This document shows positions 1-64,000 of a stretch of 64,000 bases of DNA, in pieces (within the stretch, counting starts at the first letter, position 1; every line of letters starts with the position of its first letter). The stretch covers positions 13,540,516 to 13,604,515 of the forward strand of contig CM046861.1 in assembly GCA_025617745.1 (NCBI GenBank). Direction: 5' to 3'. The translations under genes and the position numbers were made by a program. The DNA comes from Heliocidaris erythrogramma. Its lineage: Eukaryota; Echinodermata; Echinoidea; Camarodonta; Echinometridae. The notes under the pieces were generated by a model, which saw nothing but the letters and a program-made list of their open reading frames with translations, was not told the origin of the DNA and did no database searches.

Positions 1-147
1 GCTTATTATTAGTAGTAGTAGTCGTTATCATTGTCATCATTATTGTTGTATAGAGTATATTATCATGTATATCATAACTTCAGTCTTTTTTGTTTGTTTG
101 CTGTTCCTTTCAGGGATATTAGTAATCTATGAATATGTGCAGCCTAC

Positions 148-309
148 CTGGTATTGCAGTACGACAAATTTCTGCTCGCCGTTCTTCCCGCCTCGTGTGT
201 CGATCTGACACGTATCGCATACGCTTTCACGCAGGGACGCGATGGTGTCGGTCGCGTCCGTGTCGAATGTGTACCGGAGCTTGTTGTGGACGACGAAGAT
301 GCGCAACAT
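148..309 (-). CDS. Putative first coding exon of a ubiquitin-like-domain protein
   Basis: The exon reads 54 codons from an ATG at 309 to a CAG|GTAGGC donor (phase 0). The peptide starts MLRIFVVHNKLRYTFDTD and continues through DATDTIASLRESV. This has the shape of a ubiquitin-like fold: a first beta hairpin, a D-x-T-I-x-x-L helix start, then a second strand FVVLQY. The N-terminus and spacing recall ANKUB1-type proteins (ubiquitin-like domain followed by ankyrin repeats), but only this exon is visible and the gene runs off the left edge. The family call is inference from the pattern. Codon use is GC-richer than the surrounding DNA, which supports coding. An alternative is an unrelated short exon. 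Confidence 0.45.
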
Positions 310-884
310 GGTGGTCGTCTACGTGTTCGATGTCGGTATGAAAAAACTCCTGAGCAGGGCTAGGTAGATGGTATATGCCTACTGCCCCCGTCGATGGGAT
401 GGGTTTCAGTGAAACGCAGTTTGCATGCTGGATGCAAGCGATGTAAAATGGACGCCAATTATGTGATCTGCATGAAGAGACAGAAAGCAAATTGAAAGTA
501 CGGCTCAATTAATAAGGCTTACTTGAAAGCTCTCTAGTGGAATAGGTGACTGGTGTTTTTGTTTGTTGTTGATTTTTTTAAACTTCAAAGCGACTTAAAC
601 AACAATTTACCTGCTAGGTTAGGCAATCACACACGATTTGAATGATCATTATAAATATGGAAATTCTCAATAAAGTCGAACTCTTGAACTATTAAAAAAA
701 ATCAACTTATAGTTTTACCATTCCGTAGAGAACAGATTAAAAGAATAATAAATAGAAAGTCTATATTCAGAAACAGATAACGTTGGTAGGTAATTGTTTG
801 TACTTTAAAGTCGGCTTGTAATTTATAATATAGTTTTCATTATTCAGCACACACGATTGGATATGCGTCACCTAAATATAATCA
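310..884. other. Gene-free stretch upstream of the ubiquitin-like exon
   Basis: Nothing recognisable apart from AT-rich DNA. The first part would be the 5' leader and promoter side of the minus-strand exon at 148-309. No clear TATA box or CpG-rich core was found by eye. Confidence 0.4.
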
Positions 885-955
885 CCTATATATATATATT
901 TATATAAATATATAGGTGATTATATACATGTATATATATATATATATATATGTGA
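885..955. repeat. (TA)n microsatellite with inverted flanks
   Basis: Alternating TA tracts, with the words ATCACCTATATATA and TATATAGGTGAT facing each other (around 880-925), form an AT-rich fold-back at the outer edge of the tRNA palindrome that follows. Confidence 0.8.
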
Positions 956-1045
956 TAGAAATTGCGAGAATAACGTTGCGTAGCTCAATCAAAGTTCCCC
1001 AGAGCTGTCCTCCCTTTTTGAAATTTTTTGCAAAGGCTGAAAAAA

Positions 1046-1117
1046 TGTCTCCGCCGGGAATCGAACCCGGGTCGTTGGCTTAGAACGCCAATGCCTTAAC
1101 CACTAGACCACGGAGAC
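1046..1117 (-). tRNA. tRNA-Arg-like gene, anticodon TCT
   Basis: A 72-nt cloverleaf can be drawn completely. The acceptor GTCTCCG/CGGAGAC pairs 7 of 7. There is a four-pair D stem, an anticodon stem TTGGC/GCCAA with loop GTTCTAA (U33, anticodon UCU), a T stem CCGGG/CCCGG with loop TTCGATT, and discriminator A. Internal A and B boxes are present, and a T6 run follows directly, as a Pol III terminator. The G at position 32 is unusual. Because it occurs as an inverted duplicate with conserved flanks it may be a mobile tRNA-derived unit rather than a housekeeping gene. Confidence 0.7.
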
Positions 1118-1220
1118 GGGTTAGTGGTTTCGGCGACACCAGATTCAATTGACCGACAGATTGACAAATCCTCAACCTTATTAATTAATTCCTTTGTTAA
1201 TTCCTTATTAATTAATTCCT

Positions 1221-1259
1221 TCTAAGCCAACGACCCGGGTTCGATTCCCGGCGGAGACA
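1221..1259 (+). pseudogene. 3' half of the tRNA(UCU)-like gene
   Basis: Identical to the anticodon-loop to discriminator part of the neighbouring tRNA copies, starting at TCTAAGCC. The 5' half is replaced by TTAATTAATTCC repeats. It carries the same downstream T-run and flank. Confidence 0.8.
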
Positions 1260-1589
1260 TTTTTTCAGCCTTTGCAAAAATTTCAAAAAGGGAGGACAGC
1301 TCTGGGGAACTTTGATTGAGCTACGCAACGTTATTCTCGCAATTTCTTTCACATTTGTATTTATTTCCACGAGATTTGCCAAAGCTGTTGTATATGTTAT
1401 TTCCTTACACTTGTTAATAATTATTCTAATGTATACATGTATTCAAAGCATTCGCTTGGATCCAGCTGAGGCACGCGGCTTGTCTTTGTTCAAAACTCAC
1501 CTGCCCCCGACAAAGGAATTAATTAATAAGGTTGAGGATTTGTCAATCTGTCGGTCAATTGAATCTGGTGTCGCCGAAACCACTAACCC

Positions 1590-1661
1590 GTCTCCGTGGT
1601 CTAGTGGTTAAGGCATTGGCGTTCTAAGCCAACGACCCGGGTTCGATTCCCGGCGGAGACA
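1590..1661 (+). tRNA. tRNA-Arg-like gene, anticodon TCT (inverted copy)
   Basis: Same 72-nt sequence as the minus copy at 1046-1117, with a perfect acceptor stem and anticodon TCT, followed by ATTTTTTC. Conservation of all stems in both arms means either recent duplication or gene conversion between the arms. Whether it is charged and used cannot be told from sequence. Confidence 0.7.
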
Positions 1662-1800
1662 TTTTTTCAGCCTTTGCAAAAATTTCAAAAAGGGAGGACA
1701 GCTCTGGGGAACTTTGATTGAGCTACGCAACGTTATTCTCGCAATTTCTTTCACATTTGTATTTATTTCCACGAGATTTGCCAAAGCTGTTGTAAATGTT

Positions 1801-2593
1801 ATTTCCTTACACTTATATATATATATATATATATGATGCTTGTTGAAACCTTTTCTTTTTGTATGAAATATCGACTTTTATTTTTCGCCATCCATCCATT
1901 GCTTCCCAGCCCCCCTCAATTTTTTTTTCTAATCCATTTATTAAAGAGTCTCAATATTGCAGGTGTGCGGGAGGCAGTTACTCTTGCGGACACAAATCAC
2001 AATATCCGTGTGTGATGTCGATATACCCAATCGCAATTTATCTTTGCGAAAGACCTTCTGTAATTTTCTTCTCGAGTACTCATTACTATGACAACGGCGT
2101 CATTTACACAACGCTGTTGCTAGGTGACGGATCAGTGCAAGCAAGCAAGCAATCTCCCAAGATGATAAGAATGTCATTGCAATGAAATAAACATCCCCTG
2201 TCATTACCCATGGGTCTACGTTATGAATGGTTCATAACTGGCATGTATAAGTGTTAATGTCTCCCATAAATGTAGTGTACCGTAATGCTGTAACTATTCT
2301 AAGCTAAGATTTAATTCTCTCTTCATGTTCTTATAATATTTTGTTCAGTACATGCATCACGACTTGAAATAAAAAGTGCATGTATATTCACACAGAAATC
2401 TTTGAAAAAAGTCGAATAATTACCACTTCTGTGGTTAGAAATAATGACTGAAATTTTATGATGACTAATAGGATTTTTGAGAAATTCAAATATCTTCAAA
2501 ACTATAACGCAACTTCGATGTTGCAAGACAGTTGCATTCAAGTTTTAGAATTGGGACGGTTTCTGTAGGTTAGTATTTTAAGTATACCCAGAC
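1801..2593. other. No confident gene; one weak possible exon
   Basis: A TA microsatellite lies near 1815-1835. From 1963 an acceptor-like TTGCAG precedes 74 open codons to a stop at 2183-2185, followed by an AATAAA-like word (near 2187). The peptide matches nothing I recognise, so I do not call it a gene. Confidence 0.25.
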
Positions 2594-2811
2594 GTTGTAA
2601 TTCCGGACAGGTTGTAAATCCGGACAGGTCATGTTTAAACAGTAAATCGAACAACTTTTCATGCAAATTGTCACAAATCTTTCACAGGATAGGTTGAAAA
2701 TCATGTGAATTGCAAATATTCACTGGTTTTAGTGTTACTTGATGCATGTTTATCGTAAAATCTGACGGTAAAATTGACAGGCTAATTTTGTTAAGTGTCC
2801 GGAAATGCAAC
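2594..2811. mobile_element. Short TIR element (MITE-like)
   Basis: Ends GTTGTAATTCCGGACA (2594-2609) and TGTCCGGAAATGCAAC (2796-2811) are inverted with two mismatches. A second copy of the left motif follows at once (GTTGTAAATCCGGACA, 2611). There is no coding capacity and no target duplication that I can defend. Confidence 0.45.
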
Positions 2812-5800
2812 CCCCATCCTACTATACTCTTTGTAGGCGCACTCTAGCGCGAAACGGCTTGTACTGTATGGCGTATTCCGAGATCCTGTTGATATTCTAC
2901 TTGCAAAATTTGTCAGCTTCATGATCTAAAATTTCAGACTTTGAAAAATCATACGTGGTTCGAATTTCACGACACATGGAACACCATTTACCTCCAATTT
3001 CGTGTAATAGAAAACTTAGGTGAAACTGATATGACCTATTAAAACGAAACTCGAGCTATAATGTTTATCAGGAAATGGATATGACAAAACAGAGGCTACT
3101 GTGACCTATTATAATATTATGCTCTTTATGCAAAACCTAAAATCAGTTTGCTATGATTTGCAGTCATGAAGCACCAAAACCTGAAATTTTTGTCACTGTG
3201 AGATATCAAGATTTTTCGCAAGATTGTTTTTCTCGAAATGATAGGCCTATTGGTCAGTATTTCTGCACTTTGGAATGATTTTTTCCTTTGTATCCCAGAA
3301 GAATAAAAGCCTTATATTACATGATTTATCAGTTAATTGTGTTTGTAAAGTCCATTATTAAGTGATTAAATGCATTTCAACTGACTTTATCTCCTCTGAC
3401 AATACTGAGTTTACGGTTCAACAGGATAGCGTTGTTGAGTTGTAAACATATTGGCATTTACCCCTAAATGTTCCTACATTTTATATACATGAGGAAGCAA
3501 AGTTCTGCCAAATTGCACAAATTTCATATTTTTTCTCTTTAAGAATAAAGAGAAAAATTTCCAAACTCTTGATTTGTACTTAATCATGATAATGTAAAAC
3601 GTTGACAGGCGTTCTTGTGGAAATAGCAATGCTCAATTGACCTATTATAATATTATGCTCTTTATTGTACGTCCAAACTTCTGTTTTTAGCAGTTTCCCG
3701 TTAATTTTGTTTGCTTCCTTTAGTCAGAGTAGTTAGGGCAGTATTTACGACCTATTTTCTGCCCTTTATATAGCGTAATCCTATAGCGGTTAACCTAAAT
3801 ATCAATAGAACATTTATGTTGTATGAGGAAATGCAGAGACAGAAAAAAATCCGTAGGTCGAATATGATTAAGGATCATGTAATCGAGCTCCTATATCTGA
3901 CATAAAAGTCGGACAGAATACTTAGAAATATGAAGTAATATTTCATTAATAAAAATCTATAGAGTTTTGTTATTGTGTGCTCCAGTTCTGAAAAATCATT
4001 TTTTTTTTGGGGGGGGGGGGGGATATCCTATATTCTTCTCTTTATTGTGCAAAACCTCTTAAATTTTGTAACATATTCGTACGAGCCATGATGAGTATTT
4101 CAAAATAATATTTTTAGTGTAAAGCACCATATTTAATGCAATACAGTTTATTTTGTCACCATGCTGCTGGACGCCTCTGCCCATAACGGTTTCTACTTTT
4201 CAGCGGTATTGAAATTAAACACGGAGAATCATGCTAGCATAACACCAGCACATAACTATATCAAATTTATGCATAAAATGGTCAAAATGAAATTACTTAC
4301 CAACAGTTTGCTATGGTTATCCTTTGATTTAGTATATAACCTAGTATTGTTTTCGCAGTATAATTATCCTTCATAGATGTCACAATTCTAGTCGTCAATA
4401 TACCGGTGTAATTACACGTGTCAGGTCAGCCCTCTTGTCTAAAAGTGTCTCAATGCCAGGAATTCTCTGAAAATTTTTCTGCTTCTGCAGAACAAATAAG
4501 ATTATATTTTATCATAAGATAAAATTCCAGTGTCAACTGTCTTTTAAAAATACCTTCCAAGTTGAAAGAAGAAGAGTATTATACACCTCGCGAAAAGGAA
4601 ATGAAGTTGGAGCAAACTCTGAAGGCCTCGAAGAAGTTTGCATACTCTCACCCTAATCTATTATGGATCAACGAATAGAAAGTGTAAACAGCCAAGCGTT
4701 GTCAAGCAAGAGCCATAGGTATAGCTAGCGATGAGAGTCACTCTTCATGTGGGGGCCGATATAGCAGATCGATATCTGGTATTCCGGAACACGTCTGCAG
4801 CGCGCAAAGAAAAAACCAAGTTGGTCGTCTCCTCGGCTGAGCTGCTGCTACAGATGTATGGATCGCGGATCGCCAAGTCGCAATATTGATTTTATAAATA
4901 ATAAATGAAGAATATACATATGAAGGTGACCGGGGAAGAAAGGGCGGCTCTCGGCCTGTTTGTGTTTCGTTGTAAGAAAAATAGTGATTTCTGAATTATT
5001 GAAAGTAGGCATACATAAGAAGTTTATTAAAAGACCAACTTTCCCTATCACCTTAATTTATTATCAATTGTCGACACTCTACTATAAATATAACCAACTT
5101 TTCCGACACAATGATTGTCAGATAATGCTCTTGAACACCCTACCGTCATTTTTTCCTAAAAGTTTTCTGCTGTCGCAATGCGACCTGCAAAGATCGTGTT
5201 GCAATGTATTTTGCGAAGTGAAAATTTGAAGAAAAAATATGTACCTCCGAACAAAGGAGGCCCCCAAAATGTTTAAAGACAAATGTAGGCATACATTATA
5301 ATCACTGGAAAGGGATGCTGAAGGGGCGGTGGTGGCACATCAGGTGTTTCTTTTGACTTAATTGTCAGATTTGGATTTGTTGGATGGGAAAGTGTCTCCC
5401 GCGCTCCTGGAACCGTCACTGCCCAAATTACAAGGGAGTGTTGACAAGAGCAAGGGTAATTAATTGAGAGAAAGATAGAGAGAGAGAGAGCGCGCGAACG
5501 ATGACCGGGTTGAAACAAAGAAGCAGAAACGGAGAAGAAACCTTGTTGACAAACAGCTAGTTTTTAACCCACTCATGGTATTTTCTTTTCTTGATCATAT
5601 CAAACTCTAGCGTTCCATACTGCAAGACAGCTCGTTTCATACATGACTGGTTTATTTTAAAAGGCCCCATTCTCCCCCACAGTTCCCCGTAGATCAATGG
5701 GTCGCTAGAGAGGGTAGGTAAGCCCTGTTACGTGCTTGTTTGGTAAAAGAGCTAACAATAAGACTCATAGACAAAAACATTCCCATTCTATCGATTCTTT

Positions 5801-6770
5801 GACGCTTCAATAAACCTCCTTTGACAGTTTGATATCTTTCTGATACCCCTTAAGATTTTAATCTCATACTGCGTCGCAGAGCTGAACAGTTGATGTAAAG
5901 GGAGACAATGCATTGAATGAAATGAACCGTTGGGGGTAAAAAAAAAAAAAAAATTATCTCATAACATTTTCGAGGCGTGATGGGGGCAGATTCACAAAGA
6001 CAAAGAAAAATGTTGACACATGGAATATGTATTATTTGAGGAGCCTCTCATCAGTAGTAGCGGAGCTAGGAATTATGGCGCTTGGGGCAAATAATAAAAC
6101 ATGCCCAAACTTATCTACGTTATTGTACAAGCGGGAGAGCAAAGCGACCGAGCGATATTTTTTTTTACCTCCCCCACAAAACCTCAGCAATTTCTCACGC
6201 ATTTTACCCAGGAAAATTGCAATTGAGGACTGCGATCAAGGGGTAGAAGTTCGAATTTCGAACATTGATAAACGGTTTTTCTATTTACTTCCTTCTCAAA
6301 TTGGCTCAACATTGACGGAAACCCTTGTGAAATAGTCAGATTTCTTTCAAATGTTGAACCTAAGTTTGCAAATACTATTTTATACGCTTTATCCTATATT
6401 GGGCCGAAATATCTAACAAGAGGCTGGTGATGCGTGATAGCCAGCAAAGCAACGAGTTTTTCAAATTTCAAATTTTGAACCCTTAAAAAAGCTATTTATA
6501 AACTATATCCTTTACATGTTTACTGGGGCGCAAATTACGAGATCCTGGAGCAAATGTTATGTGAGGTAGAAAAGCGACCGAGCTTTTAACAATTTTTTTT
6601 TCATTTTGAACCCTAAAAAACTGCATTTCTAATGCATTTCCTTTGATTGGGGGCGCATAATCTTTAATGATGGTAGCTTTCCTTCATTTTCCCCTCCTTT
6701 TCTTTCTCTCTTTCCCGTTTTGCGCCCCTTTTAGTGCCACCCGGGGCACGTAGATACGCCACTACCATAG
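2812..6770. other. Gene-poor stretch with small repeats
   Basis: No gene is recognised. The phrase GACCTATTATAATATTATGC occurs at about 3102 and 3640, indicating degenerate local repetition. Homopolymers lie at 3999-4021 (T then G) and 5940-5954 (A). A GA tract is at 5474-5490. At 4560-4678 (plus) a short charged reading frame ending SHPNLLWINE looks codon-like but has no match I can name. Confidence 0.4.
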
Positions 6771-7335
6771 GCGTAGCCAGGGGGGCACAAGGGGGCCATG
6801 GCCCCCTACTCAGCCCCTTAAAAAAAGCGAGAGCGAAAAAGTGGCGGAAGTGAGAGAAAAAAAAGCCTATAAAAGGCGCCGTTATCTTTCAATCAAAATT
6901 TGCTAAAGCGTCAGAGGGGAAGGGGCAAATAACCCCCTCCCTGCACCCATCCCTGTTACATACAGTGCAATATTGCGTCCAAATAATTGAAAAGCAGCCA
7001 GGGTGTCGAACTATAACTTTCCTCCTAAGAAATTGTTTGCTACGAGCCGTTATCTTTCTCTCAAATTTGCTAAAACGTCAGAGCTTTCGCGCTTTGCGCG
7101 GGAGGGGGGAACTTCCTCCCTCCCTGCACCTACCCCTGTTACATATTACAGTGCAGTATTGCGTCCAAATAAGTGAAAAGCAGTCCGGGCGTCGAACAAC
7201 TTTCCGCCTAAAAAAAGGTGCTAAGAGCCTTCTTAGTTATCTTTCTCTCAAATTTGCTATAAAACCCACCCCAGGGGAGCACGCTTGGCGTGCGCAGCAC
7301 CAATTACGCACGCATCGCGTTCTCACAACCGCCCC
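6771..7335. repeat. Degenerate tandem repeat of about 185 bp in a dispersed element
   Basis: The block AATTTGCTAAARCGTCAGAG ... CCCTGTTACATA ... GCGTCCAAATAA occurs twice (about 6895-7070 and 7060-7250), with a third partial copy to 7270. It is preceded by GGCGTAGCCAGGGGG, and that phrase returns in part at 7706-7775 (CTGGCTACGCGG, CTGGCTACACC), so the borders look like inverted ends of a dispersed element. Confidence 0.55.
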
Positions 7336-7479
7336 CTAAAATTTTGTTGTGTGTGTTTATAGGTAAGAGACCTACCCTCTCTCGTTCCTTGTCTCCCTTC
7401 CTTCCCTGTCCCTTTCTCTCCTTTTATGTTCTGTCTATCCGGTTTATGTATTCTTACGTTCCTTTTTTATAGATACACT

Positions 7480-7705
7480 ATTTCTGCAACTATAAGTTAT
7501 AGGGGGCTGCAATCTACAAGGCCAGCTTTTAGCAGTCCCCTCCACGATTAACCTAGTTTATAATGTTTTTATGTCTATTGTACGTTGTAAACCAATTACA
7601 TGTAATGTCGTTAAGTTTCATTATTTTGCTTAAACATGGCAAACCCATGTATTTAATTTTTGTTGGAAGTGGAAAAAACGAAATGAAATGAAATGAAAAA
7701 TGAAA
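7480..7705 (+). mobile_element. Probable LINE 3' end
   Basis: Non-coding sequence ending in a short direct-repeat tail (GAAATGAAATGAAATGAAAA). Non-LTR elements of the CR1/L2 type commonly end in such a microsatellite tail. No RT sequence is attached, so this is a 5'-truncated copy. Confidence 0.4.
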
Positions 7706-8074
7706 TCCTGGCTACGCGGTTGGATTCTTCACGTCTGCCCCCCTAACCCGTTGAAATATCCTGGCTACACCAGTGGCCACTACCCCTGAGAGGCAAAATA
7801 AGCCAACCGGCGAATTCCCAATTTTGAGCAAAACAAAATATTAACAGTTTAAACGAATGTTGTAGAAGAATTTGTACACTCCCTACAAGGAAACTGTCGG
7901 CGTTAAAGTACATCCACGATAATCATAATAATGTCAATCAGAAAAATACTCTGATCTAAACCTGAATGAAGTGCATGTATCTTATTTTTTAAAACAAAAT
8001 ATCGGTTAGCTAACTTTGCCTGTCAGCGGGGGACTGCAAACAAACGGGAAAGAAATTCATGAACGCAATCTTAC

Positions 8075-8255
8075 CTGAATAAACTGAGGGGCATCATTTC
8101 TTTCTTCTGACCAGCCTCCACGTAACTTTCCTTCAAGAGCTATGTTTATCCGCCCTCTACGTGGGCATTGATTAGAGTCATATCTACTCGAAGCACTGAA
8201 GCTCGAATCTGAGATGGTCCCATTTTCTCTGCCAAAGGGGCATCGGGGAAGACAT
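8075..8255 (-). CDS. Internal exon encoding the first half of an F5/8 type C (discoidin) domain
   Basis: On the minus strand the exon is bounded by a CACAG acceptor and a CAG|GTAAGA donor. It gives 60 full codons (phase 2 in, phase 0 out). The peptide includes PFGRENGTISDSSFSASSRY, then NQCPRRGRINI, then LRGGWSEERNDAPQFIQ. This matches the discoidin pattern: E-N-G-x-I-S-D-S, S-A-S-S, a G-R-x-N step, G-G-W, then the run into the hydrophobic Q-x-x-Q-V strand that the next exon would supply. Discoidin domains are extracellular carbohydrate- or lipid-binding modules. The rest of the domain should lie at lower coordinates on the same strand, but I did not find it in the window. It may be beyond the left edge, or this may be an orphan exon. 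Confidence 0.7.
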
Positions 8256-8699
8256 CTGTGCATGAAAAGTAATCTGGGTTTTTAAACATTTTTTTTCCTT
8301 TAACATAAACTAAATAAATAGATAACATGAAAACATGAGTTCAAAATACCGTGCATGCATCCGTCTAAGACATTTCATTTCATTACCTTTTCATTTTTTT
8401 GTTAACTTACAGAATGAAATATGAAACAGAGAACTCTGTTCGTGCTGTCCTTAAAAAAGTCAAATAATATTTCTAAATCATTTACGTCTCAGGTACCCTC
8501 TGCATCCGTTCATTTGTAATTCAATTCATGAGACTGTATAAAGAAAGATTTTCATGAATATGAATTGTATAACACAGGGAACCCCCGCATTGCAATCTGA
8601 AACAAAAAATGATTTTTTTTTAGTACCGACTGTAATAAAGACCATAGTTTCATTATGAAAAAAAAAAATATATATATATATATATAATATATATATATG

Positions 8700-8792
8700 T
8701 GAAAGAAATTGCGAGAATAACGTTGCGTAGCTCAATCAAAGTTCCCCAGAGCTGTCCTCCCTTTTTGAAATTTTTTGCAAAGGCTGAAAAAT
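8700..8792 (-). repeat. Flank of the 1-kb tRNA element, without its tRNA head
   Basis: Nearly identical to 956-1045 (and inverted to 1660-1760), bordered by a (TA)n tract. In place of the tRNA the sequence switches to unrelated DNA after TGAAAAATG. This shows that the flank moves or is copied independently of the tRNA. Confidence 0.75.
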
Positions 8793-8895
8793 GCAAAATA
8801 TTGCCCTCTTCCGGGTTTTCCCCATAGACCAATGTGCTAAAAAAGAGGGCAACATTTTTGTCATATTCCACCCTTTCTTGTCAGTGCGCTTTTAA

Positions 8896-8940
8896 TCAAA
8901 GTGACAATGACAATGACAATGACAATGATGACAATGGATT
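8896..8940. repeat. GACAAT microsatellite
   Basis: Several near-perfect copies of the 6-mer GACAAT. Confidence 0.8.
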
Positions 8941-9267
8941 TTTTTTTCTTATGTAACTCTTATTCGGGCATTGAAGAAAATCAAGCAAGTTACACATTGA
9001 AATCAAAGAAAAAAGTTCAATGAAAAAAAATTGTTCTGCTGAAATTTAACAATTTTGTACGCGTTAAAGTGTACAAAGGTTTAAACAATGGTTACGCGCG
9101 GTAACAATTTACGTCACAATTTCTTGGCCTAGATTACATATATGTATGAATAACCTGAAATCTGAAGGACTGACAGCTAGGCAAACAGACTTGTTTGTAA
9201 TTGCTAAACAACAGGCATATAGATGATATAGATCCGAGGTAATAATAATTATATTGACTGGATCTAC

Positions 9268-9445
9268 TTTGGTAGGCGAGCGTCTGTTGGAGTTGGGCTT
9301 GAGCTTCGTCTTCATCTTCTCCTTCCACCTCCATGATTTCCCCAACTTCCCCCTGGTCATTATCAGAATCATCTTTGTCTTCTCCTGATGATGATGAGGC
9401 AGTATCGTCGACCTCAAATTCTAGGTCAAGGATTGGTTCAATCAT
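9268..9445 (-). CDS. Possible acidic first exon
   Basis: From an ATG at 9445 there are 59 codons, strongly acidic and Ser-rich (EFEVDDTASSSSGEDKDD, then EVEGEDEDEAQAQLQQ), followed by a weak AAA|GTAGAT donor. Composition shifts abruptly to AT-rich non-coding sequence at that point. No domain is recognised; acidic low-complexity N-termini occur in many nuclear or cytosolic proteins. A chance open frame is possible. Confidence 0.35.
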
Positions 9446-9588
9446 GTTTGATGATTGTTAGGCTTTTAGGTTTGACAGAGTACACGCACACAGTCGAGTT
9501 CTCCTTCAACTGACGTCACACAAACAAAGCACTTTCAGTGCTGCGTTCGGTGAATGTTCGGCAAAGTCCGGAAAGTTCGCGTTATATC

Positions 9589-9835
9589 GTCATCGGAAAA
9601 AGTCTTTAAAAGAACCATGTTGCCCTCGTCTTCGACTCGGGGCAATATGATTCTGTTGCGGGCAATATATTCTGATATCCCCCTCAAGCCAGTCAATATT
9701 ATATAATTATTACCTATATAAGGCATTTTAGCGGCGCATTAAAAACGCATATTTTTGTCCGCTTGATTTGCGCGTGCAATATGAGAGGATATTGCACGGA
9801 ACGCTGAATTCCCCAGAGGCTACAGTACTAAACTT
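9589..9835. repeat. Dispersed repeat, inverted copy at 32880-33105
   Basis: Landmarks CGGGCAATATATTCTGATAT, GCGCATTAAAAACGCATATT and GGAATTCAGCGTTCCG (read as its inverse here) are shared with 32880-33105 in the opposite orientation over roughly 230 bp at high identity. No coding capacity. Confidence 0.8.
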
Positions 9836-10059
9836 GCCGTGCAATATTATGCCGTATTTTGTCTGGTCTATTTGCGTACGCGCAAATAATGCTACGCATA
9901 CACACATACTCACATGACGTCATAAAGAGGTTATAAGTTAAACTTGTTTATCTCAATGAAGTTTGATGAGGTTGGTTAAATGAGTTATATTAAGTTCTAA
10001 AACATTTTCCTGTAGGGTATAGATAATAATAATTATATTGGATGGCTTTATTTATTTAT

Positions 10060-10350
10060 TTATTTATTATTATTTTTTTTTAAGGGGGGGGGGGAGGGGG
10101 TTAGGGAGGTTACTGGAAGAGTAAAGCACATATCAAGCACCACCACCACATACCCACCCCCACCCATCACCTTCACCAACAACCCCTCCAGCACCACCAA
10201 CTCCACCAATACCACGTAACTTCCACCACCTCCATCACCACCACTACTACCACCACCTCCACTACCCATACCATATCCACAACCAACAATCACCACATTA
10301 TAATCACATAAAAAGTTTCGAGCCGGCTCATTTTCATTTCAGATAAATAA
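10060..10350. repeat. CCACCA-rich low-complexity sequence; left part of a duplicated segment
   Basis: Contains CACCACTACTACCACCACC and the phrase TACCCATACCATATCCACAA followed by AAAAGTTTCGAGCC. The same succession occurs at 33590-34070. The two loci are paralogous; this copy is interrupted by the insertion described next. Confidence 0.8.
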
Positions 10351-10358
10351 GGGGGCAT

Positions 10359-12085
10359 TATTGCTCGGGGGGGGGGGGGGGGGGTTATGTCTCATTGAGG
10401 CCTGTACGGCATCCGCGTCCATGAAAACGAGTAAAAAGGGTTGTTTTTTCAACACCAGATCAGACGGGTAACCAGGGTATCTCGTTTAGGGTATCAAAAA
10501 CAGGAACATTCTGAAAAAGGATATCAAATTCACGAGTGCTGAGAAAAGATCCTCGAAAAGGGTAGAAAATTAATTTGACAGTATTCGAACAGCTGCATGA
10601 TTTATGCTTAATCGGCTGTCGGCTGTCAATAATCTCGGGGATCTGCATTATTAGTAGTCTGTTTGGTCAATTTTCGGCGGGATTGGGCTATTTTCACTCG
10701 AATTCCATGAAATAGTCTGTTTTTACGCGGGTTTTCACCCCGGTTTTGGCGAGATTTTCGCGGTTTTGGGTTTTGTGCTTTGTATTTTGTGAACGAACAT
10801 ACGATAGCCTACAGATTTCATATTACCCTTCTGCCGTCCACAAACTGGTTAAGTTATTTGACTTTGTAAGAATATTTATCCATTTAATGAGGCAAAATCA
10901 AGGCAGACTGGACCAGGAAATAAGAAGGAAAAAAAAAGGGGGGGGGGGATATTGAAATCGCGTCACAAACACGGTAAAACGTAGCTGTACTGTTCGATCC
11001 CGAATAATTATAAATTATATATCGCGCTATAAAGCTAGCTATTATTGTAAAGGCTCATTCTTGTACTTGTACATAGTAGGTATACTGTATTCTATAAAAA
11101 TGTTTCATAAAGCATGTAATTCTATGCCGAATATGAAGAAAAATGTTGAAACCTATGTATAAGACTTTTGATAAACTAAGTACAGTAAGTGTTTTTGCAT
11201 ATTATATATGTATCACCGTGATACAGACCATTTTCCTGCCATCATTCAACAAAGATTTGCCATAGGAGTGCATTCCTAACATGTAATTTGCCCATGCAGA
11301 AGCATGCATATATAGCATAATATATTGTCTTTTATTTCATCATTAATTGAATATATATGATTCTTGTACATTAAAGCTAATACATAGTACATAAATACAT
11401 AGTATTGATCTTATGTTATAAAGTGTAGCAATTGTCTTTAATTTATCACATGTATATCACTACTCCAAGAAATATAAACATCTCAAAAGGCTTAGGGTAA
11501 TATTGTTCATAAAATATATATTATGCCATCTTGTCAATTTGGTTTTTGGTGACTGATCCATGGATGTAGTGTTGAAGTCTGTGTGCATACGGTTTTTTTC
11601 AAATCATCAAGTTCTGCAAGATCCTCATGGCCCATGTTTATCATTGAATTTGAATGAGTGTTGTTGTTTTTTTGTACCCCCTCCCTATCTTTTCATTTGT
11701 TCCTGTTGTGAAAGGTCCTAATACTAGCTTTATAAACTAGCAAAATAAGCGGCATCTGAAAATCTTCCCGTGGATATTTTTTCTTTAATCCAAAGAGGTT
11801 CTTTTCTATTCTTTCAATAAAAACATCATTCTGTAAGCCTGCATGTGTTCTAAAGTAAATATTTGCCTTTAACTCTTTCTTTTTAACAAAATAAGGGCCA
11901 AGAAGAACCAATCCTCGAATAGGGTGTACAATACTTTGCAAAATCTAAAAAATCTGAAAATCTGTTGCGGGTTTCCCTGAATAGGGTATCAAATATCTTC
12001 CATTAAAATCCTATTTAGGGTGCTTTTCAGAAAGTCACGGACGCGGATGCCGTACAGGCCTCAATGACACATACCCCCCACCCCC
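10359..12085. mobile_element. 1.7-kb non-autonomous inverted-repeat element in a paralogous empty site
   Basis: Near the ends, GGCCTGTACGGCATCCGCGT (10399 onward) is exactly inverted near 12035-12060, and both sides run outward into G or C homopolymers. The paralogous segment at 34050-34180 reads straight through without it. GGGCAT stands on both sides (10353-10358 and 12086-12091) and may be a target duplication. The interior repeats phrases such as TAGGGTATCAAA in inverted positions and holds no transposase. Superfamily unknown; exact ends are uncertain by a few bases because of the homopolymers. Confidence 0.65.
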
Positions 12086-12190
12086 GGGCATCTTTGTCTT
12101 TTATTTTCTTTGTTTTCTAGGTGTAATACGAACCGCCCTCATATTCAGTCGGCGCTAATTTTATGCCGGTGATTTTGCTTCATCAGTAGA
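12086..12190. repeat. Right part of the duplicated segment
   Basis: TAGGTGTAATACGAACCGCC and the following 80 bases match 34095-34180 with few changes. Confidence 0.85.
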
Positions 12191-12510
12191 TCACACACAC
12201 ATAATTTAATTCATATTGTCAACAGACATCTGAATAATGATCAAGTAATGTTTCTTAATTTGAGTCGCTTCTTGTTCTGCCAAGGTACACTGGCCCATAA
12301 AACTTGATTACCGATATGAGTTACGCAATAATTATGGGTTTTTGTAGTTTGCGGAAACGACCATAATTATTAATGAAGCAAATGGCCATGACACAGTTTT
12401 GCTCAATGAGACGGTCTGATGCACTGTTGTTAAGTTCTGAGATAAAAGCTATATTTAAAACCCTTTTGGTATTATGAAGATTAACCATCATTTAAAAAGT
12501 GCCATAATTG
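12191..12510. other. Unannotated AT-rich spacer
   Basis: No gene, repeat or RNA recognised by eye between the duplicated segment and the 3' end of the LINE. Confidence 0.4.
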
Positions 12511-15500
12511 ATTTTTTTGATTTGATTTGATTTATTCACCAACAATAACATCATGTGTACAAGATTTGTCACACAGTAAATATTGTTACAGGATTGAAAC
12601 TTAAATGATAATAGCTGGTAAATGGGACCAGAAAATAGCACAAGTGCTAGTCGAGCCTGGCCCCTCTACAAAATTTACATAGTAGAAGATATTAATTCCA
12701 TTACAAACATAACAATTACAACCACATACATAGATAGCATGGTGTTACATGTACATGTACATGGATATAGAGAGTAAAACATTATACATCATTACTTAAA
12801 AGATGTTCTTTTAATGATTTCCTAAAACTACTTCTGGATGATTTCAGTTTAATATCAGTTGGTATTCTATTCCATAAATCACTTCCTAAAAAAGAAAGAG
12901 AAAATTGTCCTTGGGTAGTCCTTAATTTTGGTAAATGCACCTGTCGACCTGTTTTTTGTCTCGTTAAATAATTGTGCTGTATTGTATCACAATAGTCTAT
13001 TAAAGAGTGGGGTAAGTTGTTATTACCCAGGTCATACATGAAGGTTCCTACACATAAATAGTGCATATCAAACACATTGAGGATCTTTAATTCTCGAAAT
13101 AATGGGCGAGTATGAGCTCGCCAGTGACTAAATGTGATGGCACGTACTGCCATTTTTTGACTGCAAAGTATACAATTTAAGCTACTCTTGTATGTACTCC
13201 CCCATACCTCGATTCCATAGGTTAGATGTGGCTCTATAAAAGCCTTATATAATAAGACCAATGTATATTTGGGTACAACATGTCGCAGGCGGAATAAAAT
13301 TCCAACTCTTTTCCGTATACATGAATTAATAGCTCGGATATGATTGTGCCAAGTCAAATGTTTATCAATCGTTATACCTACAAAAGTTGCTTCATCAACC
13401 TCTTCAATTACTTCTCCACCTATTTCTAGTCTACCTGATAATGTGACTTTTCTCCTCCTGCTGCTAATTAACATAAATTTTGTCTTCAGAGAGTTGATAG
13501 TAAGCTTATTTGCAATGCACCATTCGTGTATTTTCTTTATATTGATATTTATTTCATTGGCATCAATCTCCTTTTGATTTGCTGGAAATGTGTGAAACAA
13601 GTTAGAATCGTCTGCAAATAGTCTGAAATTGAAAAAGTTAGAAACTGACGGTAAGTCATTGATATAAAGTAAAAACAGTGTTGGTCCTAAAACTGACCCC
13701 TGTGGAACACCGCAACTGATTTTCATTTTGCTGGAGATTATTTCTCCACATTGAACATATTGATACCTGCCTTCTAGATAGTCTTCAAACCATTTCAGCG
13801 GAAGACCCCGTATACCATAATGAGAGAGTTTATGTATCAAGACCTTATGATCTATAGTATCAAAAGCTTTTTTGAAGTCAATAAAAATCCCAAGTGTAGC
13901 TCTACCCTCATCAATTGATTTCAAAATAGTGTTAGACAAGTTTATCAATGATAGTTTTGTACTATATTTTTTTCTAAATCCATATTGATGATGGTAAAAG
14001 GTATTGTTTGATTCTAAAAATTGTATCAGCCGGCCATTTGTTATTTTTTCAAAGACTTTACTTAACACTGGTAAAACCGAAATTGGTCTGTAATTTCCAG
14101 GTTCCTCTTTTGGTCCCTTTTTGTGAATAGGTGAAACTTTTGCTATTTTCATTTCATCTGGCATCCTCCCACACTCTAAGGATAGATTAAAAATATATGT
14201 AAGGACACGTGCTATGTAGGCAGCACCATCTCTTAACAATCGTCCAGGTATATTGCCATAACCACAAGCCTTTTTGACATCTAGATTTAAGAGATGATTA
14301 AAAACCTCAGCCTCAGTAACAGGCTTCCAAAATAAAGAATTATCAGCTTGTACCCCTAAGTAAGGTATATGTGACATACTTCTATTTGGTAAGGTATCCG
14401 CTAAGTTCGGACCAATATTGACAAAGAAATTATTGAATTCATTTACAATATCATACATAGATGTAATGAGTGTATTTCTTCCATTGACCTTTTTGATAAG
14501 CCTGTCTATCTCAGCGACTTGCGACATTTTTTTCTTTCCGACTAATAATTCATTAATGATACTCCATGTCTTACTAGTATTCCACCGGTTTACATGTAAT
14601 AAATTGCTATAATATGTTCTCTTTGCATTCTTTAATACCGTAGTCAAAACATTTCTATATTTCTTAAATTTTTTCACGACATCTTCATCATGATTTGTCC
14701 GTAAGACTTTGGCATACAACTTTTGTTTCTTTCTTATTGATTTAATTATCCCTTTCGTAATCCATGGCTTCCTTTTGGTATCTTTCTTTTCCCCAATTCG
14801 TTTAGTTATCAGTGGTGCATGTTTATTACAGATATTTGAGAAAATTGTACAAAAAGTAGAGTATGCAACATTCACATCGTGGCAATAGAATACCTCCTCC
14901 CAGTTCGAGATAGAAAGGTCTTCTGTAAATTGTTCAATATTGTATTTCTTATAGCACCGATACGTAATATTTTTCGGATTCGAGCATTCCTTGGCTATGT
15001 CCTTGAAAATTACAAACACGGCAAAATGATCGGAGATGTCAGTTTGGATGACTCCTGAATGGCATTCAACCATATCAATGTTTGTATAAATGTGGTCTAA
15101 TAATGTAGATGATTCTTTGGTTACTCTTGTCGGCGATTTAATTAATTGTCCTAGTCCCACACATTGTAGAGATGAGGTGAAATCATCCACTATTTCTTCT
15201 ACACTTAACATATTCACATTAAAATCTCCTAGGAGTATACATTTATGTTTATCAATTTTGAGTTGTTCCAGTGTATCTAACAAACTGTCTCGGAACTCTT
15301 TAACATTTGTACTAGGTTTTCTATACAGTACAGCCACGATTATTGTAAGTGCATTAGTGATGTTAACTTGTAACCAAAGAGATTCTGCATGGGTAATATC
15401 GCAATTTAAGCGGGTGTACTTTAGGTCTGATTTGATATAAGCTCCAACCCCTCCTCCTCTCAAATCATTTTTCCGACAGTCTACTTCAAGAGTATAGCCT

Positions 15501-15760
15501 TGTAAACCTAAAACAGAAGTACATGTATTAGTTACATCCCAGACTTCAGATAAACCAATAATGTCAAATTTAGTATGGATACAATCTTCATACACCAGTT
15601 TAAGGGCTTCAAAATTTTTCATCAAGGAGCGTATATTTACATGAGTCAATTTAAAAGAACTGGATGTGTCAAAATTCAGAATATTATCAATATCATTCGG
15701 TAACAATTCATAAGACAATTTTGTATCAATCATTAATATTTATTAATATTTCTTATTGCC
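12511..15760 (-). mobile_element. Non-LTR retrotransposon (LINE), near full ORF2 with 3' UTR
   Basis: A 983-codon endonuclease-RT frame is followed by about 270 bases of 3' UTR ending in a direct-repeat tail (AAATCAAATCAAATC in the element's sense). No LTRs. Upstream of the ORF, 15734-15950 holds no recognisable ORF1, so the copy may be 5' truncated. The tail and domain order fit the CR1/Jockey group. Confidence 0.9.
12782..15733 (-). CDS. LINE ORF2: APE-type endonuclease and reverse transcriptase, uninterrupted
   Basis: The protein nicks target DNA and primes cDNA synthesis from the nick (family knowledge). In order: an endonuclease with HVNIRSL near residue 31, GLSEVW near 60, LLGDFNVN near 168, LLDHIYTN near 212 and SDHFAVF near 234. 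Then a linker with KRKPWITKGI. Then an RT with NYRPISVLP near 546, FIDFKKAFDTIDH near 635, GVPQGSVLGP near 672 and the catalytic FADD near 706. A C-terminal region follows with LWNRIPTDIK near 960, a segment common to this group. All catalytic signatures are present with no stop or frameshift, unlike the two other LINEs in the window. It is therefore a young copy and possibly competent, although the start of the element is not defined. Confidence 0.93.
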   Translation of the reverse strand: MIDTKLSYELLPNDIDNILNFDTSSSFKLTHVNIRSLMKNFEALKLVYEDCIHTKFDIIGLSEVWDVTNTCTSVLGLQGYTLEVDCRKNDLRGGGVGAYIKSDLKYTRLNCDITHAESLWLQVNITNALTIIVAVLYRKPSTNVKEFRDSLLDTLEQLKIDKHKCILLGDFNVNMLSVEEIVDDFTSSLQCVGLGQLIKSPTRVTKESSTLLDHIYTNIDMVECHSGVIQTDISDHFAVFVIFKDIAKECSNPKNITYRCYKKYNIEQFTEDLSISNWEEVFYCHDVNVAYSTFCTIFSNICNKHAPLITKRIGEKKDTKRKPWITKGIIKSIRKKQKLYAKVLRTNHDEDVVKKFKKYRNVLTTVLKNAKRTYYSNLLHVNRWNTSKTWSIINELLVGKKKMSQVAEIDRLIKKVNGRNTLITSMYDIVNEFNNFFVNIGPNLADTLPNRSMSHIPYLGVQADNSLFWKPVTEAEVFNHLLNLDVKKACGYGNIPGRLLRDGAAYIARVLTYIFNLSLECGRMPDEMKIAKVSPIHKKGPKEEPGNYRPISVLPVLSKVFEKITNGRLIQFLESNNTFYHHQYGFRKKYSTKLSLINLSNTILKSIDEGRATLGIFIDFKKAFDTIDHKVLIHKLSHYGIRGLPLKWFEDYLEGRYQYVQCGEIISSKMKISCGVPQGSVLGPTLFLLYINDLPSVSNFFNFRLFADDSNLFHTFPANQKEIDANEININIKKIHEWCIANKLTINSLKTKFMLISSRRRKVTLSGRLEIGGEVIEEVDEATFVGITIDKHLTWHNHIRAINSCIRKRVGILFRLRHVVPKYTLVLLYKAFIEPHLTYGIEVWGSTYKSSLNCILCSQKMAVRAITFSHWRAHTRPLFRELKILNVFDMHYLCVGTFMYDLGNNNLPHSLIDYCDTIQHNYLTRQKTGRQVHLPKLRTTQGQFSLSFLGSDLWNRIPTDIKLKSSRSSFRKSLKEHLLSNDV

Positions 15761-16462
15761 TTATAAAAAGGCAAATGTGCTTTCATTCCATAAAATGCAG
15801 CTTGAACCGTCGGTAGTCTATGGTGTCCAGTCCTATTTCAAATAGGTCATCGGGAGAGACGATCTTTTTGAAGCTATCATCTTGCAACTTGCAAATAATG
15901 TTTCCATTCTGCGTTGATTGAATTCATTAAAGTTCTAAATGCTTGTTTCACTTGATAATGTGGTTTTAGGTTGATTTTTTTCCTTTTCAAGATTTGCCTG
16001 CTGAAATTGAAATGACTAGCCATGGAGTTATTTTTAGAGGAAAGATTCATGCATAATTCAGGTTGGCTTTCAGGTTCAGGTTCTGTTGTATTTCATATTA
16101 TTTATTTAAAATACATATTGTCAGTTTTGTTTCCAAGAAATAATAATAAGATGAATAATACAGAGCATTTTCAATCAAAATAAGTACATACAAATATATT
16201 ACATCACTTTGGATTACTTGTCGTTACTTGTAAATAATGACTAACAAAATCTGAAATGAGGGTATGAAGAAGCCTATAAGGTAAAAGCAAAGCTTGTTGG
16301 TTATAGGCCCCAGGGGTAATAGGCCTGCAATAGGAGTCTTATAAGGTTGAGAGAATGAACAAGAAAGAGTTGAAGAAAAGTGTAAATAAAACAAGTTAAT
16401 GTATTATTAAAATCTGCATCGAATGTGAATGAATAATCAGCGAATAATAATAATAATAATAA
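15761..16462. other. Spacer between LINE and tandem array
   Basis: AT-rich, ending in a (TAA)n tract (16445-16462) that forms the left flank of the array. No gene seen. Confidence 0.5.
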
Positions 16463-18278
16463 CTAGAATTTAATTCGTCATGAGGACGAATTAGGTGGTC
16501 TGTCCTTCAATTTGTACGATCATGATTGTAATCAGGATGATCATAATAATGGGGAAATACTAAACTGAAGATAGGATGTCAAGAATGCCATGAATGGAGG
16601 TCCTTCTTGAGGACGGGAATGTAGCAAAATGTGTAACGGTCATTGTAAAATGATTATGGTGATGATGATAATGGTGATTATGATGATTATAATGATATAT
16701 GATGGCGATGATATAATAGCGATGATGATCATGACGGTGATGATAATAATGATGATGATACAGGATACTTGGCAGATTAACCCCTTAGCTCTAATACAGG
16801 ACAGGAAATCACAATTTCCATAGGGTTGTACACAAAACTACTGCACACTACTTTCTAATAGACATAATACGGGAAAATAAGGCAGTTTATTACATGATTT
16901 GTGATTTTTTATATTATACTAGTCGAAGAGGATTGTAAAATGACAGGCAAAAAGAAGCAAAAAGAAGCAAAAAAAAAAAAAAAAAAAATCGGCCCCGGGG
17001 ATCGAACCAGGTACCTTGACCATGGTAGTCATGTGCTTTACCGATAGACCAGAATATTTCCCATAGAGATAACACGTAAACGAAAACGGGATTCTCAAAT
17101 CACATTTTGTACTGAAAAATTGGGCATGATCCCGACATCTGATCAAAAATTGGAGACCACATTTGTAAAAGCTTATAGTCTCAGCTACAACATATTAAAA
17201 TCTGGAAGAAAATAGACCAAAAATAACTGAGATACTGCTCAGAGAACGATGTCATGTAGATTCATGATTCGAAAAAAAAGTCATCTTCCATAGACATAAC
17301 ACGCAAATAGGGAAAATTCTGACATGGCGTCTTTAATTGAAAATTTCACTGTGATGACGTCATCAAAATGAAAAATGGTGGCAACTAATTTTGTAGGAAA
17401 TTGCCTCAGCTATGACATATCAAAATCTGGGCGAAAAAAGACCAATAATTACGAATCTAGAGCCAAATTTGCATAAATGTGATGACGTCAAAACATGAAA
17501 AATGGAAATTTGGATTTCTGGTGCCATTTTGATGACGTCATAATGTTTATAAGGGTCAAATGATACATGAAATCATATCTATGATTCATACCCTACCTGA
17601 TGATGACAAAAAATTGGGGGATTTATGGACTATTTAAAGAGCTAGAGTTAATTTTGTAGAGGCATGTTTTTGCATGTTTTTACGTTATTTTCGCCATAGA
17701 TGCGCGCACGGATTTTGAAGTTTGACGCGCCCGTACGACCTTATTATTGATTGAAATTGATTCCAAGTTGATGGAAATGATGAAGAAAAGTGTCAAGATT
17801 GCAAATCAATCGAAAAAACAGTGTTTTAACGTTAGTTACGACTTGCGCGCGCGTAAAACGCGCGCGCGGACACTTACGCTCGGACATTTTTGAAATGCTC
17901 AAAATGACCTGAAACGTGTGCAGACTTGATCCTACGTGATTTTGAGCATTTTTAAATTTTGACGCGCGCGTACGCGCACGTCCTGACCTCTAGATGACCT
18001 GTGAGGACATTGCTTGATGACTCGTCATTTGAAGTTTATGTGATGTGAATATAGTTTATTTTTGATGATCGATTATGAAGATATAATCGATCTTGTAAAT
18101 TTACAAAATGGCGTCTTGATGACGTCACGATGACCTGATGACCTCCAAAAGCTTAGATGACCATGTCCATGATTGACCTCATACATGACATGAAACTCGA
18201 TGATATTGACCTGGCCGATTTTGAGATTTGGTGGGAACAAAAATTTGCTATAAAAAGAAGAAATATTAAAAATAAAAA
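16463..18278 (-). repeat. Array unit 1 (1816 bp)
   Basis: Starts at the CTAG-hairpin end. Holds a GATGAT-rich stretch (16655-16760) and a tRNA-like segment (16990-17053, minus). Four TGACGTCA palindromes lie at 17355, 17483, 17533 and 18120. CG-alternating blocks lie near 17848-17875 and 17960-17985. Confidence 0.95.
16990..17053 (-). other. tRNA-like segment with oligo-T terminator (unit 1; repeated in units 2-4)
   Basis: In minus sense it reads TGGTCTATCGGTAAAGCAC ... CTGGTTCGATCCCCGGGGCC, giving an A-box-like and a perfect B-box-like promoter. It is followed directly by a run of 16 or more T, which would stop Pol III. The 5' acceptor strand does not pair with the 3' side, so it is not a functional tRNA. 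Equivalent segments are at about 18797-18862, 20602-20667 and 22458-22523. Confidence 0.75.
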
Positions 18279-20081
18279 CTAGAATTTAATTCGTCATGAG
18301 GACGAATTAGGTGGTCTGTCCTTCAATTTGTACGATCATGATTGTAATCAGGATGATCATAATAATGGGGAAATACTAAACTGAAGATAGGATGTCAAGA
18401 ATGCCATGAATGGAGGTCCTTCTTGAGGACGGGAATGTAGGAAAATGTGTAACGGTCATTGTAAAATGATTATGGTGATGATGATAATGGAGATTATGAT
18501 GATTATAATGATATATGATGGCGATGATATAATAGCGATGATGATCAGGACGGTGATGATAATAATGATGATGATACAGGATACTTGGCAGATTAACCCC
18601 TTAGCTCTAATACAGGACAGGAAATCACAATTTCCATAGGGTTGTACACAAAACTACTGCACACTACTTTCTAATAGACATAATACGGGAAAATAAGGCA
18701 GTTTATTACATGATTTGTGATTTTTTATGTTATACTAGTCGAAGAGGATTGTAAAATGACACGCAAAAAGAAGCAAAAAAAAAAAAAAAAAAAAATCGGC
18801 CCCGGGGATCGAACCAGGTACCTTGACCATGGTAGTCATGTGCTTTACCGATAGACCAGAATATTTCCCATAGAGATAACACGTAAACGAAAACGGGATT
18901 CTCAAATCACATTTTGTACTGAGAAATTGGGCATGATCCCGACATCTGATCAAAAATTGGAGACCACATTTGTAAAAGCTTATAGTCTCAGCTACAACAT
19001 ATTAAAATCTGGAAGAAAATAGACCAAAAATAACTGAAATACTGCTCAGAGAACGATGTCATGTAGATTCATGATTCGAAAAAAAGTCATCTTCCATAGA
19101 CATAACACGCAAATAGGGAAAATTCTGACATGGCGTTTTTAATTGAAAATTTCACTGTGATGACGTCATCAAAATGAAAAATGGTGGCAACTAATTTTGT
19201 AGGAAATTGCCTCAGCTATGACATATCAAAATCTGGGCGAAAAAAGACCAATAATTACGAATCTAGAGCCAAATTTGCATAAATGTGATGACGTCAAAAC
19301 ATGAAAAATGGAAATTTGGAATTCTGGTGCCATTTTGATGACGTCATAATGTTTATAAGGGTCAAATGATACATGAAATCATATCTATGATTCATACCCT
19401 ACCTGATGATGACAAAAAATTGGGGGATTTATGGACTATTTAAAGAGCTAGAGTTAATTTTGTAGAGGCATGTTTTTGCACGTTTTTACGTTATTTTCGC
19501 CATAGATGCGCGCACGGATTTTGAAGTTTGACGCGCCCGTACGACCTTATTATTGATTGAAATTGATTCCAAGTTGATGGAAATGATGAAGAAAAGTGTC
19601 AAGATTGCAAATCAATCGAAAAAACAGTGTTTTAAAGTTAGTTACGACTTGCGCGCGCGTAAAACGCGCGCGCGGACACTTACGCACGGACATTTTTGAA
19701 ATGCTCAAAATGACCTGAAACGTGTGCAGACTTGATCCTACGTGATTTTGAGCATTTTTAAATTTTGACGCGCGCGTACGCGCACGTGCTGACCTCTAGA
19801 TGACCTGTGAGGACATTGCTTGATGACTCGTCATTTGAAGTTTATGTGATGTGAATATAGTTTATTTTTGATGATCGATTATGAAGATATAATCGATCTT
19901 GTAAATTTACAAAATGGCGTCTTGATGACGTCACGATGACCTGATGACCTCCAAAAGCTTAGATGACCATGTCCATGATTGACCTCATACATGACATGAA
20001 ACTCGATGATATTGACCTGGCCGATTTTGAGATTTGGTGGGAACAAAAATTTGCTATAAAAAGAAGAAATATTAAAAATAA
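18279..20081 (-). repeat. Array unit 2 (1803 bp)
   Basis: Differs from unit 1 by scattered substitutions only. Same tRNA-like segment, CRE palindromes and CG blocks. Confidence 0.95.
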
Positions 20082-21937
20082 CTAGAATTTAATTCGTCAT
20101 GAGGACGAATTAGGTGGTCTGTCCTTCAATTTGTACGATCATGATTGTAATCAGGATGATCATAATAATGGGGAAATACTAAACTGAAGATAGGATGTCA
20201 AGAATGCCATGAATGGAGGTCCTTCTTGAGGACGGGAATGTAGCAAAATGTGTAACGGTCATTGTAAAATGATTATGGTGATGATGATAATGGTGATTAT
20301 GATGATTATAATGATATATGATGGCGATGATATAATAGCGATGATGATCATGACGGTGATGATAATAATGATGATGATGATACAGGATACTTGGCAGATT
20401 AACCCCTTAGCTCTAATACAGGACAGGAAATCACAATTTCCATAGGGTTGTACACAAAACTACTGCACACTACTTTCTAATAGACATAATACGGGAAAAT
20501 AAGGCAGTTTATTACATGATTTGTGATTTTTTATGTTATACTAGTCGAAGAGGATGGTAAAATGACAGGCAAAAAGAAGCAAAAAAAAAAAAAAAAAAAA
20601 TCGGCCCCGGGGATCGAACCAGGTACCTTGACCATGGTAGTCATGTGCTTTACCGATAGACCAGAATATTTCCCATAGAGATAACACGTAAACGAAAACG
20701 GGATTCTCAAATCACATTTTGTACTGAAAAATTGGGCATGATCCCGACATCTGATCAAAAATTGGAGACCACACTTGTAAAAGCTTATAGTCTCAGCTAC
20801 AACATATTAAAATCTGGAAGAAAATACACCAAAAATAACTGAGATACTGTTCAGAGAACGATGTCATGTAGATTCATGATTCGAAAAAAAGTCATCTTCC
20901 ATAGACATAACACGCAAATAGGAAAAATTCTGATATGGCGTCTTTAATTGAAAATTTCACTGTGATGACGTCATCAAAATGAAAAATAGTGGAGACTGAT
21001 TTTGTAGGAAATTGCCTCAGCTATGACATATCAAAATCTGGGCGAAAAAAGACCAATAATTACGAATCTAGAGCCAAATTTGCATAAATGTGATGACGTC
21101 AAAACATGAAAAATGGAAATTTGGATTTCTGGTGCCATTTTGATGACGTCATAATGTTTATAAGGGTCAAATGATACATGAAATCATATCTATGATTCAT
21201 ACCCTACCTGATGATGACAAAAAATCGGGGGATTTATGGACTATTTAAAGAGCTAGAGTTAATTTTGTAGAGGCATGTTTTTGCACGTTTTTACGTTATT
21301 TTCGCCATAGATGCGCGCACGGATTTTGAAGTTTGACGCGCCCGTACGACCTTATTATTGATTGAAATTGATTCCAAGTTGATGGAAATGATGAAGAAAA
21401 GTGTCAAGATTGCAAATCAATCGAAAAAACAGTGTTTTAACGTTATTTACGACTTGCGCGCGCGTAAAACGCGCGCGCGGACACTTACGCACGGACATTT
21501 TTGAAATGCTCAAAATGACCTGAAACGTGTGAAGACTTGATCCTACGTGATTTTGAGCATTTTTAAATTTTGACGCGCGCGTACGCGCACGTCCTGACCT
21601 CTAGATGACCTGTGAGGACATTGCTTGATGACTCGTCATTTGAAGTTTATATGATGTGAATATAGTTTATTTTTGATGATCGATTATGAAGATATACTCG
21701 ATCTTGTAAATTTACAAAATGGCGTCTTGATGACGTCACGATGACCTGATGACCTTCAAAAGCTTAGATGACCATGTCCATGATTGACCTCATACATGAC
21801 ATGAAACTCGATGATATTGACCTGGCCGATTTTGAGATTTGGTGGGAACAAGAATTTGCTATAAAAAGAAGAAATAATATTAAAGAAAATCTTGACAAAA
21901 TTAAAAGGAGGTCTGTCATAAATGACAGACCACCTAA
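20082..21937 (-). repeat. Array unit 3 (1856 bp)
   Basis: Close to units 1 and 2, with the full 5'-end hairpin block (minus sense) retained at 21890-21937. Units 1 and 2 lack this block. Confidence 0.95.
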
Positions 21938-23922
21938 CTAGAATTTAATTCGTCATGAGGACGAATTAGGTGGTCTGTCCTTCAATTTGTACGATCATGA
22001 TTGTAATCAGGATGATCATAATAATGGGGAAATACTAAACTGAAGATAGGATGTCAAGAATGCCATGAATGGAGGTCCTTCTTGAGGACGGGAATGTAGG
22101 AAAATGTGTAACGGTCATTGTAAAATGATTATGGTGATGATGATAATGGAGATTATGATGATTATAATGATATATGATGGCGATGATATAATAGCGATGA
22201 TGATCAGGACGGTGATGATAATAATGATGATGATACAGGATACTTGGCAGATTAACCCCTTAGCTCTAATACAGGACAGGAAATCACAATTTCCATAGGG
22301 TTGTACACAAAACTACTGCACACTACTTTCTAATAGACATAATACGGGAAAATAAGGCAGTTTATTACATGATTTGTGATTTTTTATGTTATACTAGTCG
22401 AAGAGGATTGTAAAATGACACGCAAAAAGAAGCAAAAAAAAAAAAAAAAAAAAAAATCGGCCCCGGGGATCGAACCAGGTACCTTGACCATGGTAGTCAT
22501 GTGCTTTACCGATAGACCAGAATATTTCCCATAGAGATAACACGTAAACGAAAACGGGATTCTCAAATCACATTTTGTACTGAGAAATTGGGCATGATCC
22601 CGACATCTGATCAAAAATTGGAGACCACACTTGTAAAAGCTTATAGTCTCAGCTACAACATATTAAAATCTGGAAGAAAATAGACCAAAAATAACTGAAA
22701 TACTGCTCAGAGAACGATGTCATGTAGATTCATGATTCGAAAAAAAGTCATCTTCCATAGACATAACACGCAAATAGGGAAAATTCTGACATGGCGTCTT
22801 TAATTGAAAATTTCACTGTGATGACGTCATCAAAATGAAAAATGGTGGCAACTAATTTTGTAGGAAATTGCCTCAGCTATGACATATCAAAATCTGGGCG
22901 AAAAAAGACCAATAATTACGAATCTAGAGCCAAATTTGCATAAATGTGATGACGTCAAAACATGAAAAATGGAAATTTGGAATTCTGGTGCCATTTTGAT
23001 GACGTCATAATGTTTATAAGGGTCAAATGATACATGAAATCATATCTATGATTCATACCCTACCTGATGATGACAAAAAATTGGGGGATTTATGGACTAT
23101 TTAAAGAGCTAGAGTTAATTTTGTAGAGGCATGTTTTTGCACGTTTTTACGTTATTTTCGCCATAGATGCGCGCACGGATTTTGAAGTTTGACGCGCCCG
23201 TACGACCTTATTATTGATCAAAATTGATTCCAAGTTGATGGAAATGATGAAGAAAAGTGTCAGGATTGGAAATCAATCGAAAAAACAGCGTTTTAACGTT
23301 ATTTACGACTTGCGCGCGCGTAAAGCACGCGCGCGGACGCTTACGCACGGACATTTTTGAAATGCTCAAAATGACCTGAAACGTGTGCAGACTTGATCCT
23401 ACGTGATTTTGAGCATTTTTAAATTTTGACGCGCGCGTACGCGCACGTGCTGACCTCTAGATGACCTGTGAGGACATTGCTTGATGACTCGTCATTTGAA
23501 GTTTATGTGATGTGAATATAGTTTATTTTTGATGATCGATTATGAAGATATAATCGATCTTGTAAATTTACAAAATGGCGTCTTGATGACGTCACGATGA
23601 CCTGATGACCTCCAAAAGCTTAGATGACCATGTCCATGATTGACCTCATACATGACATGAAACTCGATGATATTGACCTGGCCGATTTTGAGATTTGGTG
23701 GGAACAAAAATTTGCTATAAAAAGAAGAAATATTAAAAATAAAAATAAAGAAAATCTTGACAAAATTAAAAGGAGGTCTGTCATAAATGACAGACCACCT
23801 AAAAATAAAGAAAATCTTGACAAAATTAAAAGGAGGTCTGTCATAAATGACAGACCACCTAATAAAGAAAATCTTGACAAAATTAAAAGGAGGTCTGTCA
23901 TAAATGACAGACCACCTAATAA
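21938..23922 (-). repeat. Array unit 4 with triplicated end block
   Basis: A full unit whose right end carries three copies of a 58-bp end block (see 23741-23922). Confidence 0.95.
23741..23922. repeat. 58-bp end block, three tandem copies with hairpins
   Basis: Each copy is AT-rich (AAAGAAAATCTTGAC) followed by an inverted repeat with stem GGTCTGTCAT/ATGACAGACC and a 2-base loop. Single copies stand at the right ends of units 3 and 5, and variants at the ends of units 7 and 8. The block is the repeated terminus of the unit. Confidence 0.92.
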
Positions 23923-25018
23923 CTGAGATACTGCTCAGAGAACGATGTCATGTAGATTCATGATTCGAAAAAAAGTCATCTTCCATAGACATAACACGCA
24001 AATAGGGAAAATTCTGACATGGCGTCTTTAATTGAAAATTTCACTGTGATGACGTCATCAAAATGAAAAATGGTGGCAACTAATTTTGTAGGAAATTGCC
24101 TCAGCTATGACATATCAAAATCTGGGCGAAAAAAGACCAATAATTACGAATCTAGAGCCAAATTTGCATAAATGTGATGACGTCAAAACATGAAAAATAG
24201 AAATTTGGATTTCTGGTGCCATTTTGATGACGTCATAATGTTTATAAGGGTCAAATGATACATGAAATCATATCTATGATTCATACCCTACCTGATGATG
24301 ACAAAAAATTGGGGGATTTATGGACTATTTAAAGAGCTAGAGTTAATTTTGTAGAGGCATGTTTTTGCACGTTTTTACGTTATTTTCGCCATAGATGCGC
24401 GCACGGATTTTGAAGTTTGACGCGCCCGTACGACCTTATTATTGATTGAAATTGATTCCAAGTTGATGGAAATGATGAAGAAAAGTGTCAAAATTGCAAA
24501 TCAATCGAAAAAACAGCGTTTTAACGTTATTTACGACTTGCGCGCGCGTAAAACGCACGCGCGGACGGTTACGCACGGACATTTTTGAAATGCTCAAAAT
24601 TACCTGAAACGTGTGCAGACTTGATCCTACGTGATTTTGAGCATTTTTAAATTTTGACGCGCGCGTACGCGCACGTCCTGACCTCTAGATGACCTGTGAG
24701 GACATTGCTTGATGACCCGTCATGTGAAGTTTATGTGATGTGAATATAGTTGATTTTTGATGATCGATTATGAAGATATACTCGATCTTGTAAATTTACA
24801 AAATGGCGTCTTGATGACGTCACGATGACCTGATGACCTTCAAAAGCTTAGATGACCATGTCCATGATTGACCTCATACATGACATGAAACTCGATGATA
24901 TTGACCTGGCCGATTTTGAGATTTGGTGGGAACAAGAATTTGCTATAAAAAGAAGAAATATTAAAGAAAATCTTGACAAAATTAAAAGGAGGTCTGTCAT
25001 AAATGACAGACCACCTAA
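23923..25018 (-). repeat. Array unit 5, truncated
   Basis: Begins inside the unit, at the position equivalent to 17226 (ATAACTGAGATACTGCTCAG). It lacks the CTAG-hairpin end, the GAT stretch and the tRNA-like segment. The remaining 1.1 kb runs normally to the end block. Confidence 0.92.
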
Positions 25019-26818
25019 CTAGAATTTAATTCGTCATGAGGACGAATTAGGTGGTCTGTCTTTCAATTTGTATGATCATGATTGTAATCAGGATGATCAT
25101 AATAATGGGGAAATGATATAATGATGATGATGGTGATGGTGATGGTGATGATAATGGTGATGACCATGACTGCAATGACAGTGACCTTAACCATGCCAAA
25201 TATGAAAGAGAAATCACATTTCGTTATGAAGATACGACCATAAGTTGATTTTTACAAAATGTCGCCTGGATGACGTCACGATAATCTGATGACCTTGAAA
25301 AAGATGCGTGAACTTGACCTTATTAGGACTGATGACTGACGAAAATTTGAAGATAATTGACTAAGCCAATTTTGAGAAATTTCCATAGGGTTGTACACAA
25401 ACTACTGCACACTACTTTCCAATAGACAAAACACGCAAAATAAGGCAGTTTAGTACATGGTTTGTGATTGTATATGATATAATAGTCGAAGAAGATGGTA
25501 AAATGAAAGGCAAAAAGAAGCAAAAAAAAAATTTTTTTAATGGACCCACCGGGGATCGAACCTGGGTCACCGGAATGAGAGGCAAGTGCTATAACCAATA
25601 TACCAAAATATTTCCCATAGAGATAACACGTAGTCGAAAAACGGGATTCTCAAATCCCATTTTGTAGTGAAAAATTGGGCATGATCCCGACATCTGATCA
25701 AAAATTGGAGACCACACTTGTAAAAGCTTATAGTCTCAGCTATAACATACTAAAATCTGGAAGAAAATAGACCAAAAACAACTGAGATACAGCTCAGAGA
25801 ACAATGTCATGTAGATTCATGATTCGAAAAAAAATCATCTTCCATAGACATAACACGCAAATAGGGAAAATTCTGACATGGCATCTTTCATTGAAAATTT
25901 CACTGTGATGACGTCATTAAAATGTAAAATGGTGGTGACTGATTTTGTAGGAAATTGCCTCAGCTACAACATATGAAAATCTGGGCGAAAAACGACCAAT
26001 AATTACGAATCTAGAGCCAAATTTGCATAAATGTTATGACGTCAAAACATGAAAAATGGAAATTTTGACTTCTGGCGCCATTTTGATGACGTCATAATGT
26101 TTATAAGGGTCAAATGATACATGAAATGAAATTGATGATTCATACCCTACCTGATGATGAAAAAAAATTGGGGGGTTTATGGACTATTTAAAGAGCTAGA
26201 GTTAATTTTGTAGAGGCATGTTTTTGCACGTTTTTACGTTATTTTCACCATAGACGCGCACACGGATTTTGAACTTTGACGCGCCCGTACGACCTTATTA
26301 TTGATTGAAATTGATTCCAAGTTGATGGAAATGATGAAGAAAAGTGTCAGGATTGCAAATCAATCGAAAAAACAGCCTTTTAACGTTATTTAGGACTTGC
26401 GCGCGCGTAAAACGCGGGCGAGGACGCTTACGCACGGACATTTTTGAAATGCTCAAAATGACCTGAAACATGTGCAGACTTGATCCTACATGATTTTGAG
26501 CATTTTTAAATTTTGACGCGCGCGTACGCGCACGTGCTGACCTCTAGATGACCTGTGAGGACATGACTTGATGACCCGTCATGTGAAGTTTATGTGGTGT
26601 GAATATAGTCGATTTTTGATGATCGATTATGAAGATATAATCGATCTTGTAAATTTACAAAATGGCGTCTTGATGACGTCACGATGACCTGATGACCTCC
26701 AAAAGCTTAGTTGACCATGTCCATGATTGACCTCATACATGACATGAAACTTGATGATATTGACCTGGCCGATTTTGAGATTTGGTGGGAACAACATTTT
26801 GTAATAAAAAGAAATAAA
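25019..26818 (-). repeat. Array unit 6, divergent subfamily
   Basis: The CTAG-hairpin end is intact, but the first 500 bases are rearranged and the tRNA-like segment is of a second type (see 25540-25610). Identity to units 1-4 is clearly lower. Confidence 0.9.
25540..25610 (-). other. tRNA-Glu-like segment (unit 6; also units 7 and 8)
   Basis: In minus sense it reads TGGTATATTGGTTATAGCAC, then GCCTCTCATTCC with a possible CTC anticodon, then CAGGTTCGATCCCCGGTGGG. The A- and B-box-like parts are better tRNA matches than in units 1-4, but the 5' acceptor strand is missing. A T-run follows. Counterparts lie at about 27706-27776 and 30098-30170. Confidence 0.7.
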
Positions 26819-29054
26819 CTAGAATTTAATTCGTCATGAGGACGAATTAGGTGGTCTGTCTTTCACTTTGTATGATCATGATTGTAATCAGGATGATCAT
26901 AATAATGGGGAAATACTAAACTGAAGATAGGAAGTCAAGAATGCCACGCATGGGGATGCTTCTTGAGGACAGGAATGTAGAAAAATGTGTGAAACGGCCA
27001 TTGGAAGATGTGATGACGTTGATGATAGTCATCATCATGAATATCATGACAGTGATGATAATGATGTTGATGATAATCATGATGATGATCATATCATGAC
27101 AGTGATGATGATAATGATCTTGATGATAATCATCATCATGAATATCATCATGACAGTGATGATGATAATGATGTTGATGATAATCATCATCATGAATATC
27201 ATCATGACAGTGATGATGATAATGATGTTGATGATAATCATGATGATGATATAATGATGATGATGGTGATGGTGATGGTGATGATAATGGTGATGACCAT
27301 GACTGCAATGACAGTGACCTTAACCATGCCAAATATGAAACAGAAATGACATTTCATTATGAAGATACGACCATAAGTTGATTTGTAGAAAATGGCGCCT
27401 AGATAACGTCACAGTAATCTGATGACCTTGAAAAAGATGCGGGATCTTGACCTTATTAGGACTAATGACTAACGATAATTGACTAAGTCGATTTTGAGAA
27501 ATTGTGATATCAAATAGGACTAATGATATTGCAGGATATAGCTGTAATACACGTTAGGGAATCAGATTTTCCAGATTTCCTTTGTAATCGACATAACACG
27601 CAAAATAAGGCAGTTTATTACGTGGTTTGTGATTGCTTATGTTATAATAGTCGAACAAGATGGTAAAATGAATGGCAAAAAGAAGCAAAAAAAAATTTTT
27701 TTTTAATGGACCCACTGGGGATCGAACCTGGGTCACCGGAGTGAGAGGCAAGTGCTTTGACCAATATACCAAAATATTTCCCATAGAGATAACACGTAAA
27801 CGAAAAACGGGATTCTCAAATCCCATTTTGTCGTGAAAAATTGGGCATGATCCCGACATCTGATCAAAAATTGGAGACCACACTTATAAAAGCTTATAGT
27901 CTCAGCTATAACATACTAAAATCTGGAAGAAAATAGACCAAAGACAACTGAGATACAGCTCAGAGAACAATGTCATGTAGATTCATGATTCGAAAAAAAA
28001 TCATCTTCCATAGACATAACACGCAAATAGGGAAAATTCTGACATGGCATCTTTAATTGAAAATTTCACTGTGATGACATCATCCAAATGAAAAATAGTG
28101 GTCACTGATCTTGTAGAGAATTGTTTCAGCTATAACATATCAAAATCTGGGCGATGAACGACCAATAATTACGAATCTTGAGCCAAATTTGCATAAATGT
28201 AATGAAGTCAAAACATGAAAAATGGAAATTTTGACTTCTGGCGCCATTTTGATGACGTCATAATGTTTATAAGGATCAAATGATACATGAAATCATATCT
28301 ATGATTCATACCCTACCTGATGATGAAAAAAAATTGGGGGGTTTATGGACTATTTAAAGAGCTAGAATTAATTTTGTAGAGGCATATTTTTGCACGTTTT
28401 TACGTTATTTTCGCCATAGACGCGCGCACGGATTTTGAACTTTGACGCGCCCGTACGACCTTATTATTGATTGAAATTGATTCCAAGTGGATGGAAATGA
28501 TGAAGAAAAGTGTCAGGATTGCAAATCAATCGAAAAAACAGCGTTTTAACGTTATTTACGACTTGCGCGCGCCTAAAACGCGCGCGCGGACGCTTACGCA
28601 CGGACATTTTTGAAATGCTCAAAATGACCTGAAACGTGTGCAGACTTGATCCTACGTGATTTTGAGCATTTTTAAATTTTGACGCGCGCGTACGCGCACG
28701 TCCTGACCTCTAGATGACCTGTGAGGACATGACTTGATGACCCGTCATCTGAAGTTTATGTGATGTGAATATAGTTGATTTGTGATGATCGATTATGAAG
28801 ATATAATCGATCTTGTAAATTTAGAAAATGGCGTCTTGATGACGTCACGATGACCTGATGACCTTCAAAAGCTTAGTTGACCATGTCCATGATTGACCTC
28901 ATACATGACATGAAACTCGATGATATTGACCTGGCCGATTTTGAGATTTGGTAGGAACAAAAATTTGTCTTAAAAATAAATAAATAATAAAGAAGAAAAT
29001 TCTGACAAAATTAAAAGGTGATCTGTCGATACCGACAGACCACCTAATAAAGAA
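26819..29054 (-). repeat. Array unit 7 (2236 bp) with GAT-rich expansion
   Basis: Same order as unit 6, lengthened by a GATGATAATCATCATCATGA-type microsatellite at 27003-27300. Confidence 0.9.
27003..27300. repeat. GAT/ATC-rich minisatellite in unit 7
   Basis: Tandem variants of a period near 66 bp, CATGACAGTGATGATGATAA, alternating GAT and ATC trinucleotides. It yields meaningless long open frames on both strands. Confidence 0.9.
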
Positions 29055-31511
29055 ACTAGAATTTAATTCGTCATGAGGACGAATTAGGTGGTCTGTCTTT
29101 CAATTGGTACGATCATCATTGTAATCAGGATGATCATAATAATGGGGAAATACTAAACTGAAGATAGGAAGTCAAGAATGCCACGCATGGAGATGCTTCT
29201 TGAGGACAGGAATGTAGAAAATGTGTGGAACGGTCATTGGAAAATGTGATAATATTTGTGCAAGATAACAATCATGATAATGGTGATGATTATCATGATG
29301 AAGGTGATATAATGATGGTGATGACAATAATAATAGCAATGATGATCATGGCGGTGATGATATTATATCATCATTATCATCATGAATATCATCATGACAG
29401 TGCTGATGATAATGATGTTGATAATTATCATCATCATCATCATCATGAATATCATCATGACAGTGATGATAATGAAGTTGATGATAATCATCAGCATCAT
29501 CATGAATATCATCACAGTGATGATGATAATGATGTTGAGGATAATCATCATCATGAATATCGTGACAGTGATGATGATAATGATGTTGAAGATAATCATG
29601 ATGAGGATCATTATATCATCATGACAGTGCTGATGATAATGATGTTGATAATTATCATCATCATCATCATCATGAATATCATCATGACAGTGATGATAAT
29701 GAAGTTGATGATAATCATCAGCATCATCATGAATATCATGACAGTGATGATGATAATGATGTTGAGGATAATCATCATCATGAATATCGTGACAGTGATG
29801 ATGATAATGATGTTGATGATAATCATGATGATGATCATGATTATCATCAACATCATTATCATTTTGAGAAATTGTGATATCAAATAAGACTAATGATATT
29901 GCAGGATAGCTTTAATACACTTCAGGGAATCAGATTTTCCATAGGGTTACACATAAACTACTGCACACTACTTTCTAATAGACATAACATGCAAAATAAG
30001 ACATTTTATTACTTTGTTTGTGATTGCTTATGTTATAATAGTCGAATAAGATGGTAAAATGAAAGGCAAAAAGAAGCAAAAAAAAAAAAAAAATTTAATG
30101 GACCCACCGGGGATCGAACCTGGGTCACCAGAATGAGAGGCAAGTGCTTTGACCAATATACCAAAACATTTCCCATAGAGATAACACGCAAACGAAAAAC
30201 GGGATTCTGAAATTCCATTTTGTAGTTCAAAATTGGGCATGATCCCTACATCTGATCAAAAATTGGAGACCACATTTGTAAAAGCTTATAGTCTCAGCTA
30301 TAACATACTAAAATCTGGAAGAAAATAGACCAAAAACAACTGAGATACAGCTCAGAGAACAATGTCATGTAGATTCATGATTCGAAAAAAAATCATCTTC
30401 CATAGACATAACACGCAAATAGGGAAAATTCTGACATGGCATCTTTAATTGAACATTTCACTGTGATGACGTCATCAAAATGAAAAACCGTGATGATTGA
30501 TCTTGTAGAGAATTGTCTCAGCTATGACATAGCAAAATCTGGGCGAAAAACGACTAATAATTACGAATCTAGAGCAAAATTTGCATAAATGTGACGACGT
30601 CAAAACATGAAAATTGGAAATTTTGACTTCTGGCGCCATTTTGATGACGTCATCATGTTTATAAGGGTCAAATGATACATGAAATGAAATCTATGATTCA
30701 TGCCCTACGTGATGATGACAAAAAAAATGGGGGTTTGTGGACTATTTAAAGAGCTAGAGTTAATTTTGTAGAGGCATGTTTTTGCACGTTTTGACGTTAT
30801 TTTCGCCATAGACGCGCGCACGGATTTTGAACTTTGACGCGCCCGTACGACCTTATTATTGATTGAAATTGATTCCAGGTTGATGGAAATGATGAAGAAA
30901 AGTGTCAGGATTGCAAATCAATCGAAAAATCAGCGATTTAACGTTATTTACGACTTGTACGCGCGTAAAACGCGCGCGCGGACGCTTACGTACGGATATT
31001 TTTGAAATGCTCAAAATGACCTGAAACGTGTGCAGACTTGATCCTATGTGATTTTGAGCATTTTTAAATTTTGACGCGCGCGTACGCGCACGTCCTGACC
31101 TCTAGATGACCTGTGAGGACATGACTTGATGACCCGTCATGTGAAGTTTATGTGATGTGAATATAGTTGATTTTTGATGATCGATTATGAAGATATAACC
31201 GATCTTGTAAATTTACAAAATGGCGTCTTGATGACGTCACGATGACCTGATGACCTTCAAAAGCTTAGATGACCATGTCCATGATTGACCTCATACATGA
31301 CATGAAACTCGATGATATTGACCTGGCCGATTTTGAGATTTGGTGGGTACAAAAATTTGTTATAAAAAGAAGAAATAAAGAAAAATAAAAATAAAGAAGA
31401 AAATTCTGACAAAATTAAAAGGTGATCTGTCGATACCGACAGACCACCTAATAAAGAAGAAAAATCTTGACAAAATTAAAAGGAGGTCTGTCATAAATGA
31501 CAGACCACCTA
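29055..31511 (-). repeat. Array unit 8 (about 2.46 kb), right end of array
   Basis: Divergent subfamily with a larger GAT/ATC expansion (29240-29870) and two end blocks at 31390-31511, one a variant with GTCGATACCGACAGACC. The array stops in TAATAATACC. Confidence 0.9.
29240..29870. repeat. GAT/ATC-rich minisatellite in unit 8
   Basis: The block at about 29400-29610 is repeated at 29625-29840 as a higher-order duplication. It is hairpin-prone because GATGAT and ATCATC blocks alternate. Confidence 0.9.
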
Positions 31512-32165
31512 ATAATACCACTGTTCTTGTATAGCGCATATCACATTATATGCAAATACTTTAATGCAAATCCATATAAAGTATGGATTTATGCACGGAA
31601 AAGCATAGTAATTGATATGAAATTGATATTGTATGATGCTATAATGTACACACTATACCCATGCGCAACGGCAAAGTCGAAAGTCATGTATAACGAACCT
31701 TTCTTCGTAATATTTATGTGGTTGCTCGCAACATCTATCAGGTACGGTATGTTTTAATTAAATTTAATCTCTTCAGCGAAAAAAAAATCGGTATGATATG
31801 CTTAGGCGTATACAGTTTTCCGCCAAAGCGTAAATGATGGCATGCACAAAAATAATAAAAGAGTCTGAAATGTAAATAGGAGGGATTTGAACATATAAGT
31901 TAGTATATGCTCATTTCTCCTGTCGTGTATCGTTTCCCAGTTGTGAATTGTGTATATCTGAATTTTGTATGCGAGAGTCACGATTGATATGCAAAATTAA
32001 ACGTCCAGTACGGTTTGGGAGTTTTGGGGTAATCTTTCAGTTAAATATTTACAGGCCAAGTCATATAGGCCTACAATATCTCCATCGTCGGATTAGGGCA
32101 GAACAACCAATTTTAATGTAGATTCATTAAAGGTGCTTCTTAATCTCCTGAGAAAGCTTACCATT
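31512..32165. other. Unannotated spacer right of the array
   Basis: AT-rich. An 86-codon open frame from 31497 begins inside the array's end hairpin and matches nothing. No gene called. Confidence 0.4.
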
Positions 32166-32169
32166 TGTC

Positions 32170-32330
32170 CCAGTGGCGGATTTAGGGGAGGGGGACATCC
32201 GGCCCGTGTCTCCCCCCCCCCTTTCGAAGAAAAATATGCATTGTGCCCCGCTATAGAACGGACTTTTTTTAAAAACTGGACCCCATTCCCCCCCCCCCCA
32301 CTGAGCGACTTTTCGAAAGCTGGCGATACC
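32170..32330 (+). repeat. Dispersed GTGGCGGAT-type element
   Basis: CAGTGGCGGATTTAGGGG ... CATCCGGCCCGTGTC followed by a C-run and an AAATATGCATTGTG region. An inverted relative lies at 48890-49015. No coding function. Confidence 0.6.
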
Positions 32331-32519
32331 AAAAAAGTTGACAAAACACTATTCGTTTTGATGAGTCTCGCTCTGAAAAGAAAACTGCCTTGTACATTAA
32401 AATAAACCTCTCGTTTCCTATTTCTTTTTAACATTCATATGATAAATTTAACCGGCAATACTGAGTTATAGGATCAAACCAGGAACCTGAGAATACTACG
32501 ATCTTTTCTGTGTTCCTTT

Positions 32520-32635
32520 GTAATATGACCTTTCCCCCATTTTGTGTGTGTGTGTGGGGGGGGGGGGGGGGGTTGTCAGTGAGAGATATTGATAGGCATG
32601 ATAAGAAATTGTATGAATAATAGTGGATGACTCAA

Positions 32636-32671
<36 letters not shown>

Positions 32672-32860
32672 GAGAGACAGGGGGAGAAAGATAGTGTGTG
32701 TTTGTGTCTGTGTGAGAGAGAGAGAGAGAGAGGGGGGGGGGGAGAGTTCAAAAGAGTGAGAGTGACAATCAGCTCGTCATATATCATGTATATTATAATA
32801 TGCTTGTACACCATTTTATGATATAGGTAAAGGGAACAACATATAAAGTCAGGGAATTTT
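32520..32860. repeat. GA/GT microsatellite segment, duplicated at 34193-34415
   Basis: GATGACTCAAA, (GA)n, AAAGATAGTGTGTGTTTGTG, (GA)n and a G-run occur in the same order in both loci, with different repeat counts. Confidence 0.88.
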
Positions 32861-32879
32861 AATAATACAAAATACGGCA

Positions 32880-33105
32880 AGTTTAGTACTGTAGCCTATG
32901 GGGAATTCAGCGTTCCGTGCAATATCCTCTCATATTGCACGCGCAAATCAAGCGGACAAAAATATGCGTTTTTAATGCGCCGCTAAAATGCCTTATATGG
33001 GTAATAATTATATAATATTGACTGGCTTGAGGGGGATATCATAATATATTGCCCGCAACAGAATTATATTGCCCCGAATCGAAGACGAGGGCAATATGGT
33101 TCTTT
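32880..33105. repeat. Dispersed repeat, inverted copy of 9589-9835
   Basis: Shares GAATTCAGCGTTCCGTGCAA, AATATGCGTTTTTAATGCGC and GAGGGCAATATGGTTCTTTT with the earlier locus in opposite orientation. Part of the same repeat (GGGCAATATATTCTGATATA) restarts at 33557 in the other orientation, so the TTAA element lies in the centre of a palindrome. Confidence 0.85.
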
Positions 33106-33108
33106 TAA

Positions 33109-33553
33109 AGACCTCAGCCTGACCGAATTTTGAAATATACCCTTTATTCATCCACGGGGAGCTATATATTTTCTGAACAAATTGAAACCAACTTCATGAG
33201 ATTCCGTTTCCTGTGGAATGAGTAACAGCGTCCCGAATGTTGAGCCCCGGTGGTTTTTCTGACGAGGGCCCCGTCTCTGAGGAACGCTACTTTGCGGGGG
33301 GTGAAAATTTGATGACGACATATCGTGTAGACGCACTCGGAGCTGTATACATGACATGTCGTCACACGTCTAGCGACCCCCTGCAGTTTCCTCTGTTGTT
33401 ACGCCATAGGGAAGGGGCGGACCAAAAAAAATTATCTTTTTTATTTTTTATGGATAAACGGAGACGAAAATTTATGAATACCCAGGGTAATTATATTCTT
33501 TGTTTACTAAGCATTACGTCAATATATGGTTGTTTTGGGTCAGGCTGAGGTCT
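33109..33553. mobile_element. 445-bp TIR element with TTAA target duplication
   Basis: TIRs AGACCTCAGCCTGACC (33109-33124) and GGTCAGGCTGAGGTCT (33538-33553) are perfect inverts of 16 bp. Both sides are flanked by TTAA (33105-33108 and 33554-33557). TTAA target use is typical of piggyBac and Kolobok superfamilies. No transposase, so a MITE; superfamily not decided. Confidence 0.85.
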
Positions 33554-33584
33554 TTAAGGGCAATATATTCTGATATACCCTTCA

Positions 33585-34020
33585 ACCCACCCACCACCTT
33601 CACCAACAACCCCTCCAGCACCACCAACTCCGCCAATACCACCACAACTTCCACCACCTCCATCACCACCACTACTACCACCACCTCCACTACCCATACC
33701 ATATCCACAACCAATTACAATCACCACCACAACTACCACCATCTGCACTACCCATACCATATCCACAACCAATTACAATCACCACCACTACTACCACCAC
33801 CTCCATGTACTACCCATACCATATCCACAACCAACAATCACCACCACTACTACCACCACCTCCACTACCCATACCATATCTACAACCAACAATCACCACC
33901 ACTACTACCACCATCTCCACTACCCATACCATATCCACAACCAACAATCACCACCACTACTACCACCATCTCCACTACCCATACCATATCCACAACCAAT
34001 AATCACCACATTATAATCAC
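33585..34020. repeat. CCACCA minisatellite, period about 50-65 bp
   Basis: Six or more copies of CACCACTACTACCACC (with variants) followed by CCACTACCCATACCATATCC and ACAACCAACAATCA. The open frames here (Thr/Pro/His-rich) are artefacts of the repeat. Confidence 0.92.
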
Positions 34021-34180
34021 ATCAAAAGTTTCGAGCCGCCTCATTTTCATTTCAGATAAATAAGGGGACATTTATGTCTTTCATTTTCTTTGTTTTATAG
34101 GTGTAATACGAACCGCCCTCATATTCAGTCGGCGCTCATTTTATGCTGGTGATTTTGCTTCATCATTCGATTCGTTTTGT
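34021..34180. repeat. Paralogous segment without the 1.7-kb insertion (empty site)
   Basis: Runs uninterrupted from AAAGTTTCGAGCCGCCTC through GATAAATAAGGGGACATT to TAGGTGTAATACGAACCGCC. In the other copy these are separated by the element at 10359-12085. Confidence 0.85.
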
Positions 34181-34192
34181 TGCACGTACTCG

Positions 34193-34415
34193 CGGTGAGA
34201 GATACTGATAAACATGATAAGATATTGTATGAATAATATTGGATGACTCAAATAGAGAGAGAGAGAGAGAGGGGAGAAAGATAGTGTGTGTTTGTGTCTG
34301 TGTGTGGGAGAGAGAGAGAGAGGGGGGGGGGGGGGGGGGGAGAGTTCGAAATAATATGCTTGTATACCATTTTTATGATATAGGTAAAGGGAACAACAGA
34401 TAAAATCAGGGAATT
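34193..34415. repeat. Second copy of the GA/GT microsatellite segment
   Basis: Same order as 32573-32860, with shorter GA tracts and a longer G-run. Confidence 0.88.
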
Positions 34416-34872
34416 TTAATCAGAGCAGGGGAGAGAACGAATATCCCCCAACGACTATAATATAACCCACCTAAAATTGGTACTAGTATTACAAAAGGGC
34501 TACTTCAAGTCAAATAATTTATTGCCAAGACAAAAGAACACTCCAAATGACCACACAACCTCTAAATACAACCACAAACCTTTGCGAACTGAGAATTTTA
34601 GTGAAATGAAGAAAAGAAAGACAATTTTTAGACGAAATGTGCAAATACAACCATCTTAAACAAGTGTTGTCATTAAGCTTTAAGGCATAGTGAAAAGTGT
34701 TTACATGTGGCTTAGAAATTCACTTAGGCAAACGTTCCTTTTCAAAAGTGGAGTAGAGTAGTTAAAGAAGAATGGGCGTGATGCTCTAGGCCTAACTTAA
34801 TTTCTGCAAATGAATATTATTTGAAATAGTAATGTTTTATCCTAGAACGTGGTGAAGAATTAGCGAAAAATC

Positions 34873-34969
34873 ATGGGGTTGAATTGTGGGGATTTCATTT
34901 TGGTTGCATGGAGTGCAGCAACCTTCACGTTTCCTGCAGTCTTGTGTCAGACAGATATACCAAGTATTG
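34873..34969 (+). CDS. Exon 1 of a small single-pass membrane protein (signal peptide)
   Basis: ATG at 34873 opens 32 codons plus one base, ending at TTG|GTAAGAG, a strong donor in phase 1. The peptide MGLNCGDFILVAWSAATF continues TFPAVLCQTDIPSI. It has a hydrophobic core and a plausible cleavage site after VLC. Splicing to 37547-37679 is phase-compatible (1 to 1) and would leave only about 15 extracellular residues before the membrane helix. No family is recognised. The join is predicted from splice signals and phase, not from transcript data. Confidence 0.6.
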
Positions 34970-35187
34970 GTAAGAGCATTTCTCCGACCACGACGACAAA
35001 TAAGTAAATGAATGCCTGCAATACATTATGGTCGGGAAGACTTTTTGTTATGTGAGCTAATAATAACTTTTTTGTTTAAATAGATATTTCTTATCGAAAC
35101 TATTCCGTGACAAAATTTGCCTCGTTTGCTGATGATAAGTGAATTTGAAATTCAAAATTAGAAACAGAAGAAATAAATGGACAGCTT
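34970..35187. other. Intron start, no further feature
   Basis: AT-rich intronic DNA up to the hAT-like element. Nothing else seen. Confidence 0.5.
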
Positions 35188-35413
35188 CAGAGGCCTGGGA
35201 GCCGGGGTGCGGGGGTGCTGCAGCACCCCCGGAAAAAGCGCAGTGGGTGCTGTAGCTAAAAAGTAGTTAAAAAGAGACCCTAAAACGCTGAGGACCTTTT
35301 TTCTTTTTTGCTTGTCAGAGATTTTGGGACTTAAAAAGAGACACTAAAATGCTGAGGACATTTTTTTTGTTGCTCACAGCACCCCCAGTAACAAAATCGT
35401 TCCCAGGCCTCTG
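35188..35413. mobile_element. 226-bp hAT-like MITE with 8-bp target duplication
   Basis: Ends CAGAGGCCTGGGA and TCCCAGGCCTCTG are perfect inverts. The flanks GACAGCTT (35180-35187) and GACAGCTT (35414-35421) are identical 8-mers. An 8-bp duplication with CAG-starting TIRs is the hAT signature. The interior holds two copies of AAAAAGAGACMCTAAAAYGC and GTGCTGCAGCACCCCC. No ORF. Confidence 0.9.
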
Positions 35414-35814
35414 GACAGCTTTAACAAGTTAAGTTACAACTAGAAGAGGTATTATCACTTTAGTTTCAGTATTATCGAGAATATATACCGCATACCTTTC
35501 AATATGACTTACCCTGATAGCAGAAAGTGGTAAAAATTACGTGATATTTACGTCGTGGTTTTCGTCTTTTTTACGTCCTGTAATTACGTCAATAAGACGA
35601 CAACTTGCACCAACGCAAGACGTCAAAAGGACGTCTTATTTTGACGTCATCTGTACACTGTAAAAACTGAAGTGCTGTGTATAGCACTTTTTGAGGGCAT
35701 GCATAGGGACTGCACTCAGAGTGGTATTGAATGCACACAGCGTGCTATTTCAGCACTTTCACGGGAGCTGGACCGGCTCCTTAAACTGCTAAACATTCAT
35801 AAAAAAAAGATTTG

Positions 35815-35875
35815 GGCGAGCTTCGAACCAGGGTCCGCTGATCGAGAATTGCTGGCATTACCGCTAGACTAACTC
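35815..35875 (-). other. tRNA-like segment, left arm
   Basis: Minus sense GTTAGTCTAGCGGTAATGCC ... CCCTGGTTCGAAGCTCGCCC resembles the D arm to T arm of a tRNA with A- and B-box spacing. An oligo-T run follows (AAAAAAAA on the plus strand). The 5' acceptor strand does not pair. Confidence 0.65.
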
Positions 35876-35986
35876 ACATTGTACGATTTAGAGCAGATCA
35901 TATTGTTACATAGTGAATTTACGACACCACATAGTTCATGTTATCTACTTGACTCCCATGACTAAACTGGATTGCAAGAAGCATTC

Positions 35987-36050
35987 GTTAGTCCATCGGT
36001 AACGTCAGCGCCTCTCAATCAGCGGAACCTGGTTCGAGGCTCGCCACGGT
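35987..36050 (+). other. tRNA-like segment, right arm
   Basis: CGTTAGTCCATCGGTAACGT ... AACCTGGTTCGAGGCTCGCC is the diverged inverse partner of 35815-35875 and is followed by CATTTTTTTTT. Substitutions between arms are many more than in the outer TIRs, so this pair is old or not under conversion. Confidence 0.65.
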
Positions 36051-36550
36051 CACATTTTTTTTTGCTGGTAAATTAGCACACTGCAAGTGCTATAAACAGC
36101 ATTTCAGGTGCAGTCACTATACATGCCCCTAAAAGTAGCACTTTAGTTTTTACAGTGTACAAGACGTAGAGATGACGTCAAAATAAGACGTCCTCTTGAC
36201 GTCTTGCGTTGGTGCAAGTTGTCGTCTTATTGACGTAATTACAGGACGTAAAAAAGACGAAAACCACGACGTAAATATCACGTCATTTTTAACACTTTCT
36301 GCTATCAGGGATATTCCGGCTCACACGAGGCGTCATTTGCTGACGTTAGGATAGCGTCAGTGACTGGTATACGGTCTTTTCCGAGTCATGCATGAACAGA
36401 TGAAAGAGTGTATAAGTGATAGCAAAGTTAACATTGCAAAGCATACTCTTGATAATTGGCGTATGGGCTAATTGCCTTCACATGCTTGATTAGTGCAAGT
36501 ACTTATGCAGTCGAAATGATGCCTTGTGAGCTGGGCCTACCAATCTGCCT

Positions 36551-37097
36551 ACAGCCCCTTTCACACCGGGCCTGCGTAGAGTTGGGTAATGCGGCGTACA
36601 GACTACGCCGAGCTTATGCTGTCCCACGCTGTGCCTACGCTGGCCTACGTGACAAAACGCCGAGGGACGCAAAGGGGTACGCGAGATGGACGTAAAAAAT
36701 GAAACATGTTTATTTTTTTTTGAGTACTTTCGGCGTAGAGCACTGGACGCAGAAAGTAAGCAGTTTATACGCTAGTCTACGCAAAACTACGCTACTGTAC
36801 GCCATGCCTACGCAATAGTACGCTATCCTACGCCATACCGACGAAAAATCCTTTGAGGATGGCGTAATGTTATGTATGGAAGTGCGTAGTGTTGCGTACT
36901 TTTGCTTAGTGTGTGTAGGTACGCCAGTTGCATCTGCCGTAAGTACGCGGTACCTTTGCACAGGGTACGCAATCATACGCCATGGTACACCAGTCTTTGC
37001 AAAAACTACGCAGGGACTACGCCGATCCTGCGAGTAATTTCGGCGTACTCGGTACGCCGCACAACGCAACTCTACGCAGGCCCGGTGTGAAAGGGGT
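36551..37097. mobile_element. TIR element filled with a TACGC motif array
   Basis: The 30-base ends begin CCCCTTTCACACCGGGCCTG (36552) and finish CAGGCCCGGTGTGAAAGGGG (37077-37096). The interior repeats short words such as CTACGC, GTACGCCA and GGCGTA dozens of times in both orientations, becoming denser toward the ends. No ORF of note and no clear target duplication. Confidence 0.85.
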
Positions 37098-37366
37098 TTA
37101 TAATGTGTGTTGCACATGAGGTGTCATTTTGCCTGACGTAGGATTGCGTCATTGAGAGTGATAATGTACAAAAATGAATGAAAAGGAACAGTGCAAGAAT
37201 TGATTTGAAATCAATAGCTTATGCATATGCCACAATTGCCTTCACATGCATGATCAGCAATATAGCGCAATAGATTATTATAAAACAGACTATTCAAGTC
37301 ACCTTGACGCCATAGCTTTTGCAGAGTCTCTTAAGACAGTGTATATTTGTAAACTATCTCTGTCCT

Positions 37367-37522
37367 GGGCCCCGTTAAAACTTACCATTAATAGTAACTC
37401 TGCTATCAATGGTAACTACCATGGTAACATCACTCAACAGCCAATCAAAATCAAGGTTTCCATGGCCGGTTACCACTGATGGCAAAGTTACCGTTTATGG
37501 CAAGTTTTATTCAACGGGGCCC
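37367..37522. mobile_element. 156-bp TIR element with GTTACCAT motifs, abutting a splice acceptor
   Basis: Ends GGGCCCCGTT and AACGGGGCCC are perfect inverts. The interior repeats GGTAAC/GTTACC words in both orientations (ATCAATGGTAACTACC, GGTTACCACTGATGGC). Its right end lies 24 bases before the acceptor of exon 2 at 37547, so the insertion occupies the branch-point region. Confidence 0.8.
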
Positions 37523-37546
37523 TAGCCTTTTTTTCACTCATCTCAG

Positions 37547-37679
37547 GTATCGATAACACGGAGATATACCGATGGGTCGTCGGGATTATCTCTGTCCTCA
37601 TCGCATTCAACCTCATCACCATCATCGCTCTTCTCTTCCGACTCTTCTTCCATTACGTGCAGGAAAGGAGATTGAAAAT
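37547..37679 (+). CDS. Transmembrane exon of the small membrane protein
   Basis: Acceptor TTTTTTTCACTCATCTCAG precedes GT ATC GAT (phase 1 in, matching exon 1). The exon encodes IDNTEIYRW, then the helix VVGIISVLIAFNLITIIALL, then basic residues FRLFFHYVQERRLK, giving an inside-positive type I topology. It ends AAAAT|GTGAGA in phase 2; unspliced it would stop at TGA two codons later. The best acceptor of the next tail exon (39228) is phase 1, so a small missing exon of 3n+2 bases, or alternative ending here, must be invoked. Confidence 0.65.
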
Positions 37680-37734
37680 GTGAGATGCGATCTGGTAAAT
37701 GCAGTATCATAGATACTTCAGTGATAGATTATAA

Positions 37735-38290
37735 TACGTCACGGTTAATGGTGTTCAGTCTGGTTTTAATGGCGTAGATACTGGAATCCCACAGGGATCA
37801 ATATTGGGCCCCCTTCTTTTCACCGTGTTTATAAATGACCTTTGCAACTTGTCCTATTGTGAAAATATAAAAATGTGTTTAAACGCTGATGATGCGGCAA
37901 TAGTTGCCAAGGAAAAGAATTGCCTTTGATGAAAGAACACTTAATTGTGATTTAAAAAAATCAGACGCATTGAAAGGGATGGTTTAATGTTTAATATTAA
38001 AAAGTGCAAAATTATCTTATTTGGTACTAGAAAACATATTTAAAAAATTCAGAGTGTATGCTTAAAGTACAGAGATAATATTATTAATTGAAGTATTAAA
38101 TTATTTTAAATATCTTAGCGTCATATTCGATAACTGTTTAAAGTGGGATATACATATTTTGAAACCTCTTCCAAAGTATCCAGAAACCTGGCACGTATAA
38201 AACGAATCAAATATCATTTGCCGAAAGAATCTTTAAAGTTTTGTATGATAGTTTTATATTATCACACGATGACTGCCCGTTTGATATTAA
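37735..38290 (+). pseudogene. LINE reverse-transcriptase fragment
   Basis: Reads GVDTGIPQGSILGPLLFTVF and then INDL in frame near 37770-37845, followed by LNADDAAIVA (decayed FADD box). Later frames give RIKRIKYHLP and LYDSFILSHDD, broken by frameshifts and stops. 5' and 3' truncated, inside the intron of the membrane-protein gene. The intact LINE at 12.8 kb is only a distant relative. Confidence 0.8.
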
Positions 38291-38374
38291 TGTAGATAGT
38301 TTGATACCTAGCAGAGGAGGTATAGGCCTATTATTATCCAGTTTAGGATGGCAACCAGTTGGGGGAACTCGTAT

Positions 38375-38760
38375 TTCCAAAGGTTTATAATTCCAAAACA
38401 CAAATTTCCCATGCCAGGGGGTTCACACCTCCGAAAATGAAAAAGTGTTCATAATTCCGAACATTTGTTGGATTACTCCAAAGGTTCATAAATCCGAAGG
38501 TTCTTTTAGCCAAAGGTTCGTATCACCCCACCCCCTTTCCAAAAAAGGGTTCATAATTCCGAAAATGAATTGTTCATTATTCCGAAGGTTCGTAATTCCG
38601 AAAAACGATATAATACGTTTTCGGAATTACGAACATTCGGAATTATGAACGCTATTTCATTTTGTGAATTACGAACCCTATTTCATTCTCGGAATTACAA
38701 ACCTTCGGAATTATGAACCTTCGGAGTTATGCACGTTCGAAAAAAAGGACATGTAACAAC
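38375..38760. repeat. TTCGGAATTATGAACC motif palindrome
   Basis: The left half reads GTTCATAATTCCGAA variants, the right half the inverse TTCGGAATTATGAAC variants; about fifteen copies in total meet near 38605. There are no clean terminal repeats. A further cluster of the same motif is at 40573-40700. Confidence 0.85.
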
Positions 38761-39227
38761 CATCAGTTTTTGAGCGAGTGCAACACCAATTTAGAATATG
38801 GATGTATGAGGCAGTAGATAATAATGCCAAAAGATATCAATGATATTTTATGTAATCGAACGATAAACGTGAATACGAGAAATGCAATGGCCTGTACATT
38901 ATAATTTGGAAAGACAACAAGAGGCCAAAATGTGTGATGACCTTTTTTTTTCCTTTTTTTTTTTTCGCTTGTCAGAAAATTTTCATAGATTTGTGCCCCC
39001 CTCCCACCTTTACATAATCCTGGATCCGCCCCAGCTATGAGTGTTCATGGCACATCATCATTTTTGCACATTTTTATTTCTGTAAGAAACATTGTATTTT
39101 GTGGATGTGGAGCTTTGGACAATATCTTAAATAACTTGAATCATTACTTTAAAGTATGTCTGCAATGTAGAAATGGGGGACAATCTCCAAATTAGTTGTT
39201 TGATTCGCAATTTCTTTCTTTCTCAAG

Positions 39228-39534
39228 GTTTGGTTATCTCCGATCGAAAGTCAGAAGACTATTATCGTGAACGTTCTCACCGCGAGTACGTGGTCGCAAC
39301 AAAACGACCTCCACCTGTCCCCACCCTTTCCCAACGCGTTCACGTCGACGAATACGGTCAACCTGTTGTTGATGATTACGGATATATACCTCCTCCACCT
39401 CCCCATCCTCCTCCGGCTCCTCCGATTAATGATCAACTGGGTGTAGTATACAATTCCAGTCGGGATTTTATCCCCATTGTAGAATCGAACCCCGAGCGCT
39501 TTGCTGGTGGTTTAGTCACGAAAGTTCCACAACC
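39228..39534 (+). CDS. Cytoplasmic-tail exon, proline-rich
   Basis: Acceptor TTTCTTTCTTTCTCAAG, donor CC|GTGAGT in phase 2. The peptide runs VISDRKSEDYYRERSHREYV, then ATKRPPPVPTLSQRV, then YGQPVVDDYGYIPPPPPHPP, and ends in FAGGLVTKVPQ. Proline-rich stretches next to tyrosines resemble SH3, WW or EVH1 ligands (family knowledge), consistent with a signalling or scaffold tail after the membrane helix at 37.6 kb. It splices in phase to 40073. Confidence 0.7.
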
Positions 39535-40072
39535 GTGAGTTTCTTTTCACCTCTCTCTCTCTCACTTTATTATCTTACTATGAATACTAAATAGTTATTC
39601 ATTTTATCTTCAGGAAATCAAATGTTGTATTGCCTATTAGGTTTATATAAGACGTCATTGTAATATTCGCACATTTGGAATAAAGGCGATGCGCTTTGAG
39701 AGTTCAACTTTCCCTTTAATTGATTTCTTAAGAGTCTTTGCAATCATTAGGGCAGCTTATCCCCAATCATTATGGAATTATATGTTATACCGATCAATAT
39801 TTTCCAAGCTTAAAATGTGTCAACATCCTTGGTTTAAAAAGTTTAATTTTGCATCCTTCTTATTTATCTGTGATCAAGTTTTGTTATTCTAATGGTCAGA
39901 GGAAAGTTTTCATTTCATTCTTCATACTAATAGTGAATTCCTTCTTTCTTATTTTATGCAATATTTAAGCAAAGTTATAGTATGTCTGCCTACTGTATAA
40001 TTGTTTTCTTTCCTTATTAATCTATTTCATCTGTGTTGATTATTTCATTCTTTCATTTCATTCATTCTTTAG
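39535..40072. other. Intron between tail exons
   Basis: AT-rich, ending in a long pyrimidine tract TTCATTTCATTCATTCTTTAG. No other feature. Confidence 0.6.
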
Positions 40073-40514
40073 ATATCAAGAGCAGCAAATTCCTCGGCAG
40101 CTGACAAATCAGAAGCAGAATAGGCACATGACCGGCCCATCGCGCATCCAGCATGGCCCCTTTCACCCACCAACCATACCTGAGGAAGACCCACAACCCA
40201 ACATCACAAACCAGGATGCGTTGCCACAGCAACAAGAGGAAGAACCTCACCAATCCACGTTCAGGCCAGACGAGGAACTACCACGGGAGCACGCTCGTCG
40301 CTCCACCAGTGCCGCGTCCGTTGAAGATTACGGAGGATGGCGCCGCTCCGCTCCCGACAACGAGTTCGTCTTCGGTAGACGAGATTCAAGTCGGCGATCA
40401 GGATCTCGTTCTCAGCGCCATCATTCTGGGAATCGTCGAGATCGAGACGATCGGGATCCTGTTTACCAGGCCGTCGTGAGAAACCCCATGCATGCGCATG
40501 GTAGAAAATTCTAA
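40073..40514 (+). CDS. Terminal exon, hydrophilic C-terminal tail
   Basis: The phase 2 start exactly completes the CC of the previous exon (codon CCA). It reads 147 codons, YQEQQIPRQLTNQKQN ... RFAGG-free and rich in Q, E, R and S, with SRRSGSRSQRHHSGNRRDRD near the end, and terminates HAHGRKF-stop at 40514. The exon is GC-rich against an AT-rich background. No domain recognised; intrinsically disordered by composition. With the other exons the predicted protein is roughly 320-330 residues. Confidence 0.68.
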
Positions 40515-40572
40515 CTTTAAGTATGTTCACCCTATATAGCTATTTTTTCTATCTGAACGCTGTGCAAATTTG

Positions 40573-40710
40573 CGAAGATTCGTAATTCCGAAAAGTTCTC
40601 GGAAATACGAATCCCATTTTACTTCCGGAATTATGAACCCACTGCTATGGGAAATATGTGTCTCGGAATTATGAACCTTCGGAAAAACGAGTACCCCCCC
40701 CCCCCCCTTG
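40573..40710. repeat. Second cluster of the TTCGGAATTATGAACC motif
   Basis: GATTCGTAATTCCGAAAAG followed by inverse copies GGAATTATGAACC, then a C-run. Same motif as 38375-38760, now directly downstream of the last exon. Confidence 0.8.
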
Positions 40711-43125
40711 AGGCGCGTTTATTAGATAAAAAGAGCAATATGCATTGAGGGTATTTATGCGGGGTTTTTTTAAATCTTTTTTTTTGTTACATATGTATAA
40801 CGAATTGAAAAGAGGAATGAAAAATGAACAATCCGCCTAAATCGGCTGATTATTTCTGTCAAAATCAAAGACTGGTAAAAATTTGAATTACCCTTCATTT
40901 TCTGAGAACTTTTTTTGGGGGGGCAGGAATTTCTGCATTTATTGTCAAATCAAATAACAAATTTACAAACAATTATAGTAATAAATATACAACATAATTG
41001 TTCAAATTTAAAAATGTGACAGAATAAAGACAAGATTATAAATCGAAATGAACAAGTAGAAAAAACAGAAATGCAGGGGCCAGCTATCTTAAACAAAATG
41101 CTTGAATGAATAGCAGCCAGTGGAAAGGGCTACATGGAAACCATAATTAATATAAATGTCTATATCATAAAAGCGATGTCACTAACTGGAAAAAAAAATT
41201 ACTACGAAAAAAGGGGAAGGGAAGGGATTGAAGTGAAGTGTGTGCAAGTGGGTGCACGTGCAGTGAGAAGTTTACGAATAAGTGGATAGCAAATACTTCT
41301 TTAACGAAGCTTTAAAAGAAAAAAGAGATACGGCGTGTTTAATATCACGAGGTAAATTGTTCCAAACATCTGGACCGTGATGTCTTATCGTTTTTTGAGC
41401 TATTATTAATTTTGGATTTTTTTGGATAAAGATCTGATGAATGTCGTGTCTGGTAGGAATGGACATCTCTGTTGTAGATAAAAATATTATGAAAGGATAT
41501 TGGTGTAGCGTTGTTGGAAAATTTATACATAAATATAGCAGTTTGGTAGGTGTGAATATCGTTAATTTTCAATGTTTTAAACTTATGAAATATAGGATCG
41601 GTGTGGGCTAAATAATGAGAATGAGAACAGAGTGCTTTCTTTTGAAGACGCAACATAGTGTCTATATTCATTTTGCTACTATTTCCCCATACTATGTTAC
41701 AGTATGATATATGTGACAAAATAAATGAGTTGTAAAGCATCAATAGCGATCTTTGAGAAAGATAATATTTGAATTTATATAAAATACCTATGCCTCTTGC
41801 TACCAACATGCTAATGTTACAAACGTGACTATTCCAAGTTACATTTGAGTCGATCAATATACCTAAAAATTTTGTTTCATGTTTTTCGGTAACGGACATG
41901 TCATCAATGAAAATATTATACGAAATACATGTGTAGAATTAATGTGTTTAAAGTACATGAAGTTTGTTTTGTTTATATTGAGGGAGAGTTTATTGGATTT
42001 AAATCCCAATGATAATTTCTTTAGTTCTAGATTCAGAGTTGTAACAAGCATGTTTAAATTTTGGTGTGAATAAAATATGTTAGTATCATCTGCAAATAAA
42101 ACGTATGTTAGTAAAGGTGATGCATTGACAATATCATTCATATATATTAAAAACAGCAAGGGCCCTAAGATTGAGCCCTGTGGTACTCCACATTTCACAG
42201 TACATATATTAGATGATTTGGATTTGAAATTAACATATTGACGTCTATTATCTAAGTAGTCCTTAAACCAGGAAAGTACGATCCCTCTGATGCCATATGT
42301 CTTTAATTAACATAATAATATAGCATGATCCATTGTATCGAATGCCTTCGATAAATCCATAAAAACCCCAACAGTGTGCTCCTTTTTTGAAAATGAATCG
42401 GTTATTTTGTCGTAAAGTTGTAAGATTGCGTAGTCAGTCGAATGATTTTTTCTGAAGTCATATTGGTTGGGAATTAATAATTTATTCATATCCAAAAAGG
42501 AGTATAAACGTTTGTAAACAATTTTTTCAAGTATTTTAGAAAAGCTTGGTAACAACGAGATTGGGCGATAATTTGCAATACGGCATGGGTCATCTTTTTT
42601 AAATATTGGAATTATTTTGGCAAGTTTTAGTGAATCAGGAAAAATTCCCTGGGAAAGAGATAGATTGAAAATATGTGCCAGCGGGGAAGCCAGGAAATGA
42701 ATAATTTGTTTTAATAGATATACACTTATTCCATCATGGCCACTAGATTTTGAAGGACTTAGAGATCGAACAATTTCTAAAATTTCATGAACATTCGATG
42801 GATTAAAAAATAATGAGTGCTCGGTATGATTATTTAGATATGGTGAAAAATCATTATCATTAGTAACAATCTTTGAGGCCAATTTTGGGCCAACATTGGT
42901 AAAATATGTATTAAATGCATCAGCAATAAGACCATTGTCTTTAAAGTAGGTATTCAAAGAAAATCACAAATATGGCAATTAATGTATCACTAGAAACTGG
43001 GAAGCTTACAGATGGCAATCGTATAAGTTTTATGTCAACTGCGTATCTGATGATTATAAAAACAACACAAATAAAAGCTCTTCTCAGCATCTGGAATATC
43101 CGAGGATTCGCCAGAAATATAGCGA

Positions 43126-43690
43126 TGTTTTGATGTCGTCACACTCGGGATCGATTCTGCTTAAGCAGACGACGTCCTATAATGAATGAACGTAATTGCA
43201 ATGCAATTATTTATCAAATTATAAAGAGTTTGGTGTATTTAAACATGACCTTATTTCACACCATTATAAAGGGAAAGTGAAACTGATTCTGATAACTAAA
43301 ACCGTTTGATTGTAAATACACAGGAGAAGGGTCAATGATCAATGAAATAAACCCCATTTTCAAATTGAAAAGCCCTCCTAATAATAGCAGGATGGTATTC
43401 GTTCCCTCTTGAACATGCCCCGGTGCAAGCAGCTGAAAATACAATGGCGTCTTATTTTGTTTACAAGTGACTGATTCCTTTATTTTTTTAACGCTGCATT
43501 TTTCATCAAAATAATACCATACACGAAGTTAGGAGTGAGGCAGCAGACTAACATTAAGACTGACGCTAGTGAAGGAAGAGAAATAAGTGAAGAGGAGATG
43601 ACAAAATAGGCTCTGAAAAATGTGTAAGATGTTATGGGACATCGTCTGCTTAGACAGGACTGGTCCATGGTGTGTCGTCACATATCTCAG
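43126..43690. mobile_element. Imperfect inverted-repeat insertion in the decayed LINE
   Basis: TGTCGTCACACTC ... GCTTAAGCAGACGACGTCC (43133-43178) is the imperfect inverse of GGGACATCGTCTGCTTAGAC ... TGTGTCGTCACA (43636-43682). It accounts for most of the gap between the endonuclease and RT parts. Ends are not exact and no ORF is recognised. Confidence 0.5.
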
Positions 43691-44288
43691 CAGCGTTCGA
43701 GGAGCTCTTCAGCTGCTATATCGGGGGCTGTATTTTACCGTTTTATAATTGATAATAATCATTACTTCAAATGTTTCCAAGCGTTGAATTTGGATAACCT
43801 TGTTTAATTTATGCCATCTATGCAATAATAAGTATTAAGCCAATATTTAAAATCATTAAAGTTCTACTAATGGAATTTCCATTCTCTAAAAATTCAACAT
43901 TTTGTACACTTTCTCTTTTTTTACCTAACATTTCATTAATTGTATGCCATAATGTTTTGTTATTGTCTTTATTGCTTTCAATTTTGTCATGTATGTGTTG
44001 TATTTGTAATCCTCGTAGGTTTGTCAATAAGAGGTTTGAAAGGAAATGATGATAATAAATTAGTAAATGTTGCCCAAGGGCAGTGTAACGTAAAGAGAGA
44101 TCTATATTAAAATCACCCATGAGGTAAATGTCTTTGTTTTCTCGAGATACGGTTTCAAGACATGATTCTAATTTATCTAAAAATATATCAGCTATGTTGT
44201 TAGGTGGTCTATAAATTACACCGACTATTTTATTTTTATAGTTATCGTCAATAATTTCTATGAATAGGGTTTCTACGCCGTTAATTAT

Positions 44289-44564
44289 AATATCATGCCT
44301 CACTTTATAATGCAGATTATTATGAATATAAAACGCAACACCGCCTCCCTTACCATTTTTGCGATCTATATGGTTAAATGTGTAATTCTCAATATCAAAT
44401 ATGGGAGGGGTCGTTGAGTATAATATCATGCCTCACATTATAATGCAGATTATTATGAATATAAAACGCAACACCGCCTCCCTTACCATTTTTGCGATCT
44501 ATATGGTTAAATGTGTAATTCTCAATATCAAATATGGGAGGGGTCGTTGAGTGTAACCATGCCT
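44289..44564 (-). repeat. 138-bp direct duplication inside the LINE endonuclease
   Basis: The block starting ATAATATCATGCCTCAC and ending GGGAGGGGTCGTTGAGT occurs twice in tandem, almost identical. It duplicates part of the endonuclease reading frame. Confidence 0.92.
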
Positions 44565-44930
44565 CTGTCAAAGCTATTATAAAAAAAGGAAATTAATTTA
44601 ATATGGATAAAAATTAATTGAAAGTATCAAAGTTCTTTTGCAAACTTCGGATATTTATGTGTATTACGCTGAAAATTTTTCGTTTACCATTTTGGTTTGT
44701 TGAATTAAAAGTAGAAATGAATTCTGTTGCAGTATAGTATTTGCTCTGGGAATTAAATAGTTCATCATTTAATATATCATCCAGATTCATTAATGAAGAA
44801 CAAATTGGTATGCAGTACGATATAATGAATTTGGAGTGCTTGGTGCGTGCAATTGCAGAGAGGTGCATGTAGTGATGCGTCGAGTTGTGTGCGTGTACAT
44901 GTTCGCATATGTGTGACAATCTGACAGACT

Positions 44931-45735
44931 CGGGGCTGGTGGCAAAACATTTTACAAATAGCTATAGATTTAATGGGGGGAAAAAAGCTCTAAATTACAT
45001 TGTTGATAATTCTATGTAGTCAATTGAAATTATACTTTAGTACTGGTAGGCCTATAAGCTGTACATTAAAATAGTGAGACTTGAGACGGAAAACAGGGAT
45101 GATAAAGGCAAACAGGTTTTCCAGCATCGCACAATAGACTTCCCATTAACATTTCATTTTATCTGCTCTAGAAAGCCTATAATAACAATCATATCCATGT
45201 GAACCACCTGTTCAGATGATCTGGTTTCGAAATGCACGAATAGAAGTTTGTAAAAAACAAGAATCAATTGAAGCCAAAGGAAACTTTACTTCATATATGA
45301 ATGACTTTAGCTCTTTACGACCTTTAAAAAATATAGCATACGATAACTTTATCTAAGTTTATCAGTTTCTACACAGTGAATGTATGTCTTTGACCTGATC
45401 ATCTTTTGCACTGTAATTTCCTCGAACCAAGTTCTACATGCATATTTTCAATAAACACGAAGGATCATTTATTTTGTTTTCGTCTATTTGAAGGAAAATA
45501 AATAAATGCATTATGGGCACGTATTAATTACATGCATCTAACTTACTTTGGCTGCATGAAAATCATGACAATAGGTCTAGCCGAATGATTATAAAACCGA
45601 AATAACTAGAACACCAAATTGAAATAAACGCCGACTAATTGTTGATTGTTTGTGCGTTTCTTATTACACATTAAAAAAATTAAGATGAAAATGTCTAAAT
45701 TTATATATATGAAATGATCATGAGTTAAGTTTGAT
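44931..45735. other. Unannotated spacer
   Basis: AT-rich, no gene, no repeat recognised. Confidence 0.4.
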
Positions 45736-46190
45736 ATTTTTAGTGATGGTGGTAGTAATGGTGTACCACTTAGCAGTAGTGGTAAGTGGTGGATGTGGTG
45801 GTGATGGTGGGGTTGGTGAAGGTGATGATGGTGATGGTAATGATGTGTTGTTGATGGTGGTAGGGGTGATGCGTGGTGGTCTTGATGGTGATGGAGGTAT
45901 TGTTGCTGGTAATTGTGATAGTTGTAGTGATGATGTTTGTGGTGGTGATTGTGGTGATGGTGTCGGTTGTGCATGGTGATGATGGTGGTAATGTTTGTAG
46001 CGGTGCTGGTTGTAGTGATAGTTTTGGTGCTGTTGATGGTGGTGGTAGTGGTGACGGTTGTAGTTATGTTGGTGGTGGTGGTGGTGATGGCGTCGGTTGT
46101 GGTGATGGTGATAGTGATGGTTGCAGTGATGGTGATGATGATGATGGATTTGTTGGTAATCATGTTTGTGCTGGTGGAGTTGGAGGTATA
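45736..46190. repeat. GGTGAT/GGTGGT-type low-complexity region
   Basis: Strand-asymmetric T/G-rich trinucleotide mixture (GGTGGTGATGGTG...). Long Val/Gly or His/Thr open frames on both strands are a by-product. Confidence 0.9.
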
Positions 46191-46985
46191 CCTGGATGTT
46201 ATTTGACACCACCTCGGTACACCGCCATTTCAGCTAAGTGTTAGAAAAAACCCAGTATCGAATGAAACAAGTAATTCCGTAATTACGACATTAAAATTTT
46301 TTTTTGAAACAAATCCAAAATGGAATGAAAAAAATATCGACTCCTAGTTTTTCCCCAGGTTTATAGTACGACTCATTTAGCTTGTACACTGTACTTTTGT
46401 TTTAAAACCTTCTCTGTCACCACCCTCTCTCAGTTTTTACCTCCCTCTCTCTTTCACTCTTTCTATTAGATACTGACGACCTTGTATGGGGTTGATTGTA
46501 TGACACTATCACTTTAGGAACCAGGAAAAGTAAATAAAGAACTGTTATGAAATATCTTGTAATACGTGCTGGTAAGTAAAGAAGCTTTAGATGCGGGTAC
46601 ATAACATAACATGAAAACATTTTTTATTGTGTTAAATGCCACGAGATCCTGGTAATGATTACAATCAACCTGCTAGCTTCATTTTACAGAGTTAATAGCT
46701 TTTAGAGAGTATTTTTGAAAAAATAATATGTAATGGTAAATAATGCACACATTAAATCAAGGACATCAACAATGATCTTCCTCAAGAACCTTATCCAAAA
46801 CTTTCTAATGAAAATCACATAAAATTACGATTGCTTTTATCAAATAAATCTTTATACATGTACATATGATTATTGTCATTTTTGTTTCAGTTTTTGGTGA
46901 TTATGGAAATGTTGTATTGATATAATTTCTTGATTGTGATATGCGCCTTCTGTGAAAGTTAGACAGATATGTGCGCTTACAAATG
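46191..46985. other. Unannotated spacer
   Basis: No gene recognised. Confidence 0.4.
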
Positions 46986-47220
46986 TACAATTGCTATTAG
47001 GATTACTATTATTATTGCTATTATTATCATCATTTTTATCATCATCGTCATCATAATCATTGTTATTACTATTATCATTATTATCATCATCATCATTACT
47101 ATTGCTGTGTGGTTGTTGTTGTTGTTCTTCTTCTTCTACTTCTTTCTCTTCTTCTTTTTATTCTTATTATCTTTATTATCATCATTATCATTATCATCAT
47201 TGTTATTATTATTATAAATA
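46986..47220. repeat. ATT/ATC trinucleotide microsatellite with CTT block
   Basis: Mixed ATT, ATC and CTT repeats; open frames here are artefacts. Confidence 0.9.
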
Positions 47221-47987
47221 TTGACTCGCATCAGCATTTCAAGGTATCCTTGAGAGTGGAGAGTGCTAAACTATACAGATGACAATGCCTTGACTGCAGA
47301 CGATCACTTTAATGTTTTCGGAAGCAATCTGCTAGAGATGTTGAAGAATGAAACACTTATCTATCGGATCCTGCCAATGGAGTGCTACGTGTATTAACGA
47401 CATAATACTATCCGACTATTGCATTTCTTCTTTAGAGTATCGCCTAGTGACAAGGTCGTGTTAATATTTATTCGATCTGTTGCAGCTGTGTGACATAGGC
47501 CTGTGTCTGATGATCGTATAACAGAGAGGGGAAGCCAGAATGTAGGCGACATCGAGTGCTCTTCAATTCTATGCCACTGGAAACCAGAACATTGTAAGCA
47601 AAAATCGTTGGGGATGTTTCATTGGTGATAACACGCTGACACTTTCGTGGCTCTTTAGTGGCATCATCGACTATACGCGATTTCCTACATTGTGTCCCAT
47701 ATGACATATGACATTTTTTCTAAAGATTTCATCCACGAATGAAAAATCTCTTGATATGACAGTGACTATGATGGTGGTGATACCAGAATGCACCATTATT
47801 CAATGGTAATTCCAAAACATTCTCTATTTCTTGCATGAAACATATGGAAGAAACACATAACCACGGAATCGCCCTTATATTAATTGGACGATGTGTGAAC
47901 TGATCAAACCATTTATTTGACGGTGTATTGATAACGACTGGTTGCATCCTTTGATCTTCACGAGTGATTTCCTTGGCGGACGCCTCA
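47221..47987. other. Upstream region of the kringle-SRCR gene
   Basis: On the minus strand, two open segments (48001-47729 and 47707-47468) share a frame and are separated by one stop, giving a peptide with THRPINIRAIPWLCVSS. I recognise no family. It may be a decayed ORF or chance. No promoter element could be assigned by eye to the plus-strand gene. Confidence 0.3.
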
Positions 47988-48057
47988 ATGGCGCAAGACA
48001 CAACTACTTTGATTTTTATGATGCTTATATCTGTATGTTGGATCGGAGGGCAATGTG
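47988..48057 (+). CDS. Signal-peptide exon of the kringle-SRCR gene
   Basis: ATG at 47988 gives 23 codons plus one base, MAQDTTTLIFMMLISVCW then IGGQC, and ends at TGTG|GTGAGT in phase 1. The hydrophobic core and small residues before the end fit a secretory signal. Phase 1 matches every downstream extracellular exon found here, which is the usual rule for shuffled modules. The start is chosen because it is the only ATG giving the hydrophobic segment. Confidence 0.65.
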
Positions 48058-48720
48058 GTGAGTATAATTATGTGGGATAACAGTTTGATACCAAACATGT
48101 ATTTGACCCGTTCAGGACAGGTATTATTTAAGGGTTAAATTTATCACATTTTATTCTTTGAATTGGCAACATTACTATTTTACTTCTAGTGCTATGGTTC
48201 TAATACAGTGCAATGTCCTTGAAAACAATATACATGGTTAGAAATGTGTCGAAAAGTTGAAAAATTTTGATGAAAAAACAACGATTTTGAACCTCTCAAT
48301 ATGTTGCTAATTTAAGGATTTCAAAGATTATTCTCGTTTTTAAAATTTACTGGCATCAAACCCAAATGGTCATGCAACAAAGATGGACATCGTGTGTGTG
48401 CGGAAATGTTGCTCTTTCTACTCATGAATCTGTTATAGTTTTTAGAGCTCTGAATCAAAGTTATTGGGCCAATCCACAAAATGTGGTTAATCATCGCTTA
48501 TGACGACGGTCTCAAGATTGTGTTCACAAATCATATTAATTGTAAAATGTTAATTTCCCATATACACATTTTCTTTGTATTTATTAATTGCTAATGTCCA
48601 AATAATTGTGTTTATATATTTTTTGTGATATGATAATATTAGTTTGTATCATGCTATTGAACGCAGAAATAAAATCTATCAAACAAACAAAATTGTCTTG
48701 AAAGGATTAAATGTAAAATT
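48058..48720. other. Intron 1, first part
   Basis: AT-rich intronic DNA; nothing recognised. Confidence 0.45.
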
Positions 48721-48889
48721 TAAATGTTCAATGTAGAAGGGGGAGGGGCACACAAATGTCCAAAACATTTCTGACAAGCAAAACAGCAAAGGTTATCAGA
48801 TGTTTTGATCCAGTTTTCCTCCAGTTTGGGTCCACTTTTCCGACAGAATTATCTCACAAGCAAAAAATATATTTTTTGGTAAAGTGGGA

Positions 48890-49015
48890 GAGGGAGGGGG
48901 GGGGGGGCACAATCCCCAAAAGGGGGGCACAGTGTATACTTTTCTTTCAAAGGGGGGGGGGGGGGGGGGGACACGGGCCGGAATGCCCCCCCCCCCCAAG
49001 TCCGCCACTGTCTCT
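48890..49015 (-). repeat. Dispersed GTGGCGGA-type element, inverse copy
   Basis: In minus sense CAGTGGCGGACTTGGGGG ... CATTCCGGCCCGTGTCC resembles 32170-32330. It is dominated by G-runs and is prone to length error. Confidence 0.55.
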
Positions 49016-49594
49016 GGAGAGATTATAAGTGGAAAAATACAAGATCATGTTATTGATTGATTGAATTTCACTTTTTATCCCTAGTGAAATAATGTGCGGG
49101 TAGGTTACACACACTCACTTTCATTTACCTTATTAAAATTCAGTAATTTCTACTGCGCTGTGGAATTATATACGTGTAGTGTTGACACCTTGGTATATCA
49201 ATCACCTTACTGGAATCACTGTTAGGCCTATACTGGTAATAGGCATTGGGGCCTGCAACCCCCTCCAAAATAGCTTTTACCCACAAAAAGAAGATAAAAG
49301 GGGAAAATAGTAGGCCTAAACGATGTATTTAAATTCCATTCTCAAGTAAGGGAAAACAAGTAAACTCCTTTACTGCAAGAATCAGATCATTTTTTTTCCA
49401 GTTGGAAAACCCCTCCCAAACCTATGATAAAAGGATTCAATCGTCAGCATATCACAGTTGCTTATCTAGCCCCTTTCGCATAAACCGTATCCTGCCTTCA
49501 CTCTCGAAAAAAAAGCGATGACATAAATAGCTTTTGGTGATTAAAAGTCTACGAATTTTCGTTATTCAAAATATATAGATTTCAGTGTGTATCA
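49016..49594. other. Intron 1, middle part
   Basis: AT-rich, with TAGGCCTA words. No feature recognised. Confidence 0.45.
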
Positions 49595-49890
49595 CCTTTC
49601 TCATTTCAAATTTCAACATAGAATTGAACGAAATCAGTTTCATTTATGACCCCTTCATTAACCTGTATGTCATCAGGATATTCATAAACATGTGCCATGA
49701 GTGCAGAGGATATCAGGAACTGGTTTTGATAGAGGGTAAAAAGCAACGGATCTATTACTTGTCCTTGGGGGACACCAAGCTCCATCCTGTGTTGGGTGAT
49801 TTCATTTCGTTGATACGCACATGTGACTGACGTCGGTTAAAATATGACTTAAACCACTTAAGTGCTGTCATAGACCTTGATGAAAAAAAG
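49595..49890 (-). pseudogene. Small LINE reverse-transcriptase remnant
   Basis: In minus sense one frame gives ALKWFKSYFNRRQSHV and another ELGVPQGQVIDPLLFTLY with a decayed YPDD box instead of YADD. A frameshift separates them. This is a third, distinct RT lineage in the window, lying just before the kringle exon. Confidence 0.7.
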
Positions 49891-49914
49891 TGGAACGAAA
49901 TATTAATATGTAAT

Positions 49915-51475
49915 TCAGAATCATACCCGTATTTCTTTAGTAGCCCTTTTTTGACAAATGTTACTCTGTTGTTTTCTTTAGAAACACCTGCATGTAAGGA
50001 TGATCCTACAGGAGTGAACTACAGGGGAAACTTATCTCAAACAGTCCACAATCACACCTGCCAGCGATGGACTTCTCAGCTCCCCCACAAGCACACTAGG
50101 ACTCCAACAAACTATCCTAACGCAGGGCTTGGGGACCACAACTATTGTAGAAATCCCGATGGTGAAGCTACTGCTTGGTGTTACACCAATGTTGTTGAAA
50201 TAAGATGGGAGTATTGTGCCGTAGGTTACCTGGACCCCATATGCCAAGGTAGCTATAACAATGCATTGTGGTGTTAAAATGTGAGGGTATCGCCGCTGCA
50301 AATTAACATGTATGCATTCATATACGGTATACGAAGTTGTGTTTACAACTACTGTAAGAAAAATAAACGAATGATTTTCTGTTTTGGTTTATTTATAAAT
50401 GGGGTTATAAACCCTTTCATAGAAAATTGGTTTGGATGAAATCAGAAGATTAGAGAAACATATTGCTGAAAGTTTGAGATAAATCAGATAAAAAATCAGG
50501 AAGTTGAGAATTTTTGAAAGTTTAGATCACTAATAATAATTACGGAGATCCTCGCAATTGGCTGTGCGGTCATGATGCGTGAAGTCATACGTGGAGAACT
50601 TTCACTTTTGTTTTGTACATGATTTTACTCAAAGTAATCCCTTTCTCAATTCTTATGGTGAAATATATATATTTTTTTCATGGGAGGACATGTAAAGATA
50701 TGTTACCAATGGTGAATCATGGACAAAAAGTCTGTTCTACGATTACAATGGACAAAGGATTATTTGGGATAATGTTTTGTACACATCAAATGGAAGAGTT
50801 CTCCATGTATGACATCACACATGACGACCGCATTGCCAACTGGAGCTTCCCCATACAAATAGTGATCTTAGCATTCAAACATCCATAACTTTCTTATTTT
50901 TGTCTTTTTTTCTCAAAGTTTCACTATTCTCAAGTTTCCATGAAGGTTGATTCCTCTCTAAAGCTGAAGAGGTTAAAGGTCACCGTGTCAGAATTTCATT
51001 GTCTTTGCACTTCAGCTTTTCCAGCTGTTCAACTACCCATTATATTTTGTTAATTCTTAGTAATGTGACGCTTCTCTCCTACCTGGTCCGGTAAATTTTA
51101 GTTCTTGAGATAAATATAATCTATTCCACATTTCCAGTCTATTTCAACGGTTAACAGTTACCGTGCCAGTCCTACTTTTTAGGTAGGGTATCATTTACGT
51201 ATCACTGAGCTAACTTAATACTTTTGTATTTGCCCCTTTTTACCTCAGAGAATTAACCCAAATATTACCACTTAACGCTATGTGAGCGTTTTTGGAAACA
51301 ATGCTAAGAGGCGATTTCCGTGTGGCTCCTGCCCATTCGCATCTCTTTGTTTTGTTAATGAATATTTCAGTCAATATGTTGAAAAGAACATTTCATAGCT
51401 TTAAACATAATCGTTGTGCCTCTTCCCTATTCACAGTTCCGTTCCTCATGAGTATCAGTTATTTCTTGTGATGAT
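49915..51475 (+). repeat. Copy A of a 1.56-kb tandem duplication carrying a kringle exon
   Basis: Copy A (49915-51475) and copy B (51476-53950) match through exon and introns with few differences. The join is at TGTGATGATT|CAGAGTCATA near 51470. Copy B contains an extra 923-bp element. The near identity of introns shows the duplication is recent or homogenised. Confidence 0.9.
49982..50248 (+). CDS. Kringle domain exon 1
   Basis: Acceptor TTGTTTTCTTTAG, donor CAAG|GTAGCT; 267 bp, phase 1 at both ends, so it encodes one complete module. The peptide shows the kringle pattern: a first Cys, then YRGNLSQTV, then TCQRW, PHKHTRTPTNYPNAGL, NYCRNPDG, AWCYT and EYC ... C. Six cysteines sit at the expected spacing, plus the NYCRNPDG signature. 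Kringles are extracellular ligand-binding loops of proteases and receptors. It lies between the signal exon and a nearly identical second kringle. Confidence 0.93.
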
Positions 51476-51541
51476 TCAGAGTCATACCCGTATTTCTTTA
51501 GTAGCCCTTATTGAAAAATGTTACTCTGTTGTTTTCTTTAG

Positions 51542-51808
51542 AAACACCTGCATGTAAGGTTGATCCTACAGGAGTGAACTACAGGGGAAACTTATCTCAA
51601 ACAGTCCACAATAACACCTGCCAGCGATGGACTTCTCAGCTCCCCCACAAGCACACTAGGACTCCAACAAACTATCCTAACGCAGGGCTTGGGGACCACA
51701 ACTATTGTAGAAATCCCGATGGTGTAGCTACTGTTTGGTGTTACACCAATGTTGTTGAAATAAGATGGGAGTATTGTGCCGTAGGTTACCTGGACCCCAT
51801 ATGCCAAG
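51542..51808 (+). CDS. Kringle domain exon 2, near-identical duplicate
   Basis: Same borders, length and phase as the exon at 49982. It differs by a handful of bases, giving K-V-D-P for K-D-D-P, HNNTC for HNHTC, and GVATVWCYT for GEATAWCYT. All kringle cysteines are kept. In-frame tandem duplication through symmetric phase 1 exons adds a module without disturbing the frame. Confidence 0.93.
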
Positions 51809-52257
51809 GTAGCTATAACAATGGCATTGTGGTGTTAGAATGTGAGGGTATCGCTGCTGTAAATTAACAATTGTATGCATTCATATACGAAGTTGTGTTT
51901 ACAACTGATGTAAGAAAAATAAACGAATGATTTTCTGTTTTGGTTTATATATAAATGGGGTTATAAACCCTTTCATAGAAAATTGGTTTGGATGAAATCA
52001 GAAGATTAGAGAAACATATTGCTGAAAGTTTGAGATAAATCAGATAAAAAAATCAGGAAGTTGGGAATTTTTGAAAGTTTAGATCACTAATAATAATTAT
52101 GGAGATCCTCGCAATTGGCAGTGCGGTCATGATGTGTGATGTCATACAGAACTTTCACTTTTGTACATGATTTCACTCAAAGTAATCCCTTTCTCAATTC
52201 TTATGGTGAAATATATATTTTTATCATGGGAGGACAAAGATATGTAAAGATATGTCA

Positions 52258-53180
52258 TGCTATAGGAGTCTACTTGGCCGGCGCCAGTTGGTGCCAGTTT
52301 GCGCCAATGCAATTTGCTGTGGCGCCTAGTGTCGCCAATAAGGTGCCTATATAGTGGCGTGTAGTAGCTCAAACTGCCTCCCAACTGGCTCGTGGTGGCA
52401 CCAAATTTGAATTTGGCGGCAAGAAAATTTCAAAATGTTTGAAATCTTCGTCTCGCCACTTGCATCGAGCAATCAGCGCCAAGTGTCCGCCAAGTGGCAC
52501 CAAATGGCGCGAATATATCGCCCTTTGGCGCAAACAATCCGCCTATTGGAATCCACTGGAATGTAATGATGCGCGCCAAGTTGCGCCAATGAGATTTCGC
52601 GCCACATGGCGCCAAGTGGCACCTTGTTTGCGCCACTACGCGCCAAATAATTCCAACAGAGGCGGATAGCCCGCGCCAAAGCGCGCCAAATGTGCAGTGG
52701 CGCGAGCAAAACGGCACCCGATTGGTGACTACTTCGCGCCAAATGCCACCTGGTTGCCCGCCATTCAGCGCCACTTGCCGCCTATAAAAGCAGGGCGGCA
52801 TCGCAGGACTTTCTCACACAACTTGCAAGATTTTCATATAGTCGGCAAGTAGCGCCAAGTAGCGGCAGGTTCAAACCAATTTGGCGACCTTTGGCACAAA
52901 CTAATCACCAAGTGCCGCAAAGTAGCCGTCTGTTGGCGCGAATGGCGCCAACAGGGTGAATTTTGGAATCAAATGGCCGTGTAATGGCGCAAACTGGCGC
53001 AACATTTTGGAGCCAGCCGGGTGGCATTTGGCGCAGGCCATATGGCACCCAGTTTATTCGACTTGGCGACACATGCCGAGCGGTCATTAATTCGGCGCCA
53101 CAGCGAGCCACTACGTGCCAATCACATAATCTTTGGCGCGAACTGGCACCAACTGGCGCCGGCCCAGTGGACTCCTAGCA
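52258..53180. mobile_element. 923-bp TIR element filled with GGCGCCAA-type motifs
   Basis: Starts TGCTATAGGAGTC and ends GACTCCTAGCA; the ends continue with GGCCGGCGCCAGTTGGTGCC inverted. It is flanked by TCA (52255) and TTA (53181). Copy A of the duplication still has the empty site GATATGTTACCAATGG, so a 3-bp TTA duplication with one later change is likely, which fits PIF/Harbinger. The interior is saturated with short TGGCGC, GCGCCAA and GGCGCCA words in both orientations. No ORF of note. Confidence 0.88.
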
Positions 53181-53959
53181 TTACCAATGGTGAATCATGG
53201 ACAAAAAGTCTGTTCTATGATTACAATGGACAAAGGATTATTTGGGATAATGTTTTGTACACATCAAATGGAAGAGTTCTCCATGTATGACATCACACAT
53301 GACGACCGCATTGTCAACTGGAGCTTCCCCATACATAGTGATCTTAGCATTCAAACATCCATAACTTTCTTATTTGTGTCTGTTTCTCAAAGTTTCACTA
53401 TTCTCAAGTTTCCATGAAGTTGATTCCTCTCTAAAGCTGAAGAGGTTAAAGGTCACCGTGTCAGAATTTCATTGTCTTTGCACTTCAGCTTTTCCAGCTG
53501 TTCAACTACCCATTATATTTTGTTAATTCTTAGTAATGTGACGCTTCTCTCCTACCTGGTCCGGTAAATTTTAGTTCTTGAGATAAATATAATCTATTCC
53601 ACATTTCCAGTCTATTTCAACGGTTAACAGTTACCGTGCCAGTCCTACTTTTTAGGTAGGGTATCATTTACGTATCACTGAGCTAACTTAATACTTTTGT
53701 ATTTGCCCCTTTTTACCTCAGAGAATTAACCCAAATATTACCACTTAACGCTATGTGAGCGTTTTTGGAAACAATGCTAAGAGGCGATTTCCGTGTGGCT
53801 CCTGCCCATTCGCATCTCTTTGTTTTGTTAATGAATATTTCAGTCAATATGTTGAAAAGAACATTTCATAGCTTTAAACATAATCGTTGTGCCTCTTCCC
53901 TATTCACAGTTCCGTTCCTCATGAGTATCAGTTATTTCTTGTGATGATTGTTTCAATAG

Positions 53960-54034
53960 TCTCTACCACAATGGAACTGACGACGATTCCTGTTCAGTCG
54001 AAACCAGTGACATCTCTACACACTTCTTTTCCTG
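53960..54034 (+). CDS. Thr/Ser/Pro-rich linker exon
   Basis: Acceptor GATTGTTTCAATAG, donor CCTG|GTGAGT; 75 bp, phase 1 to phase 1. It encodes about 25 residues, STTMELTTIPVQSKPVTS then LHTSFP, like an O-glycosylated spacer between modules. It occurs only once, immediately beyond the end of copy B. The exon is short and lacks a domain, so the call rests on its splice sites and phase. Confidence 0.55.
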
Positions 54035-55312
54035 GTGAGTAATTTAGTAGCATGTAAATCATGTTTGCCCCCTCTAAGCAGTTGAATAATATTTAATCAT
54101 TATGATAGTGGACCAAAACTACGCATTTTGATTTCACGGGCTAATAATACATTTTTTCAACCCTGTTCTCCTATTATGAATAGCAATCCTGATGAATAAT
54201 GGTCCCTGGTCCTTATGACTAGCGAGGTTACCCCTTTTTTCTAATCAGTAAATTTTCTTTTCTCTGACGTACTTCTTTCGGGGTAACCTGGCTAGTCATA
54301 AGGACCGCTAGTCATAAGGACCAGTGGCTCATAAGGACAGCTATTCATAACGTGTAATTTCCCATACCTGTAGGGTCGCTATTCATAAACCCATAGGGAC
54401 CATTATTCATCAGGATTGCTATTCATAATAGGAGAACAGGGTTGCTATTCATAATCGAAGAAAAGGGTCATTACTCATAAGGACCGCTATTCATAATAAG
54501 TCATGAGGGTCGCTATACATAATACCAAACCGGGGTCGTTAATCATAAGGGTCGCTATTCATAATCGTAGAAGAGGGTCGCTCCTCATAATCTGAGAAGA
54601 GGGTCGCTATTCATAATCGGAGAAGAGGGTCGCTATTCATAATCGAAGAAGAGGGTCGCTATTCATAATCAAAGAAGAGGGTCGCTATAATAATAATAAT
54701 AATACCTGGCATTTATAAAGCGCCTTTCCCAAAGTGGCCCAAAGCGCTAGATATATATCATTATATTCCACGTACTAAGAATCTTGCTGTTAGATTGGTC
54801 AAAAGGTAATCACGTGATAAAACGTAGTTTTCCCCATATCAGGCGACCCGAGAAGAAAAGTTCGTGACCTTGACGGGATAGTACTTATGTGTTTTCGCTG
54901 ATCTCTTCAGTCTATTACAGAGTCACAATGCGTTATCAATATTTGGGTACGCGCGAAATGAAAGTGCGTGACCTCTACGAATAGTCAATTGAAAAGTGCG
55001 TGACCTCTACGAATAGTCAAAATGAAAAGTGCATGACCTTTACGAATAGCTCCATAGGCGTACTAAAATAAGCGCGCATTGCCCAATCGCGCGCTTAAAA
55101 TGATAAAATTATTGTGCACACCGGTACCCAGGTAGGGGTACGGTTTATGGGGGTTTATGGTGGTTTTAACATCTTTTGTGAATTTATTCGGGCCTAAATC
55201 ATAAATGTCTTTTTCGAGAAGTAGAGAATAATTGTCTTTCTCGTACCAGTTAAATGTTTCAGATGCGGAATATAAAGCAAATAATCACCTTTTGATTCCA
55301 GACGATGAGACG

Positions 55313-55411
55313 TACTATCACTTCCTCGGCGATCTGAATGTATACGCTATCTTTCCTCAGCTTCGCTTCGGAAAGATAGCTACATCCAAATCGCCTCGGA
55401 AGTGATAGTTT
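55313..55411. repeat. Long hairpin, arms about 43 bp
   Basis: ACTATCACTTCCTCGGCGAT ... GCTATCTTTCC is mirrored by GGAAAGATAGC ... ATCGCCTCGGAAGTGATAGT, with a loop of about 13 bases and only a few mismatches. Confidence 0.9.
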
Positions 55412-55653
55412 ATCCCATCACCTTTACCAACGGTAATTATTTTCTTATTACCCCGGTCATTTGATTCTGGCACGCCCGCACACAATGTATGCACATTCTC
55501 CACTCCCTGGGGAGCATTCCAGCAGTGGGCAGTACAGTGACGCTCACATGCTAAGCAAACGACATTAACTTTCGCCATCCTACCGGGTACCCATTTAACA
55601 CCTGGGTGGAGAGTGGCAAATGTAGATTAACGTCTTGCCAAAGGACGCTATAG

Positions 55654-55727
55654 TGCTGCGGTGGGATTCGAACCCCGGACCTCGTGGTTCACAGTCCGGG
55701 GACTTATCCACTGATCCACAACACCTC
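55654..55727 (-). other. tRNA-like head of the SINE (minus copy)
   Basis: Minus sense GAGGTGTTGTGGATCAGTGG ... GGGGTTCGAATCCCACCGCA. The B box is perfect, and A-box-like TGGATCAGTGG is present. Same head as at 59761. It has no complete cloverleaf, so it is a SINE promoter, not a tRNA gene. Confidence 0.8.
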
Positions 55728-56145
55728 TACGTCGCTATTCATAATCGGAGAAGAGGGTCGCTATTCATAATCAGAGAAGAGGGTCGCTATTCATAATCGG
55801 AGAAGAGGGTCGCTATTCATAATAGGAGAAGAGGGTCGCTATTCTAATCGGAGAAGAGGATCGCTATTCATAATGGGAGAAGAGGGTCGCTATTCATAAT
55901 GGGAGAAGAGGGTCGCTATTCATAATGGGAGAAGAGGGTCGCTATTCATAATGGAAGAAGAGGGTCGCTATTCATAATGGGAGAAGAGGGTCGCTATTCA
56001 TAATGGGAGAAGAGGGTCGCTATTCATAATGGGAGAAGAGGGTCGCTATTCATAATCGGAGAAGAGGGTCGCTATTCATAATCGGAGAAGAGGGTCGCTA
56101 TTCATAATCGAAGAAGAGGGTCGTTATTCATAATCAAAGAAGAGG

Positions 56146-56731
56146 TTATGGTTAGGATTATTTCTAAAATATTGGAATATGATTTCTATTGTTCAATGAA
56201 ACACTCAAATATGAAAGAATTAAATTAGCAAACAAAATGATAATATTGGATGGGAGACACCCCCACGGCTGTGTCAGAGCAAAAATAATGGGGCGATGAA
56301 ACAAATACACCCCCGGCTTAGCCAGGCGGGTAAAAGGGGGGCCATCTACAGTAGGTGCTACGAGGTCCCGCTCCCTGCGCCCACCCCCTGGGGAGCACGC
56401 AGCACCGTAACCTCCGCCAGCACCGAACACTGCTGACGATAAACTTCGCTAGGCAACCTTTTACCGGGAATTCTTTTCAGTCTTTGGCTGCCAGCACAAA
56501 GGGCGTGGGCTACTACGCGACCTTTTGTTATTGGCCTATAACGTCATAATGACGTCATTATGGAAGTCACGAGTGGTACCAAATTAAAGGGCACAGAAAT
56601 CTCTATCAAAAGACAACAAAAATTTCATCAGAAAATGACCTACACGACCTTTTACCGGGCAACCGAAGTTTAAGGACAGAAAGAGAAGAAGAAAGAAAGC
56701 CCAAGACAAAGAATAACTTGAATATATCATG
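56146..56731. other. Intronic spacer before the tRNA palindrome
   Basis: Contains CCCTGGGGAGCACGC, similar to a phrase at 7270, and otherwise nothing recognisable. Confidence 0.4.
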
Positions 56732-56753
56732 AAGAAATGTGAGAAAATTACAA

Positions 56754-56825
56754 TGCCCCGACCGGGATTCAAACCCGGGACCCTGGATTACATGACCAGT
56801 GCTCTACCAACTGAGCTATCCGGGC
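56754..56825 (-). tRNA. tRNA-Lys-like sequence, left arm (probably not functional)
   Basis: 72 nt. The acceptor GCCCGGA/TCGGGGC pairs 6 of 7. D arm TAGCTCAGTTGGTAGAGCA is canonical and T arm CCGGGTTTGAATCCCGG is perfect. The anticodon arm CTGGTCATGTAATCCAG has A at position 33 and a mismatched fifth pair; the nominal anticodon TGT would be Thr, but the body is closest to tRNA-Lys. It is therefore better read as a tRNA-derived sequence. Confidence 0.6.
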
Positions 56826-57689
56826 TCCCGTCGAAGCAAAGTAACATAGGGACTTTTAGTGAAGCAGTGAACTAGTACTTCGTCCCAGTCGACTAATTCG
56901 CGCATGTCAACGTCGTCGACTGCCCATGTTGACTACAGTTCTGATCATTTTAGATTTCACTCGACGTGTACGTTCCGTCGACGTCAACCGGAAGTACACA
57001 CTCAACGGATGAGCATAATAGTTGAGCTGTTCTGATGACGTCATATACATGAACCTCGTCGAAGATTTCGGAGCACCGCAAAAACGAAGTGAACACGTTC
57101 TCGATTTTGCAAGTCAGGGAGGAGGACAGGGAGAGGCGCATGCGCAATGGCGTAGAATGAGGTCCTTGCGTACCAGTCGACTTAGCCTCTTGTCGAGGCC
57201 CTGGCGCTGTTGAAATCCTTGGCGATATGGACAAAAACCGAGGCGCTTGCGCCGAGGGCCTCTTGACACCCGACCTGAATTATATATTCATGAGGCACGA
57301 TTTCCTACTGAATTATGCATGAGAACGTGAATAGTTAGATAACCGCGGCGATCGCCCAGCAAATTGGCCAATGAAATCTCAAGGATTTCTTACTTCAGTT
57401 CTGGACTAGTCTATTATATTTTGGGGGAATTACGTAAATCTCTTGCTCAAAATACATTCACAGACAAGCACATTATGAAGAATTCGATCTCTAGCTTACA
57501 AACCATGGTAATTTGAAATAAGACAAATGTACATATTTCTCAAGAGATCATCATATATTTACAAATAATGAAGAATGGGCAATAAAAGTCACCGTTCAAC
57601 AATAGATGCATCTCCATCAATTCTGATGTAACCAAGGAGTTACCAGCAACTTCACTGCCTGGCAAGGCCCCGGGGGATCCGCCTGGCCC

Positions 57690-57960
57690 AGCTCGCGAAG
57701 CTAAGCAGCGCAGCATGCAGTCTCACTGTCCCTGGCCCACGGAGGTAATCAGCACAGCCACAGAGCGATAGCGCGTGAAAAATAACACTTTTTCCATAGC
57801 CAGTAGGCAGATTCACAAAAACATCTTGTCCTTTAAGTGCAGATTTGATTGCATCAACTTGCAAATCTTTGAATCTGTCAAACTTCAACATTCTAGCGGC
57901 ATATTCTAAGCTCTTACAAATATCGTCATCACTCGTCGTGGAAGAAACGTTGAACGCCAT
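57690..57960 (-). pseudogene. RecQ-type DNA helicase N-terminal fragment
   Basis: From an ATG at 57960 the minus strand reads MAFNVSSTTSDDDICKSL, then RFKDLQVDAIKSALKGQDVF and VNLPTGYGKSVIFHALSL. This is the RecQ Q-motif region (F-x-x-x-Q-x-x-A-I) followed by motif I/Walker A (LPTGYGKS). After about residue 67 the similarity stops and no motif Ia, DEAH or later motif is present, so it is only a first exon or a captured piece. RecQ helicases unwind DNA 3' to 5'. The fragment lies in the unique centre of the palindrome and runs opposite to the kringle-SRCR gene. Confidence 0.7.
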
Positions 57961-58256
57961 TTTAAGAAATAGCTTGCAGTCGAGTCATGAATATTTAACA
58001 TTACGTCATGGTAGCTCGCGCTTATTGGATGATTTTCACCGACCAAAATTTGGTCGGAATATTCGTCAAAACAATGAAATACAAAAGAAATTCAGATCAG
58101 GTCTCAAGAGGCCCTCGGCGCAAGCGCCTCGGTGTTTCTGGCTCGCTTCGCTCGCCAGAAATTTTGCCTCCATATCGCCAAGGATTTCAACAGCGCCAGG
58201 GCCTCGACAAGAGGCTACAGTCGACTAAGTGGACGTGCAATTCGAAAAGTCCCTAG

Positions 58257-58384
58257 GACTCTCACATATAGCCCCTCTCTTTCCATCGAGCGTAGGGGGT
58301 ACATCCATACCAATTCCATGCGTACGCTATATGGAAAGAGAGGGGCTACGCTCGATGGAAAGAGAGGGGCTATAATGTGAGATT
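58257..58384. repeat. Hairpin insertion in the right arm of the palindrome
   Basis: TAGCCCCTCTCTTTCCATCG (58269) is inverted by CGATGGAAAGAGAGGGGCTA (58353), with an additional inverse half copy between. CTCACAT and ATGTGAG flank it. It interrupts the AGTCCCTA...TTACTT arm. Confidence 0.82.
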
Positions 58385-58404
58385 GTTACTTTGCTTCGAC
58401 GGGA

Positions 58405-58476
58405 GCCCGGATAGCTCAGATGGTAGAGCACTGGTCATGTAATCCAGGGTCCCGGCTTCGAATCCCGGTCGGGGCA
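58405..58476 (+). tRNA. tRNA-Lys-like sequence, right arm (probably not functional)
   Basis: Inverse partner of 56754-56825, differing at three or four bases (CAGATGG in the D loop, GCTTCGAA in the T arm). It shares the altered anticodon loop CATGTAA, so that change predates the pairing of the two arms. Confidence 0.6.
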
Positions 58477-58499
58477 TTGTAATTTTCTCACATTTCTTT

Positions 58500-59620
58500 A
58501 TGTTCAATTTACTTCAATCCTATCAATTATGATATTTAATTACAAAGAATAACATAAGCAAAGAAGGGAAGGAAGAAGAAAATAAAGAGAGACGAAAGGA
58601 AGGATAGAAGTAAAGAAGAAGTGGAAAATAAAGGAAAGATAAAGATAAAATGATACTAAAACAAAGAATAACATGATACAAGTTAGGGAAAACAAATGCA
58701 GAAAGATAAAGCAATTTTAAGTTTAGGACAGAAGAAAAGATAAAAGGATGAAAATATGAACAAACATGAGGAAGAGATGTCCTGGGGGTAGTTGACCTAA
58801 GGGGGTAGTTGTCCGGATACGATATGTACATGTATACCCTGCACTTTTTTCAAGGGGGGGGGGGGGGGTTCATAAACGACGGTTCTAGTAGTAGAATTTA
58901 TATTTTAAATGCTATGGGGGGGGGGGGGGGGGGGGATGTGTGATATATTCCCCAAATAATTCAGGAGGGGCGGGGGGGGGGGAGGGGTGGGGTGGCCTGT
59001 AGGATTGGCCTATAGGATTATCCATATTGGTCATTGCTTTTGTCATGATTTTTGTTAAGATTATCATTAGGAAGACCGAAATAAAGATTTCAAAGAAAAT
59101 AATGAAATTAAGCAAATTATAGTAATTACCATGAAACCACATGCACTCAAATGCTCTGAAAGATGATTTTAACTCAGGGAACTTTGAAAGTCCCAACCGT
59201 GGGAGGGCATACTTTATTCTCACGTCCATGGCCATAAACAGGGGCACACTGTAAGAATGGTAGATGCCAATAAATTGTACGTTACTAAAATCACGTATTA
59301 TGAACATATTGCTACAAGGAACTGATATCCCAACCCAAAATAAAAACAAAAACAAATTTCTCGCGGCAATTTCTAAGCCCGTATCCGGACAACTACCCCT
59401 ACAACAATCCCACTTGAGAATTGGAACTTGAGATAAAGGCTAAGGATTAGGGTCTCCACAAGAGTTGAGAAGCGGGAGAATCTGGATCTGTGTATGTGTG
59501 GGTGTGTGGAGGGGGTCCTCTCCTCCCATGTAGATGTATGGATTAGACATCGTTTTTTAATTATTAAGGCATTGGCAAAGCGGTGTGGGAAGCATTGATA
59601 AATATAGTCCACTTTATGAC
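58500..59620. other. Purine-rich and G-run intronic region
   Basis: A GAAGAAAG-rich block lies at 58550-58770, and G-runs at 58855-58868 and 58916-58935. GGGGTAGTTGTCCGGATAC (58801) and GTATCCGGACAACTACCCC (59381) are a perfect inverted pair of 19 bp about 560 bp apart, so 58801-59399 may be another TIR element. No gene seen. Confidence 0.55.
58801..59399. mobile_element. Candidate 0.6-kb TIR element
   Basis: Perfect 19-bp inverted ends, GGGGTAGTTGTCCGGATAC at 58801 and its inverse ending at 59399. The left copy is preceded by a partial direct repeat GGGGGTAGTTG at 58784. No ORF recognised; target duplication unresolved. Confidence 0.6.
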
Positions 59621-59623
59621 GAC

Positions 59624-59651
59624 CCTCTTCTCCGATTATGAATAGCGACCG
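59624..59651. repeat. Solitary inverse unit of the 26-bp minisatellite
   Basis: GACCCTCTTCTCCGATTATG and the following AATAGCGACC are the exact inverse of the units at 54.5-56.1 kb. Confidence 0.92.
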
Positions 59652-59760
59652 ATGAGATGGCGCCGATTTTATGGGAGATGGTTCCGATTTCATTCGAGGT
59701 GGCGACGATTCTTTGAGAAATGGCGCCAATAGTATTTTCTATGAATCAGAGACAATTGTG

Positions 59761-60118
59761 GAGGTGTTGTGGACCAGTGGATAAGTCCCCGGACTGTGAA
59801 CCACGAGGTCCGGGGTTCGAATCCCACCGCAGCACTAGCGTCCTTTGGCAAGACGTTAATCTACATTTGCCACTCTCCACCCAGGTGTTAAATGGGTACC
59901 CGGTAGGATGCGAAAGTTAATGTCGTTTGCTTAGCAATGAGAGCGTCACTGTACTGCCCATTTCTGGAATACTCCCCAGGGAGCAGAGAATGTGCATACA
60001 TTGTGTGCGGGCATGCCAGAATCCGATGACTGGGGTAATAATAACTCCTTTGTAGGCGCCTTGAGCATCCTCTTGGATGAATACGTGCGCAATAATAAAT
60101 GTCGCTATTATTATTATA
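59761..60118 (+). mobile_element. Intact tRNA-headed SINE
   Basis: Head GAGGTGTTGTGGACCAGTGG ... GGGGTTCGAATCCCACC (59761-59835), then a body with CACTCTCCACCCAGGTGTTA and GGTACCCGGTAGGATG, then a tail GTAGGCGCCTTGAGCATCC ending in (ATT)n. It gives the uninterrupted reference for the copy at 54689-55730. The open frame running through the head is not a gene. Confidence 0.85.
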
Positions 60119-60591
60119 TACTGAACCCAGTTACGGACGCTGAACCCAGTTACCGACGCTGGGTTCAGTTATGAATTTTAGAAGCTGTAATCAATCAAAC
60201 AGAATTTGGCATCCCCGTGACGTTTCTTGTAACATTTGCTTTTTATAGAAAAATCTCATAAATTTTAATGTAGGAATAGATTTGTTTTATTAGGTTTTGT
60301 GTGAAACATATGAGCAATGATTATATCTAAGGTGCATGTATGATTGAATATTTTCATCAGAGAAAATGGAAATTAATGATTGTTGGGGTACAGGGCAAAT
60401 CGGAGAGGAGCCCGCAAGATACGTCACGGGGTTGCCAATTTGTGTTTGATAATTTCAGGTAATTTTTGCAGGGACCATTTCCATATATTAATTTTCTTAG
60501 AAACAATTAAACAAAGGATTTAATTTTTAGGAAGGGGAAACAATATTGTTCAACTTATCATTTCATCTTATTTGTCTTTGGACATCCTCAG
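60119..60591. other. Intron upstream of the SRCR exon
   Basis: Starts with a small repeat of CTGAACCCAGTTACSGACGC and its inverse at 60120-60170. Otherwise AT-rich, ending in a pyrimidine-rich tract. Confidence 0.5.
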
Positions 60592-60912
60592 CATCAATTC
60601 GTCTTGTCGGTGGCTCATCAAGTAACGAAGGTCGAGTCGAAGTCTTTTACAACGGACAATGGGGAACCGTGTGCGATGATCTCTGGGATGATACCGATGC
60701 TGGGGTCGTTTGTCAAGCTCTTGGTCTCGGTGATTCTGGGACTGCTGTCGGTAGTGCTACCTTTGGACAAGGCTCTGGAGAGATCATCCTTGACAATGTC
60801 GAGTGTGTAGGATACGAAACAGATCTCTTTTCCTGTCCCAACAATGGACCACTCAACCACAACTGCGCACACTCTGAAGACGCAGGAGTAGAATGCAGCA
60901 GCACACAATCAA
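60592..60912 (+). CDS. SRCR (scavenger receptor cysteine-rich) domain exon
   Basis: Acceptor TTTGTCTTTGGACATCCTCAG, split as pyrimidine tract plus CAG; donor TCAA|GTAAGT; 321 bp, phase 1 at both ends. It encodes one full SRCR domain: [45 protein letters not shown], then [34 protein letters not shown] and AGVEC. Six cysteines in the group B-like SRCR order are visible, with the G-x-W-G-T-V-C-D-D signature. SRCR domains bind proteins or microbial surfaces outside the cell. Kringle plus SRCR on one strand in matching phase recalls neurotrypsin-like proteins, but no protease domain is in the window. Confidence 0.95.
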
Positions 60913-61080
60913 GTAAGTTAAGTCTTTAAATATCCGTATACAGTTCTGTTTATTTCATTTTATACATGTACTCAATGCATCAAAAGAAACAGCCTGCCCC
61001 AGCATTACGCTAAAAGATGCTTTCTATCTACATATTTTTCAACAGTATGTTGCGAATTTGAAAATTCAATAGAAATGCCA

Positions 61081-63960
61081 GTTCAGTTCAGTTCAATTTA
61101 TTCTTTTTTCTCAATCATAAAAATCAACAATGGGAAAATCATTCAAAGTCAGTATAAAATATATATACATATACGATTACAGAGAAAAAAGGAAACTACA
61201 AAAAAGTTTTGTAAAAAACTTTTAAGGTGTAGCTCCCTATATAAACATGACAAAACATAACAAAGAGAATATATCATACAAAGAAAGCAAAACAAACGGG
61301 AAAGCAGACAAAAACATCAGCAAACATACGGGGGGGGGGGGGGGGTAATGGTAAATGTACATCATCATTAGATTAGGGGTTATCCTGAGTACGATCCAAT
61401 ATATAATTTCTTCATACATACATACATACATAACAGGTATTTATATAGCGCTTTTCCAAAATTTGATCAAAGCACTTTACAAAAACAAAGAAACAAACAA
61501 AACAAAGAAGTAAATTAAATGCAAAGTATAATATTGAATACAAGTACTACTCTCCATATTACCGTGAACAATTAATTACTGGGGAAACAAATGAGTCTTA
61601 AGCATGGCCTTAAATTTAGTCTTACTATCAACTGCCCTGAGTGACGAAGGTAATTTATGCCATAGCACCGGTGCTGCATTTACAAAAGCTTTATCCCCAT
61701 AAGTGGTGTGTGTTCTGTTACATGAAAGAAGATTTGGGTCAGCATGTGAACGGAGAATCTATTATTCTCAGAGTGAGTTACATTGTGAATTAAGTTTGAT
61801 AAATATACTGGAGCATCTCCTATACGGGCATTGTAACAAAAAATCACAACTTTAAAAATAATGCGTTCTTCAACTTTGCTTTAAATGAATTAATATTCAA
61901 GGTTTTAGACGAAAAAATAACGGACGCGAATGAGCTCTAAATGAGGAATTTGTGCAAATTCTTAATAATTTCTTTTGTAATTTATGTAAGTGTTCCAATT
62001 TGGTTATACCTACATTCGCCCAAATAATATTACAATATTGCAGATATGGCAAGGTGAGGCAATTATACAACATAAATAACTCCTTTTCTGGTAAAATCAA
62101 ACGAAGTTTACACAGAATTCCGACAGTTTTGGAAACCTTATTTACAACGGTAGAACGATGTTTGGTAAAAGATAACGTATCATCTAAAATTACTGTCTTA
62201 GAGAAATGTAAAGATGTATTATTAATATGTATATTCACAACAGAAACATCACGTTTTATATGTTCTTTACTAAAGTACATGACATTTGTTTTTCCACAGT
62301 TTATTACCAATTCATTTGCATTAAACCAATTAAAGACCTTAACCAATCCTTCATTTGTCCCTTTTAAAAGGAGATCAAAATCAAAATCAGAAGCAATTAA
62401 ATTTGTGTCATCCGCAAAGAGGACAAAATGAAAAAATGATGAAACATTACATAAGTCATTGATATAAATCAGAAACAGGAGAGCCCCCAGTGTGGAGCCC
62501 TGTGGGACTCCACACCGGACGCTCTCATGATGAGAAACAGAATTATCATACACAGTATAATGAAAACGATCCGATAAATAATCATAAAACCATTTAAGAG
62601 CAATGCCACGTATACCAAAAAAAAATAGACAACTTAGCAAATAATATCCTGTGTTTCTGCAGGAGGTTACAAAAATATTGTTTTTTAGCCCTTTTTAAAA
62701 TTGTGTTTAATTTATTACGATATCTTTTAAACTTAGTTTCTGTGGACTCATTTCTTTTTTCACAGAATCTTTTATACAACTTATCTTTTTTATTGATACA
62801 TTTCAATAAAGAGTTTGTTATCCAAGGTTTACGGATTATTCGTTTATTTTTTATTTTTTTTTGAGATACAGTTATTTTCATAAACATTCTTAAAAGTACT
62901 TAGGAATTTATCATAAGCACTATCAATATCATCAGAAGCTAAAACTTCATCCCAGGCAATTAAGGATAAATCATTTTTTAAAGAATTAATTGAGGAGGAA
63001 TCAGGGTGATGGATTAAAGGACAAAAGGGTATTTGGGGGGTTGATTGTTCGGGAGACATGTTTGTTATTTGAAATACTGGTAAATGGTCAGTAATATCAC
63101 TGTAGAATATACCAGTCTGAATTTGAGTACAATTTATATTAGAATATTATCAATAAGAGTTGCCGAATTGGTGGTTATTCGTGTGGGTTTATCTATTAAG
63201 GGACGAAATGAATTATTATATACAATATTTATCTGATTTAACGTGTTACAATGGAGAAAATTTATGTTAAAATCCCCCATAATATAAACATTTTTATTTT
63301 CGCATGAAACCTTCTCCAAACATTCATTTATATTAGCATTGAAATCCTGAATGGACTTATTTGGGTGCCTATAAATAATACCAACAATTACATTCTTTTT
63401 ATTTGAAAACACAATTTCTACAAACAAAAATTCACAAAGATCATTTGACAGACATATATCTGTTCTAACCATGAAATTGAATGAATTATGAACAAGCAAG
63501 GCAACACCTCCACCTCTTCTAATACTGTCTTTATGACAAAAAAGAATATTCATCTATATTAAATAATAATGGTGTTTTATCATGTATCCATGTTTCACTA
63601 AAACCATAGACAGAGAATTAAGTTGAGTGATAAAATAATTAATGGCATCAAAATTTTTATACAAACTTCTAGAGTTAAAGTGGAGTAAACTAAACTTATC
63701 TTTACTACCTCTGGAAAGATTGGGATCTTTATTGAATTCCTCATGTAACCAATATCTAGTAGGATTTGCAAATGTATTATAAAAATTTTCATTTGGGTCT
63801 AAATCATCAATTTCATCACACTCATTGTCTTGAAAAGGTTCACTACAAGTAGAATGATTAACATGACAACCACTTCTAGATGCATTATATTGCACATCAG
63901 GAAAATCTTCATTTACATTACCAAGAAGGGAAAAATCGCAAGTTGACATAATCATTCACA
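61081..63960 (-). pseudogene. Third LINE, internally deleted, minus strand
   Basis: Minus-strand order: N-terminus with LHFNSRSLYKNFDAIN (63554-63955); endonuclease with RRGGGVALLVHNSF and YIMGDFNINFL (63134-63553); linker with RIIRKPWITNSLL (62594-62887); then a jump straight to GIRGIALKWFYDYLSDRF, RCGVPQGSTLGALLF and LFADDTN (61897-62640). The finger and first palm motifs of RT (NYRPIS, AFDTVDH-type) are missing, so the copy cannot encode a working RT. The 3' end at 61081 has a (TGAAC)n tail in element sense. It begins at or beyond 63960. Confidence 0.9.
61418..61835 (-). pseudogene. 3' terminal fragment of another LINE nested in the third one
   Basis: In minus sense one frame reads LWHKLPSSLRAVDSKTKFKA then MLKTHLF, the usual C-terminus of CR1-like ORF2. 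It is followed by a UTR and the tail AAAAGCGCTATATAAATACC plus (TATG)n at 61418-61432. The tail resembles that at 54689-54765. Confidence 0.75.
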
Positions 63961-63982
63961 GACTGCAAACAGATAAAATTAC

Positions 63983-64000
63983 ACACAAACACACACACAC
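63983..64000. repeat. (CA)n microsatellite at window edge
   Basis: ACACAAACACACACACAC at the right boundary; its length beyond the window is unknown. Confidence 0.85.

What the first reader, a model, noticed from the sequence alone, without database searches (positions are those of the whole stretch)
16463..31511. Fifteen kilobases of head-to-tail Helitron-like units
Seen: on the minus strand each unit ends in a 12-mer GACAGACCACCT, an 8-bp-stem hairpin, AAATT and CTAG|T. The other end has the inverse 12-mer AGGTGGTCTGTC. Known: Helitrons end in a hairpin plus CTRR with insertion before T, and Helentron/Helitron2 types have subterminal inverted repeats. Inference: this is a non-autonomous rolling-circle family that has formed a satellite by concatemeric replication. 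A satellite whose monomer keeps transposon termini at every boundary links rolling-circle transposition to satellite birth.
Basis: partly seen in the sequence, partly recalled or inferred. Interest (0 to 1): 0.8.

Follow-up and report, generated by a model that had tools for sequence, protein, structure and literature searches.

The report
Jumping elements nested inside each other
A 15-kb stretch that looks like a tandem repeat is a pile-up of one short, gene-less rolling-circle transposon family whose copies inserted one after another, mostly into the T-rich strip just inside each other's 5' end, so that the order of insertion can be read from the sequence like nested brackets.

Summary
The sequence signs are real; the proposed mechanism is not supported. 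On the minus strand, 31512-16463 holds 8 five-prime ends (TTAGGTGGTCTGTC plus a palindrome) and 7 three-prime ends (GACAGACCACCT, hairpin, AAATTCTAG|TT): the ends of a non-autonomous Helentron (HINE); the 12-mer occurs 3,618 + 3,578 times in the genome. The units are not a concatemer. With 5' ends as "(" and 3' ends as ")" the array reads (()())(((()())). Cutting out inner elements rebuilds interrupted ones: two 5' stubs stop at nt 57 and 60, their 3' parts resume at nt 58 and 61, last in first out, and the rejoined leaders equal those of intact copies, one of them on contig C1. So the array grew by repeated self-insertion, mostly into the T-rich leader; one host's 3' part is missing. Other loci show similar nests (14 bracket pairs, 12 agree in subfamily, by eye). 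A larger array on C1 carries tandem duplications of 5.9- and 7.8-kb blocks (95.8-98.1%), so a nest can become satellite-like. Nested and multi-terminus Helitrons are known; here self-insertion, left open against rolling-circle copying in Fusarium/Metarhizium, is resolved base by base. New member of a known kind; interest moderate.

The parts
31452..31512 (-). F1: 5' stub (61 nt) of host element A; ends ...CTTCTTTA
   Evidence: 5' end TTAGGTGGTCTGTC + palindrome, then another 5' end
29056..31451 (-). U1: complete element (2,396 bp, long microsatellite) inserted in the leader of A
29048..29055 (-). TTTCTTTA: 8-nt piece of A's leader stranded between U1 and U2 (inferred)
26819..29047 (-). U2: complete element (2,229 bp) inserted in the leader of A
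25019..26818 (-). U3: 3' remainder of A (1,800 nt); F1 + 8 nt + U3 = 1,869 bp
23920..25018 (-). U4: 5' 1,099 nt of a further element, interrupted in its body at CAGTTA|TT; its 3' part (about 0.76 kb) is not in the window
23863..23919 (-). F5: 5' stub (57 nt) of element E
   Evidence: identical to nt 1-57 of U7
23803..23862 (-). F6: 5' stub (60 nt) of element G
   Evidence: identical to nt 1-60 of U7
21938..23802 (-). U7: complete element, 1,865 bp
20082..21937 (-). U8: complete element, 1,856 bp, directly abutting U7
18279..20081 (-). U6': 3' remainder of G; resumes at nt 61; F6 + U6' = 1,863 bp
16463..18278 (-). U5': 3' remainder of E; resumes at nt 58; F5 + U5' = 1,873 bp
16443..16462 (-). 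3' flank (TTA)n; the 5' flank before 31512 ends GTATTA, so the whole nest sits in a short ATT repeat

Best explanation
A family of non-autonomous Helentrons (HINEs, about 1.86 kb in the younger copies, no coding frame) built this array by repeated insertion into itself. Shown by sequence: an element runs TTAGGTGGTCTGTC...CTAG and mostly sits between an A and TT; no target duplication is needed if the first TT is the element's own end (the reverse complement of the 3' subterminal repeat also reads TTAGGTGGTCTGTC). Shown: the leader just inside the 5' palindrome is T-rich, and new copies interrupted it at nt 57 and 60 of two elements. Inferred: the Rep joins a rolling-circle copy to a T-rich strand, so that the strand carrying the Ts fixes orientation and every nested copy lies head to tail. 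Each insertion splits its host into a short 5' stub and a long 3' remainder, which gives stacks of 5' ends upstream and 5'-truncated units downstream in reverse order. Inferred: U4's 3' part was lost by exchange between homologous 3' halves, or was never there because a composite moved from U4's 5' end to an inner 3' end. Inferred: nests then offer homology for unequal exchange, as multi-unit duplications in another array suggest.
For: Bracket string ()((()) and step-by-step removal that restores elements of 1,869, 1,863 and 1,873 bp beside intact ones of 1,865 and 1,856 bp. F6/U6' and F5/U5' join with offset 0; the swapped pairings are off by +3 and -3; there are 26 possible [AT]|TT sites in nt 31-101. 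The rejoined leader equals that of U7 and of an intact copy on contig C1 (L028) over 102 nt. Four of the five insertions that clearly lie inside a host element fall in nt 50-80, which holds 16 of 411 TT sites on both strands (post hoc P 1.1e-5; 7.7e-5 if only same-strand sites count; the two abutting junctions were left out). Sites are TTA|TT in 37 of 47 non-abutting 5' ends. Other loci with balanced nests: L021 () and L032 ().
Against: 8 five-prime against 7 three-prime ends: U4 is never closed. The C1 array has 21 five-prime and 32 three-prime ends, which nesting alone does not give. L028) and L031 (are unbalanced, L025 and L029_30 each have a 5' end that is not closed. In the last four-deep stack of the C1 array 2 of 3 bracket pairs join different subfamilies. 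U6' and U5', older by nesting, carry fewer private substitutions than U7 and U8, and the copies are mosaics. For A (F1/U3) there is no intact copy with the same leader, so that join is only plausible.
Confidence: 0.88

Rival explanations
1. Rolling-circle concatemer: termination was missed, several laps of one element were copied and the multimer integrated (first reader; PMC4067079 gives bypassed termination for Helitron clusters).
For: Head-to-tail order, exact 3' ends at all 7 unit ends, two abutting CTAG|TTAGG junctions here and 93 + 69 in the genome.
Against: Units of different subfamilies and microsatellite lengths stand side by side (86.5-99.3% identity), junctions differ, 5' stubs are stacked, and stubs and truncated units complement each other exactly.
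Confidence: 0.04
2. Composite transposition: elements with several 5' ends (stubs F1, F5, F6 in front of a full copy) moved as single units, as proposed for Fusarium and maize, and the 5'-truncated units are unrelated insertions.
For: Stacks of two to four 5' ends occur at several loci; in the C1 end stack two pairs disagree in subfamily; L031 has a 5' part followed by a full element and then flank, with the host's 3' part absent.
Against: In the window the truncated units resume exactly where the stubs stop, in nested order. It may still hold for some other stacks and for U4.
Confidence: 0.05
3. Tandem duplication by unequal exchange made most of the units in the window.
For: U7 and U6' share 8 substitutions absent from U8 and U5' in the order U7-U8-U6'-U5' (read by eye), which resembles a two-unit duplication; the C1 array plainly has duplicated 5.88- and 7.77-kb blocks at 95.8-98.1%.
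Against: The junctions before U6' and U5' differ from each other by 3 nt, differ from those before U7 and U8, and match the stubs F6 and F5. At most of these 8 sites the state of U8 and U5' is the one seen in U1-U3, so it need not be shared by descent of a block.
Confidence: 0.03

Closest known systems
HINE / DINE-1, non-autonomous Helentrons (PMC4067079; passages and section 15 seen)
   Same: Subterminal inverted repeats 2-4 nt from the 5' end, palindromic 5' repeat, 3' palindrome, microsatellite, T-rich TT target, no target-site change, clusters reported.
   Different: Sequence family not matched to a named one here; the clusters are ascribed there to bypassed termination, whereas this one is a nest.
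FoHeli, Helitron2-type elements of Fusarium (PMC5148889; passages seen)
   Same: Asymmetric terminal inverted repeats; copies with short repeated 5' termini explained by self-insertion; a tandem trio in Metarhizium read as either insertion into the 5' end twice or rolling-circle copying.
   Different: Here the remainders are present in the right order and the joins can be checked to the base, which decides between those two readings for this locus.
Nested and multi-terminus helitrons of maize (PMC3288121; passages seen)
   Same: Helitrons inserted into helitrons, giving multiple termini.
   Different: Maize case is a hypothesised path for single elements with mutated inner 3' ends; here the inner CTAG ends are intact and the nest is several layers deep.
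Helentron-linked satellites: oyster Cg_HINE (PMC7492417; passages seen) and centromeric tandem Helitrons of plants (Xiong et al. 2016, not read; known from passages of PMC12628747 and PMC5148889)
   Same: Rolling-circle elements linked to tandem DNA; T-rich TT targets in the oyster.
   Different: Oyster repeats are short monomers inside one element; the plant arrays are described as truncated units with many 5' ends and often a single 3' end, while here 3' ends are kept and 5' ends are split.

Membership tests
HINE (non-autonomous Helentron) | Subterminal inverted repeats about 2-4 nt from the 5' end and 38-60 nt from the 3' end (PMC4067079) | tested here: met
   AGGTGGTCTGTC starts 2 nt inside the 5' end; GACAGACCACCT starts 42 nt from the 3' end
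HINE (non-autonomous Helentron) | Palindromic 5' repeat and a 3' palindrome near the 3' end | tested here: met
   DNA folds: 5' z -7.58 and -6.39, 3' z -3.70
HINE (non-autonomous Helentron) | Insertion in T-rich DNA, flanked by Ts, without target-site change | tested here: met
   63 of 64 three-prime ends before TT, 41 A and 6 T before 47 five-prime ends; restored leaders are exact if TT belongs to the element. A 2-bp TT duplication would look the same except for the inverted-repeat argument
HINE (non-autonomous Helentron) | No own proteins; microsatellite present | tested here: met
   Only four stop-to-stop frames of 120 aa or more start in the array, in microsatellites or stacked ends; ATG/ATC repeats
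HINE (non-autonomous Helentron) | An autonomous Helentron with the same ends in the genome | tested here: inconclusive
   103 Helitron_like_N matches, Helentron-type RGS motif in 8 of 12 fetched, one Rep ORF downstream of a HINE-like 5' end but 3' end not found
Canonical Helitron (Helitron1) | 5' TC end and 3' CTRR after a hairpin | tested here: not met
   3' CTAG and hairpin are present but the 5' end is TTAGG with inverted repeats
Satellite DNA | Many near-identical monomers joined at one constant boundary | tested here: not met
   Window: several junction types, 86.5-99.3% identity. Multi-unit tandem blocks do occur in the C1 array
Rolling-circle concatemer | Successive laps of one template: equal units, whole 5' and 3' ends at each joint | tested here: not met
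   2 of 6 internal joints have whole ends abutting; units differ by up to 13.5%

The most novel reading that the evidence does not exclude
The T-rich leader just inside the 5' palindrome acts as a built-in landing pad: a Helentron family that aims at its own 5' ends and builds oriented nests whose insertion order is written in the sequence. Unequal exchange then turns nests into higher-order satellite arrays, so self-targeting is a route from rolling-circle transposon to satellite, with autonomous copies (Rep in antisense to the ends) sitting among the nests.
Probability: 0.3. Interest if true: 0.65.

Novelty: new member of a known kind. Interest (0 to 1): 0.42.

Why it matters
Tandem Helitron clusters are commonly put down to missed termination during rolling-circle copying. 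Here the alternative, repeated self-insertion, can be tested base by base, and in this window it wins. A family with thousands of ends in a 26-contig genome offers many such nests in which insertion order, target choice and the later step towards satellite arrays can be read directly.

Tried and rejected
Copies elsewhere in the window: a complete young unit found no match outside the array except microsatellite matches near 47.0-47.2 kb. Exact 18-mer of the 3' end in the viral and prokaryotic collections: 0 matches. RNA genes inside the unit: whole-window ARAGORN and Rfam runs gave only four tRNAs, all outside the array; a permissive Rfam scan of 20082-27800 gave 24 matches, all below their gathering scores and mostly in the microsatellite, rejected. 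Autonomous partner: no HINE end above 38 bits and no unit similarity at 1e-10 in the twelve Rep loci L035-L046 (about 3.6 kb each) or in L047/L048; no 3' end in the 25 kb below the 5' end at C1:14329086. Rep matches lie near HINE junctions more than chance: of the 69 matches on contigs C1-C12 that I entered (of 103), 13 have a junction within 40 kb (random mean 0.99, maximum 7 in 2000 shuffles over approximate contig lengths), and 12 of these 13 are antisense to it, 1 is sense; only the first 100 of 162 junctions were used and several matches share a locus, so this is a lead. Dating the nest by private substitutions failed. A genome-wide count of 3' ends could not be had (tool busy at each try). 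The P value for the leader hotspot is post hoc.
Full report
Observation. But the two kinds of end are not paired at each boundary. There are 8 five-prime ends (12-mer starts 31510, 31449, 29045, 25016, 23917, 23860, 23800, 21935) and 7 three-prime ends (29056, 26819, 25019, 21938, 20082, 18279, 16463). Three units (U3, U6', U5') have no 5' end, three short 5' stubs (F1, F5, F6) have no 3' end of their own, and one unit (U4) stops in mid-body.

Anatomy of one element. TT + AGGTGGTCTGTC + a short loop + the complementary arm (a palindrome), then a T-rich leader, a body, an ATG/ATC microsatellite, the inverted copy GACAGACCACCT, a 9-bp hairpin, then AAATTCTAG. The only stop-to-stop frames of at least 120 aa that start in the array are four, in the microsatellites or across the stacked ends. 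The reverse complement of the 3' repeat reads TTAGGTGGTCTGTC, so the leading TT is best counted as part of the element.

Nesting. Written as brackets the array is ()((()). Cutting out innermost elements again and again gives restored sites: A = F1 + TTTCTTTA + U3 (1,869 bp) after removal of U1 and U2; G = F6 + U6' (1,863 bp) after removal of U7 and U8; E = F5 + U5' (1,873 bp) after removal of G; intact U7 and U8 are 1,865 and 1,856 bp. Two break and resume points can be checked against an intact leader and are exact: F6 ends at nt 60 and U6' starts at nt 61; F5 ends at 57 and U5' starts at 58; the swapped pairings are off by 3. The rejoined leader is that of U7 and of an intact copy on contig C1 (L028), which is identical to U7 over 102 nt. 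With 26 possible [AT]|TT sites in nt 31-101, two exact matches in the right order are unlikely by accident. For A the join is plausible but no intact copy with that leader was at hand. The outermost flanks both run in an ATT repeat...GTATTA before the 5' end and TTATTATT... after the 3' end.

Target. Of five insertions that clearly lie inside a host element, four are in nt 50-80 (U1 and U2 in A, G in E, U7/U8 in G) and one is at nt 1,099 of U4; nt 50-80 holds 16 of 411 TT sites (post hoc P 1.1e-5). The two abutting joints (U3|U4, U7|U8) cannot be assigned to a host and were left out.

What does not fit. U4 is never closed, so about 0.76 kb is missing. Exchange between homologous 3' halves, composite transposition or an assembly collapse would each do; I cannot choose. 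The substitutions among U4, U7, U8, U6' and U5' form a mosaic, and U6' and U5', older by nesting, have fewer private changes than U7 and U8, so ages could not be used as a check.

The rest of the genome. The window lies on contig C9 of a 1.064-Gb, 26-contig assembly with 3,618 + 3,578 exact 12-mers (backward control 21 and 39). No tool named the host; kringle and SRCR domains and non-LTR retrotransposon frames suggest an animal (general knowledge). The abutting junction occurs 93 + 69 times (control 0). I examined 19 other loci, chosen from the first part of contig C1: one 70-kb stretch, one 15-kb cluster and 17 shorter pieces. Ten are plain solitary copies, two are () (L021, L032), L017 and L020 show one end only, L025 is )((), L028 ), L031 (the 15-kb cluster ((())((and the C1 stretch has 21 five-prime and 32 three-prime ends (weak reverse-strand matches of 42-45 bits to the palindrome were dropped). 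Of 56 five-prime ends, window included, 9 abut a 3' end; of the other 47, 41 follow A and 6 follow T, 37 of them TTA; 63 of 64 three-prime ends precede TT (one 5' end, in L032, has a changed start and was left out; duplicated blocks inflate the counts).

Subfamily check, by eye. In the 29 intact leaders, the 7 with ATTTCGTC (z) head one kind of body and the 22 with TTTTGTC or similar head another, without exception. Among 14 bracket pairs (window 3, L021 1, L032 1, C1 stretch 3 + 3, 15-kb cluster 2, L025 1) 12 agree and 2 disagree; both disagreements are in the last four-deep stack of the C1 stretch, which therefore looks more like an element that moved with several 5' ends. Since most loci are rich in one type, agreement is weak evidence.

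From nest to satellite. In the C1 stretch the block 28121-34002 (coordinates from C1:655001) recurs three more times at 95.8-96.4%, and the 7.77-kb block recurs at 98.1%, with the same junctions repeated. So there multi-unit blocks were duplicated in tandem. In the window nothing in the junctions requires such a duplication.

Autonomous partner. The genome holds 103 Helitron_like_N matches with open frames up to 4,199 aa; 8 of the 12 loci fetched show the RGS motif that PMC4067079 gives as a mark of Helentrons. Rep matches lie near HINE junctions more often than random and mostly in antisense. At C1:14.31-14.33 Mb a z-type 5' end with about 1.6 kb of HINE similarity runs, without another HINE end, towards two long frames in antisense (1,778 aa, which holds the Rep match, and 1,339 aa); the 3' end was not found within 25 kb. 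This is a lead, not proof.

Literature. Helentron features and the lack of target change are in PMC4067079 (passages and one section), which ascribes tandem clusters to bypassed termination. PMC5148889 reports repeated 5' termini and leaves open insertion into the 5' end against rolling-circle copying for three tandem copies (passages). PMC3288121 derives multi-terminus helitrons from nested ones (passages). Double insertion as a seed of satellites is discussed in PMC12628747 and PMC9659126 (passages). Seven answered paper searches listed no paper whose title or opening of the abstract describes a Helentron array decoded as last-in-first-out nests; the library lacks most subscription journals, and I did not read papers whole.

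Verdict. A real, well-preserved feature: a HINE nest. The transposon kind is known and nested Helitrons are known; the concatemer and satellite readings are not supported for this window. What is worth keeping is the exact record of self-insertion at the leader and the visible next stage in a larger array.

Noticed in passing
C1:679500-716233 of the same genome (L011-L015): Multi-unit blocks of 5.88 and 7.77 kb of the same transposon family repeated in tandem at 95.8-98.1% identity: a transposon nest turning into a higher-order array.
   Followed up: partly
L031 (C1:13195500-13200500): An element inserted into the poly-T tract of another, whose 3' part is absent; parallels the missing 3' part of U4.
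   Followed up: no
window 20650-20600 and equivalent places in other units, minus strand: A stretch with a tRNA B-box-like GGTTCGATCCCCGG followed by a long T run; by eye only, no tool called a tRNA there.
   Followed up: partly
window 12782-15739 (-): Open 985-aa frame of a non-LTR retrotransposon (endonuclease and reverse transcriptase) just beside the array; broken relatives at 41345-44432 and 61897-62694.
   Followed up: partly
window 1046-1117 (-) and 1590-1661 (+); 56754-56825 (-) and 58405-58476 (+): Two inverted pairs of tRNA genes, Arg(TCT) and Thr(TGT), each pair divergent and close together.
   Followed up: no
window 49831-50277 and 51505-51867 (+): Two very similar kringle-domain exons about 1.7 kb apart, and an SRCR domain at 60531-60929.
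   Followed up: partly
window 55731-56145 and 33662-34009: A 26-bp minisatellite (16 copies, 96% matches) and a 55-bp one (6.1 copies).
   Followed up: no
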